DNA of 64,000 nt from a bacterium. Lineage in GTDB: Bacteria > Myxococcota_A > Bradymonadia > UBA7976 > UBA1532. Below, piece after piece: positions 1 to 64,000 of the stretch; position 1 is the stretch's first letter; the number at the start of each line of letters is the position of its first letter. The DNA lies in contig JAUHYW010000042.1 of NCBI GenBank assembly GCA_030426085.1, positions 1-64,000 on the forward strand, written 5' to 3'. The notes below the pieces were generated by a model that had not been told where the DNA came from, searched no databases, and saw only the letters and a program-made list of their open reading frames with translations. The position numbers were made by a program, and so were the translations under genes.

Positions 1-45
1 GCCGCCGAGCGCCGGGCCGCCGAGCGCCGGGCCGCCGAGCGCCGG
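1..45 (+). repeat. 15-bp in-frame tandem repeat (3 copies)
   Basis: Three exact copies of GCCGCCGAGCGCCGG open the window and encode Ala-Ala-Glu-Arg-Arg repeats. The array probably continues to the left. The unit is a multiple of three, so copy-number change would lengthen or shorten a charged helix without a frameshift. Confidence 0.85.
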
Positions 46-387
46 GCCGCAGCCCGGGAGAAAGCCCGCCGCCACGCTCGGGCTCGCCCTGCCGCCGAGC
101 CCTCCACCCGCCCCGGTCCGATCCCCGCGCCGGCGCCCGCCGCGGCCATCGCCCGCCAGGCGCCGACCTATCGCCGCTCGCTGACCCGCTGCAAGCACTA
201 CGATCTGCCCCAGCGGGTGCGTTTGCAGCTCACCGTGCAGCCCGACGGCCGGGTGGCCCAGGCCACGGTCGCCGGCGGCGCCGACGGCCGGGTCGACGTG
301 GGCTGCCTCGTCGAGAGCGCTCGCCGGTTCCGCTTCGCGCCCTTCGCCGGGCAGACGGTCACCGCCGCGGTCGACTACCGCCTCTGA
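1..387 (+). CDS. AgmX/TonB-like C-terminal domain protein (5' partial)
   Basis: The reading frame is open from the first base and stops at TGA 385-387, so only the last 128 residues are present. It begins with Ala-Ala-Glu-Arg-Arg repeats, continues through an Ala/Pro-rich linker, and ends in a domain with the pattern VRLQLTVQPDGRV...GCLVES...FRFAPFAG. That resembles the C-terminal domain of AgmX/PglI gliding proteins and TonB, which are periplasmic, envelope-spanning proteins in myxobacteria. The family match is by eye. The N-terminus (often an FHA or TM region in such proteins) lies outside the window. Confidence 0.6.
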   Translation, partial: AAERRAAERRAAERRAAAREKARRHARARPAAEPSTRPGPIPAPAPAAAIARQAPTYRRSLTRCKHYDLPQRVRLQLTVQPDGRVAQATVAGGADGRVDVGCLVESARRFRFAPFAGQTVTAAVDYRL

Positions 388-442
388 TCGGCCTTCACCC
401 GTCGACGGGCGCGAGGTTGATGCGCCGGGCCGGCCGACCGGC

Positions 443-448
443 TATCCT
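443..448 (+). promoter_or_regulatory. -10-like TATCCT upstream of kinase gene
   Basis: TATCCT lies 10 nt before the first ATG of the kinase gene, preceded by GGC and followed by G. TTGATG at 417-422 could be a -35 element but the 20-nt spacing is long. Similar TA-nn-CT boxes precede the genes at 5842, 23044 and 50360. The transcript would have almost no leader. Confidence 0.35.
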
Positions 449-458
449 GCCGCCGCCG

Positions 459-3400
459 ATGATGACCGACGCCGATCGCCACCCGTTCGCCCTCGACGCC
501 TACGACCTGCGCGCGCTGCTGGGCAAGGGCGCGATGGGCGAGGTGTGGCGCGGGGTGCACCGGGGGCAGGGGGCCGAGGTCGCGATCAAGATCCTGACCG
601 GCCCGCTGGCCCGCAAACCGCAGTATCGGGCGGCCTTCGAAGAAGAGGTCCGGGCGGTGGCGATGCTCGACCACCCCCACATCGTCGCGGTCTACGACTA
701 CGGGCGGGTCACCGCCGAGAGCAGCCGGGCGTCGGGTGAGCGCTACCCCCCCGGCAGCCCGTACCTGGTCATGGAGCTGGTCGACGGCGGCTCGATGGTC
801 TCGGCCTGCGGGCGCAGCGGCTGGCCGACGCTGTACAAGATGCTCTACGCGCTGCTCGACGCCCTGGGCCACGCCCACGCCCGGGGGCTGGTGCATCGCG
901 ATCTCAAGCCGCACAACGTGCTGGTGCCCCACGGGCCCGGGGTGCGGCTGACCGACTTCGGGCTGGCCCACGCGCTGTATCGCGACGAGGATCCCTTCCG
1001 CGATCACATGGCCGGCACCCCCAACTACATGGCCCCCGAGCAGATCCGCTGCGAGTGGCGGGATTACGGCCCGCCGACGGATCTCTACGCGGTGGGCTGC
1101 ATCGCCTACGCGCTGGTGACCGGGACCCCGCCCTTCCGCCGCATCGAGGCCCGCGACACCTTGCAGGCCCACCTCTACACGCCGCCGCCGCCGGTGGCCC
1201 GCGAGGGGTTGCCCGAGGGCTTCGAAGCCTGGGTCCACCGCCTGCTCGACAAGGACCCCGGGCGGCGCTTCCAGCGGGCGGCCGACGCGGTGTGGGCGCT
1301 GATGAAGCTGGCCGAGGGGCACACCCCCGGCGGTGATACGTCGATGACCCGCCCCGATCTGCCGCACGTCGACAGCGATCCGGGCAGTGATCCCACCGAG
1401 GCCGCGGCCGACAGCGTGCACACGCTCACCTGGCGCTGGGACGACTGGTCGGCCCCCGAGCCCGAGCGGCCGGCGCCGACGCTCGAGCTGCCCAACATGC
1501 CCGCCGACTGGCGCCGCGACGAAGAGGTGTCGTGGAACCCGCTGCTGGGCGTCGGCCTGGGGCTCTACGGGCTGCGCACGGTGCCGCTGGTCGACCGCTA
1601 CGACGAGCGGGACAACCTGTGGGCCGCGCTGCGGGCGGTGCGCGAGACCCGCCGCCCCCGAGCCGTCGTGCTGCGCGGACCGGCGGGCATGGGCAAGAGC
1701 CGCCTCGCGACCTGGATCGGCGAGCGGGCCCACGAGCTGGGCGTGGCCACCGTGCTGCGGGCCAACCACAACCTCATCCCCGGCGCCCGGGATGGCCTGG
1801 GGGCGATGCTGGCCCGGCATCACGTCTGCCAGGGGCTCGATCGGGACGCGCTCATCGCCCGGCTGGAGGGCGTCCTGCGCCAGATGGGCGAGACCCGGGA
1901 GGACGCCTGGCGGCAGCTCGCGACGTTGATCGCGCCCGACGGCGCGCGCCTGTCGAGCGGTCAGCGCTACGCGGTGCTCGAGGCCCACCTGCGCCGGCTG
2001 GCGGCCCGGCGGGCGGTGGTGATGCTGGTCGACGACGCGCAGTGGGGCCCCGAGGCGGTCGATCACACCCGGCGGCTGCTCGACGCGGTCGATCTGCCGC
2101 TGCTGGTGGTGCTGACGGTCGAGGAGGCCAACCGCTCGGCCCGGGCCGGCGCGCGGCACGTCGCCGAGAAGCTGAGCGGCCACGCCGGGGTGTCGGCCCG
2201 CGAGATCGGCTCGCTGCCCGTCGATCATCGCCGGACGATGGTCCAGGCGCTGCTGGGGCTCGACTCGAACGCCGCGGCCATCGTCGAGACCCGCACCGAG
2301 GGCAACCCGCTGTTCGCGATCCACCTCGTCGGCGACTGGGTGCAGCGGCGGGCGCTGGTGCCGGCGGCCAAGGGCTTCCGGCTGCGGGAGGACGTCGCGC
2401 CCCGGCTGCCCGACGGCATCCACGACATCTGGCGGCAGCGCATCGACGAGGTGCTCGCCACCCGGCCGTCGGCTCAGCGGGCGTCCGATCGCCGCGCGCT
2501 GGAGCTGGCGGCGATGCTCGGCCGGGACGTCGATCACGACGAGTGGTGCGCCGCGGCCGGGGGCTCGGGGGAGTCGCCCGCCGAGACCGCCGCCCGGCTG
2601 ACAGCCCTGCGCGATGTCCTGATCGCCCGTCGGCTCGCGGTGGGCCAGCCGGGCGAGCCGGGCTGGTCGTTCGCCCACGGCATGCTCCAGGAGAGCGTCA
2701 AGCGGCGCATCGCCGAGGGCGGCCGGGACGCGGCCCTGCACGCGGTGTGCGCCGCGGTGCTCGACGGCCGGGCGGGGCAGGGCATCGCCGAGCGGCGGGC
2801 GGTGCACCTCATCGGCGCCGGGCGTCACGAGGCCGCGCTGGGGCCGCTGGTCCGCGCGGCCAGCGAGCGGGGGCGGCAGTCGAACTTCGACGACGCGCTG
2901 CGCCTGCTGGACACCTGGGCCGAGACCGCCGAGCGGGTGGGGCTCGACGAGGCCGACCCCCGCTGGATCGAGGCGTGGGTCGCCGAGGCCAACATCCACC
3001 GCCGGTCGAACCGGCTGCCCGAGGCGCGGGCGCTGGCCCTGCGCATCGAAGAGATGGCCCGGCGCCACGGCTACCGCAAGGCGCTGGGCCGGGCGCTGGT
3101 CGACCAGGCGTGGGACGCGGTCAACCGGGGCGAGCACGATCTGGGCGTGGCCAAGATGGACGAGGTGGCCCGCATCGCCGCCGAACTCGACGATCGGGGC
3201 CTGATGGCCAACTGCCGGCGCAACCAGGGCGTGATGCTGCTCGACCGCAACGAGCCCGAGCGGGTCGAGGCGTTCCTGCGCGAGGCGCTGCGCATCTACG
3301 ACGCCATCGATCGCCCGGTAGGCGCGGGGCTGGTCGAGGTCAACTTCGCCCAGCTCGCTCGCCGCGGGGGGCGGTACGCCGAGGCGCTGGCCCACCTCGA

Positions 3401-3971
3401 CGGGGCGCTCTCCCGCTTCGAGACCCGGACCGACGCCGACACCCGCAAGTGGACGGTGCCCATGGCCCGGGCCGAGCGGGGGCTGGTGCACTTCGAGCGG
3501 GGCCACCTCGACCTCGCCGAAGCCGAGCTGACCACGGCCGTCGACGCCTACGGCCGGCTGGGCGGCAGCAACACCAACGCCCCGGTCGCCCGGCTGAACC
3601 TGGCCCGGCTGCACCTCGCCCGAGGGCACCACGTCGAGGCCCACCGGATGCTGGCCGACGCGCTGCGCGACTTCGCCGAGGCCAAGCGCCACGGGCGGGC
3701 GCTGCTGTGCGTGGTGGCGCTGCTCGAGTGCGCCGCGCTGGAGCGGGACTGGGCGACCTGGGACGAGCAGTTCCGGGTGGCCGTGGGGCTCATCGAGCAC
3801 CTCGGCCTGCACACCCGGGACGTCGCTCGGCAGGCCGAGGCGGCGGCGGCGCGGGCCGCGGCGGCCGGCGAGCGGGCGCGGGCGGCCGACGCCCGAGCGC
3901 TCGCCGCGCGCGAGTGGCAGGCGCTGGGGGCCGTCGACGAGGTCGAGCGGCTGCGCGCACGACACACATGA
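459..3971 (+). CDS. Serine/threonine protein kinase with AAA ATPase and TPR region
   Basis: The 1170-residue protein begins with a complete Hanks-type kinase domain: glycine loop GKGAMGEVW (22-30), VAIK lysine 44, catalytic HRDLKPHN near 147, DFG near 166, and APEQ. A second module carries Walker A GPAGMGKSR (about 407-415) and a Walker B-like VVMLVDDAQW, as in the AAA_16/STAND part of PknK-type kinases. The last ~450 residues are helical and TPR-like, rich in alternating Ala/Arg/Leu. There is no obvious TM segment, so it is probably a cytoplasmic signal integrator. I chose ATG 459 (ATG 462 is equally possible) because the in-frame codons further upstream overlap the promoter-like box. The cupin gene follows after 19 nt. 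Confidence 0.9.
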   Translation: MMTDADRHPFALDAYDLRALLGKGAMGEVWRGVHRGQGAEVAIKILTGPLARKPQYRAAFEEEVRAVAMLDHPHIVAVYDYGRVTAESSRASGERYPPGSPYLVMELVDGGSMVSACGRSGWPTLYKMLYALLDALGHAHARGLVHRDLKPHNVLVPHGPGVRLTDFGLAHALYRDEDPFRDHMAGTPNYMAPEQIRCEWRDYGPPTDLYAVGCIAYALVTGTPPFRRIEARDTLQAHLYTPPPPVAREGLPEGFEAWVHRLLDKDPGRRFQRAADAVWALMKLAEGHTPGGDTSMTRPDLPHVDSDPGSDPTEAAADSVHTLTWRWDDWSAPEPERPAPTLELPNMPADWRRDEEVSWNPLLGVGLGLYGLRTVPLVDRYDERDNLWAALRAVRETRRPRAVVLRGPAGMGKSRLATWIGERAHELGVATVLRANHNLIPGARDGLGAMLARHHVCQGLDRDALIARLEGVLRQMGETREDAWRQLATLIAPDGARLSSGQRYAVLEAHLRRLAARRAVVMLVDDAQWGPEAVDHTRRLLDAVDLPLLVVLTVEEANRSARAGARHVAEKLSGHAGVSAREIGSLPVDHRRTMVQALLGLDSNAAAIVETRTEGNPLFAIHLVGDWVQRRALVPAAKGFRLREDVAPRLPDGIHDIWRQRIDEVLATRPSAQRASDRRALELAAMLGRDVDHDEWCAAAGGSGESPAETAARLTALRDVLIARRLAVGQPGEPGWSFAHGMLQESVKRRIAEGGRDAALHAVCAAVLDGRAGQGIAERRAVHLIGAGRHEAALGPLVRAASERGRQSNFDDALRLLDTWAETAERVGLDEADPRWIEAWVAEANIHRRSNRLPEARALALRIEEMARRHGYRKALGRALVDQAWDAVNRGEHDLGVAKMDEVARIAAELDDRGLMANCRRNQGVMLLDRNEPERVEAFLREALRIYDAIDRPVGAGLVEVNFAQLARRGGRYAEALAHLDGALSRFETRTDADTRKWTVPMARAERGLVHFERGHLDLAEAELTTAVDAYGRLGGSNTNAPVARLNLARLHLARGHHVEAHRMLADALRDFAEAKRHGRALLCVVALLECAALERDWATWDEQFRVAVGLIEHLGLHTRDVARQAEAAAARAAAAGERARAADARALAAREWQALGAVDEVERLRARHT

Positions 3972-3990
3972 CACGACGACAGGGAAGACG

Positions 3991-4389
3991 ATGAAGCTGC
4001 CCAATGGGGTGACGCTGCACAAGTGGCCCCACACGTTCGCCCCCGACGCCGAGCGGGTCGCCGACGAGATGACCCGGTTCGGCTTCGCGAGCTACGACTT
4101 GCAGACCGTGCCCCCGTGGTTCGATCGCAGCCGCCACAGCCACGACGAGGAGGAGATCCGAGGCGCGGTCGAGGGGGTGATCACATTCCACTTCGACGAG
4201 GGCCCGGTGACCATCGAGGCCGGCGACATCCTGATCATCCCCGCGGGGGTGGCCCACGAGGTCAAGACCCACAACCCGCGGCCGTTCAGCGCCTACAAGG
4301 GCTCGCGCTCGGGCGAGCGGCGGGTCACCGAGCACGGTGACGGCAAGGGCAGCGTCGAAGAGCTGGCCCGACGGGAGGGCGGCGCGTGA
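3991..4389 (+). CDS. Cupin-domain protein
   Basis: This 132-residue protein has the two cupin signatures: a metal-ligand cluster HSHDEEEIR near residues 50-58, followed by a VEAGD-like turn and PAGVAHEV near 86-93. The single-domain length resembles acireductone dioxygenase-like and small sugar-binding cupins, but the substrate cannot be read from the sequence. A GGAAG ribosome site lies before ATG 3991. Its stop overlaps the GTG start of the next gene (GTGA), so translation of the two is probably coupled. Confidence 0.85.
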   Translation: MKLPNGVTLHKWPHTFAPDAERVADEMTRFGFASYDLQTVPPWFDRSRHSHDEEEIRGAVEGVITFHFDEGPVTIEAGDILIIPAGVAHEVKTHNPRPFSAYKGSRSGERRVTEHGDGKGSVEELARREGGA

Positions 4390-5093
4390 CGGTCATCTGC
4401 CTCGATCTGGACGGCACCCTCGAAGACAGCCGGGACGATATGGTCGCCGCGGTGCAGCGCGTGCGCCGCCGCTTGAAGCTGCCCCCGCGAGTCGACGAGG
4501 ACTTCCGGCCCCACGTCAACCGGGGTATGGCCCACCTGTATCGCGCCTGCTTCGCCGAGGCGCTCGAGGGCCGCGACGCCGAGTCCGCCGCCGAGGCGTT
4601 GTCGGCGGTCCGGCTGGCCTACACCGAGGAGTACGGGGCCCGCATCGCCGAGACGACCCGGCTGTACGACGGCATGGCCGGGGCCCTCGACGCGCTGGCC
4701 GACATGGCCCCGCTGGCGCTCGTGACCAACAAGCCCGAGGGGCTGTCGCTCAAGCTGCTCGCCGCGCTGGGCGTCGCCGATCGCTTCGCGGCGGTCATCG
4801 GCGGCGATACGCTGGCCGTCGCCAAGCCCGATCCGGCGGTGCTCGACGCCGCGCTGGCCCGCACCGGCGGGGCGCCAGCGGTCATGATCGGCGACTCGGC
4901 GGGCGACATCCGCTGCGCGAAGAGCCACGGCACGCCGGTGATCTGGTGCGCGTGGGGCTACGCCGACGCCCCGGGCCCGCTGGAGCCCGACGCCGTGGCC
5001 CGGCACCCCTCCGAGCTGCCGGAGAAGGTGACCGCGCTGCTCGGGTGGGAGGCGCCGCCCGAGCCGGAGACGTCGCCCGAGCCGGGCGTTTGA
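4386..5093 (+). CDS. HAD-family hydrolase (phosphoglycolate phosphatase-like)
   Basis: The protein (235 aa) opens with DLDGTLEDS, the nucleophile motif I of haloacid-dehalogenase phosphatases. VTNKP supplies motif II, KPDP carries the motif III lysine, and GDSAGDI is motif IV. The helical cap between motifs I and II fits the phosphoglycolate phosphatase/PPi phosphatase subfamily (type I cap). It probably dephosphorylates a small cytosolic metabolite. The GTG start overlaps the cupin stop and the TTG start of the exonuclease overlaps its own stop, so the three genes form a tight coupled unit behind the kinase. Confidence 0.85.
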   Translation: MTVICLDLDGTLEDSRDDMVAAVQRVRRRLKLPPRVDEDFRPHVNRGMAHLYRACFAEALEGRDAESAAEALSAVRLAYTEEYGARIAETTRLYDGMAGALDALADMAPLALVTNKPEGLSLKLLAALGVADRFAAVIGGDTLAVAKPDPAVLDAALARTGGAPAVMIGDSAGDIRCAKSHGTPVIWCAWGYADAPGPLEPDAVARHPSELPEKVTALLGWEAPPEPETSPEPGV

Positions 5094-5791
5094 GCCGGCG
5101 CTACCCGGACCGCGACCCACCCTTCGCCGCCGAGCACTTCGTCGTCATCGACCTCGAGGCCACCTGTGATCGCCAAGGCTGGCCCCGCGAGCGCATGGAG
5201 ATCATCGAGATCGGCGCGGTGCTCCTCGACGCCGACCTCACGCCCGTCGGTGAGCATCAGACCTTCGTGCGCCCCCGCGAGCACCCCCGGCTCACCCCGT
5301 TCTGCCGCGATCTGACCGGCATCGCCCAGGCCGACGTGCTCGCCGCGCCGGGCTACCCCGAGGCCATCGCCGGGCTGCTCGACGCGATCCCGTCCGGCCG
5401 CCCGCTCTTCTGCTCGTGGGGCGGCTTCGACGCCCGCCTCTTCGCCCGGGAGGACGCGCGCCACGCGCTGCCCGGCCGCCTGCCGCCCCATTGGAACCTG
5501 GCCGGCGCCTTCAGCGGCCGGCTCGGCCTGCGCCGGCGCTTCGGCGTGCTCGGCGCCCTCGAGCGGGCGGGCCTGAGCTTCGAGGGGCGCCCCCACCGGG
5601 GCATCGACGACGCTCGCAACATCGCCCGCCTGCTGCCGTGGTGCCTCGGGCGGGCGCCGTTCCCCCCGCTGCCCCCCCGCTGGGTCCGCCGCCGACAGCG
5701 GCGCGAGCGGGAGGCGGCGAAGGCGGCCCGGGGGCGCGCCCGGCGGGCGACCGAGGCTGCGGACGATCCACCCCCGCCTTCGACCACGTGA
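5090..5791 (+). CDS. DEDDh 3'-5' exonuclease (ERI1/KapD-like)
   Basis: The frame encodes a 233-residue exonuclease with ExoI motif VVIDLEATC near residues 17-25, a central ExoII region (CSWGGFDARLF) and ExoIII HRGIDDARNIARL near 167-179, giving the DEDDh catalytic set. The MEIIEIGAVLLD stretch after ExoI resembles the ERI1/KapD subgroup that trims RNA 3' ends. TTG 5090 is chosen because it overlaps the preceding stop (TTGA) and places ExoI at the normal distance from the N-terminus. The Arg/Ala-rich tail is basic. RNA is the likelier substrate, by inference. Confidence 0.85.
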   Translation: MSRRYPDRDPPFAAEHFVVIDLEATCDRQGWPRERMEIIEIGAVLLDADLTPVGEHQTFVRPREHPRLTPFCRDLTGIAQADVLAAPGYPEAIAGLLDAIPSGRPLFCSWGGFDARLFAREDARHALPGRLPPHWNLAGAFSGRLGLRRRFGVLGALERAGLSFEGRPHRGIDDARNIARLLPWCLGRAPFPPLPPRWVRRRQRREREAAKAARGRARRATEAADDPPPPSTT

Positions 5792-5817
5792 TCGTCGAGC
5801 CGCCCGCCGCCGTCGGT

Positions 5818-5823
5818 TAGTCT
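5818..5823 (+). promoter_or_regulatory. -10-like TAGTCT upstream of vWA-like lipoprotein
   Basis: TAGTCT is preceded by GGT and followed by GG, 18 nt before ATG 5842, with the ribosome site GGGAGG lying between. The same box occurs before the gene at 50360. Confidence 0.35.
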
Positions 5824-5841
5824 GGCGTGGGAGGCAGGCTC

Positions 5842-7638
5842 ATGACGCGCGCTCACTCGATGTTCGTCGCCCCGATCGGGCTCCTCTGCGCCGCCCTCGG
5901 CGCCTCTGGCTGCGGGGACGCGCTCTCTTCGGCCGCCGCCGCCCCGCCCGACCTCGCCGGGCTCGACGGGGGGGCGCTGGAGGTCGGCCGCCCCGACGCC
6001 GCCCCGGATCCGGACCTCGGCGGGCCGCCGCCCGGTGAACCCTACGCGGTCCGCGTGCTGAGCATCCGCCCCGCGCCGACCCGCCTCGACCTCTTGTGGG
6101 TCGTCGACGACTCCAGCTCGATGTGCGGCGAGCAGTTCACCGTGCCCGACGCGGTGACCGGCTTCGTCGACGCCCTGCTCGACGCGGTGCCCGACCTCGA
6201 CCTCGCGATGACCGCCGTCCTCACCGACATGAGCGCCGAGCGGGGGCTCGACGGGCGCTTCGTCGCGGCCCCGGGCATCGCCGTGCCGACCCCCGGCTGC
6301 ATCGACCCCCGCAATGGCCTGCCCTATGTGCCCGAGACGGACGCCTGCGAGGCCCGGGCGGCGGCCGGGCGGCTGGTGGCGCTCAACACCTGGAGCGTCG
6401 ACGGCGAGGCCCCGTCCGAGGTGGGGGCCGACTGCGACGACCGGGCGTGCAAGCTCGAGTGGCTGCGGCTGACGGCCCACTGCCTGACCACGGTGAGCGT
6501 GCGGGGCAGCGACTTCCCGTCGGGCATCGCGGCCATCGACCGGGCGCTGGCCTGCGACGGCCCCAACGGCGACGTGCTGGGGCACTGCTGCGACCCGGCG
6601 GCCGATCCCGGCTGCGCCCGCTTTCTGCGCCCGGGGGCCGCCCGGGCCATCGTGATCATCGCCGACGAGGACGACTGCTCGGCGCCGGCGGACTTCGCCC
6701 GGGACGATCCCGCCCGCTGCGCGTGGCAGGCCGGGGATCTGCTGGGGGTGCCGGCCGTCGTCGACCGCCTGCGGGCGCTGGGCCCCGAGCCGCTCGGCGT
6801 CTTCGTGTGGAGCGCGCCCGACGCGGTCACCCCCGACGGATCACAGGCCCGGTGGCGGCCCTACGCGCCGGGCGTGGACGACCCCGCCTGTGACCCGGCC
6901 AACGACGACGGCGGGGACTTCGCCGCGTGGCGCGCGCGCTGCTGCCCGGCGGGGGACGCCTGCATCGGGCCGCCGCGGCCCACCTGCTCGATCCTCGCCG
7001 AGGACGGGGCCAGCGCGACCCCCCGCTATCGGGCGCTGGCCCGGGCGCTGGGCAGCGACGACGATCCCATCCCGGTGTGTGATCCGGCGGTGGGTCCGGC
7101 GCTGGCCCGCCGGGTCGCCGACTTCGCCCACCCCGGGCGTCACATCTGCCTGGGACCGGTCGAAGGCCCGCTGCGGGTCACCGCCCGCTGCCTCGACGGC
7201 GTCGGGCTGCCCGGCGCGGGGTGTGACGAGACCGAGTGGCAGAACCGGCCCGGGCTCGCGCTCGAGGTGGACGACCCGAGCTGCGACGGGGTGGCCATCG
7301 AGCTGCCGCCCGGCCTGCCGCCGGGGGCCGAGCTGCGGGTCGAGCACCGGGCGCCGATGCCGGCGGGCGCGCCCGGCGAGGTCTGCGGGCTGCCGGCGGC
7401 CTGCGTCGGCGAAGAGCGGGAAGAGACCGATGACTACGTCATCACTCGGGGCTGGCAGTGCGCGGCCCCCGGCGCCGGCTGCGCGGGCGGCTGGTGCATC
7501 GCCCGCTCGGGGTCGGGGCCGCATTGCACGATCGAGTGTCGCGCGCCCGAAGAGTGCGCCCTGGGCCGATGCGCGGCCCTGCACCCCGAAGGCTGCGCGG
7601 CGGCAGGCGGGGGGTGCGTCTGTCTGCTCGACGAGTGA
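5842..7638 (+). CDS. Cys-rich vWA-like lipoprotein
   Basis: ATG 5842 follows GGGAGG at a normal distance. The 598-residue product has a signal peptide ending in the lipobox GASGC, so it should be a lipidated envelope protein. After an Asp/Pro-rich linker comes LLWVVDDSSSM, a DxSxS metal-ion-dependent adhesion motif as in vWFA domains, followed by many paired Cys residues. A later region (about residue 450 on) reads like a GEVCGLP...C...C module common in myxobacterial lipoproteins. No enzyme function is visible; cell-surface binding is an inference. Confidence 0.75.
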   Translation: MTRAHSMFVAPIGLLCAALGASGCGDALSSAAAAPPDLAGLDGGALEVGRPDAAPDPDLGGPPPGEPYAVRVLSIRPAPTRLDLLWVVDDSSSMCGEQFTVPDAVTGFVDALLDAVPDLDLAMTAVLTDMSAERGLDGRFVAAPGIAVPTPGCIDPRNGLPYVPETDACEARAAAGRLVALNTWSVDGEAPSEVGADCDDRACKLEWLRLTAHCLTTVSVRGSDFPSGIAAIDRALACDGPNGDVLGHCCDPAADPGCARFLRPGAARAIVIIADEDDCSAPADFARDDPARCAWQAGDLLGVPAVVDRLRALGPEPLGVFVWSAPDAVTPDGSQARWRPYAPGVDDPACDPANDDGGDFAAWRARCCPAGDACIGPPRPTCSILAEDGASATPRYRALARALGSDDDPIPVCDPAVGPALARRVADFAHPGRHICLGPVEGPLRVTARCLDGVGLPGAGCDETEWQNRPGLALEVDDPSCDGVAIELPPGLPPGAELRVEHRAPMPAGAPGEVCGLPAACVGEEREETDDYVITRGWQCAAPGAGCAGGWCIARSGSGPHCTIECRAPEECALGRCAALHPEGCAAAGGGCVCLLDE

Positions 7639-7647
7639 CGCCTTTGC

Positions 7648-8487
7648 TCACGGTGTGGACAGGGTCGCGCCGTAGATCCCATGGATGTCGGCGGCCGCCA
7701 ACGGCCGCCCGAACCAGCGGCTGAGGTCGGCCCCGACGCCCGCGGCGAACGTCCGCGCCGCGCGCTCGACGGACCGCCGCGGGCTGCCGGTCAGGGCGTG
7801 GATGTCTTCGGCTGGCATGCCATCGGCCAGCAGCGCGGCGATCGTCTGGGCCCGGCCCTTCTTGATCCGGCGAGGCTCGGTCAGGAAGCGCAGCCGCCGG
7901 CCGATCCAATCGGGCATGGTGGGGTGTTCCCCGGCCCGCTTGAGCGTCAGCCCGACGCGCGGTGTGCGCAGGACCGGGCGGGGGGTCTGTCGATGCCATC
8001 TCAGGTGCAACCGGCTCGTGGGTTCCAAGGCATCGGGCGAGGCTCGATCGAGCGGCGCGATGCCATCGACCCCGGCCAGCGCCAGCATGTGGTCGACGAC
8101 GTTGCAGCTCCCGTCGATCAGGCACCCGTCGGCGGCCTCGACGCTGCGGAGCAGCCACCCGCAGCCCACCTCGGGCCCGCCGGTGCTGAAGTCGAGGCCC
8201 TTGAACGTGCCCCCCCGATAGCTCGAGCCCGCCCGGTGGAAGTACCACCCGCCGGGCCGCCGCTGGCGCTCGGCGCCGTGCACGAAGGGATCGGGGTGCG
8301 CCGGGCCTTGCAGATACAGCTCGATCTCGCAGATGCGATGCGGCTGGCCGTCACACACCAGCGCGGTGTGATTCAGCAGCGCCTCGGCCCGGGCGGCGGC
8401 CCACGCCGGGATCGGGATCTCGAAGTCGGGCGGTCGGCCGAGGGCGCGGAGGTCTGGGGCGCGGAGGTCGGGGGCGGCGCGTATCAT
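7648..8487 (-). CDS. Uncharacterised protein, possibly methylpurine glycosylase-like
   Basis: The gene lies 16 nt behind the MopE-repeat gene on the same strand; ATG 8487 is the first methionine clear of that gene. The 279-residue product has no signal peptide. A central block reads ICEIELYL...DPFVHG...GWYFHR...GGTFKGLDFST...GWLLRS, reminiscent in spacing of the glutamate-containing barrel of alkyladenine-DNA glycosylases. A short helical tail (MPAEDIHALTGSPRRSVERAA) could be a helix-turn-helix. I recognise the pattern only loosely, so DNA repair is a hypothesis. Confidence 0.55.
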   Translation of the reverse strand: MIRAAPDLRAPDLRALGRPPDFEIPIPAWAAARAEALLNHTALVCDGQPHRICEIELYLQGPAHPDPFVHGAERQRRPGGWYFHRAGSSYRGGTFKGLDFSTGGPEVGCGWLLRSVEAADGCLIDGSCNVVDHMLALAGVDGIAPLDRASPDALEPTSRLHLRWHRQTPRPVLRTPRVGLTLKRAGEHPTMPDWIGRRLRFLTEPRRIKKGRAQTIAALLADGMPAEDIHALTGSPRRSVERAARTFAAGVGADLSRWFGRPLAAADIHGIYGATLSTP

Positions 8488-8503
8488 GCGCCTCTGTATC
8501 ACA

Positions 8504-11122
8504 TCATCGGCGGCGGCGCGCCCGGCGCAGCGCGACGAACACCAGGAGCGCCGCGGTCCACGGCGGGGCATCGCCCGCCGGCCCCTGACGGCAGCCGTCC
8601 GGTGGTGGCGTGGCCGGCGGCGTATCGGGCGCGGCGTCTTCCGGGCCGCGGTCGAGCGTCGCGTCCACCGGGCCCGCGTCCGGGGGAGATCCGGCGTCGG
8701 GGGGCGGGCCGAAGTCGGGGGCGTCGACGGTCCGGGGGTCGACCCCTGGGGTGAAGTCGGTGCAGGTGCCGTCCACGCAGGCGGTGCCCGGCGGGCAGCG
8801 CACCGTCGCGCAGGCCGCGTCGGCCGCGCAGGATCCGTCCACGCAGGCGGTGCCCCGGGGGCAGCTCACCGCCGCGCAGGGGTCGGCCACGCAGGCCCCG
8901 TCGACCGGATCGCACCGGCTGCCCCGCAAGCAGCGCCCGCCGCAGGGATCGTCGATGCACAGCCCGTCCGCGCAGACGCGGTCGGCCCCGCAACTCGCCA
9001 GCCGGCACGCCTCGACGCACGCCCCGCCCCGGCAGAACGCGCCGCCCTCGCACGCCACGTCGGCGCAGGGATCGCCCACGCAGGCCCCGTCGACGCACGC
9101 CTCGGTGTCAGCGCAGCCATCGGGGCAGTCATCGGCTATGCATTCACCCAGCGCGCACCGGGCCCCGCCCTCGCACTCGACGCCATCACACGGATCCAGG
9201 CAGGCCCCGGCCGCCGGATCACACACCCGCCCCGGCGGGCAGTAGGCCGCGGCGCACGGATCGGGGTGGCAGTAGCGGGCCCCGGGCCAGACCGCCACGC
9301 AGGCGAAGCCCGGCGCGCACTCGCCGGCCGCGGCGCACGGCTGCACGCACTCGCCGGCGAAGCACAGGAAGCCGAACGGGCAGCGGGCGTCGTCGTCGAT
9401 CCGCCCGTCGCAGTTGTCGTCGGCGCCGTTGCACGCCTCCGGCGGCGGCGGACCGCACGCCCCGCAGGCGTTGATCAGCCCCTCGTCGGTGTCCCCGTCG
9501 CAGTCGTCGTCCCGCCCGTTGCACGCCTCGTCCGCTGGCCCCACGCCGCCCTCGCACGCCGCCAGCCAGCCGTCGTCGGCGCAGGCCCCGGGCGCCGCGC
9601 AAGCCGCCGGATCGCAGCGCCGCACGCCGACCCGGCACTCGCCCACGTCGCCGATGTCGACCGCCGGGCCGCACGGGTGGACGTCTTCGTCCACCGCGCC
9701 GTCGCAGTCGTCGTCGGCGCCGTCGCACGCCTCGTCCCGGGGCACGACCCCGTCGCACGCCCCCCACTCGCCGGCCCGGCACGCCTCCCGTCCGGCGGCG
9801 CAGGCGCCCACGTCCCGGCTGCACGGCCGCGACAGCGGCAGATCGGACCCCGGGCGGTTGTCCACCCGGCCGTCGCAGTCGTCGTCCACCCCGTTGCACA
9901 CCTCTTCCCGCACCCGGGCGCAGCCCCCGCAAGCGTTGTCCACCGCCTCGTCCACCGCGCCGTCGCAGTCGTCGTCGATCGCGTTGCACGTCTCGGCCGG
10001 CAGGGGACCGCACTGCCCGCAGGCGTTCAGCGCGCCCTCGTCGACCCGCCCGTCGCAGTCGTCGTCGACGCCGTCGCAGTCCTCCTCCGGGGCCGGTCCG
10101 CAGCCCCCGCACGCGTTCTGCACCCCCTCGTCGACCGACCCGTCGCAGTCGTCGTCCTCGCCATTGCACAGCTCGGTGGGGATGGCCTCGCGCACGATCG
10201 CGCTGAACGCCCGCCGCAGCGAGACCCGATCGTCGGCCTCGTAGGGCCCGCCGCCGGGATCGGGGTCGCCCCGCAGATCGACCGCGGTGCCGCCGGCCCG
10301 GGCCAGCTCGGTGAGCTGCTCCCGGGCCCGCTCGTTGACCCCGTAGGCCACCACGAAGGTGCGCACGTCCTGCGCGACCGGCTCGCCGTCGACCTCGAAG
10401 CGCAGCGTCCTCAGCGCCGCCGCCTGCTCGGTCAGGCGGTCGATGCGGTCGTCGAACGGCACGCACGACTCGCTGCCGTCGGTGAGCAGCACCACCGCCG
10501 TGCGCCGGCAGCGGGCGCCCGGATCGGCCCGCCCCAGCTCGAGCAGGTACTGCTCGGCGAGGCGCAGCGTCTCGACGATGGGGGTCAGCCCCTCGGCGCG
10601 CAGCTCTTTGTCGGCGGGGAAGTCCTCCCGGTGGTCCATCCAGCGCACGATGTCGGCTTCGTTGTCCGGCGCGAACGGCACGATGAGCGAGAACGCCGCG
10701 TCACCCGCCGGGCGCAGCACCCCGTCGCACTCGCCGGCGTAGTTCAGCGGCCGCTCTTCGATGCCGTCGTAGCTCTGGTTCTGGCGCCCGTCGAGGATGC
10801 CCCGGTTGATCCCGGGCCCCTCCCGCATCGGGTAGCGCATCAGCGCGAACTCGACCTCCGACTGGGTCGTGACCAGCTCGGTGAGGGCCTCCTTGGCCAC
10901 GAACAGGCGACTGAGGCCGCCCCCGCCGGGGTACTCCCGGGAGTTGTCGCCGCCGGTGGGCTCGCCGGTCTCGATGTCGACGCCCATGCTGCCCGAGGTG
11001 TCGAAGACCACCAGCACCCGCGAGCGCTGGCGGACCTGGGCTTCGGCCGGGCCCAGCGCGGCCCAGGCGACGAGGGCCGCGACGGCGGCGCCGGCCCGGT
11101 GGAGGGAGGTGCCCCGCTTCAC
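8504..11122 (-). CDS. vWA protein with MopE repeats and MYXO-CTERM-like tail
   Basis: The 872-residue protein starts at GTG 11122, overlapping the stop of the upstream gene (GTGA). A signal peptide is followed by a vWFA domain with VVFDTSGSM (MIDAS). Seven repeats of the form C-N-G-x-D-D-D-C-D-G follow, as in Myxococcus MopE surface proteins, and then about ten short C-x-x-G-x-x-C knots. The C-terminus is Cys, a hydrophobic segment (AALLVFVAL) and an Arg cluster, resembling MYXO-CTERM signals processed by myxosortases. The Asp-Cys units are typical of calcium- or copper-binding extracellular proteins. It is probably secreted and surface anchored. Confidence 0.85.
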   Translation of the reverse strand: MKRGTSLHRAGAAVAALVAWAALGPAEAQVRQRSRVLVVFDTSGSMGVDIETGEPTGGDNSREYPGGGGLSRLFVAKEALTELVTTQSEVEFALMRYPMREGPGINRGILDGRQNQSYDGIEERPLNYAGECDGVLRPAGDAAFSLIVPFAPDNEADIVRWMDHREDFPADKELRAEGLTPIVETLRLAEQYLLELGRADPGARCRRTAVVLLTDGSESCVPFDDRIDRLTEQAAALRTLRFEVDGEPVAQDVRTFVVAYGVNERAREQLTELARAGGTAVDLRGDPDPGGGPYEADDRVSLRRAFSAIVREAIPTELCNGEDDDCDGSVDEGVQNACGGCGPAPEEDCDGVDDDCDGRVDEGALNACGQCGPLPAETCNAIDDDCDGAVDEAVDNACGGCARVREEVCNGVDDDCDGRVDNRPGSDLPLSRPCSRDVGACAAGREACRAGEWGACDGVVPRDEACDGADDDCDGAVDEDVHPCGPAVDIGDVGECRVGVRRCDPAACAAPGACADDGWLAACEGGVGPADEACNGRDDDCDGDTDEGLINACGACGPPPPEACNGADDNCDGRIDDDARCPFGFLCFAGECVQPCAAAGECAPGFACVAVWPGARYCHPDPCAAAYCPPGRVCDPAAGACLDPCDGVECEGGARCALGECIADDCPDGCADTEACVDGACVGDPCADVACEGGAFCRGGACVEACRLASCGADRVCADGLCIDDPCGGRCLRGSRCDPVDGACVADPCAAVSCPRGTACVDGSCAADAACATVRCPPGTACVDGTCTDFTPGVDPRTVDAPDFGPPPDAGSPPDAGPVDATLDRGPEDAAPDTPPATPPPDGCRQGPAGDAPPWTAALLVFVALRRARRRR

Positions 11123-13137
11123 GGCCGCTCGGCGCAGACGTTGCCCAGCGTGATGAACTGCGCCCGCGCGCTGCGGGTGTCGTCGTAGGTGAAGCCCACC
11201 GCGTACCCGCTGCCGTCGGACGCGAAGCCGCCCACGACGCCCGCCGTGCCCCCCTGCTCGCCGAAGATACGGGCGATGGTATTGGGCGCCGCCGACCAGC
11301 CGCGCCCGTCGAAGGCGACGTAACCCTGCACGATGTTGAAGCCGATCTCGTCGGAACGATCCCAGGCGACCGCGACCTCCGGCACCGGATCGCGGCCCTG
11401 GAGCCGGGGGATGAGCGCCGGGCGCTCGGCGGCGGCCGCCGCCGGCAGCACCACCGTCGAGACCACCTCGCCGGGGCCGGTGATGACCGCGACGTGCACC
11501 CGACGGACACCGTCGGCCAGATCGTCGTAGGCCAGCATCCAGCGTTGATGCTGGGGCAGCCACACCAGATCGGGGTTCGCCGCGGTCCCCCCGCGGGTGA
11601 TCCCGATCCGCTGGACGGCGTTGCGACCGCTGGGATCGACCAGCGCCAGCACGATATTGCCCCGCTCGGCGCGGGGGTCGGTCGCCTCGAACGCGACCCC
11701 GATCAGCCCCCCGTTGTACGCCACCGACGGCCGCCGGTAGCGGAGCTGCGGCTCGCCGATGTCCTGACGCGACGCCCGCTGGGGCCGGGGCGGGATCTGG
11801 GCCGAGGGGACGACGTACTCCACGCCGATCTCGTCGGTGCCGTCCGCGCGATCGTCGACCACGAAGGCCACCGCGAAGTCGTCCTGGCCGATGGCGACGA
11901 CGTCCACCGCCTCGGAGTAGTCCACCCCGACGCTGTAGCGCGACCCGACCGCGCCGCCGCCGCCGTCGAGCCGCCACACGTCGACCCCCGAGCCCAGCCC
12001 GTCGTAGGCCACGACCACCCGATAGTCGCCGTCGGGCAGCGCGTCGATCGCCACCGCGTTGGCGATGGTGTCGCCCCCGTCGTAGTTCCCGAACTCGACC
12101 GGCTCGATCTCCCAGCCTCCGCCCTGGAACTGGCCGAACCAGGTCACCCCGTCGTCGATCCAGACCGCGGTGTGGAACTCGATGTAGGGCACCATCGCGA
12201 TGCGGTCGCGCACGTCGCTGCCGTGCGACAGGCGCTGGTCGCTCGGCGCGATGCCTTCGTCGGCCGCGCCGTCGCAGTCGTCGTCGACCCGATTGCAGCG
12301 CTCCTCCCGCGGCTCGCCCTCGACGGCCCCGCAGACCGGCGGGCCCTCGCCGGCGCCGCAGACGAAGACCCCCTCCGCCGCGCAGGCGCCGACCCCGACC
12401 GTGCACGGGCGCGCCTCGATCACCGCGGGCACGTCGTCCACCTGGCCGTCGCAGTCGTTGTCGACCCCGTCGCAGACCTCCTCGCTGCCGTCGAAGCCCC
12501 CGTCGCAGCCCTCCGACCAGCGGCCGTCGACGCAGAGCTGCTCACCTTGCATGCAGGCCCCGATGGCCGTCCCGCAGGGCTGGGTGGTGCCGTCGACGCA
12601 GTCGCAGCCCTCGTCGGTCTGCGTGTCGCAGTCGTCGTCCAGCCCGTTGCAGATCTCCTCCGCGGGCCCGATCGCGCCCGGGCAGTCCTCGTCCCACCGG
12701 CCCTCGGCCGTGCAGAAGCGCTCGCTCGATACGCAGGCGCCCTCGTCGGTGCCGCACGGCTGCGAGGTGCCCGGCTCGCACTCCCCGGCGAGCATGTCCG
12801 GCGCCATGTCGGGCCCGGCGTCGTCGGGATCGGGCCCCCGATCCAGCTCTGGCCCGCCGTCCAGGCCGAGGTCGTCCGCCGGCCCCATGTCCGGCGTGGC
12901 GTCGGGGCCTTCGTCGGGGGCCGGCCCCCGATCGCGGGCGACCGTCAGATCGGGCAGGCCGCCCTCCGGCGGCTCGACGTCGGGCTCGGGCCCGGCGCCG
13001 TCGGGCGCGCAGCCCGGGGCGGTGGGATCCTCGGCGCACGACTGCGCCTCGGGCTCGCCGAGGCAGCCGACGAGGCCGAAGACGGCGAGGGCGGCGACGA
13101 CGAGCGGGCGCGGCGCGGGTGGACGGGGCGTTGGCAT
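11119..13137 (-). CDS. MopE-repeat lipoprotein with propeller-like C-terminal half
   Basis: ATG 13137 follows GGAGACC. The signal peptide ends with the lipobox VGC (LVGCLGE), making a 672-residue lipoprotein. An Asp/Pro-rich linker (about 35-115) leads to three MopE-type units (C-N-G-L-D-D-D-C-D and variants). The last ~340 residues have repeated short beta-strands with VAVAWD and VVAYDG patterns, like a beta-propeller or FG-GAP-like fold. The gene is translationally coupled to the vWA/MopE gene downstream, so the two are probably made together as envelope partners. Confidence 0.75.
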   Translation of the reverse strand: MPTPRPPAPRPLVVAALAVFGLVGCLGEPEAQSCAEDPTAPGCAPDGAGPEPDVEPPEGGLPDLTVARDRGPAPDEGPDATPDMGPADDLGLDGGPELDRGPDPDDAGPDMAPDMLAGECEPGTSQPCGTDEGACVSSERFCTAEGRWDEDCPGAIGPAEEICNGLDDDCDTQTDEGCDCVDGTTQPCGTAIGACMQGEQLCVDGRWSEGCDGGFDGSEEVCDGVDNDCDGQVDDVPAVIEARPCTVGVGACAAEGVFVCGAGEGPPVCGAVEGEPREERCNRVDDDCDGAADEGIAPSDQRLSHGSDVRDRIAMVPYIEFHTAVWIDDGVTWFGQFQGGGWEIEPVEFGNYDGGDTIANAVAIDALPDGDYRVVVAYDGLGSGVDVWRLDGGGGAVGSRYSVGVDYSEAVDVVAIGQDDFAVAFVVDDRADGTDEIGVEYVVPSAQIPPRPQRASRQDIGEPQLRYRRPSVAYNGGLIGVAFEATDPRAERGNIVLALVDPSGRNAVQRIGITRGGTAANPDLVWLPQHQRWMLAYDDLADGVRRVHVAVITGPGEVVSTVVLPAAAAAERPALIPRLQGRDPVPEVAVAWDRSDEIGFNIVQGYVAFDGRGWSAAPNTIARIFGEQGGTAGVVGGFASDGSGYAVGFTYDDTRSARAQFITLGNVCAERP

Positions 13138-13271
13138 GAGGTCTCCTCGGCTGGCGATAGGGCCGAAGATGCCAAAGCGGCCGGCTCGACCGCAATCGGT
13201 GCATCGTTTGCGGTGGTGGTCTCGTCTCGTCACGGTGGGTAACGTACGACCGGACTCTCGGGGGAGCGTCG

Positions 13272-14537
13272 ATGAGCGAAGGGGAGGGAGGCCGCACCCG
13301 GCGGCGCTTCACCGGCTCGATCACCGCGCTGTGGTCGGCGGTGACCCGGCGGCGGGGCGCGGAGGCGCCGCAGCCGAGCTACCGCAGCCTCAGCCGCCGG
13401 TGGGAGGGCGCGGTGCTCATCGGTCGCAGCCCGAGCATGGCCCCGGCCGCCGTGCCCCCGCCCGACGTGCACGACCTCGAGGCCCCGCCGGTCGTCGAGC
13501 GCCGCCGGGACGGCGTCATCGCCACCTACTGCGCCGGGCTGCTCACCGCGCGGATCGCCGGGCCGGCCCCGCCCTACAGCCTCGTGCCGGCCCGCGACGC
13601 GGCGCCCGCCGCCATCCGCGGCGACCGCGTCGCCGGGCAGATCGCCATCGCCGCTCGCGCCCGGGGGGCGGCCCGCAAGGCGCTCGAAGGCGGCGCGCGC
13701 TTCGAGGAGGGCGCCTGGACGAAGCGGCTGTCGGGCGACGCCGACCCCGACGACATCGTCGCCTGGGGCGAGCTGCTCATCGACGCCGCCCGAGCCCTGC
13801 GGGATCCGGTGCCCGGGCCGGCGACGGGCTGGCGCAGCCGCCCATCGGCGGTGCGGCTGCGGCTGCTCGTCCTGTGTCACCTCAGCGGGCACCCCGAGAC
13901 CGGCGCCGTGCGCAGCGCGGCCCTGCGCGACGAAGACGCCGACGTGCGCGCGGTCGCCGAGGGGCTGCGGTCGAAGGGCTACCTGCCGACGCTGATCAGC
14001 GCGCCGGTGCCGCCCGATCTGCGGGGCGAGATGATCGGCCGGCTCGACCACTCGTCGCGATCGTCGGCCCTGGTCACCGCGCTCGCCGATCCGGACCCCG
14101 GGGCCGCGGTGGCGGTCGTGCCCCACCTCGCCGCCGACGGTGTCGCCGCCCTCGCCCCGGCCCTGGTCGCCCCGCACGCCGATGTGCGGCTGGCGGCGGT
14201 GCGGGCCCTGATGAACGCCGAGGGCGACCGCCTGACCCCGGCCACCGACGCGATCGGCGACCCCGACCCCCGGGTGGTCCGGGCGGCGGCCACGGTGCTG
14301 GCGTGGTTCGGCGGCGAGCCCCACGCCCGGGCGATGCGGGCCCGGGCGGCGGCCGAGGGCGATGGGCCACTGCATGACATGCTCGAGGAGGCGGCCCGGG
14401 TGATCATCGAGCGCTACGACCGGGCCGGCTGCGGTGATCAGGCCCGCCGCAGCCTGGGCTACCCCACCGCCGCCCAGGAGCGCGCCACGAGCCGCCGCCC
14501 GGCGTCGATCCCGCCCCCCGGCGACCCGCCCGAGTAG
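13272..14537 (+). CDS. HEAT-repeat-like protein
   Basis: This 421-residue protein starts at ATG 13272 behind GGGGGAG. It lacks a signal peptide. Residues ~200-390 contain repeated helical pairs with [28 protein letters not shown] and [19 protein letters not shown], a typical HEAT/PBS-lyase repeat pattern used for protein binding. The N-terminal half is not recognised. The gene is transcribed divergently from the MopE lipoprotein unit, with a 134-bp intergenic region that contains no clear operator. A scaffold role is inferred from the repeats only. Confidence 0.6.
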
Positions 14538-14607
14538 CCGTCGCGCGCGCGACCCCCGCCGCGGCCGGCGTATCAGTGACTCACCGTCCCGACCCACGGA
14601 GTGCCCC

Positions 14608-15066
14608 GTGCCCCAGCTCGACGTCAACGGCAAAGCCATCCCCATCGACGATCTCGACCCGTCCATGCCCCTGCTGTGGTTCCTGCGGGATCACGCCGGC
14701 ACGACCGGGGTGAAGTTCGGCTGCGGCCTCGCCCAATGCGGCTGCTGCACCGTGCACCTCGGCGGCCGGGCGGTGCGATCGTGCGTCACCCCGATCAGCG
14801 CGGCCATGGGCCAGAAGGTGGTCACCATCGAGGGGCTCTCGAAGGACGGCGATCACCCGCTGCAGAAGGCGTGGGTCGCCGCCGGCGTGCCCCAATGCGG
14901 CTACTGCCAGGCGGGGCAGATCATGTCCGCCGCGGCGCTGCTCGCCGAGAACAAGGCCCCCAACGACGGGCAGATCGACGCGGCGATGTCCGGCAACCTG
15001 TGCCGCTGCGGCACCTACCCCCGCATCCGGGCCGCCATCAAGGCCGCCGCGAAGGAGATGGGATGA
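14608..15066 (+). CDS. (2Fe-2S) subunit of molybdenum hydroxylase (IorA-like)
   Basis: The product (152 aa) carries the two 2Fe-2S motifs of the xanthine oxidase family: a plant-ferredoxin-type CGLAQCGCC (about 41-49) with a distal Cys, and CGYC...CRC in the helical domain (about 99-135). It transfers electrons from the Mo-cofactor of the large subunit to an external acceptor. Start GTG 14608 follows GGAG. The stop overlaps the ATG of the large-subunit gene (ATGA). The absence of a FAD subunit nearby matches two-subunit isoquinoline 1-oxidoreductase-like and aldehyde-oxidising enzymes. Confidence 0.9.
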
Positions 15067-17345
15067 GCCACCGGGATGCCATCGATGCCATCGCCCGCCC
15101 CGACCGACGGGGCTTCCTGCAAGGCATGGTCGGCGCGGGCGCCTTCCTGCTCGGGGTGCGGGCGGGGGTCATCGCCGCCCCCGAGCCCCAGCCGGGCGCG
15201 GCCGATGCCGACGCCGACTTCTCGCCCAACGTCTGGCTGGCCATCGACCGCGACGACACGGTGAAGATCATCGCCCACCGGTCGGAGATGGGGACGGGCA
15301 TCCGCACCGTGCTGCCGCTCGTCGTCGCCGACGAGCTGGGCTGTGATCGGGCGCGGGTGCAGGTGGTCCAGGCCATCGGCGACGAGAAGTACGGGTCGCA
15401 GGACACCGACGGATCGCGCAGCATCCGCCGGTTCTACGAGCCGATGCGCATCGCCGGCGCCACCGCCGCGCTGATGCTGCGCCGGGCGGCAGCGGCGAAG
15501 TGGGGCGTGCCGGTCGGCGAGACCCGGGTGACTGATCACCGGGTCGAGCACCCGAAGAGCAAGCGGAAGGCGAGCTTCGGCGCCCTGGCCGCCGACGCCG
15601 CGAAGCAGCCGATCCCGAAGGCCGACGAGCTGGAGTTCCGCAAGCCGGCCGAGCGGCGGTTCGTGGGGCACGACGCGCCGCTGGAAGACATCCGGGGCAT
15701 CGTCACCGGGGCCGCGCAGTTCGGCGGCGACGTGCGCCGCCCGGGCATGCGGTTCGCGATGGTGGCCCGCCCGCCGGTGCTCGGCCAGCGACCGAAGACG
15801 GTGAACGACGCCGCCGCGCGCAAGGTGAAGGGCGTGCTGGATGTCATCCGCGTCCCCCCGTTCGAGGGGGTGCACGCCTTCCAGCCGCTGGGCGGGGTGG
15901 CGGTCATCGCCGAGGACACCTGGTCGGCCCTGCAAGGCCGGCGCATGCTCGAGGTGACGTGGTCCGACAGCCCGCACGCCGCGCTGGACGACGCGGCCCT
16001 GAGCGATCGGCTGGCGAAGATCGTCGAGGCGCCGGGCCGGGTCCTGCGGACGCGGGGCGACGTCGACGGGGCGTTGAAGGGGGCGGCGAAGACCATCGAG
16101 GCCACCTATCGCACCGCCCGGCTGGCCCACGCGTCGATGGAGCCCCCGGTGGCGACGGCCGAGTGGAAGGGCGAGGCGTGCACCGTCTGGGCACCGACCC
16201 AGAACCCCCAGGCCGCCCGGGACGAGGTGGCCCGGCTGTGCGGGATCCCGAAGGCGGCGGTCACGGTGAACGTGACGCTGCTCGGCGGCGGCTTCGGGCG
16301 CAAGAGCAAGCCCGACTTCGTGGCCGAGGCGGCGTGGCTCGCCCGGAAGGTCGGGGCCCCGGTGCAGGTCGTCTGGACCCGGGAAGACGACATCCGCCAC
16401 GACTATTACCACGCGCCGGCGGCGGTGCACCTGAAGGCCGGGCTCGACGCGAAGCAGGCGCCGGTGGCGTGGCTCCAGCGCAGCGCCTTCCCCACCATCA
16501 CCAGCACCTTCGCCCCCGGCGCGAACCAGCCGAGCCCGATGGAGCTGGGCCTGGGCTTCACCGACGTGCCATGGGTCGTGCCTCACCTGCGGGCCGAGGG
16601 CGGCGAGGTCGAGAACCACGCCCGCATCGGCTGGTATCGGGCGGTGTGCAATGTGTGGCATGCCTTCGCGGTGCATGGCTTCGCCGACGAGCTGGCCCAC
16701 GCGGCCGGCGCCGATCCGGTGGCCTTCCTGCGCGATCTCATCGGCCCGAAGCGGCTGGTCGATCCCACGAAGGAAGGCTGCGAGTACCCCAACTACGGTG
16801 AGCCGCTGGCGAAGTATCCCATCGACACCGGCCGCCTGCGCCGGGCGCTGGACGCCGCCGCCGATGGCATCGGCTGGGGCCGCGCGACGCCGAAGGGCAC
16901 CGGCCTGGGCATCGCGGTGCACCGCAGCTTCCTGACCTACGTCGCCGCGGCGTGCGAGGTCGAGGTGAGCCGGGAGGGCGCGGTGCGCATCCCGCGCTTC
17001 GTCATCGCCGCCGACTGCGGGCTGGCGGTCAACCCCGATCGGGTGCGGGCCCAGATGGAGGGATCGGTGGTGTTCGGGGTCAGCCTGGCGCTGCACAGCG
17101 CGGTGACGTTCACCGGCGGGCAGGCGGGGCAGAGCAACTTCCACGACTACCGCGTCGCCCGCCTGACCGACGCGCCCAACGCGATCGACGTGCGGCTGGT
17201 GGGCGACGGCGAGAACCTGCCCACCGGGGTGGGGGAGCCGGGCGTGCCGCCGGTGGCGCCGGCCATCGCCAACGCGATCTTCGCCGCGACCGGCAAGCGG
17301 GTGCGCGAGTTGCCGTTGACCGGGGCCGACCTGAGCTGGAGCTGA
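15063..17345 (+). CDS. Molybdopterin-binding subunit, xanthine oxidase family (IorB-like), Tat signal
   Basis: This is the 760-residue catalytic partner of the preceding gene. Residues 15-30 (RRGFLQG plus a hydrophobic core) form a twin-arginine signal, so the folded holoenzyme is probably exported to the periplasm together with the small subunit. [12 protein letters not shown] is the molybdopterin-binding glycine motif of aldehyde oxidoreductases, and [17 protein letters not shown] near the C-terminus contains the catalytic glutamate motif (G-E-P-G-x-P). The length fits IorB/aldehyde dehydrogenase large subunits. The likely reaction is hydroxylation of an N-heterocycle or aldehyde; the substrate is unknown. 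Confidence 0.9.
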
Positions 17346-17360
17346 GGCGGACCGGGCTGC

Positions 17361-17975
17361 TCAGGGGCGGATGGCGCCGACGACGATGAAGCTCTCGTCG
17401 GCGGTCGCGCAGGCGATGATGCGGTTGCGCAGGAACTGCGCGGTCATGTCCAGCTCGCAGATCAAGCCGGGGTCGTTGACGCTGATGTCTTCGTCCCCCG
17501 CTTCGATGTCGATGATGCTGCCCGGCAGGACGGTCACCCGACCCAGCTCACCGTCGCTGTTGACGTCCCATTCGGGGCGGAAGGTGTCTTGCCGGGTCGG
17601 GGTGCCTCCGACGAACTCGCCGTCGACCCACACGTTGACGAAGGGATCGGGGGCCCCGCAGGCGGCGTCCCAGCACTGCCCGTCGGGGCGGCGCTCGGGG
17701 TAGACCGCGGCCCTCATGACGAGCTCGTACCGGCGGTTGAAGGCCGCCTCGCACGTCCCACCCGAAGCGCAGGAGTTGCCCGCCGGGCAGATGCAGATCT
17801 CGTTTCCGCTGCATGTGTCCGTGGCATATATGTCACCCTCGAAGAGCTGCACGCTGCATCCGCCGCTGACCGGTTCGAATGGCCCTCCGTTGTCGCCCCC
17901 GCTGCCGCCACCGCCCGGGGCGCATCCCCCGAACAGCACACCCAGCAGCACGTACATCACGATCCGCATGCCCAT
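17361..17975 (-). CDS. Lipoprotein with C2-like domain
   Basis: ATG 17975 is chosen because GAGGAGG stands 7 nt upstream. The 204-residue product begins with a signal peptide ending in the lipobox LFGGC. After a Gly-rich spacer and a Cys-rich knot, residues ~85-160 read DPFVNVWVDGEFVG..TRQDTFRPEWD, with acidic loops. This is the pattern of a C2-type calcium/lipid-binding beta sandwich, which is unusual for a bacterial lipoprotein. The fold assignment is by motif pattern only. The gene is divergent from the methyltransferase gene. Confidence 0.6.
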   Translation of the reverse strand: MGMRIVMYVLLGVLFGGCAPGGGGSGGDNGGPFEPVSGGCSVQLFEGDIYATDTCSGNEICICPAGNSCASGGTCEAAFNRRYELVMRAAVYPERRPDGQCWDAACGAPDPFVNVWVDGEFVGGTPTRQDTFRPEWDVNSDGELGRVTVLPGSIIDIEAGDEDISVNDPGLICELDMTAQFLRNRIIACATADESFIVVGAIRP

Positions 17976-18124
17976 CTGTCGACCTCCTCGGTGGCATCGC
18001 CAAGGGCACCCTATGGCATCGGCCATGCCCCGGCGATTACAAGCCATATCACGTCCTGCGCTGCGCGGTTGACCGGCGCCGGGCGACCGACCACAGTGGC
18101 GCCACCACAGCCGACGGAGACGAC

Positions 18125-18826
18125 ATGTCCGAGGACCAGAAGGGCATCACCTTCGACGAGGCGCAGGCGGCGGCCTACGACACCCGCTTCGCGCCGCTCG
18201 ATCCCATCAAGGGCGCGCTGCACCTCGTCACCCGCCTCGCGCTCGGTCGGCTGCCGCCCGACGCCCGCGTCCTCTGCGTGGGCGCGGGCACCGGCGCCGA
18301 GATCCTGTATCTGGCCGAGGCCTTCCCCGGGTGGCGCTTCACCGCCGTCGATCCCTCGGCGCCGATGTTGGGCGTCTGCCGCAAGCGGCTGGCGGCGGCG
18401 GGCGTGCTCGACCGGTGCACGCTGCACGTCGGCCGGCTGGACTCGCTGCCGCCGTCGGCGCCCTTCGACGGCGGCACCGCGCTGCTGGTGTCCCAGTTCA
18501 TCACCGATCCCGAGGCCCGGCGGGGGTTCTTCGCCGAGATCGCCGACCGCCTGAAGCCGGGGGCCGACTTCGTGAGCGCCGACATCGCCGGCGACATGCG
18601 ATCCCCGGCGTGGGACGGCTGCATGGCGGTGTGGGCCGAGGCGCTGCGGTTCGTGGGGTCGAGCGAGAAGCAGATCGAAGGCTACATGACCAACATGGGG
18701 ACCCGGGTCGCGGTCACCCCGCTGCCCGATCTGGCGGGGCTCATCGAATCGGCCGGCTTCACCCCGCCGACCCATGTCATGCAGGTGATGCACATCCACG
18801 CGTGGCACGCGCGCGCGGCGAGCTGA
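18125..18826 (+). CDS. Class I SAM-dependent methyltransferase
   Basis: The protein (233 aa) starts at ATG 18125 behind GGAG. VLCVGAGTGAEIL (about 50-62) is motif I, binding the SAM methionine; VDPSAPML is the acidic motif II, and RLKPGADFVSADI is a typical motif post-III/beta-5 element. The overall length fits small-molecule methyltransferases of the Methyltransf_25 type. The substrate cannot be inferred. It converges tail to tail with the di-haem peroxidase gene, one base apart. Confidence 0.8.
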   Translation: MSEDQKGITFDEAQAAAYDTRFAPLDPIKGALHLVTRLALGRLPPDARVLCVGAGTGAEILYLAEAFPGWRFTAVDPSAPMLGVCRKRLAAAGVLDRCTLHVGRLDSLPPSAPFDGGTALLVSQFITDPEARRGFFAEIADRLKPGADFVSADIAGDMRSPAWDGCMAVWAEALRFVGSSEKQIEGYMTNMGTRVAVTPLPDLAGLIESAGFTPPTHVMQVMHIHAWHARAAS

Positions 18827-18827
18827 C

Positions 18828-20078
18828 TCAGCGGCTCGCGCCGGGCAGCTCGGACGGATCGGGCGGGGTCAGCAGCTCGTCGGGCAGCGGCGGGCAGTCC
18901 AGCGTGCGCAGGAAGGCGGCGATGGCTCGGGGGTTGCCGTTGCCGTCGGGGAAGTCGGCCGAGAGCTGGCCCACGAAGTCGCCGCCGCCCCGCCGGCCGC
19001 CTCGCCCCCGACCGCCGGGGCGATCGTAGACGTCATCGATCCACGCCGTGAGCCGGGTCTCGTGCCCCAGGTGTCCGAAGCGATCCCGCTGGGCCACGCC
19101 GCGCAGGCCGGGCGTCTTGAACGCGCCCAGGTCTTCGGGCCGGCCCAGGGCGACCTCGGCCAGCCGCCGGGCGCCGGCCGTCGGGTCGTCGGAGTAGGCC
19201 CCCACGCCGTTGAACGGGTCGTTCAGCAGCGCCTCGACGCCGTCGGCCCGGCCCCGATCGGGCGTGCCCTCGTGGTCCAACCCCAGGTTGTGGAACCGCT
19301 GGTCGCTCAGGTTGGGCCCGGCGTGGCAGTCGGCGCAGCCCGGTCCGCGGGCCAGGAAGTCCCGGGCGCCGTCCATCGCCTGCTCGCCGAGGTCCTCGCC
19401 GTCGAGCATGAACCGGTCGAAGGCCGTGTCGACGCACAGCAGCTTGCGCTCGTAGGCTTCGATGGCCTTGCCCACGTTGGCCGCGATGCGGTTGACCGCG
19501 TCCCGATCGGCGTCAGCCATGCCGGCCCACGCCGCGTCGCCCGGCTTCGCCCGGGACGGCAGGTGGCTCAGATCGGGCAGGGGCCCGAAGACGGCGGCGT
19601 AGGCCGCGCTGTACTCGGCGGCGACGAAGTGGGCCAGCTCGGTGCGGGTGAAGTCGCCTTCCAGCTCGGCTTCGATGGCCTTGAGCGGCTGGGCCCACAG
19701 CGAGTCGGCCCGCCCGTCCCAGAGCTGGAAGTCGTTGAACGCCACGTTGAGCAGGGTCGGGGCGTGGCGCCCGCCGCGGCGGCCGAACGCGCCCAGCGAG
19801 AAGGCCTCCGGATCGGCGAAGGCGTGCTCCGGATCGTGGCAGCTCGCACAGGCCACCTCGCCGTCGGCGCTCATGCGGCTGTCGAAGAACAGCGCCCGGC
19901 CGAGCACCGCCGCCTGCGGGTCATCGGCCCAGGCGTTGGTCGGGGAGGGGGGCAGGTCGTCGGTGGTCAGGGCGCCGAGGCGCTCGAAGTCGGGGGCGTC
20001 GCAGCCGAGGGTGAGCGCGGCGATCAGCAGCGCGGCGCAGCGGGCGGGCGAGGGGAGTGGGGATCGCGAGACGGGCAT
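18828..20078 (-). CDS. Di-haem cytochrome c peroxidase (MauG family) lipoprotein
   Basis: The protein (416 aa) carries two haem-binding motifs, CASCH (77-81) and CADCH in the C-terminal domain, in the arrangement of CcpA/MauG enzymes that reduce hydrogen peroxide or oxidise protein residues using two c-type haems. The lipobox LTLGC (Cys 26) shows that it is lipid-anchored rather than soluble periplasmic. GGAGG precedes ATG 20078. A Gly/Arg-rich insert (GGRGRGGRRGGG) near the C-terminus is not a usual part of the family. The divergent neighbour starts 158 bp away. Confidence 0.9.
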   Translation of the reverse strand: MPVSRSPLPSPARCAALLIAALTLGCDAPDFERLGALTTDDLPPSPTNAWADDPQAAVLGRALFFDSRMSADGEVACASCHDPEHAFADPEAFSLGAFGRRGGRHAPTLLNVAFNDFQLWDGRADSLWAQPLKAIEAELEGDFTRTELAHFVAAEYSAAYAAVFGPLPDLSHLPSRAKPGDAAWAGMADADRDAVNRIAANVGKAIEAYERKLLCVDTAFDRFMLDGEDLGEQAMDGARDFLARGPGCADCHAGPNLSDQRFHNLGLDHEGTPDRGRADGVEALLNDPFNGVGAYSDDPTAGARRLAEVALGRPEDLGAFKTPGLRGVAQRDRFGHLGHETRLTAWIDDVYDRPGGRGRGGRRGGGDFVGQLSADFPDGNGNPRAIAAFLRTLDCPPLPDELLTPPDPSELPGASR

Positions 20079-20236
20079 GGCATCCTCCAGGGCGGCCGTC
20101 GGGGTTCGTCCGTGCGTGCCCGGCGGCCGACCGATCCTTCGGAAAAAAACCGGAGGCCCGAAAAAATGTCCCCGGCGGCGAAGGATCACCCCGGCGCCGG
20201 GCACTCAACCCCCGGACGCCCATCGAGGAGCGCTGC

Positions 20237-21079
20237 GTGTCTCGCTTCGCCATCGCCATCGCCATCGCCATCGCCATCGCCGCCGGCTGGAGCGGCGCGC
20301 GGGCCGAGCCGTGCCCGGCGGCGGTGACGCTGCGGGGTGAGGCGCCGGGGCTCGTGGACGCGTTGAGCCGGCGAGGCATCCGCACGCCGCCCGCGCCGGG
20401 CTGCGCGGCGCCGGTCGCCCGGATCACGGCGGCCGACGGCGGGTTGCGCGTCGCTCAGGGGGAGGGGGCGCCGGCCGCGGTGCCCGACGTCGAGACCGCC
20501 GCCCTGCTCATCGAGACCTGGGTCCGGGCCGACCTCATCGACCCGTTGCTCGCCGCCCGCCGGGGGCCGCCGCCGCCGACCGCCCGGCCCATCACGCTCG
20601 ACGTCGCCCTCGACGGCGCGTGGACCGACGACCGCGGGAGCTGGCTCGGCGCCCGGGTCGAGGGCTGCATCGCGTTGTCCTGGATCTGCCCTGGCGTGCG
20701 CCTGCGCGGCCTCTACGATCCCGGCTGGAGCGGCGAGAGCGCGACCAGCCGGGTGTGGCGAGTCGGCATCGGCGCCCTGGCCACCGCCGACGTGCTCTTC
20801 GGCGACAGCCGGGCCGGGTTGGGGGTCGGGGTCGACGTCGTGCGGACCGATGGCTTGCAGGGCGCCGACGACATCACCGGGGCCCCGCTCTTCGAGTTGA
20901 AGGTCGGCCACGCCTTCCCCCTGGCCGCGCGCTGGGCCGTCGAGGTGAGCGTGGCCGGCGATCTGGCCCTCTGGCCCCGCCGGGCCCGCGGCGCCGCCGA
21001 TCTGGAGGCCGAGGGGTTGCCCGGCCTGCCCCGATTCATGGTCCTGGGCGGCCTCGGCGTGCGCTGGCGGGCGCCATGA
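20237..21079 (+). CDS. Predicted envelope protein, possible outer-membrane barrel
   Basis: Start GTG 20237 follows GAGGAG. The signal peptide is a run of five Ala-Ile pairs encoded by a hexanucleotide repeat, with cleavage predicted after GARA. The mature part is Cys-poor after the first domain and ends in alternating beta-strand-like stretches (LGVGVDVV, LFELKVGHAF, MVLGGLGVRW). That alternation is typical of a small outer-membrane barrel. It is 280 residues long. The stop overlaps the start of the ECF sigma gene (ATGA), tying it to that regulatory unit. The function is not recognised. Confidence 0.6.
   Translation: MSRFAIAIAIAIAIAAGWSGARAEPCPAAVTLRGEAPGLVDALSRRGIRTPPAPGCAAPVARITAADGGLRVAQGEGAPAAVPDVETAALLIETWVRADLIDPLLAARRGPPPPTARPITLDVALDGAWTDDRGSWLGARVEGCIALSWICPGVRLRGLYDPGWSGESATSRVWRVGIGALATADVLFGDSRAGLGVGVDVVRTDGLQGADDITGAPLFELKVGHAFPLAARWAVEVSVAGDLALWPRRARGAADLEAEGLPGLPRFMVLGGLGVRWRAP
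20249..20278 (+). repeat. Hexanucleotide GCCATC repeat (5 copies) in signal peptide
   Basis: Five perfect GCCATC units encode five Ala-Ile pairs in the hydrophobic core of the signal sequence. Unit changes keep the frame but change the length of the hydrophobic stretch. Confidence 0.85.
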
Positions 21080-21663
21080 GCGGGCAGATCATCCCGCTGC
21101 GCCGGGTCGAGGGCGTCGTCGAGGAGATGTCCGACGAGGCGATCCTGGCCGCCTGCGCGGCCGGCGACGCGGCGGCTCTCGGCGCCCTCTTCGACCGGCA
21201 CCACGCGGCCGTCTATCGGTTCGTCACCCGCCTGACCGCCGTACACCCCGACGACGTCGACGATCTGGTGCAGGCGACCTTCCTGACGGTGATGAAGAGC
21301 GCCCGCAAGTTCGGCGGGCGCTCGGCGGTGCGCACCTGGATCTTCGGCATCGCGGTCAACACCGTGCGCCGCGAGGCCCGCAGCCGCGGCCGGCGGAGGC
21401 GCCTCGCGCTGGCGGTGTCCGGCGAACCCGAGCGCCCGTCGGCCAGCGTGCACGACGCCGCCGCCCGCCGACAGACGCTGCGCCGGCTCGAGGCGGCGCT
21501 GGCCGAGCTGCCCGAGAAGCTGCGGGTGTGCTTCGTGATGTGCCAGCTCGAAGGGGTGCCCGGCCCCGAGGCGGCCCGGGTGCTCGGCCTGCGCAGCGGC
21601 ACGCTGTATCGCCGGATCCACGAGGCGCGCAAGCGGCTCCGGGCCGCGCTGGAGGCGCCATGA
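21076..21663 (+). CDS. ECF-family RNA polymerase sigma factor
   Basis: This is a 195-residue sigma factor. Region 2 contains FDRHHAAVYRFV and DDVDDLVQATFL, with the promoter-melting residues in RTWIFGIAVN. Region 4 holds LPEKLRVCFVMCQLEGVPGPEAARVLGLRSGTLYRRI, the helix-turn-helix that recognises the -35 element. It starts at ATG 21076 inside the previous gene's stop. Its own stop overlaps the start of the anti-sigma gene, the usual coupled arrangement. It probably directs transcription of envelope genes, perhaps this operon itself. Confidence 0.95.
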   Translation: MSGQIIPLRRVEGVVEEMSDEAILAACAAGDAAALGALFDRHHAAVYRFVTRLTAVHPDDVDDLVQATFLTVMKSARKFGGRSAVRTWIFGIAVNTVRREARSRGRRRRLALAVSGEPERPSASVHDAAARRQTLRRLEAALAELPEKLRVCFVMCQLEGVPGPEAARVLGLRSGTLYRRIHEARKRLRAALEAP

Positions 21664-23000
21664 GCGACTGCGCGAACCTGTCTCACCTGCTGCGGCTGCG
21701 CGACGCGGGCGAGACGGCCGCGGTCGAGGCCCACCTCGCCGAGTGCCCCGCCTGCGCCGAGGCGTGGCGCGATCTGGAGGCTCTGACCGCGCTGGGCCGG
21801 GCCCTGCCCGACGGGCAGCCGGACGCCCGCCGGCGGGAGAGCGTGCGGACCCGGATCCTGGCCGAAGCGACGGCGCCGCCCCCCCGCCCACGGTGGCGTC
21901 TCGTCGCCCTGGCGGCAGCCGCGGCGATCGGCGCGTGGATCGTGGGGACGCAATTCGACTCGGCCCCGCCGCCGCTCGGGCGCATCGCCAGCGCGCCGGG
22001 CGCGGTCTTCAGCGTGAGCAAGACCGGTGGCGACGAAGTGGTCACTCTGAGAGAAGGGCGCCTCACGATCCGGGTGCCTCACTTGGCGGCCGGGCGGCGT
22101 TTTGTCGTGCTCACCGACGACGCCGAGGTCGAGGTGCGGGGCACGGCGTTCACGGTCGAGGCGAGCGACGGCCGGCTGCGGGCGGTGGAGGTCGAGGCGT
22201 GTGTGGTCGAGGTGCGCCCCGCCGGGGCCGACGCGGTGCGGCTGAGGACCGCGCAGCGCTGGCCCACGGATCGGGGAGCGGGGCCGGGACCCCGTGAATG
22301 GCCAGGGGCGAAGGCCGAGGGGCCGCGAGCGGCGGTCCGCGCGCCGGCCGGACCCCGTGAAGAGACGCGGCCGGGCGATGCGCGCCCGCCGCCTCGGCGC
22401 GCCGACGCGGCGACGACCGAGCCCCCGCCCCGCGGGCCGCGGAAGGCGCGCCCTGATCCGGTCGACGCCCGGCGCGCCGTCGAGGCTCGACCGGCGGGCG
22501 AAGGCGCCGCCGATGCCGGCCCACCGGCGCTCGACGTCGGCGCGGCCGAATCGGGGACCGATGGGTCACATATCGCTGAACCCGACGCATCCCCGGCCGC
22601 GTCGCCCCAGACCGTACGCTTCGACGCCGGGTGGACCGCTCTGCGGGCCGGTCGCCCCGCCGACGCTGCGCCCGCGTTCGCCGACGCCGCCGCCCTCGGG
22701 GGGCCGCTCACCGCCGACGCCCGCTGGTGGCACGCGGTCGCGCTCGGCCGGGCCGGAGACGACGCCGCTGCCCGCCGCGCGCTGACGCATTTCATGACGG
22801 CCCACCCCGGATCCCCCCGGCGCCTCGAAGCGGCGGTCATGGCCGGCTGGCTGGACTTCGCCGCCGGGCGGGTCGACGCCGCCGAAGCGGCCTTCCGCGA
22901 GGGGCTGGGCGCCCGCCGGGCCGCGGTCCGAGAGAGCGCCCGCACCGGGCTGGCCGCGGTCGCCGACTGGCGGGCGAAGCGGGGCGGCGCGGACGAGTGA
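21660..23000 (+). CDS. Anti-sigma factor fused to FecR-like and TPR-like domains
   Basis: The product (446 aa) starts with a zinc anti-sigma motif H25-x3-C29-x2-C32, which should bind the ECF sigma factor in the cytoplasm. A single TM helix at about 79-99 follows. The periplasmic part has a FecR-like beta domain (VVTLREGRLTIRVP, AEVEVRGTAFTVE) and, after a long Ala/Pro/Arg-rich linker, a TPR-like C-terminus (WTALRAGRPADAAPAFADAA). It could sense an envelope signal and release the sigma factor. The composite of ZAS, FecR and TPR modules in one chain is uncommon. Confidence 0.85.
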   Translation: MSDCANLSHLLRLRDAGETAAVEAHLAECPACAEAWRDLEALTALGRALPDGQPDARRRESVRTRILAEATAPPPRPRWRLVALAAAAAIGAWIVGTQFDSAPPPLGRIASAPGAVFSVSKTGGDEVVTLREGRLTIRVPHLAAGRRFVVLTDDAEVEVRGTAFTVEASDGRLRAVEVEACVVEVRPAGADAVRLRTAQRWPTDRGAGPGPREWPGAKAEGPRAAVRAPAGPREETRPGDARPPPRRADAATTEPPPRGPRKARPDPVDARRAVEARPAGEGAADAGPPALDVGAAESGTDGSHIAEPDASPAASPQTVRFDAGWTALRAGRPADAAPAFADAAALGGPLTADARWWHAVALGRAGDDAAARRALTHFMTAHPGSPRRLEAAVMAGWLDFAAGRVDAAEAAFREGLGARRAAVRESARTGLAAVADWRAKRGGADE

Positions 23001-23031
23001 GCGTGCGGACGGCGCGCGACCGCGAGTGCGG

Positions 23032-23037
23032 TATGCT
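23032..23037 (+). promoter_or_regulatory. -10-like TATGCT, possible leaderless start
   Basis: TATGCT, preceded by GCGG, lies only 6 nt before GTG 23044, so transcription starting 6-8 nt downstream would begin at or next to the start codon. Confidence 0.35.
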
Positions 23038-23043
23038 GCGCGG

Positions 23044-25374
23044 GTGAGCGCCCCCCTCCGCATCGCCGGCCCCCGCCGCATCGCCCGCCTCGGCGCGCTC
23101 TGCTTGATGGCCTGGATGCTCGCCCGACCCGCGCCCGTCGCCGCCGCGCGGCTCGTCGTCGACGCTCAGCTTCGCGACGCGCCGCCGGCCGTACGCGACG
23201 CCGCCCGGGCGCGGATCGGCGAGCTCGTCGGACATCCGCTCGAGCCGGCCGCCGTCGCCGCGGTCGTGCGCGCGCTGGGCCAGCTCCGCGGCGTGGGCGG
23301 CGTCACCGTCGAGACCCGCCCGAACGGCCCCGGCGTCGAGCTGGTCTTCACGCACGACGGCCGGGCGCGGCGGGTGGCCGACGTGGTCTACGTGCTCGAC
23401 GGGCGCATGCTGCCGCCGGCCGAGAGCTGGCGCCTGCACCGCCGCCTCGAGGCCGGGGCCGGGCTCTTCCTCTCGGCCGGCGAGCGCTACCACCCCCACC
23501 TGTTCACCCGCGACGCCGCCGCCATCGTCGACTGGTACCGCGACCGGGGACACCGGGACGCGACCGTCGAGCCCGACGTCCGGTTGACCGACGATCTCGC
23601 GACGATCACCTTCCGGCTGCGCCCGGGGGCCACCTATCGGGTCGCCCGGGTGAGCGTGGACGGGCTGCCCGAGGGCATCGAGGCGGGCGGCCTGCGCACC
23701 GCACCCGACGAGCCGTTGTCGGCCAGCGCTGTCGAGCGCGACCGGCGCCAGCTCGCCGATCGCCTGTGCCGGGCGGGTCACCCCCGGGCTGCGGTCACCG
23801 CCGAGACCCACCAGCTCGCCCCGGATGTGCCCGAGGTCGACGGCCCGCTCGTGCAGCGCCTCGCGATCCGGTTCGCCGCCGAGCCCGGGCCCCGGGTCAC
23901 CACCGGCCGCATCCAGATCGTGGGCCGCCGCGTCCCGTGGCCGATCCAGGTCCAGCTCGCCACCGCCGAGGGCAGCCCCTATTGCCCAGCCGTCGTCGAG
24001 CAGGCCCGGCGCCAGATCGCCGCCTTCCTGCGCGAGCGGGGCGTGCCCGACCCCCGCATCGGCCTGCACACCCGCACCCGCCTCACCCCCGACGGCCGGC
24101 GCATCACCAGCGTGACATTCGATGTGCGCCGCCTCGCCGACGCCCGCATCGAACGCATCTGGTTCGCCGGCAATCGGGTGACCCGGGAGGACGTGCTGCG
24201 CCAGCTCTGCGCCGTCTCGGAGGGCGAGCTGTATCGCCAGGGCGGCGTCGACGCGACCGTGCAGGCCCTGCGCCGCAGCGGCCTCTTCCGCCGGGTCGAC
24301 GCCGAGGTCATCGAGGGCAGCAGCCCCGACCGGGTCTTCCTGACCTTCCGCCTGCGCGAGCGGGAGGCGCTCGGCTTCGACGTGACCAACGCCCGCCTCA
24401 TCCTGCGCAACGTCGACGTCTCGGCGTGGCCCGACGACTTCGGCGCCTTCGAGCAGGGGCGCGCCTTCCGCGGGGCGGGGCAGCGGATCGATCTGACCGG
24501 CCAGCCCGACTTTCAGGCCATCGCCGGCCGGGACGACTTCGTCACCCGCCACGTCGTCGGTCGCACCGCCCTCGCCCGGCGCACGACCAGCAACGCCGGC
24601 TTCGAGTCGGAGTGGTACACCCTCACCGCCGGCCCGGGCATCAAGGCGCTCGAGACGGCTTTCATCGCGGTCGTGCTCGGCGAGCTGGAGTACGTCTCGA
24701 CCGAGCTGAAGGGCGGCGCCGCGCTGCCCGTGCTCGACGACACCCGCCTGACCGCGGCGGCGCTGCTCGACGCCCGCGCCGATCTGACCCGGCGGGACGA
24801 CGAGCGCATCCAGTATCTCGGCGTCGAGGTGGGCCTCGTGGGCCGCTTCGGGGGGGCCATCGACGGCGGCGAGTCGACCTGGCTCGACACCCTCGGCCGC
24901 CTGCGGGTGCACGTACCGCTGTGGCGCACCGGCCGGGGTCAGCACCTCGTGCTGCGCCTCTCCGCCCGCAACCGGGCGGTCTTCACCTTCGCCGGCGACG
25001 ACGCCGATCTGCCGCCGCACCGCCGTCTCTTCCCGTCCGCCCGGGGCTACGCCAGCAAGGATCTCGGCCTGCGCTTCGACCTGCCCGACGGCGACACCCT
25101 CGACCTCGGCGGCCTGCACGCGGCCGACGCCTCGGCCGAGCTGCGCATCCCGCTGCCCTTCGGCCGGCGCAACGCCCTGACCCCGTTCTTCGACGCCGCC
25201 GCCGTCGCCGACACCCCCGAGGGCCTGCGGGACGACGTCTCGCCCTCGGTGGGGCTGGCGTTTGCGTTCAGCTTCTTCCGCGAGCGCATCGAGGGCGTGC
25301 TGTGGGGGGCCTATCCGCTGCGGGACGACGTCGAGCCGACCTACGTCGGCGGCAGCCTGGGGGGGAACTTCTGA
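23044..25374 (+). CDS. Omp85/TamA-like outer-membrane protein with POTRA repeats
   Basis: The product (776 aa) has a signal peptide ending in VAAA, then tandem POTRA-type units (R-Y-x-H-P-H-L-F and YRVARVSVDGLPEGI patterns, and IERIWFAGNRVTREDVL, which matches the POTRA beta-alpha-alpha-beta-beta repeat). A C-terminal barrel follows, with the late segments SVGLAFAFSFF and GGSLGGNF ending in phenylalanine, the beta-barrel assembly signal. Such proteins insert or secrete barrel proteins (BamA, TamA, FhaC). The 43-nt gap and an own promoter-like box suggest partly independent expression from the sigma/anti-sigma pair. Confidence 0.85.
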   Translation: MSAPLRIAGPRRIARLGALCLMAWMLARPAPVAAARLVVDAQLRDAPPAVRDAARARIGELVGHPLEPAAVAAVVRALGQLRGVGGVTVETRPNGPGVELVFTHDGRARRVADVVYVLDGRMLPPAESWRLHRRLEAGAGLFLSAGERYHPHLFTRDAAAIVDWYRDRGHRDATVEPDVRLTDDLATITFRLRPGATYRVARVSVDGLPEGIEAGGLRTAPDEPLSASAVERDRRQLADRLCRAGHPRAAVTAETHQLAPDVPEVDGPLVQRLAIRFAAEPGPRVTTGRIQIVGRRVPWPIQVQLATAEGSPYCPAVVEQARRQIAAFLRERGVPDPRIGLHTRTRLTPDGRRITSVTFDVRRLADARIERIWFAGNRVTREDVLRQLCAVSEGELYRQGGVDATVQALRRSGLFRRVDAEVIEGSSPDRVFLTFRLREREALGFDVTNARLILRNVDVSAWPDDFGAFEQGRAFRGAGQRIDLTGQPDFQAIAGRDDFVTRHVVGRTALARRTTSNAGFESEWYTLTAGPGIKALETAFIAVVLGELEYVSTELKGGAALPVLDDTRLTAAALLDARADLTRRDDERIQYLGVEVGLVGRFGGAIDGGESTWLDTLGRLRVHVPLWRTGRGQHLVLRLSARNRAVFTFAGDDADLPPHRRLFPSARGYASKDLGLRFDLPDGDTLDLGGLHAADASAELRIPLPFGRRNALTPFFDAAAVADTPEGLRDDVSPSVGLAFAFSFFRERIEGVLWGAYPLRDDVEPTYVGGSLGGNF

Positions 25375-25382
25375 GCGGGGGG

Positions 25383-26579
25383 TCAGAAGAGGACGCCCAC
25401 GTCGAGCCAGGTACGCACGAAGGGCAGCGCACCGTCGGGGAAGACGAGCGCGCCGGCGGTGATACTGCGCTGCCAGCGCAGGCCGACGGTCGTGTGGACC
25501 GCCCCCGTCGGGATCCGGCCGCTTATGCCGAGGCGCCCATGGAGGTGCAGCTCGGTCGCCTCGTTCCGCGCGTCCATCGATCCGTCGAACGCATGTTCTC
25601 GGGCGGCGATGACCCAGGCGAAGGCCGGGCCGAGTTCGAAGCACGCCTCCATACCCGCGAGCACGGGGCAGACGTCGACGAGCAGCGCCCCCTCGACCGT
25701 CGTCCAGCTCAAGGTCAGATCGACCGACTCGTCGGGCGTACGCAGGTGATAGCGCAGGTTCGACCAGCCGGCGCCCAGCTCGCCGACGACCGAGATCAGC
25801 GGCAGACCGACAGGCACGTCGACGGTCGCGGCGACGCGGAAGGCCACGTCGGGGTTCGTCTCGGTGACATCGTCGGACCCGCCCCCGATGGTGGACAGGC
25901 CGACCCCGAGCGAAGGCCCGAAGCGGACCGTCCGCGGCGCGGGGTGTTCGGGCGGCGGCGGCTCTGGTGGCGGCGGCGGCGGGCGGCGGACCGTGACGAC
26001 GGCCTCGGCGCCGGGCACCACCTCGACGGTCACGGGGGGGGTGTCGGCTCGAGCGTCTTCGATCACCGACCACGCGCCGGCCACGAGGTAGGGCCAGCGC
26101 GCGGGGCAGGGCTGGGCCTCCGGCCGCCCGACGAGTCGGACCGCCGTGATGCCATCGGCGCATTGCACTCGCAGCGCCCCGAAGTGCGCCGCAAGCAGGA
26201 TGTCGCGCAGATCCGTGGCGTGGGTGCGGGCCCGGGCGTCTTCGGGCGTCTCGGCCAGCACATGGTCGAACAGGGCCAGCGCTTCCTCGTAGCGCCCGAG
26301 CGCCGCGTGGACCCGGCCGGCCATGACCGGGATGATGGGGAAGGTGTGTACGATGTCGGCGTCGAACTCGGCCCGGAAGCGGACCCTCTGCGATTCGAGC
26401 AGGGTGAGGGCGTCGGCGTAGCGCCCTGCTTCGAACAGCGCGTTGGCCCGCTCCACATCGGCGTACACGGCGACCGCGTCGGGCGCGGTGCTCGGCGTGG
26501 ATGCCGCGGTCGCCGGGTGGGCCGAGGCGGCGAGCACGACGAACAGCGCGACCGACCGGCCGAGCCACCTGCGCGTCAT
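25383..26579 (-). CDS. TPR/outer-membrane-type protein coupled to a kinase
   Basis: The start at 26579 overlaps the stop of the upstream kinase gene (ATGA). The 398-residue product has a signal peptide ending in ATAA, then TPR-like helices (ANALFEAGRYADALTLLE, GRYEEALALFDHVLAETP, about 40-110). A beta-rich middle and a Pro-rich hinge lead to a C-terminal ~190-residue region with alternating barrel-like strands ending in VGVLF. It may be a periplasmic TPR plus barrel protein reporting to the kinase. The function is otherwise unknown. Confidence 0.7.
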   Translation of the reverse strand: MTRRWLGRSVALFVVLAASAHPATAASTPSTAPDAVAVYADVERANALFEAGRYADALTLLESQRVRFRAEFDADIVHTFPIIPVMAGRVHAALGRYEEALALFDHVLAETPEDARARTHATDLRDILLAAHFGALRVQCADGITAVRLVGRPEAQPCPARWPYLVAGAWSVIEDARADTPPVTVEVVPGAEAVVTVRRPPPPPPEPPPPEHPAPRTVRFGPSLGVGLSTIGGGSDDVTETNPDVAFRVAATVDVPVGLPLISVVGELGAGWSNLRYHLRTPDESVDLTLSWTTVEGALLVDVCPVLAGMEACFELGPAFAWVIAAREHAFDGSMDARNEATELHLHGRLGISGRIPTGAVHTTVGLRWQRSITAGALVFPDGALPFVRTWLDVGVLF

Positions 26580-28183
26580 CGAGTCATCCGCAGCAGGGAG
26601 GGGCCGGCCTTCTCCAGATCGAGCGCGCCCACCCCGCCGCCGGGTGTCGGGGGCTGCCGGGGACGCCGAGGGCGCTTGGCGTGCAGAGCCTTCGGTGGAT
26701 CCGGCGGCGCCACGTCGATCACCGACGTCACCTGATTCGTCGTGGGATCGCTCGCCCCGCTCGGCGTCGACGGGGGCCGGGGCGGCTCGGCGTCGGCCGG
26801 GGGATTGGAGGTCGCCGGGGACGCCGCGAATATCGGAGGCGCCGGGCGATCGATGACCCGAGGGCCGACGACAGCGCCCACGGCGATCAAGGCGCCGAGC
26901 CAGAGCCACGGTGAGCGGCGCCGGTGGGATCCGACCACGGGTGGTTCGGCCGGGCCATCCGCCTCGGCCTGCGCCGGCTCGGGGCCTGCGGGCGACCGAG
27001 GGTGGACTTCGGAGGGGGCGGAGGCATCGGGCGGGGGCCCATCGGGCGGCACCGGAGCGTCGTCCGCTCGCGTCGTCGGCCCGTCCACCGACGCCTCGGC
27101 GCGGCCGGGCACGAACGTACGGCTGCCATCCGTGCCTCGCCAGCACACGCCCGAGTGGCTCGGCATCTCGTCTCGGGCGGTGCGATCGGCCCGACACTCG
27201 GCCAGCATGTCGCTCAGACCTACCAGCACTGCGGACAGCCCCTCGGGGCGCGCTTGCGGCGACCGGGCCATGATGGACGCCAGAAACGCTCGGGTGCGGG
27301 GGCCGAGCGGCATGTCCAGCGCCTCGACCGGGTCGAAGCCCGCACGACACTTGCGGATGAGAGCCTCACTGGCGTCGAATCGGGAGAACGGGTGCCGCCC
27401 GAGCATGGCTTCGCAGGCGACGACGCCCAAGGCGTACCAGTCGGTCCACGGCCCGAGGGGCTGCTTCAGCGCCTGCTCGGGTGCCATGTAGCGGGGCGTG
27501 CCGGCGTTCACGGTCGTCGAGGCGTCGTCGCCGTAGGTGCGGGCCAACCCGAAATCGGCCAGCCGGACGACCGCCGACCGGTGGGCGACCGCCTGGAGCA
27601 GGACGTTGCCCGGCTTGATGTCCCGATGCACGAGTCCGTGATCGTGGAGCTCCTGGAGCCCGTGCGCCATGGCGGCGACGATGCGATGCCCCTCGCCGGG
27701 CTCGACCCCGTCCTTCAGCACCGCGCGCAGCGTGCGACCGCCCGCGACGTACTCCATGACCAGCCAGGCGCCCTGCGGAGACGTGCCGAAGTCGAGCAGC
27801 CGCACCACGTTGGGGTGATCGATACGCGCGAGCGCGCGGGCTTCCTGGAAGAGACGCGCCGGGGAAGACAGCCCCGACTCGGGTCGCAGGAGCTTGAGCG
27901 CACAGCGCATGCCTATCGGCTGTTGAAGCGCGAGGAAGACCTCACCCGCGCCGCCGGCTCCGATCGGCTCGACGATGAGGTACTTGCCCCCGAGCAGGCG
28001 CCCGGCTCGGGGGTCGAGCCCCGCCCCGCCTCGCGGCAGGTGCCCGGCCGGGATGCAGTGCATCTCATCGCGGCGGCAGAGCGTCCGGGGGCAGGGGGCG
28101 CCGACCGCTCCGATGCGTTCGCAGCGTGGGCAGACCGCGGGCAGCGGCGGGGGTGCGGTGCGCGGACCTCCGGTGGATGACAT
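26576..28183 (-). CDS. Membrane Ser/Thr protein kinase with N-terminal zinc-ribbon-like segment
   Basis: The product (535 aa) starts with a cysteine-rich stretch (CPRCERIG...CPRTLC...C, residues ~18-43) that looks like a zinc ribbon. A Hanks kinase domain follows: GAGGAGEV glycine loop, ALKLL lysine, HRDIKPGNVL, DFGLA, APEQ. A proline-rich juxtamembrane region leads to one TM helix (WLWLGALIAVGAVVG, about 425-440) and a short extracytoplasmic tail. This fits the PknB/Pkn type of myxobacterial signal kinases. It is translationally coupled to the TPR/barrel-like gene. Confidence 0.9.
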   Translation of the reverse strand: MSSTGGPRTAPPPLPAVCPRCERIGAVGAPCPRTLCRRDEMHCIPAGHLPRGGAGLDPRAGRLLGGKYLIVEPIGAGGAGEVFLALQQPIGMRCALKLLRPESGLSSPARLFQEARALARIDHPNVVRLLDFGTSPQGAWLVMEYVAGGRTLRAVLKDGVEPGEGHRIVAAMAHGLQELHDHGLVHRDIKPGNVLLQAVAHRSAVVRLADFGLARTYGDDASTTVNAGTPRYMAPEQALKQPLGPWTDWYALGVVACEAMLGRHPFSRFDASEALIRKCRAGFDPVEALDMPLGPRTRAFLASIMARSPQARPEGLSAVLVGLSDMLAECRADRTARDEMPSHSGVCWRGTDGSRTFVPGRAEASVDGPTTRADDAPVPPDGPPPDASAPSEVHPRSPAGPEPAQAEADGPAEPPVVGSHRRRSPWLWLGALIAVGAVVGPRVIDRPAPPIFAASPATSNPPADAEPPRPPSTPSGASDPTTNQVTSVIDVAPPDPPKALHAKRPRRPRQPPTPGGGVGALDLEKAGPSLLRMTR

Positions 28184-28579
28184 CAGAGAAGCCTCGGCTG
28201 AACGCCACGTTCGTGCAAACCTGACAGATCACGAACGCCGATGCCAGACCGGTTTCCGGGTGCCCGAGAGTGGTTGCCGGAGTTCGGCGAACGGCTGCGC
28301 GGATGGCATACAGAGCATATAGAGGGGCCTGGTGGGGATATGGAGGTATACGGGCGTCGTCTGCCTCTGATGTCATGCGCACGCCAGGATTTTCTTTCAC
28401 ATCGCGGCCCGAGTCCGGCAGGCTCGTAGCCGATGGTCGTCGAGGAGCGCACGGTCGGTGGCGTGTTAGACCCGAGTAATCGATCTCCGGTGCTTGCTCC
28501 GTCAGACTCCAACGCAACGCGAGGTCGCGGGGAGCGTGTCTCGCTGCGCGTATGCGGCAGATTGAGCAGAGGCGGCGAG
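28184..28579. other. Intergenic region between divergent kinase and calcium-repeat genes
   Basis: This 396-bp region has no convincing gene. It is visibly less GC-rich than its surroundings and contains AT-rich patches (CATATAGAGG, TATGGAGGTATACG, AGGATTTTCTTTCAC) that could serve promoters on either strand. It also holds an 8-bp inverted repeat with a 14-nt loop at 28208-28237. No small RNA could be supported. Confidence 0.55.
28208..28237. promoter_or_regulatory. Inverted repeat CGTTCGTG / CACGAACG
   Basis: A perfect 8-bp inverted repeat (CGTTCGTG at 28208-28215, CACGAACG at 28230-28237) lies 25 nt upstream of the kinase start codon. The 14-nt spacer suits a dimeric regulator or a leader hairpin of the kinase mRNA. 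Neither is established. Confidence 0.35.
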
Positions 28580-30469
28580 ATGGTCTATCGTCGGGGTCGG
28601 TGGGGGGAGTTGATGGTGGTCGCAACGCTCGGTCTCGGTCTGTCAGCCGTCGCACAGGCGGGCCCGCCCGGCGGCGACCCCGCCCCCTACTGCATCGACC
28701 TCGCCCGCATCGACCTCGACGGCGTCGACCCGCCGATGGACGCCCGCGGCGGTGGCCTCTGGTTTCCGCTCGACATGCCGGTCGAGTTCGAGGTCCTGCT
28801 CTGCAGCGCAGCCCGGGGTGACATCTGCGCCATCGACCCCACGGTGTATCAGGGGCGGCGGGTCTATGTGCACCCCCGGGGCGCCGTCGCCATCGACATG
28901 ATCGACCCCCGAGCGAACGGATGGGCCGAGCCCGCGTGGGCCATGCTGCAGGATCGGGGGCGAGCCCCGGTGCCTCCGCTGGTGATGCCCCAGCTCCTCT
29001 CCTCGCCCGTGCTCGTGCGCTCGGCGCGGCTCGGCCTGCCCGGCGAGGCCCTGGACGCGCTCTTCATCGTGTGGGGGGCCGAGGGCGACGAACTCTTCAG
29101 CGTCCTGCTGCGTGTGCTGCCTCCACCCGACGGCCGGCGCCCGCTCCCGCCCGGCGAGGAGCCGCCCAGCCACCAGCTCGTCGCCGACATCGTCTACTAC
29201 CGCTGCGCGCTCGACGTGTGCGATGCCGGGGTCGATATCTGCGCCGGCTACCACGATGGCATCACCGGTCATCCGTTCGACTGGGACGGCGCCCGCGAGG
29301 TGCTCTGCGAGCCGCACGAGCGCTTCGAGCGCCCCGACGCACCACAGTTCGAGCAGGCCGCGGCGTCGGGCGCCCTCGGGCGGCCCGATCCCATCTGTGG
29401 CGGTGAGCCGACCTTCAGCATGCGGCGACCCTTCCCGAGCCGGCTGGCCCGGGAGTACACCGTCGAGGACGACCTGGACGGTGTGCTCGACTGCGTGGGC
29501 GGGGCCGGGGTCGGGTGCGACAACTGCCCGGGGGAGTTCAACCCCGACCAGCTCGACTCCGACGGGGACGGCGTCGGCGATCTGTGCAGCGACTGCGACC
29601 ACGACGGCGACGGGCTCTACGACGACCCGAGCCACGCGGACATGCCGCGATGCCGGGGGCTCAGCCCCAAGCCCTTCGACAACTGCCCCTTCGTCCCCAA
29701 CCCGGTCGAGGGCTTCCTCGAGATTCAGGCCGACACCGACGGGGACGGTGTCGGCGACGCCTGCGACAACTGCGTCGAGGTCCCAAACTACGCCGACCCG
29801 TTCGCGGGGCCCCAGGCCGATCTGGACCGCGACGGGCAGGGCGACGCGTGTGACACCGACGCGGACGGCGACTTCGTCATCGACGTGGGCGACAATTGCC
29901 CCCGGGTCGTCAACCCGGCGCAGACCGACGGTGATGGGGACGGCGTCGGCGACGCGTGTGATCCGGACATCGACGGGGACGGGCAGCCCAACGACGCCGA
30001 CCTGTGCCCCTTCCTGCCGAGCCGGTGGCATCCCTGGCCCTGGTGTGATCCCTTCAGTGACGGGCAGATGCCGGACGCCGACGGGGACGGTGTCATCGAC
30101 AAGTGGGATCTCTGCCCGCTCGTCCCGGCGGCCGCGGACAACGACGAGGACGGCGACGGTCGCGGCGCGATGTGCGACGCCGATGACGACGGGGATCTGT
30201 TGCTGGACGCGTGTGACGAGGACTGCTGGGTTGGCTTGGATGACCCGTGCCGGCTGGGGCCGCTCATGATGCGTCTGAGGCGAGATGACAGGTGGGATGA
30301 CCCGGAGATCTGTGGAGCGGCGCGCGCGTGGCGAGATGTCGCGGCCGGCCTCGCGGAGGGCACGCGGGAGCCAGAGCCGTTGCCCATGCCGCCCCTGCCG
30401 GATGACGCGAACGGCGCGAACGGCGCGAACAGCGCAGGCGGCTTCTCCTTCGGGCCCTGGGGGCAGTGA
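28580..30469 (+). CDS. Secreted thrombospondin type-3-repeat protein
   Basis: ATG 28580 is chosen because it gives a proper signal peptide with an Arg-rich n-region (MVYRRGRWGEL) and cleavage after AQA; ATG 28613 has a good GGGGGAG ahead but would lose the positive n-region. The 629-residue product has a domain of unknown type followed by several D-x-D-G-D-G-x-G-D-x-C-D calcium-binding repeats (residues ~340-560), the type-3 repeats of thrombospondins and OmpA-linked calcium proteins. No C-terminal anchor was seen. The following gene overlaps the stop (TGATG). Confidence 0.8.
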   Translation: MVYRRGRWGELMVVATLGLGLSAVAQAGPPGGDPAPYCIDLARIDLDGVDPPMDARGGGLWFPLDMPVEFEVLLCSAARGDICAIDPTVYQGRRVYVHPRGAVAIDMIDPRANGWAEPAWAMLQDRGRAPVPPLVMPQLLSSPVLVRSARLGLPGEALDALFIVWGAEGDELFSVLLRVLPPPDGRRPLPPGEEPPSHQLVADIVYYRCALDVCDAGVDICAGYHDGITGHPFDWDGAREVLCEPHERFERPDAPQFEQAAASGALGRPDPICGGEPTFSMRRPFPSRLAREYTVEDDLDGVLDCVGGAGVGCDNCPGEFNPDQLDSDGDGVGDLCSDCDHDGDGLYDDPSHADMPRCRGLSPKPFDNCPFVPNPVEGFLEIQADTDGDGVGDACDNCVEVPNYADPFAGPQADLDRDGQGDACDTDADGDFVIDVGDNCPRVVNPAQTDGDGDGVGDACDPDIDGDGQPNDADLCPFLPSRWHPWPWCDPFSDGQMPDADGDGVIDKWDLCPLVPAAADNDEDGDGRGAMCDADDDGDLLLDACDEDCWVGLDDPCRLGPLMMRLRRDDRWDDPEICGAARAWRDVAAGLAEGTREPEPLPMPPLPDDANGANGANSAGGFSFGPWGQ

Positions 30470-33192
30470 TGGGCGCTGAGACGGGCATCGGGCCCAGGGG
30501 CCGGGCAATACGCGACTCACAGTGGTGTCTGCGAGCCCGACCAGCGGCGGTGATCACCCCGATCGGATCGAGTCGTTCATCATGGGCCCCGACGTGGCTC
30601 CGGGTCGGGCTGATCGTGCTGGCATCACTCGCTGTGGCCCCGGCCGCGGCGCAGGTCTGCCAGCGCGCCGGGCAGCCCCTCGCCTTCGAGGCGGTGCCGT
30701 TCGCCGACGCGGCGATCCCCGGTGTCACCCAGGGGGTCATCCAAGCGCCCCAGGCGCGGGCCCGCATCGGGTCGGGGGCGCTCGTCGATGTCTTCGGGGG
30801 CGACATCCCCTGGTACGGCCATCGGGTGCCGGTGCCCGAAGACGAGCGGCTGGTCTCCGAAGAGGACGCCATCATCGTCAGCCGGTGGGGCGCGCTCACT
30901 TTGCAGAACGTCGCCGGGCATCTGGCGGAGCCCTGGATCGGTGATCTGGCCCCGCTGCCCCGCTCCCCCGATGACGGCCCCGCCCGTCCCATGATCGCGG
31001 CGCTGCAATCGCAGCACGGCTTCGAGCGCGTCGAGTGGCGCCTGGGGCACACCGCCGAGCCCGCCCCCCGCGCGATGTTGATGGTGCGGTGGTCCGACGG
31101 CGAGCTCGGGGCCGGCGGGGCGCATGTGCGGCTCCTCGTCAGCCGCGCGCTCGATGCCCCCGACGCGCCGCTGCGGATCGAGCTGGGCTACGCGGGCTGC
31201 GACGCGCTCCCGATCGACGAGGCGCTCGTGGGCTTCGACGAAGGCATCGCCGAAGAGGGGGGCGCGTTCGTCGCTGGCCGGGGGTGGACCTCACCAGCGT
31301 CGAACCTCGGGGCGCCCGCGGCGCAGTGGCCGGCGCTCCTGTGCCTCGTCTCGAACGTCGGTGAGCCGGGGATCTGGGTCTACGAGCTGATCGACGGCCT
31401 GCCCACCGGCTGCGGCATCGACGACGACCCGCCGGCCGCGGCCTGCGAGCCCGGCGGCGTGTGTCGGGCGGGCGACATCACCTACGACGACGGCTGCACG
31501 GCCGACTGCCGCTGCGAGCTCCCGCCCGACGAGAACGGATGTCGGACGCCGCCCGCCGGCGCGCTCGATCCGCTGTGTCTCTACGGCGCCGGCGACGACC
31601 CCCGCTGCTTCGACCGCGACGTGGATGGTGACGGCGTGATCTGGGATCCGGCCGCGCAGCGCTTCGACGACATCTGCCCGCTCGTCGCCCGGCCGCGGGG
31701 CCTGCACCCGGCGCAGCTCGACACCCGCTACGCGGCCAACGGCTCCGCGTGCTTGCTGGACCGCCACGGCGACCTCACCGACCACCTCGATTGGGATGGC
31801 GACGGCGAGGGCGACATGTGCGACTTCAACAGCGACGACGACGCCATCCCCGACTGCGGCTTCGACGGGGTCTGCCCCCCGTGGCGCAACGGGGCCGACG
31901 ACGACCAGGACGGACGGGTCGACGAGATGCCGTTCGGCGAGCCGGGGGAGTGCTTCGCGCCCGGCTCGTGTCGCTATGGCGACAACGCGCTCGACGACGA
32001 CGGCGACACCCGGGTGGACGAGGAGGGCGAGTGGTACCCGTGGAGCCCCGAAGAGTCGGACGACGACCTGTGCCCCCGCACCTACGAGCTCGCCCGGGTC
32101 GACTCCGACGGCGACGGCGTCGGTGATGCCTGCGACCTCGACGCCGATGGCGACGGCGTCCTCGACTGCGGCCGGGATGGTATCTGCCATCCGCAGTTCG
32201 ATCGCATCGACTCCGACCTCGACCGGCAGGTGGACGAGGCGTGGAGCTGCGAGAACGATCTGCTCGTGGATCTGTGTCTGCCCGGCGTCGACGATGACGC
32301 CGATGGCATCGTCGACGAGGACGCCGAGTGTGCCCGCGTCGGCCCCTGTGTACCCAACGGCTTCGACGAGGACGCCGACGGCGTCGTCGACGAGGTCGAC
32401 TGCGAGGGGGCGGTGGGCATCGGCATCATCCGCCGCAATCGCGTGGACGATGACTGCGACGGGGTGGTCGACGAGATCGGCGAGGCCGGCGTCGACGATC
32501 TGCCCCGGGGGTGCCAACCGCGAGATGCGATGTACGACGATGGTCGGGACAACTGCCCCGACGTCGCCAACCGGGATCAGGCCGATCTGGACGGCGACGG
32601 GGTGGGGGATGCCTGTGACATCGAGCGAGACGGCGATGGCATCCGCGACCTCGTCGACAACTGCCCCGGCGTCGCCAACCGCGACCAGGCCGACCAGGAC
32701 GGGGACGGCGTCGGCGACGCGTGCGAGACGGATCTCGACGGCGACGGGGTGCTCGACGTGGACGATGTCTGCCCATACCTACCCGACGCGGGCCAGGGTG
32801 ATCTCGACGGCGACGGCGCGGGCGACGCGTGCGACGACGACGACGACGGCGATGGCTGGCCCGACGCGCTCGATGATTGCCCCGTGGTGCCTGGCGACGT
32901 GCGCGGCTGCCCCCAGGCGCCGGAGCCTGAGCCGGAGCCGGACGCCATGCTGCCCGATCCCGAGCCGGACGCAGGTCCGGAGCCGGAGCCGGAGCCGGTA
33001 GACATGGGTCCGCCCGAGGAGATCTGCACCGGGGGCGGCAGCGATGAGGCGCGGACGCTGAAGAGGCAGCGATGCCCGAATCACCCCGACCCGGAGAACT
33101 GCCGGATCGGTCTGCCGACGACCCCCACTCGGGGGTGGCCTCTGCTCGCGTTGTTGTTCGGGTTCGCGTGGCGTCGCCGCGCGCGGCGGTGA
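30469..33192 (+). CDS. Secreted calcium-repeat protein with MYXO-CTERM-like tail
   Basis: The product is 907 aa if it starts at ATG 30469, overlapping the previous stop. The start is uncertain because the signal-like hydrophobic segment (LIVLASLAVAPAAAQ) sits ~35 residues in. It is Asp/Cys-rich with D-G-D-G-V-G-D-A-C-D repeats over most of residues 380-810, then a Pro/Glu-rich spacer. The C-terminus is Cys, a spacer, LLALLFGFAW and RRRARR, resembling a MYXO-CTERM signal. It is probably exported with its upstream paralogue and anchored at the surface after processing. Confidence 0.75.
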   Translation: MGAETGIGPRGRAIRDSQWCLRARPAAVITPIGSSRSSWAPTWLRVGLIVLASLAVAPAAAQVCQRAGQPLAFEAVPFADAAIPGVTQGVIQAPQARARIGSGALVDVFGGDIPWYGHRVPVPEDERLVSEEDAIIVSRWGALTLQNVAGHLAEPWIGDLAPLPRSPDDGPARPMIAALQSQHGFERVEWRLGHTAEPAPRAMLMVRWSDGELGAGGAHVRLLVSRALDAPDAPLRIELGYAGCDALPIDEALVGFDEGIAEEGGAFVAGRGWTSPASNLGAPAAQWPALLCLVSNVGEPGIWVYELIDGLPTGCGIDDDPPAAACEPGGVCRAGDITYDDGCTADCRCELPPDENGCRTPPAGALDPLCLYGAGDDPRCFDRDVDGDGVIWDPAAQRFDDICPLVARPRGLHPAQLDTRYAANGSACLLDRHGDLTDHLDWDGDGEGDMCDFNSDDDAIPDCGFDGVCPPWRNGADDDQDGRVDEMPFGEPGECFAPGSCRYGDNALDDDGDTRVDEEGEWYPWSPEESDDDLCPRTYELARVDSDGDGVGDACDLDADGDGVLDCGRDGICHPQFDRIDSDLDRQVDEAWSCENDLLVDLCLPGVDDDADGIVDEDAECARVGPCVPNGFDEDADGVVDEVDCEGAVGIGIIRRNRVDDDCDGVVDEIGEAGVDDLPRGCQPRDAMYDDGRDNCPDVANRDQADLDGDGVGDACDIERDGDGIRDLVDNCPGVANRDQADQDGDGVGDACETDLDGDGVLDVDDVCPYLPDAGQGDLDGDGAGDACDDDDDGDGWPDALDDCPVVPGDVRGCPQAPEPEPEPDAMLPDPEPDAGPEPEPEPVDMGPPEEICTGGGSDEARTLKRQRCPNHPDPENCRIGLPTTPTRGWPLLALLFGFAWRRRARR

Positions 33193-33197
33193 TCTTC

Positions 33198-33210
33198 GGA
33201 CGGAGCGTCC
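33198..33210. terminator. Hairpin between convergent genes
   Basis: GGACG-GAG-CGTCC is a perfect 5-bp stem with a 3-nt loop in the 21 bp between the calcium-repeat gene and the retron reverse transcriptase. TCTCT follows on the plus strand. It may terminate from either side, though a T-run is weak. Confidence 0.4.
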
Positions 33211-33213
33211 TCT

Positions 33214-34776
33214 CTACCAGAGCTTCCACCACGGCTTGTCGCCGCCCTCGGCTTCCTCGGCGCCGCCCTCGGCCTGACGACCGGCGTCCTCCGGGCGCTG
33301 CCCACTGTCCGTGGCCTGTGTGGCCTGCGGGGCAGGGGACCCGCTCGCCTGCCTCGGGCCCCCGCCGCCCGCGGGGCCCGGCCCGTAGCCGTGCTTCGCG
33401 TGCAGCGCGGCGACCCGCTCGAGCAGCGGCTGCCCCTTCGCGGGGTCGACCATGAACACGAAGCTCGCGAACCCGCCGATCGCCGCCAGTACGTCGGCCT
33501 GGGGATCGCCCCACACCTTGCCCTCGGGCCCGTCCTGCTCGATCTGGAACAGCGTCGCTCGGAACCGCCGCAGCGTCGCCCGCTCCACCCCGACCCGCTC
33601 GTTGACCGTCAGCCCGGTGACCTCCTGCCGGCGGCCGCGGCGCAGGATCCGGGTCTTGTCGGGGTGCACCGTGAAGCCCTCGCGCCCCACCAGATAGCGC
33701 ACGCGCCGGAGCAGCTTGCCCACCGCCTCGCTGCTGGCGTCGTCGCCGGAGAACGTCAGATCGTCGGCGTAGCGGGTGTAGGTGAAGCCGCTGTTCGTCG
33801 CCAGCGTGGTCAGCGCGCGGTCCAGGCGGCGGCAGATGATGTTCGTCAGCGCCGGGCTCGTCGGGGCGCCCTGCGGCAGAGCGCGGGTGTCGTGGGCGAC
33901 GTACCAGGTGCGCCCGTCGAGCTGGAGTTCGTCGATCTCGGGCTCGGTGCACAGCAGCGCGAGGATCGTCGACGCCGACGGCGAGTAGCCCAGCGCCTTG
34001 AACTGACCCCAGACCCGGGGGAAGCCGACCGTCGGGAAGAAGTCCTCGAGGTCGAGGTTGACCACCACCGCCCGGCCGACGTGCGGCGCGGCGTTGCTCA
34101 CGATGGAGCGGCCGGGCACGAAGCCATGGGCCGCGTCGTGCAGCGGGATCGGGTGCAGGATGTTGTCCAGGATCCAGCGCTGGGCCCGCTTCAAGCGAGG
34201 CATCGGCGCCGAGATGAGCCGGGTGCCGCCGGTCTTCTTGGGCAGTTCGAAGCGCCGATAATGGGTCGTCTGGCTCACCCGCCGGGCGAAGGCGAGGAAC
34301 CGCAGCTCGCCCATGCCGATGCCCATCGCCCGGGCGATCGCCGCGCCGTCGGTCAGCTCGGGCAGCCCGTGCTCGGCGAGGCGGGCCCGCTCGACGGTGG
34401 TCTGGTTCAGGGCGCCCGACTCGCCGGCCCCGATGAACGTGATCGCGGTCGCCTTGCGTCGGCGCCAGGCTTCGGCCCGCGCCTGCCGCTCGGCCTCGCG
34501 GCGGGCCTTGGTCTCCTCCCGCTTGCGGCGGGATTCGGCCATGCGCTGCTTGCGGATCTCGCGCAGCAGAGCCGCCTCGTCGCGCAGCCGGGCCTGCTCG
34601 TCGCGCAGCCGGCGCAGCTCGGCCCGCAGCTCGCCTTGCAGCTTCATGTCGGCTTGCAGGCTGTCGGGGCCCCCGGCGTCGGGATCCCAGAAGCCCAGCC
34701 GGATCATCTCGTGCAGGATGTACTCCTGCTTCGAGGTCTGCCGGATGCGGGCGTATATCTCGGCGCGGCTGGTCAT
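33214..34776 (-). CDS. Retron-type reverse transcriptase
   Basis: This is a 520-residue retron RT. Domain 1 (about 1-150) is basic and helical with coiled-coil-like ELRAELRRLRDEQARLRDEA. The RT core follows, with retron marks: NAAPH (NAxxH of region X, about 225-229), LDLEDFFPTV, PQGAPTSPALTN, TRYADDL (catalytic YADD, about 335) and EVTGLTV (VTG of region Y, about 385). It should copy the msd RNA into branched single-stranded DNA. The long N-terminal domain is like the Mx162-type myxobacterial enzymes. The RT lies downstream of its noncoding locus on the same strand. The C-terminal ~60 residues are low-complexity. Confidence 0.93.
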   Translation of the reverse strand: MTSRAEIYARIRQTSKQEYILHEMIRLGFWDPDAGGPDSLQADMKLQGELRAELRRLRDEQARLRDEAALLREIRKQRMAESRRKREETKARREAERQARAEAWRRRKATAITFIGAGESGALNQTTVERARLAEHGLPELTDGAAIARAMGIGMGELRFLAFARRVSQTTHYRRFELPKKTGGTRLISAPMPRLKRAQRWILDNILHPIPLHDAAHGFVPGRSIVSNAAPHVGRAVVVNLDLEDFFPTVGFPRVWGQFKALGYSPSASTILALLCTEPEIDELQLDGRTWYVAHDTRALPQGAPTSPALTNIICRRLDRALTTLATNSGFTYTRYADDLTFSGDDASSEAVGKLLRRVRYLVGREGFTVHPDKTRILRRGRRQEVTGLTVNERVGVERATLRRFRATLFQIEQDGPEGKVWGDPQADVLAAIGGFASFVFMVDPAKGQPLLERVAALHAKHGYGPGPAGGGGPRQASGSPAPQATQATDSGQRPEDAGRQAEGGAEEAEGGDKPWWKLW

Positions 34777-34797
34777 GGCAGGCGGCTGGTCATGGCA
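34767..34797 (-). repeat. 17-bp duplication over the RT start codon
   Basis: The 14-base string GGCTGGTCATGGCA occurs twice on the plus strand, 17 nt apart (34767-34780 and 34784-34797). On the coding strand this puts a second ATG-ACC-AGC-CGC 17 nt upstream of the RT start. The upstream ATG (34793) opens a six-codon frame, Met-Thr-Ser-Arg-Leu-Pro, whose stop overlaps the RT ATG. Confidence 0.7.
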
Positions 34798-34805
34798 GAA
34801 AAGGT

Positions 34806-35032
34806 GAACGCGCGCGGGATCGGCCTTCGAAGAAGCTGTCGACTGGACGGCTCAACTCACCGCGGGGAGGGGGCCCCGTGGGATGCGGGGCTCTCGCGAG
34901 CCCACACCGTGAGCATCCGACGGGGCCCCTTCCCCGCTCAGTTACGAGCCGGCCAGTGATGCGTGATCGACCATGCGGCACGGACGGCGATCCGCCGCCC
35001 GGGTTGCAAAGCTGTCGACCCCGCGCGCGCTC
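34806..35032 (-). ncRNA. Retron msr-msd noncoding RNA locus
   Basis: The region between the SWIM gene and the RT gene, read on the minus strand, has retron architecture. It starts with a1 (35032-35016), which pairs with a2 (34822-34806) over 17 positions with only two G-U wobbles. Next are a small msr hairpin (35000-34982, GGGCGGCG-GAT-CGCCGTCC, one G-U) and an AGC (35013-35011) just after a1 that supplies a candidate branching guanosine at 35012. A 90-nt imperfect hairpin follows (34943-34854) whose 18-bp arms differ at one pair and whose tip is GGGCTC-GCGA-GAGCCC. This order matches msr, msd and the a1/a2 stem. The predicted DNA product is about 90-125 nt. Confidence 0.85.
34854..34943 (-). 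repeat. msd long imperfect inverted repeat
   Basis: The two arms begin AACTGAGCGGGG on one side and end CCCCGCGGTGAGTT on the other. Inside, an 18-bp stem with one A-C mismatch, a C-C mismatch, a 6-bp GGATGC/GCATCC stem, a 9-nt against 1-nt internal loop and the GGGCTC/GAGCCC tip with GCGA loop complete the hairpin. There is no downstream T-run, so it is not a simple terminator. Confidence 0.85.
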
Positions 35033-35045
35033 GAGAATCTCCTTA

Positions 35046-36686
35046 TCATCGGGCCCGCGCCGCCGCCATCCTCAACGCGAGGATGTGGGCGCACGGGCCG
35101 CGTCTGAGTTTGTTGCGAAAATGCCAGCGGCAGCCACACTCGGCCGCCCGCAGGCGCTCGTCCTCGTCGATGCGGGCGCTGACCTCGAGCTGGCGTGATT
35201 CGTCGCGCACCGTGCCGCTCAGGTTCAGGTGACCCTCGCCGTCCAGGCGCTGGCTGCGCACCCGGACCCGGCGGTTGTCGACCAGATGGGTCGCGGTCTC
35301 TTCCCGCTCGCTGGCGAAGCGCAGCCGGTCCATCGGCAGCGGATCCCGGCTCAGCTCGCGGGCGCGGTAGACCCCGGCGTGCAGATCGAAGATGGCCCGC
35401 CCGGCCTGGGCCCACGCGCCGAGGGCGCCGAGCACGGTCGAGCGCTCCAGGCCGAGCCGGGCGCTCAGCTCGTCGGGCGTCGCCAGCCAGGTCTCTCTCA
35501 AGCCCTCGAAGACCCGCCGCTTCGTATCATCGTCCACCTCGGCTCGGGGCGCCATGAGATCGAAGTTGCCGGCCGTCGACCAGTCATTGGCCGTCCAGCC
35601 CGACAGGCCCAGGGTGAAGACCATCGATCCCATGTCGGCCACGTAGAACGACGGCATGCCTTTGCCGAGCAGGTGCACGGTGAAGCGATGGGTCACCGGG
35701 ATCAGCCGCTCGAGGATGTGGATGCGCCGCCGGCCCCACACCCGGATCTCGGTCGCCTCGGGCCCCTCGTAGACCGATCGGGGGCACTCGATGACATGGT
35801 TCCACGGCTCGAAGACCACCTTCACCGGCTCGCCGGGGGTGAGGCAATAGCGCATCGAGCGCGGGCCGCGGGTCTCTTTGTGGCGCCGCAGGAAGAGGCA
35901 GAAGTTGTAGACATCCAGCGGGTGCAGGTCGACCGTCGTCGCCGGCAGCGCCATCGCCGAGCTGACCTGGAGGAAGCCCCGGACCCAGCTATCGGGCAGG
36001 TCGATCTTGACCTCGCGCAGCGTCTCTTCGCCGGTCGTCGCGACCTCGAAGCCCCCCGGGTCGACCTTCAGCGACGTCGTCTTGTAGGTCCGGATCTTCT
36101 GGAACTCGTCGTACAGCGCCGCCGAGTAGTCGATGTTCGTCGTGCCGCAGGCCCGGTCGCCGACCTCGTCGAACTCCTCGTAGCGGGCCGCGAGGCAGCC
36201 ATAGGTCGACTCGTCCTTGCTGAAACACTCGAAGAAGACTTGATCGGGGTGCACCGTGATGACCGGATCGAGCACCAGCCACGCCTGATAGTCCCGGGTG
36301 TAGAGATAGTCGAAGTAGCGCCGCTGGGCCCGATAGAACGGCTGCATGCGCCGGCTGACCCGCTGGTCGACGGCCTGCAACTCCCGGCTGATGCGCTCGA
36401 TCTGCGATCGCACGCTCGCGCTGCGGGTCATCGCGGCGATGAGATCGCGCTCCTCCTGCTGGGCCAGCCATGCCTTGTAGGCCGCGCGATCCTTGGGGGT
36501 GTAGCGCAGATCGCTGATCACCACGTCGTGCAGCGCGCTGATGGCTTCCCGGAACTCGATGCCCGCCCGCAGGCGGCCTTCGAAGTGGGTCGGCGGGCGG
36601 GTCGCGTCGGGCACGAAGCTCAGAGCGCTGGCGGTCGGCGTGTTCCGGACCGCGGTGTGCCCCTGATAGGCGTAGCGGAACTCCAT
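35046..36686 (-). CDS. Winged-helix and SWIM zinc-finger protein (retron accessory)
   Basis: The 546-residue product begins at ATG 36686, overlapping the stop of the upstream gene (ATGA). It ends with CGCRWHFRN...CAHIL, the C-x-C-xn-C-x-H set of a SWIM zinc finger (about 515-540). Before that, residues ~385-450 (RVFEGLRETWLATPDELSARLGL..STVLGALGAW) read like a winged helix. The N-terminal half is not recognised. SWIM domains bind nucleic acid or protein. The combination is known from retron-linked proteins (WHSWIM) and from WGR/MoxR neighbourhoods. The msr-msd locus begins 14 nt after its stop. Confidence 0.8.
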   Translation of the reverse strand: MEFRYAYQGHTAVRNTPTASALSFVPDATRPPTHFEGRLRAGIEFREAISALHDVVISDLRYTPKDRAAYKAWLAQQEERDLIAAMTRSASVRSQIERISRELQAVDQRVSRRMQPFYRAQRRYFDYLYTRDYQAWLVLDPVITVHPDQVFFECFSKDESTYGCLAARYEEFDEVGDRACGTTNIDYSAALYDEFQKIRTYKTTSLKVDPGGFEVATTGEETLREVKIDLPDSWVRGFLQVSSAMALPATTVDLHPLDVYNFCLFLRRHKETRGPRSMRYCLTPGEPVKVVFEPWNHVIECPRSVYEGPEATEIRVWGRRRIHILERLIPVTHRFTVHLLGKGMPSFYVADMGSMVFTLGLSGWTANDWSTAGNFDLMAPRAEVDDDTKRRVFEGLRETWLATPDELSARLGLERSTVLGALGAWAQAGRAIFDLHAGVYRARELSRDPLPMDRLRFASEREETATHLVDNRRVRVRSQRLDGEGHLNLSGTVRDESRQLEVSARIDEDERLRAAECGCRWHFRNKLRRGPCAHILALRMAAARAR

Positions 36687-39600
36687 CAGGCCCCCCGCTC
36701 GGCGGATCCGGCGCGCACCGGCGGCGCGACGACGGTGATCGGCAGCGTGACGTCGGGCCAGCGGTGGTGGATGGCGGCCATCGTCCGGATGCACGCGGCG
36801 CGGTCTTCGACGGCGGTCGTCGCCGACTGGCGGGTGACGATGCGGGCGACGATCTCCGCGCTGCGCCGGTCGGCGAGCGCCTCGTCCCGCAGGAAGGCGT
36901 GAGCCCGCTGCTTGGCGGGGCGGCCGCGGTTGACGCCGCACAGCACCCGGATGAAGTACGGGGCCAGCTTCGCCAGCGTCTCCGGGTCGCCCGCCGCGTG
37001 CTCCCGCAGGTAGTTGCTCGCGAAGAGCTGCACGTCGCTCGACGGGTGCTCGCTCAGCTCGAGCAGGTAGCGTCGGCCATGGGTCGGGTCGAAGTGCTTC
37101 GCGATGAGCGCGCGCCCGAAGCGCTGCACGTCGGGGCGCACGCTGTCACAGACGCTCACCAGCACCGTCGCGCCGTCTTCACCGGCGAAGTCGCCGGCAT
37201 CGAACCGGGTGTCGAAGAGATCAAACGCGAACAGCCGGGTGTCTTCCCATCGGCTGTCGAGGACGGCCACCGCCTCGGCCAACGCGTTCTTGAGCCGGGG
37301 GACGGCCAGCGTCATCGCCTGCCACGCGGCCTCGCGCACCGACCTCACCTCGTGATCGGCCAGCTCGACGAGCTGATCGATGCCGATGGTCGCGGGGTCG
37401 AGGTGGTGGGGCAGCAGGTGCCCGCCCAGCTCCTGCGCGGCGCCCTCCTTGCTGCGCAGCAGGCGCCACGCGACCTCGGCCGGCACCCGCTTCAGGCCCT
37501 CGGCGAAGTCCTCGCGCAGCACCGTCACCACGAACTCGGGCACCCCGTCGGGCAGGCGCCGACGCAGCAGCGAGGCGATGAGCATCTGGAGGATCTGGCC
37601 GCCGAACGCCGGATCATGGTCGGCGAGGCGCTTGATGATGGGTCGGGCGGCGTCGCGGATCGTGCCATCGCGGTGGGTCAGCGACGACCACAAGAGGTCG
37701 GTCGCTTCGCGCAGCGTCGTGTCGTCGAGCAGGCCCAGGATGCGCAGCGCGATGACCCGGACCTCGGCGTGGGTCGACGACAAGAGCCCGCTCAGCGCCG
37801 ATGGGGCGATGGGCACGGTGCGCTCGGCCATCAGCCGGGCGGCGTAGCTCTGCACGACCGCCAGCGGGTGCCCCGCCAGATCGACCACGACCGGCTCGCC
37901 CAGCCCGGCCACGGCCGCGGTGAAGAAGTCGTCGAGCAGCGCGATGAGCCGGGTCGCGGTGGCGACGTCGTCCGGCCCGCGGCAGCCCATCATGTGGGCG
38001 ATGAGCGCCCCGGCGAGGGTCCGCGCGGTGTCCCGGTCGAAGCGCATGCCCCGCAGCAGATTGCGCATGCTCGATCGGACGTCGTCGTAGCCCGAGCCCG
38101 CCAACCGGGCCAGATCGGCCGGTGCGTCGAGCAGGAGCTGCGGCTCGCGCTCGAGCCACGACAGGCCGCTGCGGCGGGCGTCGGTCACGATGCTCTGCGC
38201 CATCGCCACCGCCAGCGTGCGCCGCTCGGCGGCCGGCAGCCCCGGGCGGCGATAGCGGGTGCGGGCCAGCTCGGCGCCCAGCTCGGCGGTCACCGGGTAG
38301 CGGGCCCCGATGATGACCGCCAGCCCGGCGGCGGGCAGCGCGTCGAGGAAGCGATCCTGCGCCCGCAGCGCGCGGGCGGCGAAGGCATGCACCGGCTGGC
38401 AGCGGCTGCCGTCGACGAGCTGCATCAGCCCGGCCGGCGTGCGATCCCACAGGTGGGGGAAGGCCTCCTGTCGGGTCTCGTCCTCCCGCTCGCGGCGGCG
38501 GTTCCGGCGGCTGGCGCGGCTGCTGCGGCTCTGCCAGCTCCGATAGCTCTGCCGATCGCGGTCGTAGAGGATGCGGTTGAAGGGTCGATCGCTGGCGAAC
38601 AGGTTGCGGTCGTCGTCGGTGTAGCCCAGCAGCACGCCCACGGCCATCGGCACGTAGTCATCGCCGTCGAGATCACCCATGCGGCGCAGCGTGCGCCAGG
38701 TGCGTCGGCGCAGGTAGTCCCGGGTCTTGCTGCCATAGGCCAGCGACGCGTCGACGCTGCGCAGCGCCCGGCTGGGATCGTAGACCCGGCGGGTCGAGCC
38801 ATCGGGCCGCTGGACCCAGGCCTTGCCCCGGCGGCTGATGTCGAACATGGCCCGGGTCGTCGCGAAGCGGTGGGCCACCAGGCCGAAGATGCGGGCGTCG
38901 AGGCGCAGCTCGGCGACCTTGAAGATGGCCCGCACGCGCTGGAAGGCCGGCGGGCGCAGGGGCACGTCGGGCAACACCGCCTCGACCGCGGCCCGCGCGG
39001 CGGGGGTGTTCATCAGATACAGCGTCTCGAGCGCCGCCCACCGCTTGCGGTCGTCGCTGCCGAACGGCGTCGGCTCGCCGTCTTCGCCCGGTGAGCCGGC
39101 GAGGTGGGCCCGCAGCGCCTCGGTGAGCGCGCGGGCGTCGTCGCTGCGCAGCGGCTCGGGCAGTCGGCGGCGCAGGCTGTCGACGAAGGCGGCCTTCTCG
39201 TCGCCGGTGAACAGCTCGCCCAGCGCGGCGGCGGCGACGCGGGCGACGTGCGGTGGGGTGCCCGGATCGCGATACAGCCGCACGAGCGGCCCGGTGGCCG
39301 AGGCGTCGCCGCAGCGGGCGAGGGCCCACGCTGCGCAGTAGTCGCGCATGGCGTCGCCGGTGCCGATGAGGCCGACGAGCAGGGGCGTCGCCTCGCTCAG
39401 CTTCAGCTCGCCGGCCCGCCACATCGCCCGGGTCAGGGACCACGAGCCGTCACCCGAGCGCGTCCGCGGGGTCCGTCGACCGCTGCGGCCTCGCCGCTGC
39501 GCGCGCAGGGCGGCCTGGATCTCGCGTCGGGAGCGGCCGGCCCGGCTCGAGCGGACCTCGGGCGCGGGGGCCCGGGACCCGCCGGCGCGGAGCCGATCGC

Positions 39601-40000
39601 CGCGGGCGAGCCGATCGAGGGTGGCCTGGGCTCGGGGGTCGCTCACCCGGGGCGCGCTGCGCGAGGGCGGGGCGGGCGGCGAGGCAGCGGACCGCGGGGT
39701 GGGGGAGGGGGCCGGCGCCGGCTCGGGCTCCGGTTCGGGCTCGGGGGCCGGGGCGAACGACGGCCCGCCCACGTAGCCCTGGGCCTGCTTCTGCTCGATG
39801 AGCTTGCGGAAGGCGGCCCGGGCCCGGGCCTCGGGCACCGGCTGGACCGTCTGGGTGCCCTCCTTGAGCGGCTTGCCCCGCCGACCATAGCGGTAGTTCA
39901 CCACGAAGCGGTCGTCGCCCACGGCGCAGAGATCGATCTCGTAGACCTTCTCGCTGCGCCCCCGGGTGAAGACCAGGGTGACCTGCTCGACGAGCCGCAT
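36686..40000 (-). CDS. WGR-domain protein with HEAT/ARM repeats (retron accessory)
   Basis: Residues 1-75 form a WGR domain with Y-G-R at 38-40 in place of the namesake Trp; WGR domains (PARP1, MolR) bind nucleic acid ends. A long Pro/Glu/Ala linker (about 85-150) leads to ~900 residues of helical repeats (RLYRDPGTPPHVARVAAAAL, HAEVRVIALRILGLL, DHEVRSVREAAWQAM) typical of HEAT/ARM scaffolds. An Arg/Ser-rich loop sits near 490-515. There is no signal peptide or TM. At 1104 aa it is the largest protein of the cassette. It overlaps the SWIM gene and begins 17 nt after the propeller gene ends. Confidence 0.85.
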   Translation of the reverse strand: MRLVEQVTLVFTRGRSEKVYEIDLCAVGDDRFVVNYRYGRRGKPLKEGTQTVQPVPEARARAAFRKLIEQKQAQGYVGGPSFAPAPEPEPEPEPAPAPSPTPRSAASPPAPPSRSAPRVSDPRAQATLDRLARGDRLRAGGSRAPAPEVRSSRAGRSRREIQAALRAQRRGRSGRRTPRTRSGDGSWSLTRAMWRAGELKLSEATPLLVGLIGTGDAMRDYCAAWALARCGDASATGPLVRLYRDPGTPPHVARVAAAALGELFTGDEKAAFVDSLRRRLPEPLRSDDARALTEALRAHLAGSPGEDGEPTPFGSDDRKRWAALETLYLMNTPAARAAVEAVLPDVPLRPPAFQRVRAIFKVAELRLDARIFGLVAHRFATTRAMFDISRRGKAWVQRPDGSTRRVYDPSRALRSVDASLAYGSKTRDYLRRRTWRTLRRMGDLDGDDYVPMAVGVLLGYTDDDRNLFASDRPFNRILYDRDRQSYRSWQSRSSRASRRNRRREREDETRQEAFPHLWDRTPAGLMQLVDGSRCQPVHAFAARALRAQDRFLDALPAAGLAVIIGARYPVTAELGAELARTRYRRPGLPAAERRTLAVAMAQSIVTDARRSGLSWLEREPQLLLDAPADLARLAGSGYDDVRSSMRNLLRGMRFDRDTARTLAGALIAHMMGCRGPDDVATATRLIALLDDFFTAAVAGLGEPVVVDLAGHPLAVVQSYAARLMAERTVPIAPSALSGLLSSTHAEVRVIALRILGLLDDTTLREATDLLWSSLTHRDGTIRDAARPIIKRLADHDPAFGGQILQMLIASLLRRRLPDGVPEFVVTVLREDFAEGLKRVPAEVAWRLLRSKEGAAQELGGHLLPHHLDPATIGIDQLVELADHEVRSVREAAWQAMTLAVPRLKNALAEAVAVLDSRWEDTRLFAFDLFDTRFDAGDFAGEDGATVLVSVCDSVRPDVQRFGRALIAKHFDPTHGRRYLLELSEHPSSDVQLFASNYLREHAAGDPETLAKLAPYFIRVLCGVNRGRPAKQRAHAFLRDEALADRRSAEIVARIVTRQSATTAVEDRAACIRTMAAIHHRWPDVTLPITVVAPPVRAGSAERGA

Positions 40001-40017
40001 GCTGTGCTCGACCTCCG

Positions 40018-41448
40018 TCAGTCCTCGAGCCGCCGGATGTCACCATACGCCCGATAGAAGCCGCCGCGCGAGGACTCCTTGACCGAGTCGACCACGTAGC
40101 GGGCCCCCTTCTCGCGCAGGTTGCGGGGGAACTGCACGTTCCAGTCCTTGTTGTAGCCGTCGCTGGCCACCCGGACCCGCAGCTTCGAGCCCTCTGCGTA
40201 GCACTCGAGCACGACCCCGTCGCCGACGTCCGCGGTGCGGGCCATGTTGGCGGTGGTCGCCGTCTGCACCGCGGGCGCGGCGGCGGCGGCCTTGATGTTG
40301 CGGGCCTTGGGCACCGTGCCGGCCTTCGCCGCCTCGATGGCCTCCTCGCGGGCGTCGAGGCAGGCGAGGGCGCCGGTGGTCGTCACGATGTACAGCCGGT
40401 CGGCGTGGTACTGCATCGAGAACGCCGAGCCGCAGCCGGTGCCCAGCTTCCACAGCCGCTCGCCGTTCTCGCCGAAGCAGTAGATCGACGAGCTGGAGTC
40501 CCCGGCGAAGACGTACTTGCCGTCGCCGGTGGCCGCGCAGGAGAACACCGACCCGTCGCACTTGTAGGTGCCCATCGGCTCGCCCTGCTTGCCGAAGCGA
40601 TAGACCTTGTCGTCCGAGCAGCCGGCGTAGACCGTCGTCGGCTCCTGCCAGCCGAACAGCACCGAGCCCCGGGTGTTCTGGTGCCAGATCTGGGAGCCGT
40701 CCTCCCAGTCGTACATCGTCACCCCGCCCGAGTGGCCGTGGTAGACCCCGATGTCATCGCAGCGGACCATCCAGCCCGACGAGCCCTTCGACTTCTGCTG
40801 CCACTGGGTGACGTCCTCGTGGTTGAAGACGTGCACCGAGCCCTTGGCGTCGGCCACCCCGAGCACGCCGTCGGCGATGTCGAGCCAGTAGATGTCGACG
40901 TTCTCGTCGATCTCGTAGGCCACCGCGGGCATCTTGCCGGTGAGATCGTAGACGTTGCCGTCGTCGCAGCCGACGTAGAGCCAGTCGTCGTCGCGCACGA
41001 TGCACTTGACGCCGTCGGGCAGCTTGAACTCGCGCTGCACCTGCCCCTCGTGGTCCAGCGAGAAGACCCGCCCGGCCTCGTTGCCGACCCACGCCCCGCG
41101 GTCGTCGACGAAGACGCCGAAGGCCGACCGGCCGGTGTCGAACTTCCACAGGATGGGGGCCTTCTTGGCCGACGAGCGGGTGCTCTGGATGGTGCGCCGG
41201 GTGATGGCCCGCCGCTGGCGCACGCCCATCACCGCGTCTTCGTAGCCCTTGCGCTTCTTGCTCTTGATCTTCTTCTCGGCCTCTTTGAGCGCCTTCTCTT
41301 CGCTGGCGAAGGTCTTGCTGCTCTTCTGGCCATCGGTCCCGATGCGCCCGTAGCGGATGGTCATCGTCGAGCCGTCGACGACGACCTCGTAGAACTTGTG
41401 GGAGACGCCTTGATCCTCGGAGAGTTCGAGGTAGGTCCGGTGCGCCAT
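40018..41448 (-). CDS. WGR-domain protein with beta-propeller (PQQ/WD-like)
   Basis: ATG 41448 follows AGGAG and gives a 476-residue protein. Residues 1-75 are a WGR domain (Y33-G34-R35, then basic KKIKSKKRKGY). The central ~290 residues are repeated strands such as GAWVGNEAGRVFSLD, DDWLYVGCDDGNVYDL, TTVYAGCSDDKVYRF and KYVFAGDSSSSIYCF, a PQQ/WD-like propeller of about seven blades. A small C-terminal domain (VVLECYAEGSKLRVRVASDG) follows. Such a pair could bind nucleic acid ends through WGR and a partner through the propeller. It is the first gene of the retron unit and is not a core component I know of. Confidence 0.85.
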   Translation of the reverse strand: MAHRTYLELSEDQGVSHKFYEVVVDGSTMTIRYGRIGTDGQKSSKTFASEEKALKEAEKKIKSKKRKGYEDAVMGVRQRRAITRRTIQSTRSSAKKAPILWKFDTGRSAFGVFVDDRGAWVGNEAGRVFSLDHEGQVQREFKLPDGVKCIVRDDDWLYVGCDDGNVYDLTGKMPAVAYEIDENVDIYWLDIADGVLGVADAKGSVHVFNHEDVTQWQQKSKGSSGWMVRCDDIGVYHGHSGGVTMYDWEDGSQIWHQNTRGSVLFGWQEPTTVYAGCSDDKVYRFGKQGEPMGTYKCDGSVFSCAATGDGKYVFAGDSSSSIYCFGENGERLWKLGTGCGSAFSMQYHADRLYIVTTTGALACLDAREEAIEAAKAGTVPKARNIKAAAAAPAVQTATTANMARTADVGDGVVLECYAEGSKLRVRVASDGYNKDWNVQFPRNLREKGARYVVDSVKESSRGGFYRAYGDIRRLED

Positions 41449-41550
41449 CGGGGGCTCCTGCTTCGTCCGGGGTGATCGGTCCAACGGTCCGGATCGGGTT
41501 AGCAGGCGACCGGGCGGTCTGCAAGCCCCGAGTTGCGGTCGTGGGTCGGG

Positions 41551-41567
41551 GGCCCGGGCGACGGGCC
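41551..41567. terminator. Possible terminator hairpin upstream of retron unit
   Basis: GGCCCG-GGCGA-CGGGCC forms a 6-bp stem with a 5-nt loop, 42 nt beyond the SEC-C gene stop on the minus strand. The T-run is missing, so termination is weakly supported. It separates the SEC-C gene from the retron genes. Confidence 0.25.
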
Positions 41568-41608
41568 GGCCGGTGCCATGGTGATGCCATCGGCGGATGG
41601 GAGTGGAG

Positions 41609-43000
41609 TCAGCTCTTGCGCAGGCAGCAGCGCTTGTACTTGCGGCCGCTGCCGCAGGGGCAGGGGTCGTTGCGCCCGACGCGGACCTTCTTGTGAGCCG
41701 GGACCTTGCGGCCGAAGTACTCCTGGTTGTAGCGGATGTTGTCCCGGGCCCGCTCGATGGCCGGGGTGAAGCGCATGCGCCGCAGATGCGCGGCGGGCAC
41801 GTACAGATCGGCCGCCTCCTTGTCGGCGGCCCAGACGGTGAGCATGCCCAGCCACATGAACATGTCGGGGTTCTCGCCGAAGGCCGACTCGGACTGCGCG
41901 ATCATCCATGGCCCGGCCAGGGCCATCGGCAGGTCGTCGAGCGTGGGATCGGGCTGGCCTTCGACGCTCACGATGCAGCTCAGCATGGCCTCGCGCAGCG
42001 CCTGCCAGCCGACCTCGGGCGCGCGCATCGCGAGCAGCATCGGCTGCACCAGAGCCTCGGTCGCCGTCGCGTCCATCTCGTGGGCGGGATCGGTGAAGAC
42101 CGGCGCGCTGCGGTCGGCGAGCACGCCTAAGACCGATGGGGCGAACTCGGGGTGGCGCACGGCGATGGCCACCAGCGACATCGCCGACTGCGCCGCCTGC
42201 AGGTAGCCCTCGGCCTCGCGCCAGCGTCGGCGGTGGCTCGACTCGAGCCGCGGCCCCATCCGCCCCGCCAGCCACGCCGCCCGGATCATCGGCCCGGTCT
42301 GAAGCAGCACGAAGGCCGGCGCGGTCAGCGGGTCGAGGACGCGCTCGGGCTGCGCGTCGATGCGCGCCAGCATTTGATCGAGGTCGAGCGCGCCGAACAG
42401 CATCAGCACATGGCCCATGGCCTCGACGTTGTCCCCGTAGCGCTCCATGACCCGGGTCATCGCCTTGTCCCGGCGGGCGCGCTGGCGAGCCCCTGCGTTG
42501 CGCCGGATCTCGGCCAGCGACAGGTGCAGCTCGTGCCACAGCTTCAGCAGCGCCCGCTCCAGCAGGGGGGCGAGCGCGAACAGCGCCTCGAAGTCCTCCC
42601 GGGCCAGCCGCACGCCGGCTTCGAGCAGGCGCTCGAACAGCCCGAAGAGACCGCCCCGCAGCTCGACCCGATCTTCGACCCGCCCGGTCCGGGCCGACGC
42701 CTCGATGGCCGCCTGCGCGACGTCCCGGGGCACGACCTGCACGTCGCCGACCCGCATGCCGGGGCCGAGGCAGGTCACAAACCGACCCTCGCGGGTGACG
42801 ATGATGTGCGGTGGCTTGCGCCCATCGGCCAGCGCGATGGCCACCCGCTCGTCGGCGTCGGGTGCGCGCTCGCTGTCCGCCGAGCCGGCGAGCGCGATGC
42901 GCACGGCGCGCGGGTCGCGGTACAGACCCAGCGCCAGCTCGAGCTGGGCGTCGCCTCGCAACCGCTCCAGGCGCGAGAGGAAGTGTGCGGCGTGTCCCAT
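41609..43000 (-). CDS. SEC-C zinc-motif protein
   Basis: This 463-residue cytoplasmic protein ends in VGRNDPCPCGSGRKYKRCC, the SecA C-terminal zinc motif (C-x-C-x8-C-C) found in SEC-C proteins that bind SecB or other partners. The rest is helical and not recognised (AIERARDNIRYNQEYFG, LLEAGVRLAREDFEALF). The start at 43000 has GGAGGG upstream. It is on the same strand as the retron unit but 160 bp upstream, so co-transcription is possible but not shown. No signal peptide is visible. Confidence 0.75.
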   Translation of the reverse strand: MGHAAHFLSRLERLRGDAQLELALGLYRDPRAVRIALAGSADSERAPDADERVAIALADGRKPPHIIVTREGRFVTCLGPGMRVGDVQVVPRDVAQAAIEASARTGRVEDRVELRGGLFGLFERLLEAGVRLAREDFEALFALAPLLERALLKLWHELHLSLAEIRRNAGARQRARRDKAMTRVMERYGDNVEAMGHVLMLFGALDLDQMLARIDAQPERVLDPLTAPAFVLLQTGPMIRAAWLAGRMGPRLESSHRRRWREAEGYLQAAQSAMSLVAIAVRHPEFAPSVLGVLADRSAPVFTDPAHEMDATATEALVQPMLLAMRAPEVGWQALREAMLSCIVSVEGQPDPTLDDLPMALAGPWMIAQSESAFGENPDMFMWLGMLTVWAADKEAADLYVPAAHLRRMRFTPAIERARDNIRYNQEYFGRKVPAHKKVRVGRNDPCPCGSGRKYKRCCLRKS

Positions 43001-43072
43001 GGGCCCTCCCGGTGTGCACTGCGAGCGAAGCCGATCCGTCCGCGGGGGTCAAGCCCTCGCTGATCGGCGCCG

Positions 43073-43552
43073 CTACAGCACCTCGTCGTGCAGGGCGGCC
43101 AGGGGCGGCAGCAGCGCCGTCAGCGCGGCGTGGAGGGCGGCCCAGTGATCCGGGCCGACGGCGGCCGCCATCTCGGCTTCGAGGGCGCCGAGCACCTTCA
43201 AGCCCTCCTCGATCGCGTGGGTCCCGTCGGGGTGCACCGCGAACCGGATCAGGCGCGCGCGGCCGTCGCTCGGATCGGGTATGCGCTCCAGGGCGCCCCA
43301 CTCGACGAGTTCGGCCACCAGCGGGGCGACCGCCTGCTTGCTCACCCCCGCCCGCTCGGCGATCTCGGTGATCCGGGATCCGTCGAGGTCGATGTAGGGG
43401 AAGAGCCCGGTGTGGGCCCGGCGCCAGGGGTGGCCGGTGGTCGAGCGCAGGCGGGCGAGGGCGATCTCGTCGAAGAGGCGGCCGCAGCGCATCATGAGCT
43501 GCGCGGTGCTGCGGGCCTTGGCCTGCTCGATGGCGTCGTGATCGGGGTCCAT
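43073..43552 (-). CDS. MarR-family transcriptional regulator
   Basis: The 159-residue product has a MarR winged helix: ITEIAERAGVSKQAVAPLVAELVEWGALER is the helix-turn-helix and recognition helix, and DGRARLIRFAVHPDG forms the wing. ATG 43552 is used; an in-frame TTG at 43579 overlaps an operator. It lies head to head with the DUF4336 enzyme gene, and two palindromes in the 101-bp spacer are probably its binding sites. MarR proteins usually repress until a phenolic or electrophile ligand binds. Confidence 0.9.
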   Translation of the reverse strand: MDPDHDAIEQAKARSTAQLMMRCGRLFDEIALARLRSTTGHPWRRAHTGLFPYIDLDGSRITEIAERAGVSKQAVAPLVAELVEWGALERIPDPSDGRARLIRFAVHPDGTHAIEEGLKVLGALEAEMAAAVGPDHWAALHAALTALLPPLAALHDEVL

Positions 43553-43573
43553 GCGGGCCTCGGTGGCGAAAAT

Positions 43574-43591
43574 GGTCAAGTGCCCTTGACC
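43574..43591. promoter_or_regulatory. Palindrome GGTCAAG-TGCC-CTTGACC, probable MarR operator 1
   Basis: A perfect 7-bp inverted repeat with a 4-nt spacer lies close to the MarR start codon. The half-site GTCAAG is the same as in the second palindrome, supporting one dimeric regulator. Confidence 0.65.
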
Positions 43592-43620
43592 GGGTTGGGC
43601 ATCGGTGGCACCTTGATATC

Positions 43621-43636
43621 GTCAAGTCCACTTGAC
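43621..43636. promoter_or_regulatory. Palindrome GTCAAGT-CC-ACTTGAC, probable MarR operator 2
   Basis: A perfect 16-bp inverted repeat lies just upstream of AAGGAG and GTG 43654 and overlaps the probable promoter region (TGATAT at 43614). Occupation here would shut off the DUF4336 gene. Confidence 0.65.
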
Positions 43637-43653
43637 CTTCAAGGAGATGTGCC

Positions 43654-44361
43654 GTGCTCACGCCCATCGCCCCCGATGTCTGGGGCGCCGAGGATGATCT
43701 GTTCATGCCCGGCGGTCTGCACTTCCCGGTGCGCATGACCGTGGTCCGCCTGCCCGACGGCGGGCTCTGGCTGCACTCGCCGGTGCCGATCGACGACGCG
43801 CTCGCCGCCGAGTTGGACGCTCTGGGCCCGGTCCGGCACATCGTCGCGCCGAATGTCTTGCATCACCTGTACTTCGGCGACGCCGCCCGGCGGTATCCCG
43901 AGGCGATCACCTGGGGCGCGCCGGGGCTGGCGGCGAAGCGTGACGATCTCACCTTCGCCCGCACGCTGGGTGAGGCACAGCCGCCGTGGGGCGACGCCAT
44001 CGACAGCGTCTTCGTGGATGGTATCCCGTTCTGCAATGAGACCGTCTTCCTGCATCGGGCATCGGGCACGCTGCTGGTGACCGATCTGTTCTTCAACATC
44101 CAGCGCCCGGCCAACCTGCGCAGTCGCTTCTTCTTCTGGATGATGGGCCTCTTGCGGCGCCCGAAGCAGAGCCCGGTGCTGCGCTTGCAGACGAAGGACA
44201 AGGCGGGCGCGGCGGCGGCGTGTCGGCGGATCCTGGGGTGGTCTTTCGAGCGGGCGGTGCCGGCCCACGGGCCGGTCATCGGGGCGGACGCCCACCGGGT
44301 GGTGTCGACGGCGCTGGAAGGCATGATCGCCCGCGGTGGGCTGGCGCTCGCGGCGGGGTGA
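43654..44361 (+). CDS. DUF4336-type metallo-hydrolase-like protein
   Basis: The product (235 aa) follows AAGGAG; GTG 43654 gives MLTPIAPDVWGAED. The pattern of LWLHSPVPID, HIVAPNVLHHLYFGDAARRYP and RAVPAHGPVIG matches DUF4336 proteins related to the metallo-beta-lactamase fold, with HH and PAHG where metal ligands are expected. A hydrophobic FFFWMMGLL lies near 165. The substrate is unknown; detoxification is plausible given control by MarR. Confidence 0.7.
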   Translation: MLTPIAPDVWGAEDDLFMPGGLHFPVRMTVVRLPDGGLWLHSPVPIDDALAAELDALGPVRHIVAPNVLHHLYFGDAARRYPEAITWGAPGLAAKRDDLTFARTLGEAQPPWGDAIDSVFVDGIPFCNETVFLHRASGTLLVTDLFFNIQRPANLRSRFFFWMMGLLRRPKQSPVLRLQTKDKAGAAAACRRILGWSFERAVPAHGPVIGADAHRVVSTALEGMIARGGLALAAG

Positions 44362-44364
44362 GGG

Positions 44365-45726
44365 TCATTGGGGCCGGGCGGGCAGACCCGCGGGGGGCGT
44401 GCCGCCGCGGATGACGCGCCGGCCGTGGTGGGTGTCGACGAGGATGCCGACCTTCTGGAGGAACACTGTGGGCAGGGTGCCGCCGATCTGGACGAGCACG
44501 GCGTCGACCGGCAGCTCGACGGGGCCTTCGAGGGCGTCGAGGTGGGCTCGGCCGAAGTCGAGGCGGCGGACGGTGCTCTCGAGCAGCAGGTGGATCCGCC
44601 CGGCGGCGACCGCGGCCTCGAGCCGCCCCCGGGTCTCGGGGGCGACCCGGTGGAAGGCGGCCCCGCGATAGGACAGGGCGACCGTCGCGCCGTCGACGTC
44701 CGACAGCATCAGCGCCGACTCCACCGCCGAGTTGCCGCCGCCCACGACCAGCACCGCCTGCCCCGCGTAGCGCTCGGGATCGAGCAGCTTGTAGACGACG
44801 AAGCCCTGCTCCTCGCCGGGCACCCCCAGCTTGCGCGGCGTGCCCCGGCGGCCGACCGCCAGGATCACCCGCCGGGCGCTCAGCGTCTCCCCGCCCGCCA
44901 GCTCGATCTCGAAGTGCTCGGGGTGGGCCCGCACGTCGATGACCCGGGCCCGGCTGCGCACCGAGACGTGCTCGGCGGCGGCCTCCATGACGTCCATGAG
45001 CTGCTCTTTGGTGAGCTTGGGGCCGGGGACGGTCGGCATGCCGGGCATCTCGATGGGCCGGGTGAGGATGACCTTGCCCCGGGGGTAGCCGAGGACCGCG
45101 CCGCCGGGGTCGTCCTGCTCGCAGACGAGCACGTCGAGGCCGATGGACTGCGCCTCGCGGGCGGCCGAGAGGCCGGCCGGTCCGCCGCCGACGACGACGA
45201 GATCGCGCATGTCGCCCGGCGCCGGAGGCCGCCCTTCGAGCGAGCGGGCGACCGAGCGCGCCGCCTGCCGGCCCTGCTCGACGGCGTTGCGGATGAGGCC
45301 CATGCCGCCGACCTCGCCGGCGACGAACATGCCGGCGACGCTGGTCTCGAACGCGGGGTCGACCCGGGGGATGTCGACCCCCCGGCGGGCGGTGCCGAAG
45401 ACGAGGGTGATGGCCTCCATCGGGCAGGCGGCCTCGCAGGCGCCGTGACCGACGCAGGCCGAGCCGTTGATGATGCTGGCCCGGCCGTCGATGATCCCCA
45501 GGATGTTCTTCTCGGGGCAGGCCCGCACGCAGGCCCCGGAGCCGATGCAGCGGTCGGGGTCGATCCACGGGTGCAGCGAGACGGGCTCGGCGAGGCCGAG
45601 CTGTTCGGCCTGCTGCTTGAGGCCCCGCATCGTGCGTTCGCGGCTGCGGATGCGCCACTCGATGCCGCCGAAGAGCAGCAGCAGCGGGCCGAGGGCGATG
45701 GCGAGCAGGGCGTAGACGTCGTTCAT
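44365..45726 (-). CDS. FAD/NAD(P) oxidoreductase with two 4Fe-4S clusters
   Basis: The product (453 aa) has an N-terminal TM helix (LLAIALGPLLLLFGGIE), then two ferredoxin-type cysteine sets C-I-G-S-G-A-C-x3-C-P and C-V-G-H-G-A-C-x3-C-P. The rest is a two-dinucleotide-binding flavoprotein: VVVGGGPAGLSAA (FAD), VLVVGGGNSAVESA (NAD(P)). This is like the YpdA/thioredoxin-reductase-related electron transfer proteins. ATG 45726 follows GGGAGG. It could deliver electrons from NAD(P)H to a membrane or Fe-S partner. It ends 4 nt from the DUF4336 gene, convergently. Confidence 0.85.
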   Translation of the reverse strand: MNDVYALLAIALGPLLLLFGGIEWRIRSRERTMRGLKQQAEQLGLAEPVSLHPWIDPDRCIGSGACVRACPEKNILGIIDGRASIINGSACVGHGACEAACPMEAITLVFGTARRGVDIPRVDPAFETSVAGMFVAGEVGGMGLIRNAVEQGRQAARSVARSLEGRPPAPGDMRDLVVVGGGPAGLSAAREAQSIGLDVLVCEQDDPGGAVLGYPRGKVILTRPIEMPGMPTVPGPKLTKEQLMDVMEAAAEHVSVRSRARVIDVRAHPEHFEIELAGGETLSARRVILAVGRRGTPRKLGVPGEEQGFVVYKLLDPERYAGQAVLVVGGGNSAVESALMLSDVDGATVALSYRGAAFHRVAPETRGRLEAAVAAGRIHLLLESTVRRLDFGRAHLDALEGPVELPVDAVLVQIGGTLPTVFLQKVGILVDTHHGRRVIRGGTPPAGLPARPQ

Positions 45727-45796
45727 CGGGTCCTCCCGGGTCACCGGTTGAACCCGCGGGCGCGGGTGATCGGGCAGGGCGCGCCCGGCCGTCGGA

Positions 45797-46552
45797 TCAG
45801 GCGCTGAACTCGCCGCCGCTGATGTTGTAGGCCTGCCCGGTGATCATGCCCGCCTCGGGCCCGCACAGCCACGCGACGAGCGCGGCGACCTCGTCGGGCT
45901 TCACGAAGCGGCCGAGCGGGATGGCGGCCTCGGCGGCGCGGCGGACGGCGGCGGGCGCGTCGGCGCCGGCCTCGCGGGTGAGGTCGGCCCGGGCCATCTC
46001 GGTGTCGACCCAGCCGGGGCAGACGGCGTTGACGGTGATGCGGCGGGGGGCCAGCTCTTCGGCGACGCAGCGGGTGAGGCCGATCAGGCCGTGCTTGCTG
46101 GCGGCGTAGGCCGACTTGCCGGCCCGGCCGAGCTTGCCCAGGCCCGAGGCGATGGTGACGATCCGGCCGCCGTCGGCGACGCGGGGGCTCAGCGCGTGCA
46201 GGACGTGCATCGCGCCGGAGAGGTTGACGGCCAGCGTGTGGTGGAAGACGTGCACCGCCTCGGGCGCGTCGTGGGGCACGGTGTGGCAGACGCCGTGGTT
46301 GATCACGAGGGCCTGCACCCGGGGGATGGCGCCGAGGGCGTCGTCGACGGCGGCGGCGTCGGCCACGTCGAGGGGCAGGGGGGTGACCCGCGCCGGGGAT
46401 CGGGCGGCGAGGTCGGCCAGCGGCGCCGGGCGGCGGCCGATAGCGACGACGTGGTGCCCCCGATCGAGCAGGCGCTCGGCGACGCAGCGGCCGATGCCGG
46501 TGCCGGCCCCGGTGACGACGGCGATGGGTTCGAGGATGGCATCGAACGACAT
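45797..46552 (-). CDS. Short-chain dehydrogenase/reductase
   Basis: This is a 251-residue classical SDR: TGAGTGIG (about 14-21) binds the nucleotide, VINHG is the NxG-like motif, and S...YAASK (about 140-158) supplies catalytic Tyr and Lys. The charged residue after the first glycine motif (GRRPAPL) suggests NADP preference. It starts behind AAGGGA and is 9 nt from the stop of the cyclase-fusion gene on the same strand, so both may act in one pathway, for example oxidising or reducing a cyclitol ketone. Confidence 0.9.
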   Translation of the reverse strand: MSFDAILEPIAVVTGAGTGIGRCVAERLLDRGHHVVAIGRRPAPLADLAARSPARVTPLPLDVADAAAVDDALGAIPRVQALVINHGVCHTVPHDAPEAVHVFHHTLAVNLSGAMHVLHALSPRVADGGRIVTIASGLGKLGRAGKSAYAASKHGLIGLTRCVAEELAPRRITVNAVCPGWVDTEMARADLTREAGADAPAAVRRAAEAAIPLGRFVKPDEVAALVAWLCGPEAGMITGQAYNISGGEFSA

Positions 46553-46561
46553 GGGATCCCT

Positions 46562-48445
46562 TCAGCAGGCGATGCGGGCGACGTCGGCCGCGGCCCGGGT
46601 GGCGTCGATGGCTCGGGCGAGCACCGAGTCGGAGACCGGGATGGCATAGTCGCCGTCCACCGACCACAGCCGCCCGGGGCCCTCGACGAGCGCCATCCGG
46701 GTGCCTTCGGTCAGGTAGCGCTTGTTGTACTTGAGCCCTTCCATGATGTCTTCGGTCCGCATCTCGGCCGGGACCCGGGTGGGCAGGCCGTAGGCGGCGA
46801 TGAGCCGGTCGTGCAGAGCCACGGTGCGATCATCGCAGGCCCCAAGCAGGCGGGCGACCCGGGCGGCGACGGCCATGCCGATGGCGACGCACTCGCCGTG
46901 GCGCAGGCTGTAGCCCGAGAGGTGCTCGATGGGATGGCCCACGGTGTGCCCGTATTGCAGGACCATGCCTTCCCGGTGCTCCTGGGGGTCGGCGGCCATC
47001 ACCCCGCACTTGAGGCGGATGTTGCGCTCGATGACCGACTCGAGGAAGGCCGGATCGCGGCGCTTGCCCCGGTAGTCGAGCAGGCGCAGGAGGAAGTCGG
47101 CGTCCTGGGCCAGCGCGTGCTTGAGCACCTCGGCCAGCCCGTCGGGCACCGCGCGGCGGTCGAGCGTCTCGAGCACCTCGACGTCGACGATGATGCGCCG
47201 GGGGGCGTAGTAGGCCCCGATGAGGTTCTTGCCGTGGGCCCCGTTGACCCCCTGCTTGTGGCTGATGGCGGCGTCGCACTGGGCCATGACGGTGGTGGGC
47301 ACATGCACCAGCCGCACGCCGCGATAGAGGGTCGAGGCGAGCAGGCCGCAGACGTTGCACACCGCGCCGCCGCCGAGCGAGACGAGCACCGAGCGCTCGT
47401 CGAGGCCCGCGGAAAGGATGCGCTCGGCGAGGTGGGCGTAGTTGGCCAGCGTCTTGGACGACTCGCCGTCGGGCATCACCAGGGTGTTCACCGCGTAGCC
47501 CGCCGCTTCGAGCGGCCCGACGAACGCCTCGCCGTAGAGCCCGTGCACCGTCTCGTCGGTGAGCACGAAGACCGGCGAGCTGGCGCTCTCGGGCGGGATG
47601 ACCCCCGCGGCGACCGGATCGCGGACCGCGCCCCGGCGCACGACGATGTCGGTGGTGGTCGGGGCGCCGGTGACGAAGCGGTGGGTGGCCGGCGGCGGGG
47701 GCGGTACGTCGGGGCCGGCGAGGATGCGGGCCCGCCGCTGGCGGCGCAGGCGCATCTCGGCGTGCACCAGACCGGCGGGGGTGTCGACGTCGTCCCACCC
47801 GTGGTCGCCGGCAGGCAGGCCCCGGACCCGCCCCTCGCGGGCGAGCCGGTGCAGCGCGTGGCTCAGGTCGTCGCCGCCCTTGGCCGAGGCCGCGCGCAGG
47901 GCGTCGAAGAGGGCCGGATCGGCGAGGAAGAGGCCGCAGTCGATGGCGTCGCACGACGGCAGCGCCCGGCCGAAGGCGGTGGGGGACTCGGCGCCGCGCA
48001 CCTTGATGGCGTCGTCGAGGTCGAAGACCCGGTCGAGGTCGGTGTCGAGCACCGCGACCACGCCGCCGGGCGGCAGGCGGGCGGCGGCGATCTGCTCGAT
48101 GAGGGGGGCGTCGAAGACGTGGTCGGCCATGGCCAGGACGAAGGGGGCGTCGAAGGTGTCGCGGGCGGCGAGCAGCGACGAGGCGAGGCCCTCGGCCCAG
48201 CGGTCGTTGCGCACGAAGTCGACGGTGAGCGCCAGGGACGGGTGGTGGGTCAGGGCCCGCTCGATGCGATCGGCCTCATAGCCCAGCACGACGGTGGCGT
48301 GGGTGACGCCGACGGCGGCGAGCTGGGCCAGCAGCCGGACGATGACCGGCTCGCCGCCGACGTCGACGAGCGGCTTGGGGGTGCCGGGGCGGTCGAGGCG
48401 GGCGCCGCGGCCGGCGGCGGGGACGAGGGCGCGGGTGACGGGCAT
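46562..48445 (-). CDS. Fusion: inositol-phosphate cytidylyltransferase-like domain and sugar-phosphate cyclase
   Basis: This 627-residue fusion has an N-terminal nucleotidyltransferase domain: AAGRGARLDRPGTPKPL, MADHVFD and DDVDTPAGL match inositol-1-phosphate cytidylyltransferases. From about 265 on it is a dehydroquinate-synthase-like cyclase with VSLGGGAVCNVCG, HVPTTVMAQCDAAISHKQGVN, the metal glutamate in EVLKHAL, and GHTVGHPIEHLSG / RHGECVAIGMAVA. The cyclase half is of the DHQS/2-deoxy-scyllo-inosose/valiolone synthase superfamily. The two halves suggest making a carbocycle and activating it with CTP. ATG 48445 has GGAG upstream. Confidence 0.8.
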   Translation of the reverse strand: MPVTRALVPAAGRGARLDRPGTPKPLVDVGGEPVIVRLLAQLAAVGVTHATVVLGYEADRIERALTHHPSLALTVDFVRNDRWAEGLASSLLAARDTFDAPFVLAMADHVFDAPLIEQIAAARLPPGGVVAVLDTDLDRVFDLDDAIKVRGAESPTAFGRALPSCDAIDCGLFLADPALFDALRAASAKGGDDLSHALHRLAREGRVRGLPAGDHGWDDVDTPAGLVHAEMRLRRQRRARILAGPDVPPPPPATHRFVTGAPTTTDIVVRRGAVRDPVAAGVIPPESASSPVFVLTDETVHGLYGEAFVGPLEAAGYAVNTLVMPDGESSKTLANYAHLAERILSAGLDERSVLVSLGGGAVCNVCGLLASTLYRGVRLVHVPTTVMAQCDAAISHKQGVNGAHGKNLIGAYYAPRRIIVDVEVLETLDRRAVPDGLAEVLKHALAQDADFLLRLLDYRGKRRDPAFLESVIERNIRLKCGVMAADPQEHREGMVLQYGHTVGHPIEHLSGYSLRHGECVAIGMAVAARVARLLGACDDRTVALHDRLIAAYGLPTRVPAEMRTEDIMEGLKYNKRYLTEGTRMALVEGPGRLWSVDGDYAIPVSDSVLARAIDATRAAADVARIAC

Positions 48446-48602
48446 CGGCTGGCTCCAGGTGCGGTGGCGGGTCGCCGGACCTCTTCTCAAGAAGCGTGCC
48501 GGTCGCCGAGGGCCATCGGGCCGTGGGGGGTCGGGGGTGGCGTGCTCCGGGCGCTGGCGGAGGTGGAGCAGGCGTGCTCCCCGGATCGAGGCGAGCGCGG
48601 GC

Positions 48603-50306
48603 TCATGGCGGGGTATGGGCCGGCATCGCCCGGTCGGCTTTGCGGGCGACGGGGCGCCAGAGCGGGTCGCCGTTCGGGTCGAGGGCGTAGAGCGCCTCGC
48701 CGACCCCCAGGTACAGGCCGCCCGAGGTCCAGGCCAGCCCGGTGACCCGCCCCGCGTCGCGGGCGGTGAAGTCGAGGCGTCGGCGGTCGCCGGTGGCGAC
48801 GTCGATCAGGACGACCCCGCCCCGCGGCCCGTCGAAGGCCTCGGCCAGCGCGAGCCGGCGCCCGTCGGGTGAGAACGCGGCCGGGCCGGCCCAGCGGGGC
48901 GCGGGGCCTTCCGGCGGGGCGGCGGTCTCGGCGGCGGCGAGGGCGGCGTCGAGGTCGTCGGCGATGTGCGCCGTGCCGCAGCCCGGTCGATCGGCGGTCC
49001 GGCAGTGGTGGCGCAGGACGGCGGCGCGCCCGGCGGTGAGCGCGAGGCCGGCGGCGCGCTCGGTGTGGGCCCGCACGCCGCCGTCGAGGGTGCGCACCAC
49101 CCAGATCGAGGGGCGCCCGGCGGCGGGGGAGACCTCGAGCGCGACGAGCCCGCCCGCCGGATCGAGCCCGGCGATGCGGGCGTCGGCGGTCTCGGCGACC
49201 AGCTCGCCAGCGCCCGGGCGGCCCCGGGTCAGCTCGACCGCCGAACGCTCGCCGCCCGGGTCGGCGGTCACCAGCCGCACCGCGCCCTCGGTGCGGGGGC
49301 CGGGGCCGTCGATGACCGTGACGAGCCATCGGCCGGGGCCGGCCGCGGCGATGGAGGTGGCGCAGGCGTCGGGGCGGGCGTGGAAGACGATGCGCTCCTC
49401 GCCGTCGGCCAGCCACCAGCCCTTGCAGTTGCGCACGAAGAGCACGCCGTCGGGCGGCACCTCGGATGGGAGGGGGTCGGCGGTCAGCCACCACGCGACG
49501 CCGCCGATGGCGCTGGCCAGAGCCAGCAGGATGACAGCGCCGAAGGCGGTCGAGGTCGCGCCGGCGGCGGGCTGCGGCTCGGGCGCGCCCTTGGACCTCG
49601 GCTCCGGCTCGGACCTCGGCTGTGCTTTGGACCTCGGCTTTGCCGTGGACCTCGTCTTGGACTTCGCTCCAGGCTTGGACTTCGCCTTGGGCTTGGGGGG
49701 CGGCTCCGGCTGCGATTCGGGCTCCGGCTGCGCTTCCGGCTCCGGTTCTGGTCCTGGCTCCGGCTTCGGCTCGGGCGGGGCTTCGGGCTCGGGCGTCGGC
49801 TCATCGGCCGCCGTCGCCGGGACCGCGTCCCCGCCGGGCAGCGGCGTCGGCGGCACCCGCTCTCCGAGCGCGTCGGCGGGCAGCGCTTCGCCCCGATCGC
49901 TGTCGGCGGTGGTGAACACCTTGGGATCACCCAAGATGACCGCGCCCCCGATCAGCGCGGGGCGCAGCATCGGGATGCCGGCCCGGGCCTCGCGGCGGTC
50001 GCGATACAGATCGCGGGTGACGACGCAGCCCTCGAGTCGCCGGGCGGCGTCGAGGATGTAGGCGTCGGCGTCCTCGTCGGCCGGCGCCTCGACCAGCGCC
50101 CCGGCGGTGGTGCGCCGCTGGTGCTCGGCCTTGTCCCGCTCGTCGAGTCGGTGGCGCAGGGACGCGTCGCACACCGCGATGACCTTGCACCCCGGCCACT
50201 CGGCGCGCAGCGCGTCGGCGATGGCATCCACCGGGGCCAGCGCCGGGCCGTCGCCCGGGCCGAGCCACGCGAGGTTGCTGCCGTCGAGGATGAAGGTGGC
50301 GCTCAT
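48603..50306 (-). CDS. NYN/Zc3h12a-like RNase domain, TM helix and beta-propeller
   Basis: The 567-residue product starts with FILDGSNLAWL; D8, D47 (AVCDASL), the D79-D81 region (DADAYIL) and D98 (TRDLYRD) form the acidic set of NYN/PIN RNases of the Zc3h12a type. A Pro/Glu-rich then Lys/Ser/Arg-rich linker (about 165-250) leads to a TM helix (about 251-272, VILLALASAIGG). A C-terminal ~290-residue repeat region (GLVALEVSP, GVVLIDVATGDRRRL, GLYLGVGEALYALD) looks like a beta-propeller outside the membrane. The sensor-plus-nuclease topology is inferred from the order. No close family is known to me. Confidence 0.75.
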   Translation of the reverse strand: MSATFILDGSNLAWLGPGDGPALAPVDAIADALRAEWPGCKVIAVCDASLRHRLDERDKAEHQRRTTAGALVEAPADEDADAYILDAARRLEGCVVTRDLYRDRREARAGIPMLRPALIGGAVILGDPKVFTTADSDRGEALPADALGERVPPTPLPGGDAVPATAADEPTPEPEAPPEPKPEPGPEPEPEAQPEPESQPEPPPKPKAKSKPGAKSKTRSTAKPRSKAQPRSEPEPRSKGAPEPQPAAGATSTAFGAVILLALASAIGGVAWWLTADPLPSEVPPDGVLFVRNCKGWWLADGEERIVFHARPDACATSIAAAGPGRWLVTVIDGPGPRTEGAVRLVTADPGGERSAVELTRGRPGAGELVAETADARIAGLDPAGGLVALEVSPAAGRPSIWVVRTLDGGVRAHTERAAGLALTAGRAAVLRHHCRTADRPGCGTAHIADDLDAALAAAETAAPPEGPAPRWAGPAAFSPDGRRLALAEAFDGPRGGVVLIDVATGDRRRLDFTARDAGRVTGLAWTSGGLYLGVGEALYALDPNGDPLWRPVARKADRAMPAHTPP

Positions 50307-50331
50307 CGTGATCGGCGGGGGGATCCTGGCA

Positions 50332-50337
50332 TAGTCT
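50332..50337 (+). promoter_or_regulatory. -10-like TAGTCT upstream of zinc-ribbon-like gene
   Basis: TAGTCT, with GCA before and GATG after, precedes ATG 50360 by 22 nt. It sits between the divergent NYN gene and this gene. Confidence 0.35.
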
Positions 50338-50359
50338 GATGCCGGTGGAGGAGGACGCG

Positions 50360-50881
50360 ATGAGCACGGACGAAGCGCTCGGGGCGCTGCGCGAGGCGTT
50401 CGCCGAGTCGCTTGAGGCGGGTCATCGGTGGTGGCGGCGGGCCGAGGCGCAGGCCGACTCGGCGACGCTGGCCCGATGGGCCGCCGCGGCGCTGACGGCG
50501 ATGGGTCCCGACGACGGCATATCGTGGGGCATGCGGGCGTGCGATGTGTTGCGGCGGCACGGCGGCGCGTCCGAGATCGAGCCCCTGCGCGCCGCGCGCC
50601 CCGGGTTGCCCGCTCGCAAGGCCCTGCGCGACTGGCGGCTGGAGGCCGATCGGGCGCTGGCGGTCATCGAGGCCCGCGCCGCCGGGCGATGCACATGCGA
50701 GGCCGAGGCGCGCCACGGGGCGCCCGTCGCCGGGCCGCGATGGCAGGTGGAGGGTGAAGCGGTCGATCGGGCGGCCTACGCGATCATCCATGAGGTGCGT
50801 TGCGTGCCCTGCGGCCGCCGCTATCGGGTGGAGCGGCAGGAGGGCTACCACTATCCGGTCTTCCGTTGGGCGAAGCTGTAG
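50360..50881 (+). CDS. Hypothetical protein with C-terminal zinc-ribbon-like cysteines
   Basis: ATG 50360 is preceded by GGAGGAGG and preferred over ATG 50339. The protein (173 aa) has an Ala/Arg-rich helical N-terminus (EALGALREAFAESLEAGHRWW) and two cysteine pairs, CTC near 118 and CVPC near 154, which may bind zinc. The family is not recognised. Confidence 0.65.
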   Translation: MSTDEALGALREAFAESLEAGHRWWRRAEAQADSATLARWAAAALTAMGPDDGISWGMRACDVLRRHGGASEIEPLRAARPGLPARKALRDWRLEADRALAVIEARAAGRCTCEAEARHGAPVAGPRWQVEGEAVDRAAYAIIHEVRCVPCGRRYRVERQEGYHYPVFRWAKL

Positions 50882-50901
50882 CGCGGCTTCGCGCCGGGGG
50901 T

Positions 50902-51339
50902 TCAGGCGCCGATCCAGCGCCAGGCCCGCTCGCCGTCGATGGTGAGCTTCTCGAAAGGGACCCGGGCCCCCCGGGCCGGCGCCCACCGGCCGATGGCACC
51001 GGTGATGCCGCCGATGCGCTTGTTCTTCCTGATGCCCAGCGCGTCGGCCGCCTCGCTGATGGTGAGCGTGCCGACCTTCTCGAGCAGGGTGAGGAACTGC
51101 TGAGACGGCTGGGGGAGCTGGGCGAAGAAGGCCTCGTAGGCCGAGCGGGGATCGGCGGCGGGCGCCGGGGCGGCGGCTCTGGCGGGCGGCGCCTTCGCCT
51201 TGCGGGCCGCGGCCCGGCGCGGGGCCTTGCGGGCTTCGAAGCCTTCGATGGCGAGCATCACCGCGGCGACGGCCTGGGCGACGTGGGGATCCCGCAAACG
51301 GGCGGGATCGATTTCGAGCGTGATCGACGTCGTCGACAT
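50902..51339 (-). CDS. Hypothetical protein, winged-helix-like
   Basis: The 145-residue product begins with a short beta-type stretch (TSITLEIDPARL), then a helical Ala/Lys-rich linker and a C-terminal ~75 residues with LLEKVGTLTISEAADALGIRKNKRIGGITGAIGRW that fit a winged helix-turn-helix. GGAG precedes ATG 51339. The upstream region to 51477 has AT-rich, partly palindromic motifs (TTGAGTCAT and ATGCGTCAA). It may be a regulator; no family is assigned. Confidence 0.55.
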   Translation of the reverse strand: MSTTSITLEIDPARLRDPHVAQAVAAVMLAIEGFEARKAPRRAAARKAKAPPARAAAPAPAADPRSAYEAFFAQLPQPSQQFLTLLEKVGTLTISEAADALGIRKNKRIGGITGAIGRWAPARGARVPFEKLTIDGERAWRWIGA

Positions 51340-51477
51340 GGGGATGACTCCGCTGTGACCGGACGGAATGGCGACCCAATTTGAGTCATGCGCCCCAATG
51401 CGTCAATAGGCAATCGACACGCGGGCGATATTCCGTATTGGACCGGGCGGCCCGCCGGGCATGGGATGGCGCCACGC

Positions 51478-52908
51478 TCAGGTCAAGAGCAGCACCGCGC
51501 CGGTCGAGCACAGGGCGCCGAGGCTGGCGGCGAGCAGGGCGAGCGGCATCTGGGTGTAGACGTGATCCATGAGATCACACCCGGTGAACATGCTCGAGAG
51601 GATGGTCGTGTCGGAGATGGGCGAACACTGGTCGCCGAAGACCGCGCCCCCGAGCACCGCGCCGAAGCAGATCTGGAGGTATGTCGGGTCGGGCAGCAGC
51701 GCCCAGGCCAGGGGCATGGCCACCGGGAAGACCACCGCGTAGGTGCCCCAGGACGAGCCGCAGGCGAAGGCGATGCCCATGCACAGCAGGGTCAGCAGCG
51801 CCGGCAGGACGACGATCGGCACGGTGCCCTGCATCAGCGAGACGAGGTAGGCGGCGGTGTCGAGGTCCTTGGTGACCTTGGCCAGCGTGACCGCCAGCCC
51901 CAGGATGAGCGCGCCGATGGTCATGCTGCGGCAGCCGTTGATGAAGCCGTCCATGACATCGCCCAGCTTCATGCCCCGGATCTTGGCCACGATCATGCCG
52001 GTGAGCGCGCAGCCGACGAACGCCTCGTCGATGAGGTTGAGGTCGAAGACCACGGTGGGCAGCACCCCGACGAGCAGCAGGAAGCCGATGGGCAGCACGA
52101 AGTCGAGCAGGCTGGGGGTGTAGCCCGGGGCCCGGCCTTCGGTGGGGTCGTCTTTGGGGGGCAGCATCGGGCTGGCGTCGGGGCCGTCGAGCGCGCCGGT
52201 CTCCCGGGCCCGGACGCGGGCGGCCTTCATGCGACCGCCGACCCAGGGCAGCACGTCGAGCGCGAAGAGCAGGGTCATGATGACCGCGAAGATGCCGTAG
52301 AAGTTGAAGACCACGCTGCTGAAGAACATGGAGCCGGCGGCGGCGAGGTCGGGCAGGACCGGCACGCTGCCGACGACGAGCGCCGCGACGTAGGCCGGCC
52401 AGGCGTTGAACGGCAGCACGGTGGCGATGGGGGAGGCGGTGGAGTCGACGATGTAGGCCAGCTCTTCGTGGGCCACCTGATGCTCGTCGCAGACCGGCTT
52501 GACGGTGGTGCCGGCGAGCACCGTGCTCACCGTGCCGCCCTGGTGGAAGATGATGCCCACCAGCCAGCCGAAGAACCGCGCCGAGCGGGGCCCCTTGGCG
52601 ATGCGGCCGCCGACCACCCGGGCGAAGTGCTCGGCGCCGCCGGTCTTCTCCCAGATGCCGATGAGCCCGCCGAGCGACCACAGGTAGATCACCAGGATCT
52701 TGGCATACGAGCTCGACCCGAGCGCCGGCAGCAGGAAGCGCTGCACGAAGTTGGCGTCCTCGATGTTCCCGGTCTGGCCGTAGAGCACCAGGCCGCCGGT
52801 CACCACCGCCGCGAACAGCGCGACGATGACCCGGCGGGTGGCGAAGGCCAGCCCGATGGCGACCGCCGCCGGCAGCAGGGACAGCCAGTTCGGTTCGAGT
52901 TCGGGCAT
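51478..52908 (-). CDS. NhaC-type Na+/H+ antiporter
   Basis: The product (476 aa) is polytopic with about 11-12 hydrophobic segments. IDSTASPIATVLPFNAWPAYVA, ACGSSWGTYAVVFPVAMPLAW and GDQCSPISDTTILSS are the conserved half-helix motifs of NhaC/ion-transporter proteins; the CSPISDT Ser/Asp set is typical. It should exchange Na+ for H+ (or a carboxylate for Na+). ATG 52908 follows AGGAG. It lies on the minus strand next to the hypothetical winged-helix gene and shares no overlap with it. Confidence 0.85.
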   Translation of the reverse strand: MPELEPNWLSLLPAAVAIGLAFATRRVIVALFAAVVTGGLVLYGQTGNIEDANFVQRFLLPALGSSSYAKILVIYLWSLGGLIGIWEKTGGAEHFARVVGGRIAKGPRSARFFGWLVGIIFHQGGTVSTVLAGTTVKPVCDEHQVAHEELAYIVDSTASPIATVLPFNAWPAYVAALVVGSVPVLPDLAAAGSMFFSSVVFNFYGIFAVIMTLLFALDVLPWVGGRMKAARVRARETGALDGPDASPMLPPKDDPTEGRAPGYTPSLLDFVLPIGFLLLVGVLPTVVFDLNLIDEAFVGCALTGMIVAKIRGMKLGDVMDGFINGCRSMTIGALILGLAVTLAKVTKDLDTAAYLVSLMQGTVPIVVLPALLTLLCMGIAFACGSSWGTYAVVFPVAMPLAWALLPDPTYLQICFGAVLGGAVFGDQCSPISDTTILSSMFTGCDLMDHVYTQMPLALLAASLGALCSTGAVLLLT

Positions 52909-53086
52909 CGTGGGGCTCCTCGGCGGCCGTCGCGGGGTGTCAGGGGTTCGTCGGGACGCGCGCGAGCACGTTAGGCAGTCGGCGGGCGGACGGCAAGGGC
53001 CCGCTCGGCGCCCGGTCGCGCGGCCGCTGTCGGCGGGCGATGAGCGCAATACGAGGGGGGGCGCGTCCGCTCGCGCGAACGGGGGG

Positions 53087-54376
53087 TCAGGCGCCCTTGC
53101 AGCGGGGCTCGTCCGGGCCGCACTTGACCCGGACGTGGAAGTGCCCGGTGTGGCCCCGCGCGTGGCGGATGATGGCCTTGGTCTTGCCCTTCGGGCCGGG
53201 CCACTGGATCGTCCGGGCCAGCTCTTCGTCGGTGGCGCCCAGCGCCCGGGCGGCGTCGTACAGCGCCGGCTGGAGGTGGTACGACAGGAAGATGTAGGTC
53301 ACCTCGCCGGTCTCGATGAAGTGCCGCATCAGCAGCCAGGTGGCCGCCCAGTCGACCTCACCGCCCCGCGCCTTGCGGCCCTCGCCCCGGGGGAAGCCGG
53401 GGTAGGCCAGAAGCCCCACGTCGATGTCCCGCCCGCTGGTGTGCGACTTGTGCGGCGGGAAGCGCCCGCCCCGGGGCTTGCTCAGCGAGCAGACCAGCAC
53501 CTCGCCCGGGTAGCCCGTCTCGTGGCGGAAGGCGGCGATGGCGTGCTGGAGCACCCGCATGGCATGGGTCGAGCCGTAGGCCCGATCGGGGGTGCGGAGG
53601 GTGTACAGGGGGCTCTCGGGCAGCGCCGCGCCGTTCGTCAGGCGGCCGCCGGTGGGCCAGCCCCGCGAGAGGCTGTCGGCGGGCGCGGTGGGCTCGAAGG
53701 TCCACGGCAGGCGCGGGCCGTGCTCGGCGAGGTGGGGCAGGGCCGACTCGACCCAGGTCTGCAAGCGCATCTTCGGCGGCAGCGTACGCAGGCGGCGGGC
53801 CCGGCGGTTGTGGCCCTTGAGCGCCTCGACTGTGGTGCCGAAGCCGGCGGCGATGCTCTCCCAGGTGTCGCCGGGGCGGGTCTGGTAGCGCACGCGCAGG
53901 CGGGGCACCGGGAAGCGGGCGGCGAACACCTCGATCCGCCGGCCCGCCTTCAGCGTGCGCCCCGGCTTCAACCGGTTGCGCTCGGCCAGATCCCCGACGG
54001 TGGTGCCGAAGCGCTCGGCGATGTCGGGCAGCGTATCGTCGGGGGCGACGGTGTACTTGATCACCCGGGGTTCGGGCGTCGCCCGGGGGGTGTAGGGGAA
54101 GCCGCCCTCGGGCACCGGCATCGGGGCCCAGCCCGGCGGCTCGATGGCCGGGGCGGTGTCGGCGGTGGGGCGATCGGGCGCGACGGCGGGCAGCGGGGAC
54201 ACCGCCGAGCGCAGCGCCCGCAGCGAGCCGGCCAGATCCATCAGGCCCATCGACGGCGCCGAGGCGCCGTTGGGGTGGGGCGAGGCCGCGACCGGGCCGC
54301 CGAGACCCAGGGCGATCAGCAGGCTCAGCGCGGTGAACGGCGTCGGCCCGGCCACGGGGCGGGTGCGTCGGATCAT
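53087..54376 (-). CDS. LysM and MepA-type murein endopeptidase
   Basis: The product (429 aa) has a signal peptide ending in PVAAS, two LysM domains (about 108-150, VAPDDTLPDIAERFGTTVGDLA, and about 155-205, TRPGDTWESIAAGFGTTVEAL), and a C-terminal MepA-like LAS peptidase domain. SHTSGRDIDVG and GHTGHFHVRV carry the metal-binding His/Asp residues of penicillin-insensitive murein endopeptidase. It should cleave peptidoglycan D-Ala-meso-DAP cross-links in the periplasm, the LysM modules holding it on glycan. GGAGGGG precedes ATG 54376. Confidence 0.9.
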   Translation of the reverse strand: MIRRTRPVAGPTPFTALSLLIALGLGGPVAASPHPNGASAPSMGLMDLAGSLRALRSAVSPLPAVAPDRPTADTAPAIEPPGWAPMPVPEGGFPYTPRATPEPRVIKYTVAPDDTLPDIAERFGTTVGDLAERNRLKPGRTLKAGRRIEVFAARFPVPRLRVRYQTRPGDTWESIAAGFGTTVEALKGHNRRARRLRTLPPKMRLQTWVESALPHLAEHGPRLPWTFEPTAPADSLSRGWPTGGRLTNGAALPESPLYTLRTPDRAYGSTHAMRVLQHAIAAFRHETGYPGEVLVCSLSKPRGGRFPPHKSHTSGRDIDVGLLAYPGFPRGEGRKARGGEVDWAATWLLMRHFIETGEVTYIFLSYHLQPALYDAARALGATDEELARTIQWPGPKGKTKAIIRHARGHTGHFHVRVKCGPDEPRCKGA

Positions 54377-54406
54377 CGGGGAACCCCTCCAGCGCCCGGG
54401 CGCGCG

Positions 54407-54424
54407 GATGTACCCGGGTGTATC
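54407..54424. promoter_or_regulatory. Near-palindrome around ACCCGGGT in divergent promoter region
   Basis: GATGTACCCGGGTGTATC is an 18-bp near-palindrome (two mismatched pairs) between the MepA and TM-protein genes. It could be a binding site for a dimeric regulator. No regulator is known. Confidence 0.35.
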
Positions 54425-54545
54425 GGGCACAATAGCGAAATCGCGGCGGTCGTTCAGGTCCGAGTACGGGACCTTCGGGTCCAGACGCCGGGCCGGGCCG
54501 TCATCCCATTGCCTCCCGCCGTCGACTCGGGCATGGTGCCCGACG

Positions 54546-55403
54546 ATGTCTGCCCCCACCGACGCCCGCGCCCGCCTGCTCGCCTTGTTCCTGGCCGCTG
54601 GCCTCGCCGCGCCACCGGTCATGGCCGCCCCCAGCGAGGGCTGCACCAAGGGCCCGGCGGAGGCCATCCGCAGCGGCGACGCCGAGGCCGCCGAAGACGC
54701 GCTGCGCAAGGCCCTCGCCGACAGCGCCTGCGGCCCGGTCGCCCCCGAGCTGAGGCTGCGGCTGGCGCAGGTGCTCGGCGACAACCACGGCGGCGAGCCG
54801 GGCCCCGCCTGCGAGGCGATGGGCCTCTTCCGGCGCATCGCCGCCGAGAGCGACGATCCCCTGGTGCAATCCGACGCCGCGGCGCGGGCCGACCGCCTGG
54901 GGGCGATCTGCGCCGGCGAGGGGCCGAAGGGCGACCCCGACGAGGGCGATCCCGACGAGGGCCCGAGCACCGACACCGCGCCCGACGGCCCGGCGGACGC
55001 GCCTCCCGATCTCACCGCCGCGCCCCCTGCGCGGGCGCCGGGCCCGACCGAGTGGGCGCTGGTCGGCGCCGGGGGCGGGCTGCTGCTGGTGGGCGGCGCG
55101 CTCATCGTGCTCTCGTTCGGCGAGTTGGAGGATCGCGACGCGGCCCACCGGGCCTACCTGGCGGCGCCGTTCGGCTCGGCCGAAGAGGCGGCCGCCGCGC
55201 AGCGCTTCGAGGACGAGCAGACGGCGGCCCAGATCCTGGTCGGCTGCGGGGTCGCCGCCGCCGGCATCGGCGCCGCCCTGGGCATCACCGCGGTCGCGAT
55301 GTGGCCCGACGGCCCCGACGCCGGCGCGTCGGTCGAGAGCGCGAGCGCGAGCGCCCGCTTGGTGCTGGGCCCGACCGGCGTCGGGGTGGTGGGCCGATGG
55401 TGA
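54546..55403 (+). CDS. Hypothetical exported protein with two hydrophobic segments
   Basis: The 285-residue product has an N-terminal signal-like stretch (LLALFLAAGLAAPPVMAA), an acidic Asp/Glu/Pro linker (about 125-165), then hydrophobic segments (ALVGAGGGLLLVGGALIVLSF and VAAAGIGAALGITAVAMW). The N-terminal ~100 residues look TPR-like (EAIRSGDAEAAEDALRKAL). It is not recognised. A hairpin GGACC-TTCG-GGTCC at 54469-54482 lies in its probable leader. The next small lipoprotein gene overlaps its 3' end (ATG 55397 within the last codons). Confidence 0.6.
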   Translation: MSAPTDARARLLALFLAAGLAAPPVMAAPSEGCTKGPAEAIRSGDAEAAEDALRKALADSACGPVAPELRLRLAQVLGDNHGGEPGPACEAMGLFRRIAAESDDPLVQSDAAARADRLGAICAGEGPKGDPDEGDPDEGPSTDTAPDGPADAPPDLTAAPPARAPGPTEWALVGAGGGLLLVGGALIVLSFGELEDRDAAHRAYLAAPFGSAEEAAAAQRFEDEQTAAQILVGCGVAAAGIGAALGITAVAMWPDGPDAGASVESASASARLVLGPTGVGVVGRW

Positions 55404-55603
55404 GCGTCTCGCGCGCGCGCCGGATCGTGATCGCCGCCGTGGGGGCTGCGGCGCTGGCTGCGGCCGGCTGCGATCTCTACGATCAGAGCCTGCCCTCCAA
55501 GATCGACGCCGGCCCCGACGCCGCGGCCGACGCGGGCGGGGACGGCGGCGCCGACGCTTCGGCCGATGCCGCCGTCGAAGACGCCGGGCTCGACGGCGCC
55601 TGA
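55397..55603 (+). CDS. Small Asp/Ala-rich lipoprotein
   Basis: The 68-residue product has a signal peptide with a lipobox ending in AAGC, followed by an Asp/Ala-rich mature part (DAGPDAAADAGG). Such short acidic lipoproteins are common in myxobacterial secretomes. ATG 55397 overlaps the previous gene, implying coupling; the mature protein has no domain. The reading frame could equally be the start of a longer, broken lipoprotein, but no later frame continues it. Confidence 0.6.
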   Translation: MVSVSRARRIVIAAVGAAALAAAGCDLYDQSLPSKIDAGPDAAADAGGDGGADASADAAVEDAGLDGA

Positions 55604-55708
55604 ATCCCCCCCGGGTCCTCACCCCGGGCGAACCGCGGGGCGCCGCCCGCGCATCACGATCGACGCCGACCGCAGAGAACCGCCGACCGCACAGAATACG
55701 GAGCCGCG

Positions 55709-56716
55709 ATGACGACCCACACCAACCGCCGCTGGCTGCTCGCCCGCCGCCCGAAGGGCCCGGTGACCGAGGAGGACTTCACCTTCGACACCGTCGAGGA
55801 GGATCCGCCCGCCGAGGGCGAGGTGCTCGTGGCCATGCGCTACATCTCGCTCGACCCCGCAATGCGGGGCTGGATGAACGACGCGCCGTCCTACGTGCCC
55901 CCGGTGAAGCTGGGCGCGGTCATGCGGGCCTATGGCGTGGGTCAGGTCGTCGCGTCGAACGCCCCCGGCTTCGCCGAGGGCGACTGGGTCACCGCGCCCA
56001 GCGGCTTGCAGAGCATCTACCGCACCCGGCGCCGAGGCGACCTGCGCAAGATCGACCCTGAGCTGTGCCCGACCACCTGGCACCTGGGCGTCGTGGGCAT
56101 GCCCGGCCTGACCGCCTACTTCGGCCTGTTCGACGTGGGGCAGCTCGAAGAGGGGGAGACGGTGCTCGTCACCGGCGCCGCCGGCGCGGTGGGATCGGTC
56201 GTCGGGCAGCTCGCCGGCATCGCTGGGGCCCGGGTCGTGGGCGTGGCCGGCGGGCCCGACAAGTGCCGGTTCCTGACCGAGACCCTCGGCTTCGACGCGG
56301 CGGTGGACTACAAGGCCGACGGCGTGCAGGAGGCCCTGGCCGCCGCCTGCCCCGACGGGATCGACGTCTTCTTCGACAACGTCGGCGGCCCGCTGCTCGA
56401 GGCCGGGCTGTGGCTGATGAACGACCACGGCCGGGTGCCGCTGTGCGGCGCCATCTCGCAGTACAACGCCACGGCGCTGCCCCCTGGCCCGCGCAGCCTG
56501 CTGCTGGCCATCCCCCGCCGGCTGCGGATCGAGGGCTTCATCGTGATGGACTACGCCGAGCGCTACGGCGAGGCGGTGCCCCGGCTGGCGACCTGGGCCC
56601 GGGAGGGGCGCATCCAGACCCGGGAGACCATCGTGCCCGGCCTGGAGAACTTCCCCGCGGCCTTCGCCCGGCTGTTCAGCGGCGACAAGCTCGGCAAGCT
56701 GATGCTCGGCGTCTGA
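55709..56716 (+). CDS. NADPH-dependent alkenal/one oxidoreductase (MDR family, CurA/PTGR-like)
   Basis: The 335-residue product is a medium-chain dehydrogenase of the leukotriene-B4 dehydrogenase type. LVTGAAGAVGSVVGQLA is the nucleotide-binding glycine motif, FFDNVGGPLLEAGL is the family signature, and the N-terminal ISLDPAMRGWM is typical of CurA. It lacks zinc-ligand cysteines, as expected. It probably reduces enals or enones using NADPH. ATG 55709 follows GGAG. Confidence 0.9.
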   Translation: MTTHTNRRWLLARRPKGPVTEEDFTFDTVEEDPPAEGEVLVAMRYISLDPAMRGWMNDAPSYVPPVKLGAVMRAYGVGQVVASNAPGFAEGDWVTAPSGLQSIYRTRRRGDLRKIDPELCPTTWHLGVVGMPGLTAYFGLFDVGQLEEGETVLVTGAAGAVGSVVGQLAGIAGARVVGVAGGPDKCRFLTETLGFDAAVDYKADGVQEALAAACPDGIDVFFDNVGGPLLEAGLWLMNDHGRVPLCGAISQYNATALPPGPRSLLLAIPRRLRIEGFIVMDYAERYGEAVPRLATWAREGRIQTRETIVPGLENFPAAFARLFSGDKLGKLMLGV

Positions 56717-56758
56717 CACCCCGCCCGTCGGGGGGCGGCTCCCGGCCCTCGACCCGCT

Positions 56759-58138
56759 TCAATAGCGCGGCGTGGGCATCGCCGGCAGCTCGATCCACAC
56801 CGTCGTACCCCGCTCCCGGCTCGACTGGATGCCGATGTGCCCCTCGTGGTGCTCGGCGATGCGCCGGCAGATGGCCAGCCCGATGCCGCCGGGGCGCTCG
56901 CCCCAGCGCTGAAACGGCTCGAAGATGCGCGGCAGCCGCGCCGAATCGATGCCCACCCCCTCGTCCCGCACGGTGAGCCGCCAGACCGCGTCCCGCCGCT
57001 CGACCTCCACGTCGATGCGCGGCGGCCGCCCGGGGCGGGCGTGCGCCAGCCCGTTGGCCAGCAAGTGCCGCAGCAGGGTCTCGATGAGGGCCTCCTGCCC
57101 CCAGATGGTGGGCAGCGCCTGCCGCCGGATCGACGCACCGCTCGCTTCTACCCGATCGGAGAGCGCGTCGATGGCCCGGGTCAGCGCGCGATCGAGGTCC
57201 ACCGCGCCCCCGGTGACCGGGATCCGGCTGATGCGGGCATAGGTCAACAGCCCCTCGACGACCCGCTGGGCCTCGATCGCCCGGTCGAACGCGCGCTCCG
57301 CCTCGACCCGGCCCTCGACCGGGAGCTGTTCGAACGACAGCCGCGCCCGCAGCCGGCGCATGTCGCGCAGCGGGGGGCGGACGTGCACCCCGAGCACGTC
57401 GACCAGCTCTTCGTAGCTCTCGTCGATGGAGCGCAGCAGCCGGGCGTGATCGCTCAGGGCCCGGGCGAGCTGCCCCCGCTCGGTCACGTCGGTCAGCCGC
57501 AGGATGATGCGATCGTCGGTGGACCACGCGTGGCAGTGCCAGACCCGGCCTTCGCGCTCGGCGCGCCACGACAGCTCACCCTCCGCGGTCAGCAGGGGCT
57601 GCAGCCGATCGAGATCGTGGGCGTCCATCGCGAAGTGGGCCAGCTCTTCGAGGCGGGTGTCGACGTCGCTCGGCGGCCCCTGAGCCACGATCCGCAGGCG
57701 GGCCGTGCTGCGCATCACCGGCAGATGGCCGGGCGATTTCACTGTGGCATCCCGGGCGCAGATCACGAACAGATCATCCAGCCGCTCGACGATGTCGCTC
57801 CACATCGACAGATCGGCCCGCCGGGCGAGCTGACCGGTGATGTCCTCGACGAGCAGCGCGACGTGGTCGATCCCGAGCGGCAGCGCCCGGACCTGGAAGC
57901 GGCGGTGGGGGTGACCCGGCAGGCGGACCCGGGTCTGGCGCAGGGTCTCGCCGGTCGACAGCGCGGTGCGGACCGACGTGAGCAGCGGGGGCTCCTCGGC
58001 GATCGCCACCAATGGGCGGGCTGCGGCGTTGTGCCGCTCGAGGCGCGGGCGATCACCGCGCCCTCGCCCGTACAACAGCGCCGCCTGCGGCAGACGGTCG
58101 AATAGCATGCCCGTCGCATCGGGCGTTGTCACATCCAC
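56759..58138 (-). CDS. Orphan soluble-type sensor histidine kinase
   Basis: GTG 58138 lies 5 nt behind GGAGG and is preferred over ATG 58180. The 459-residue product has PAS-like sensor regions (N-terminal ~250 residues, HRRFQVRALPLGIDHVALLVEDITG). VLGVHVRPPLRDMRRL holds the H-box, LLANGLAHA the N-box, VRDEGVGID the G1 motif and PGGIGLAICRRIAEHH the G2 motif. No TM helix is clear. No response regulator gene lies nearby, so its partner is elsewhere. Confidence 0.85.
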   Translation of the reverse strand: MDVTTPDATGMLFDRLPQAALLYGRGRGDRPRLERHNAAARPLVAIAEEPPLLTSVRTALSTGETLRQTRVRLPGHPHRRFQVRALPLGIDHVALLVEDITGQLARRADLSMWSDIVERLDDLFVICARDATVKSPGHLPVMRSTARLRIVAQGPPSDVDTRLEELAHFAMDAHDLDRLQPLLTAEGELSWRAEREGRVWHCHAWSTDDRIILRLTDVTERGQLARALSDHARLLRSIDESYEELVDVLGVHVRPPLRDMRRLRARLSFEQLPVEGRVEAERAFDRAIEAQRVVEGLLTYARISRIPVTGGAVDLDRALTRAIDALSDRVEASGASIRRQALPTIWGQEALIETLLRHLLANGLAHARPGRPPRIDVEVERRDAVWRLTVRDEGVGIDSARLPRIFEPFQRWGERPGGIGLAICRRIAEHHEGHIGIQSSRERGTTVWIELPAMPTPRY

Positions 58139-58170
58139 TCCGGCCTCCTGCACGGGTCGCTCCGTCCGTG

Positions 58171-58194
58171 CTGGAAGCATTCCAGTAACACTGG
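58171..58194. promoter_or_regulatory. Overlapping palindromes upstream of histidine kinase gene
   Basis: CTGGAA-GCA-TTCCAG (58171-58185) and CCAGT-AAC-ACTGG (58182-58194) overlap by four bases. Two interleaved inverted repeats suggest a cooperative binding site or competing RNA hairpins in the leader of the kinase gene. No regulator was assigned. Confidence 0.4.
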
Positions 58195-58259
58195 ACCCGC
58201 TGCGCCCGCAATGGCCGGATCCCCTGAGCCTGTGGGGAATCTCCCGGTGCGGCCGCCCA

Positions 58260-59468
58260 TCACGCCGAGAGAGGCAACCGTGTCTCAACGAGTGACACCC
58301 AGTACGACGCACCCACCGGCAGCATGGCATCGTGGAAGTCGTAGCGCGGGTGGTGCAGCGGGGGTGAGTCGGGCCCGGCGCCGGTGCCCAGCCAGACGTA
58401 GCACCCCGGCCGGGCCCGGAGCATGAACGCGAAGTCCTCGCCGCCCATGCTGGGGGGCAGGTGGCGGTGCACCCGCTCGGCCCCGACGACCCGGGCCGCG
58501 GCCCGCGCCGCCAGCTCGGCCTCGTCGCGGGTGTTGACGGTCGCGGGGTAGGTCCGCCGGTAGTCCACCCGACCCTCGAGCCCGAGCCCCGCGCAGATCT
58601 GCGCCGTCAGCCGCTTCATTCCGGCCTCGATGGCGTCCTGGGCGGCGGGCGAGAACGTGCGCACCGTGCCCTTGAGCTCGACCCGGGACGGGATGACGTT
58701 GTGCGCGCTGCCCCCGTTGAACGCGGTCACGCTCAGCACCGCGGGATCGGTCGGGTCGACCGTGCGGCTCACCAGCGTCTGCAGCGCCGAGACGAGCTGA
58801 GCCCCGCCGATGATCGGATCCCGGGTCTGGTGGGGCATCGCCGCGTGGCCCCCGCGGCCCTCGACCGTGATCACGAACAGATCGGCGGCGGCCATCACCG
58901 GGCCGGCGTGCACCGCCATCTCGCCCGCTGGCAGCGCGGGCCAGTTGTGCAGCCCGAACACCTGCTCGGCGGGGAAGCGATCGAGCAGGCCCTCCTCGAT
59001 CATCACCCGCCCGCCGGCGCCGCCCTCCTCGGCCGGCTGGAAGACGACGTGCACCGTGCCGGCGAAGTCGGGGTGCTCGGCGAGGTGCCGGGCGGCGGCG
59101 AGCAGCATCGTGGTGTGCCCGTCGTGCCCGCAGGCGTGCATGCGCCCGGGGTGCTTCGAGGCGTGGGCGAAGGTGTTCTCCTCGGGCATCGGCAGCGCGT
59201 CCAGATCGGCCCGAAGCGCGATGGCCGGCCCCGGCGCCCGGCCCTGGATGGTGGCCACCACCCCGGTCTTCGCCAGCCCCACGTCGGGGTCGAGACCGAA
59301 GGCGGCCAGCCGCTCGGCGACCACCCGGCTGGTGCGCTCTTCGGCGTATCCCAGCTCGGGGTGGGCGTGCAGATCGCGGCGCCAGGCGACCAGCTCGGCG
59401 TGGCGCTCGGCGATGGCGGGCACGAGCCGGGCGGTCGACGGGGCGGGCGGCGCGGCGGCGAACGACAT
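58260..59468 (-). CDS. M20-family amidohydrolase (aminoacylase/IAA-hydrolase-like)
   Basis: The 402-residue product has HACGHDGHT (metal His/Asp), PAEEGGAG (catalytic Glu) and MGGEDFAF, typical of M20D amidohydrolases that cleave N-acyl amino acids. The start ATG 59468 has AGGAG upstream. It is divergent from the YdeP-type oxidoreductase and upstream of the histidine kinase on the same strand. The cofactor is usually Mn or Zn; the substrate class is N-acetyl or hippurate-like, by family. Confidence 0.9.
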   Translation of the reverse strand: MSFAAAPPAPSTARLVPAIAERHAELVAWRRDLHAHPELGYAEERTSRVVAERLAAFGLDPDVGLAKTGVVATIQGRAPGPAIALRADLDALPMPEENTFAHASKHPGRMHACGHDGHTTMLLAAARHLAEHPDFAGTVHVVFQPAEEGGAGGRVMIEEGLLDRFPAEQVFGLHNWPALPAGEMAVHAGPVMAAADLFVITVEGRGGHAAMPHQTRDPIIGGAQLVSALQTLVSRTVDPTDPAVLSVTAFNGGSAHNVIPSRVELKGTVRTFSPAAQDAIEAGMKRLTAQICAGLGLEGRVDYRRTYPATVNTRDEAELAARAAARVVGAERVHRHLPPSMGGEDFAFMLRARPGCYVWLGTGAGPDSPPLHHPRYDFHDAMLPVGASYWVSLVETRLPLSA

Positions 59469-59544
59469 GGGCGCTCCTGAGGGGTGCGGGCGGCGCGGCG
59501 ATCGAGCGCCTTGTATTCGCCCCGCAGCGTGCCATGATCGGCCC

Positions 59545-61896
<2,352 letters not shown>

Positions 61897-61935
61897 CAGC
61901 GCGCCGGCGGGGCAGGGGAGGGCCCGGTCGGGCGC

Positions 61936-64000
61936 TCAGGGCACCGCGCCGACGTTCCCGCTGATCCCGTCGCCGCCCCGGGCGCCGAGGCCGATGTCGG
62001 TGTTGCTGGAGTTTCCGCCGGCCCCGCCGAGGCCGTGGGTCGCCTCGTCGCCGGGCAGGACGAACACGTTCTGCACCGAGTAGTCCGCCGGGCGGCGGCC
62101 GTTGTCGTTGGCCACGAAGATGTCGTAGCTCACCCCGCCCTGGCCGCCGCCGCCGCCGCCGCCGTGGCCCCCGCGCCCGCCGGCCGCGCCGTCGGCCCCG
62201 GCCAGCGAGCAGAAGCCCATGATCATCACGTCGGGGTCGCCCCGGGCCCCGCCGCTGCCGCCCAGCCCGCCCTCGCCGCCGCCGCCGCCGGTGCCGCCGA
62301 CGCCGCCGTTGCCCCCCAGCCCGCGGGCGATCTCGTTGCCCTCGAGGGTGGGGAAGGCCGCCGCGTTGGCCGGCCCCCCGCCGGAGAACGACACGTAGAT
62401 GCCGAACGAGCCGCCGCCGGCCGTGCCGCCGCCGCCCGCCTGACCCTGGCAGCCGCCGGAGCCGCCGCCGCCGCCGCTGGCGCCGATGTCGTGCGCCGGG
62501 AAGAAGATGTTGTTGGGCGGCTGGGCCCAGTTGACGTCGACCCCCGCCGCTGCGCCGCCGCCGCCGCCGCCGCTGCCCGGCGCCGCCGCGCCCCCGGTCT
62601 GCCCGTGGAGGCCCTGCCAGTGGGCCGCGGCCTGCCCCACGCCGCCCGCGCCGCCCTGACCGCCGTCGCCGTCGCTGCCCGCGCGCCCGACCGCGCCCGG
62701 CCCGGCGTCGGCCGGCCCGGACTGCGAGACGGTGCAGGTGTTGCCGTCATTGGCCTCGAAGCCCCACGCCCCCGGCCCGCCGGCCCCGCCGTTCGGCCCC
62801 TGGCCCCGGGCGCCGCTGCCCTCCTGCTGCTCGATGGCCGGGCAGCGCCCGGCGCCGCCGGTGCCCCCGTCGACGTTCACCGCGCCGCACACCCGGGCCC
62901 CACCGGACGCGCCGGGGTTGGGCCCGCAGGGGGGAATGGGCGGGGCGAACGGATCGCCCACCGCGGAGAACGCCTGCCGCCCGACCGCGCCGTTGGTGCC
63001 GCTCAGCCCGCTCTGGCCGGCCGAACCGTCCAGCCCCCGGCCGCCGTCGCCGGCGAAGATCCGGTTGTTCGTGATCGACAGCGCGCTGTTCGAGTCGCGG
63101 ATGTAGATCGCGTAGCTGTTGGCCTCCTGCAGCACCGACTCGCCGTTGACCACGAAGCCGTCGAAGACCGTCGGCTGGGTGATGCCCTCGGCCCGCACCG
63201 TGGTCCGGTGGCCGCCGGCCGGGCTGGCGCCGTTGATGATCGTCACGTTGAACACGGCGTCGCGGACCCACGAGACCGGGTCGTGGCCCCCGAGCACGTC
63301 GACGCCCTCGACGAGCGTCACGCTCTCCCGGTAGACCCCCTCGGCCACCCGGACCCGGATCCGGTTGAGCGCCACCGCTCGGCCGATGCCCCGCCCGATG
63401 CCATCGCACGGCCGGTCGAGCGTGCCGCAGTCGGCCGCGGCGACCCCGCCGTCCTCCCGGGTGGCCACGTAGACCGCGTCGGGATCGGCTTGCAGCTCAC
63501 AGCCGTTGCCCGGTCGCCCGTCGGCGTCGATGAAGCCGGGCAGGCAGTCGTAGCCGCACTGGGCCACCGCGCCCACCGCGCAGCGGGGCACGACCCCGAA
63601 CGCCCCGGGGTTGGGATCCCACAGCGCGGTGCAGTCGGTGCCGCACGCGCCGCAGTGGGTCACCTGCACATAGCGCCCCTGAGCGTCGACGAAGCCCTCG
63701 TCGACCTGCCCGTTGCAGTTGTCGTCCTGGTAGTCGCAGGTCTCGGCCGGCGCCGCCGGGCCGGGCACCGCGTCGCACACGACGCTCGCGCCGTCGCCGG
63801 CGCACACCCGCACCCCGCTCCGGCGGCAGAGCCCCTGGCCGGCCTCGCACTGCTGGCCGAGCCCGGCGTAGCCCTCGTCGGTGGTGCCGTCGCAGTCGTC
63901 GTCGAGCCCGTTGCACAGCTCGGGCGAGGCGTCGCCCGGGGCCTCGTCGCACACCGTCGCGCTGCCGTCCGCCGCGCAGACCCGCACGCCCACCCGGCGG
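61936..64000 (-). CDS. Glycine-rich MopE-repeat protein (5' end outside the window)
   Basis: The gene runs off the right edge, so only the last ~687 residues are seen. The visible N-terminal part has MopE units (C-N-G-L-D-D-D-C-D-G and C-D-Y-Q-D-D-N-C-N-G), then a beta-rich segment with right-handed-helix-like strands (RVRVAEGVYRESVTLVEGVDVLGGHDP), and finally ~350 residues of Gly/Ala-rich low complexity with GGAGG and GGSGG units. It is probably a secreted, surface-exposed adhesin. Glycine tracts are GC-driven and may vary in length. Confidence 0.75.
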   Translation of the reverse strand, partial: RRVGVRVCAADGSATVCDEAPGDASPELCNGLDDDCDGTTDEGYAGLGQQCEAGQGLCRRSGVRVCAGDGASVVCDAVPGPAAPAETCDYQDDNCNGQVDEGFVDAQGRYVQVTHCGACGTDCTALWDPNPGAFGVVPRCAVGAVAQCGYDCLPGFIDADGRPGNGCELQADPDAVYVATREDGGVAAADCGTLDRPCDGIGRGIGRAVALNRIRVRVAEGVYRESVTLVEGVDVLGGHDPVSWVRDAVFNVTIINGASPAGGHRTTVRAEGITQPTVFDGFVVNGESVLQEANSYAIYIRDSNSALSITNNRIFAGDGGRGLDGSAGQSGLSGTNGAVGRQAFSAVGDPFAPPIPPCGPNPGASGGARVCGAVNVDGGTGGAGRCPAIEQQEGSGARGQGPNGGAGGPGAWGFEANDGNTCTVSQSGPADAGPGAVGRAGSDGDGGQGGAGGVGQAAAHWQGLHGQTGGAAAPGSGGGGGGAAAGVDVNWAQPPNNIFFPAHDIGASGGGGGSGGCQGQAGGGGTAGGGSFGIYVSFSGGGPANAAAFPTLEGNEIARGLGGNGGVGGTGGGGGEGGLGGSGGARGDPDVMIMGFCSLAGADGAAGGRGGHGGGGGGGQGGVSYDIFVANDNGRRPADYSVQNVFVLPGDEATHGLGGAGGNSSNTDIGLGARGGDGISGNVGAVP

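Follow-up and report, generated by a model that had tools for sequence, protein, structure and literature searches.

A type XIII retron with an accessory WGR-propeller gene and a partner protein of predicted sliding-clamp fold

The window analysed here, a stretch of 64,000 nucleotides from a bacterium of the class Bradymonadia, carries on its minus strand, between positions 33214 and 41448, the four open reading frames and the one structured intergenic RNA that an earlier note on this DNA had described. In gene order, these are a WGR-propeller protein (40018..41448, 476 aa), a WGR-HEAT protein (36686..40000, 1104 aa), a winged-helix/SWIM protein (35046..36686, 546 aa), the msr-msd RNA (34806..35032) and a retron reverse transcriptase (RT; 33214..34776, 520 aa). 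The 17-nt gap between the propeller stop (40018) and the WGR-HEAT start (40000) had been given correctly, but what was read as a 4-nt ATGA overlap is a single base common to the WGR-HEAT stop and the SWIM start (TGATG, 36688-36684), and repeat a1, which starts at 35032, follows the SWIM stop (35046) after 13 nt rather than 14.

PADLOC already catalogues this core, including the WGR-HEAT protein: its models for retron type XIII match the RT, WGR-HEAT and SWIM proteins at E<1e-180. The values are 1.7e-183 for RT_XIII (608.9 bits, against 329.5 bits for the second-best model), 1.3e-290 over the full length for WGR_XIII, and 8e-235 for SWIM_XIII; NCBIfam yielded no family for the WGR-HEAT or the SWIM protein. 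The type XIII assignment offered in the earlier note is borne out by these matches, and homologues of the cassette genes do co-occur with the RT in other genomes, where the order of the type XIII partner genes is kept; the lack of co-occurrence that the note had named as refuting its reading is thus not seen. That note had also rightly set the first gene apart from the known set, while the WGR-HEAT protein turns out to be the catalogued WGR_XIII, which leaves the WGR-propeller as the sole extra gene. The locus is type XIII in an extended form, and the cassette is a complete retron, with an RT and its own template RNA, which would produce msDNA. Few retron classes are as poorly understood as type XIII: in the literature searched, no paper on its function and no experiment on its activity were found, and the sole mention was a PADLOC annotation in Variovorax.

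The RT carries the three retron marks reported previously, NAxxH, YADD and VTG (SNAAPH, RYADD and EVTGL in the translation), and matches Pfam RVT_1 at 3.6e-25. In non-cyanobacterial RTs a disordered linker is followed by a strictly terminal peptide, which in the window RT is DKPWWKLW (33217..33240), conserved among relatives at the exact C-terminus. Among the fetched loci, 22 of 25 complete non-cyanobacterial RTs end in this motif, and one of the remaining three carries instead the PCT domain described below; the motif was found in none of 23 cyanobacterial RTs and in none of 1931 other open reading frames taken as background. Of three DNA ligases encoded next to a retron, two begin with a similar peptide, PWWK. 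The idea that it marks all related ligases was rejected, as none of four further ligases (one retron-adjacent, three elsewhere) has it; one of the three that lie away from retrons has, as judged by eye, an N-terminal WGR domain in its place. In a search of 20 genomes, no ligase of the retron-adjacent kind was found in that of the window. Both peptides resemble the tails of clamp clients. The likeliest partner of WWKLW is the SWIM protein, with the propeller and the HEAT protein as other candidates.

The retron RNA extends from repeat a1 (GAGCGCGCGCGGGGTCG, 35016..35032) to repeat a2 (CGATCCCGCGCGCGTTC, 34806..34822), and encloses a conserved msr stem-loop (CTTTGCAACCCGGGCGGCGGATCGCCGTCC, 34982..35011), a long msd hairpin seen in the fold (34862..34939), and a conserved 3' core (GAGTTGAGCCGTCCAGTC, 34841..34858) that pairs with the TCACTGG region. 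It folds with z = -7.4 in the window and matches the RNA model at 134.9 bits (E 2.4e-38). Complementarity of a1 and a2 over 15-38 nt was seen in 12 of 13 relatives; for 11 of these none of 200 shuffles was as good, and for one 10 of 200 were, while in the thirteenth (L039) the arms are placed further out by eye. Across 30 relatives the core covaries strongly, with a score of 0.533 compared to 0.190 +/- 0.011 on shuffling and no more than 0.13 when the structure is slid, and with 100% of cells paired in helix 1 (the msr stem-loop) and 96.7% in helix 2 (the 3' core). The structure is thus far above chance; Rfam at gathering thresholds gave no match in the window. Many cyanobacteria have a split retron, with the RNA next to the SWIM gene and the RT gene elsewhere, an arrangement that is conserved in that phylum. 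Tools that demand adjacency of RT and RNA miss such split retrons. Template RNAs in tandem also occur.

For the SWIM protein, structure prediction gives a PCNA-like two-domain core (aa 33-363, 35598..36590) with a coiled-coil insertion (aa 68-131, 36294-36485), followed by a winged helix (aa 386-442, 35361..35531), which also has weak sequence matches, a beta domain, and a SWIM zinc finger of the form CxC...CxH (C517, C519, C532, H534; 35085..35138), where the Pfam match is sub-threshold only. When the model was compared with the PDB by Foldseek, all 50 matches listed were PCNA-type clamps (E 2.6e-8, prob 1.00, target TM ~0.65). The similarity might be an artefact, since the model is of medium confidence: its mean pLDDT is 68.6 and its pTM 0.56, and parts of domain 1, the weaker of the two, have low pLDDT. 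Sequence searches agree with this reading in that the comparison with PCNA profiles is not significant (E 0.066-0.081), and the winged-helix, FANCL and coiled-coil matches that a SWIM-profile search of PDB sequences gave were all weak. We nevertheless consider an artefact quite unlikely, as clamps were returned by two independent structure libraries (the matches in the viral library were also mostly clamps), in residues 250-361, modelled at pLDDT 78-95, strands and helices follow the order of one clamp domain, the weak match to the PCNA C-terminus falls in the same register as the structural one, and three of the four predicted ring helices are basic. The two-domain sliding-clamp fold is therefore retained as a prediction of medium confidence.

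The remaining two proteins share a WGR domain, a module known from PARP1-3 to bind DNA breaks. In the WGR-HEAT protein it covers aa 7-77 (39770..39982; Pfam 1.3e-4, just over the gathering score), and the protein also matches Pfam HEAT_2 at 6e-12. In the accessory protein the WGR domain (aa 4-72, 41233..41439; Pfam 3.9e-21) is followed by a PQQ/WD40-type beta-propeller (aa 97-366, 40351..41160; Pfam PQQ-type) and by a small all-beta C-terminal domain without a Pfam family, here called PCT (aa ~409-475, 40024..40224).

In our comparison of type XIII loci, which spans five phyla, the WGR-propeller gene adjoins the core at 11 of 80 loci in four phyla, before or after it, and on the SWIM tree at least 7 changes are needed to account for this; the majority of type XIII loci are without it. 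It could be argued that the gene is a mere chance neighbour, as Myxococcota, and also cyanobacteria that lack type XIII, have stand-alone copies, and in cyanobacterial genomes co-occurrence with SWIM does not exceed chance (2 observed, p 0.24). However, among the non-core neighbour families listed none recurs as often and no other spans four phyla, and the gene occurs in upstream, downstream and convergent arrangements. In addition, the PCT domain (~65-90 residues) is fused to the RT at three other loci (L144, L197, L218) and is found in tandem on VWA proteins that adjoin the RT. In Myxococcota all 18 genomes positive for propeller/PCT are SWIM-positive, compared to 59 of 379 overall (p 2e-16 by genome, 9e-11 by genus). 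Chance is thus a most improbable explanation, already largely refuted, and these comparisons identify the WGR-propeller as a recurrent accessory of type XIII, not a local oddity. The stand-alone genes were also considered as part of another conserved system, a possibility rejected when no common neighbour was found beyond local synteny.

The family is chromosomal: none of 50,697 phages carries a member, and of 72,556 plasmids one gave a strong match. The window cassette is flanked by TSP_3-repeat, SEC-C, MarR, oxidoreductase and dehydroquinate synthase genes, among which no convincing defence island was found; a kinase gene (26576-28183) matches PADLOC kinase models, probably via its kinase domain.

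Of several possible explanations, we tentatively favour one, to which we give somewhat less than an even chance, where the RT copies its RNA into msDNA, remains bound to it, and is tethered to a clamp-like partner. The tether would be the long disordered RT tail with its terminal WWKLW, and the best candidate for the partner is the SWIM protein; its predicted ring-like core would sit on DNA together with the winged helix and the SWIM finger. The WGR-HEAT and WGR-propeller proteins would act as scaffolds, their WGR domains recognising broken or nicked DNA or the ends of the msDNA, and the PCT domain would contact the RT module, as its fusion to the RT in other genomes suggests. Such a particle would most likely monitor DNA replication or DNA breaks, and its likeliest use would be defence against phages that disturb replication, by a complex of clamp and WGR proteins that loads on or blocks DNA and not by release of a classical toxin. 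Anti-phage defence by the cassette is plausible on this analysis.

The earlier note had proposed that msDNA and RT hold WGR/SWIM effectors inactive until a phage disturbs them. This is the abortive infection which other retron types are reported to use, their RT-msDNA keeping an effector silent until phage disturbance (for example, PMC12548924, PMC13405049), and type XIII has a place among the candidate defence systems of PADLOC. As stated, the proposal is not supported, and we regard classical abortive infection through a toxic WGR, SWIM or HEAT effector as unlikely: searches with Pfam, PADLOC and NCBIfam gave no toxic or enzymatic domain for the partner proteins, the predicted fold of the SWIM protein is clamp-like, the family is chromosomal and nearly absent from phages and plasmids, many cyanobacteria have the RT unlinked from the RNA and SWIM genes, and a convincing defence island is lacking in the window. 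Several of the same observations would suit a role in cellular DNA maintenance (replication-stress or break repair) instead of defence, with a chromosomal RT, a clamp-like protein, WGR break sensors and sometimes a DNA ligase; the predicted clamp fold, the WGR domains, the SWIM-DNA ligase neighbours, the conserved split genes, the rarity on mobile elements and the clustering of cyanobacterial SWIM proteins on the tree all point in this direction. It is at odds with the absence of the ligase from the genome of the window and with the patchy presence of SWIM (the 59 of 379 Myxococcota, and 12 of 244 Cyanobacteria), a pattern more typical of accessory defence, and we consider a pure maintenance role rather doubtful.

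A more specific proposal, which is speculative but deserves consideration, is that type XIII retrons own a sliding clamp. The RT, by its C-terminal peptide, and at some loci a DNA ligase, by its N-terminal one, would dock on the PCNA-like SWIM protein. Together they would form a small machine for DNA synthesis or surveillance around msDNA, in which the WGR-propeller serves as adaptor, and in cyanobacteria this machine would operate in trans, the RT gene being unlinked from its template RNA. A clamp fold together with clamp-client-like peptides on RT and ligase would provide a concrete and testable mechanism, unlike the toxin-antitoxin logic of the retrons studied so far. The RT-PCT fusions, the recurrent propeller, the tandem template RNAs and the trans-split retrons also bear on strategies for retron searches.

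Compared with PADLOC type XIII (RT_XIII, WGR_XIII, SWIM_XIII, HEAT-ARM_XIII), the RT, WGR-HEAT and SWIM proteins of the window match over their full length, and the RNA lies between the SWIM and RT genes. The window differs in its WGR-propeller, which matches type XIII models only weakly, via the WGR domain, in the docking-like terminal peptide of its RT, and in the predicted clamp fold of its SWIM protein; to our knowledge, none of these three has been described for type XIII, and together with the split cyanobacterial retrons they are what is new here. The RTs of retrons Ec86 and Ec67, for which structures are solved, have a homologous RT domain (phmmer E 4e-39 and 1e-33), but the match covers this domain only and leaves out both the N-terminal extension and the C-terminal tail of the window RT, and their partner proteins are unrelated to those of type XIII. 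PCNA and other DNA sliding clamps share the predicted fold of aa 33-363 of the SWIM protein, which differs in having no significant sequence homology to them, a coiled-coil insertion, and a fused winged helix and SWIM finger, and which may form a ring. SWIM genes paired with a gene for a large partner also occur free of an RT. One example is a distant SWIM homologue (23-25% identity), the SWIM zinc finger protein of Asticcacaulis, whose gene overlaps a large downstream gene, that of a DUF6493 protein, in a stretch without an annotated RT.

Within the window, the cassette lies on the minus strand and opens with the WGR-propeller gene (40018-41448). The WGR-HEAT gene (36686-40000) follows after 17 nt and shares a one-base overlap (TGATG) with the gene of the SWIM protein (35046-36686), while the msr-msd RNA (34806-35032) begins 13 nt further on and the reverse transcriptase (RT) gene (33214-34776) comes last. 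Pfam detects RVT_1, two WGR domains, a PQQ/WD40-type propeller and HEAT repeats, along with a sub-threshold SWIM match in the SWIM protein; part of the ORF calls in the whole comparison were made by a simple composition rule. The flanks consist of ordinary genes (TSP_3-repeat proteins, a SEC-C protein, MarR, an oxidoreductase and dehydroquinate synthase). Two neighbouring plus-strand proteins with thrombospondin type 3 repeats (28433-33192) flank the cassette, and the SEC-C motif protein immediately upstream (41609-43000) has a weak PADLOC match to PDC-S12, limited to its SEC-C tail.

The SWIM protein is present in 59 of 379 Myxococcota genomes, and its best 80 loci in the genome collection are spread over Cyanobacteria, Myxococcota, Acidobacteria, Planctomycetes and Gammaproteobacteria, plus a single record labelled Deltaproteobacteria. 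The SWIM protein was found in none of 50,697 phage records, and a set of 72,556 plasmids yielded a single strong match. The window's own genome has a second, distant type XIII-like locus (L068, on G000:C112) with large proteins of 773 and 2116 aa, a SWIM protein (38% identical) and an RT. At another distant locus of this type, a 147-aa WGR protein lies right behind the RT (L090:11965-12408). On an Asticcacaulis plasmid (L221:7782-12070), a distant SWIM protein overlaps a DUF6493 gene in a stretch with no annotated RT; the two may be a relative of the SWIM/HEAT pair that lacks the RT.

At several cyanobacterial SWIM loci the RT is missing within about 10 kb, assembly gaps being possible in cyanobacterial and MAG loci. 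A type XIII-like RT was present in all 22 genomes examined, split or unsplit (E <= 4.1e-148), and we list as trans-split the SWIM loci L129, L130, L147, L148, L150, L153, L157, L159 and L180 with the RT loci L197-L209. The RNA lies beside or near the SWIM gene, away from the RT, in most split genomes; in one, G389, it adjoins RT and propeller.

The intergenic RNA is conserved in 13 Myxococcota loci of the same kind, and two-sided changes support 31 of 52 predicted pairs. The bounding inverted repeats a1 and a2 are complementary over 15-38 nt at 12 of these loci despite differing repeat sequences, better than all 200 shuffles in 11 of the 12; in L035 the pairing was equalled by 10 of 200 shuffles, and in L039, the 13th locus, the arms were placed by eye further out. 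In an alignment of 30 RNAs from Myxococcota, Cyanobacteria, Acidobacteria, Planctomycetes and Gammaproteobacteria, 89.5% of cells are paired and covariation is 0.533 vs 0.190 when shuffled. A covariance model recovers the window copy (E 2.4e-38); it also picks up, with lower scores, the RNAs at five HEAT-ARM-type loci that are more distant. Two copies occur in L122, L129, L160, L168, L172, L174, L186 and L190, and an Acidobacteria MAG has four in tandem between SWIM and RT, spaced about 255 nt apart (L139:11733-12710). As PADLOC is reported to include msr-msd models (PMC9252829), this type XIII RNA may already be modelled there.

The extra propeller gene is a genuine accessory of type XIII. 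Homologues 56-91% identical adjoin type XIII genes in L117, L131, L133, L134, L136, L137, L139, L143, L155, L164 and L189, upstream of WGR-HEAT, downstream of the RT or convergent. It is the commonest non-core neighbour family and, among those listed, the only one across four phyla; its adjacency requires at least seven changes on a SWIM tree built without L136 and L137. Its small all-beta C-terminal domain (PCT, residues ~409-475) has no Pfam family and forms an in-frame fusion with the C-terminus of the RT in a Planctomycetes locus (L144:12035-13735) and two cyanobacterial loci (L197:6124-7758 and L218:7267-8976). In L131, L133 and L195, VWA proteins that adjoin the RT or lie between SWIM and RT carry two tandem copies of PCT. 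SWIM is present in every one of the 18 Myxococcota genomes that have propeller or PCT (hypergeometric p 2e-16 by genome and 9e-11 by genus, phylogeny and genome size not being fully corrected for). Among 244 cyanobacterial genomes this co-occurrence does not hold (sets of 19 and 12 genomes overlap in 2, p 0.24), and the propeller family therefore also exists independently.

In Myxococcota, Acidobacteria and some of the Gammaproteobacteria and Planctomycetes, the RT closes with a long, variable linker and then the motif [WRKG]W[KRQ][LIVM][WF]; the last residues of the window RT are DKPWWKLW. Among genome-collection loci, the motif stands at the exact C-terminus in 17/17 Myxococcota, 3/3 Acidobacteria, 1/2 Gammaproteobacteria and 1/2 Planctomycetes, and in 0/1 Deltaproteobacterium and 0/23 Cyanobacteria. 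The pattern was composed after the tails were seen, so that the test is the background count, 0 of 1931 other ORFs, and not the fit. In a separately fetched, partly overlapping Myxococcota set it fits 9 of 13 RTs, the window included, the other four tails being divergent and mostly W-rich; in L144, PCT replaces the tail. SWIM-finger ATP-dependent DNA ligases adjoin the propeller gene at L136:3997-5415, L137:2191-5481 and L143:8006-9184, and those of L136 and L137 begin with PKETPWWKK or PKEKPWWKR, the third lacking a PWWK-type start. A related ligase elsewhere (L225) apparently has an N-terminal WGR domain.

The SWIM protein itself is probably sliding clamp-like, according to a structure model built from 30 sequences (mean pLDDT 68.6, pTM 0.56; mostly 78-95 for residues 250-360). 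PCNA-type clamps make up all 50 PDB matches listed (top match E 2.6e-8, prob 1.00, target TM ~0.65), and the named matches in a viral structure library are mostly PCNA, DnaN or processivity factors. Residues 250-361 have the predicted strand and helix order of a single clamp domain; residues 33-232 would be the other, broken by a coiled coil, and three of four predicted ring helices are basic. Against three PCNAs, whose sequences were entered by hand, the profile match was weak (E 0.066-0.081) but aligned residues 315-360 to the PCNA C-terminus in the expected register. Since polymerase C-termini and ligase N-termini are the classic sites of clamp-binding peptides, the RT tails and ligase starts fit this prediction.

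Beyond the observed gene content, RNA structure, recurrence, fusions and terminal peptide, we infer that the SWIM protein is the partner to which the peptide binds. RT-msDNA would join this clamp-like protein and the WGR scaffolds, with the propeller as a putative adaptor, in an assembly that would monitor DNA replication or breaks, most likely as a guard against phages. The cassette may instead work by sequestering a toxin, or may serve maintenance and not defence.

The propeller protein matches PADLOC weakly, via its WGR domain; the type XIII models of PADLOC do not include it, and it is not known to have been described as a type XIII part. The RT (RT_XIII, 1.7e-183), the WGR-HEAT protein (WGR_XIII, 1.3e-290) and the SWIM protein (SWIM_XIII, 8.4e-235) match almost over their full lengths, and on these profile matches the core is therefore classed as a textbook type XIII retron, with WGR-HEAT a component already in the catalogue.
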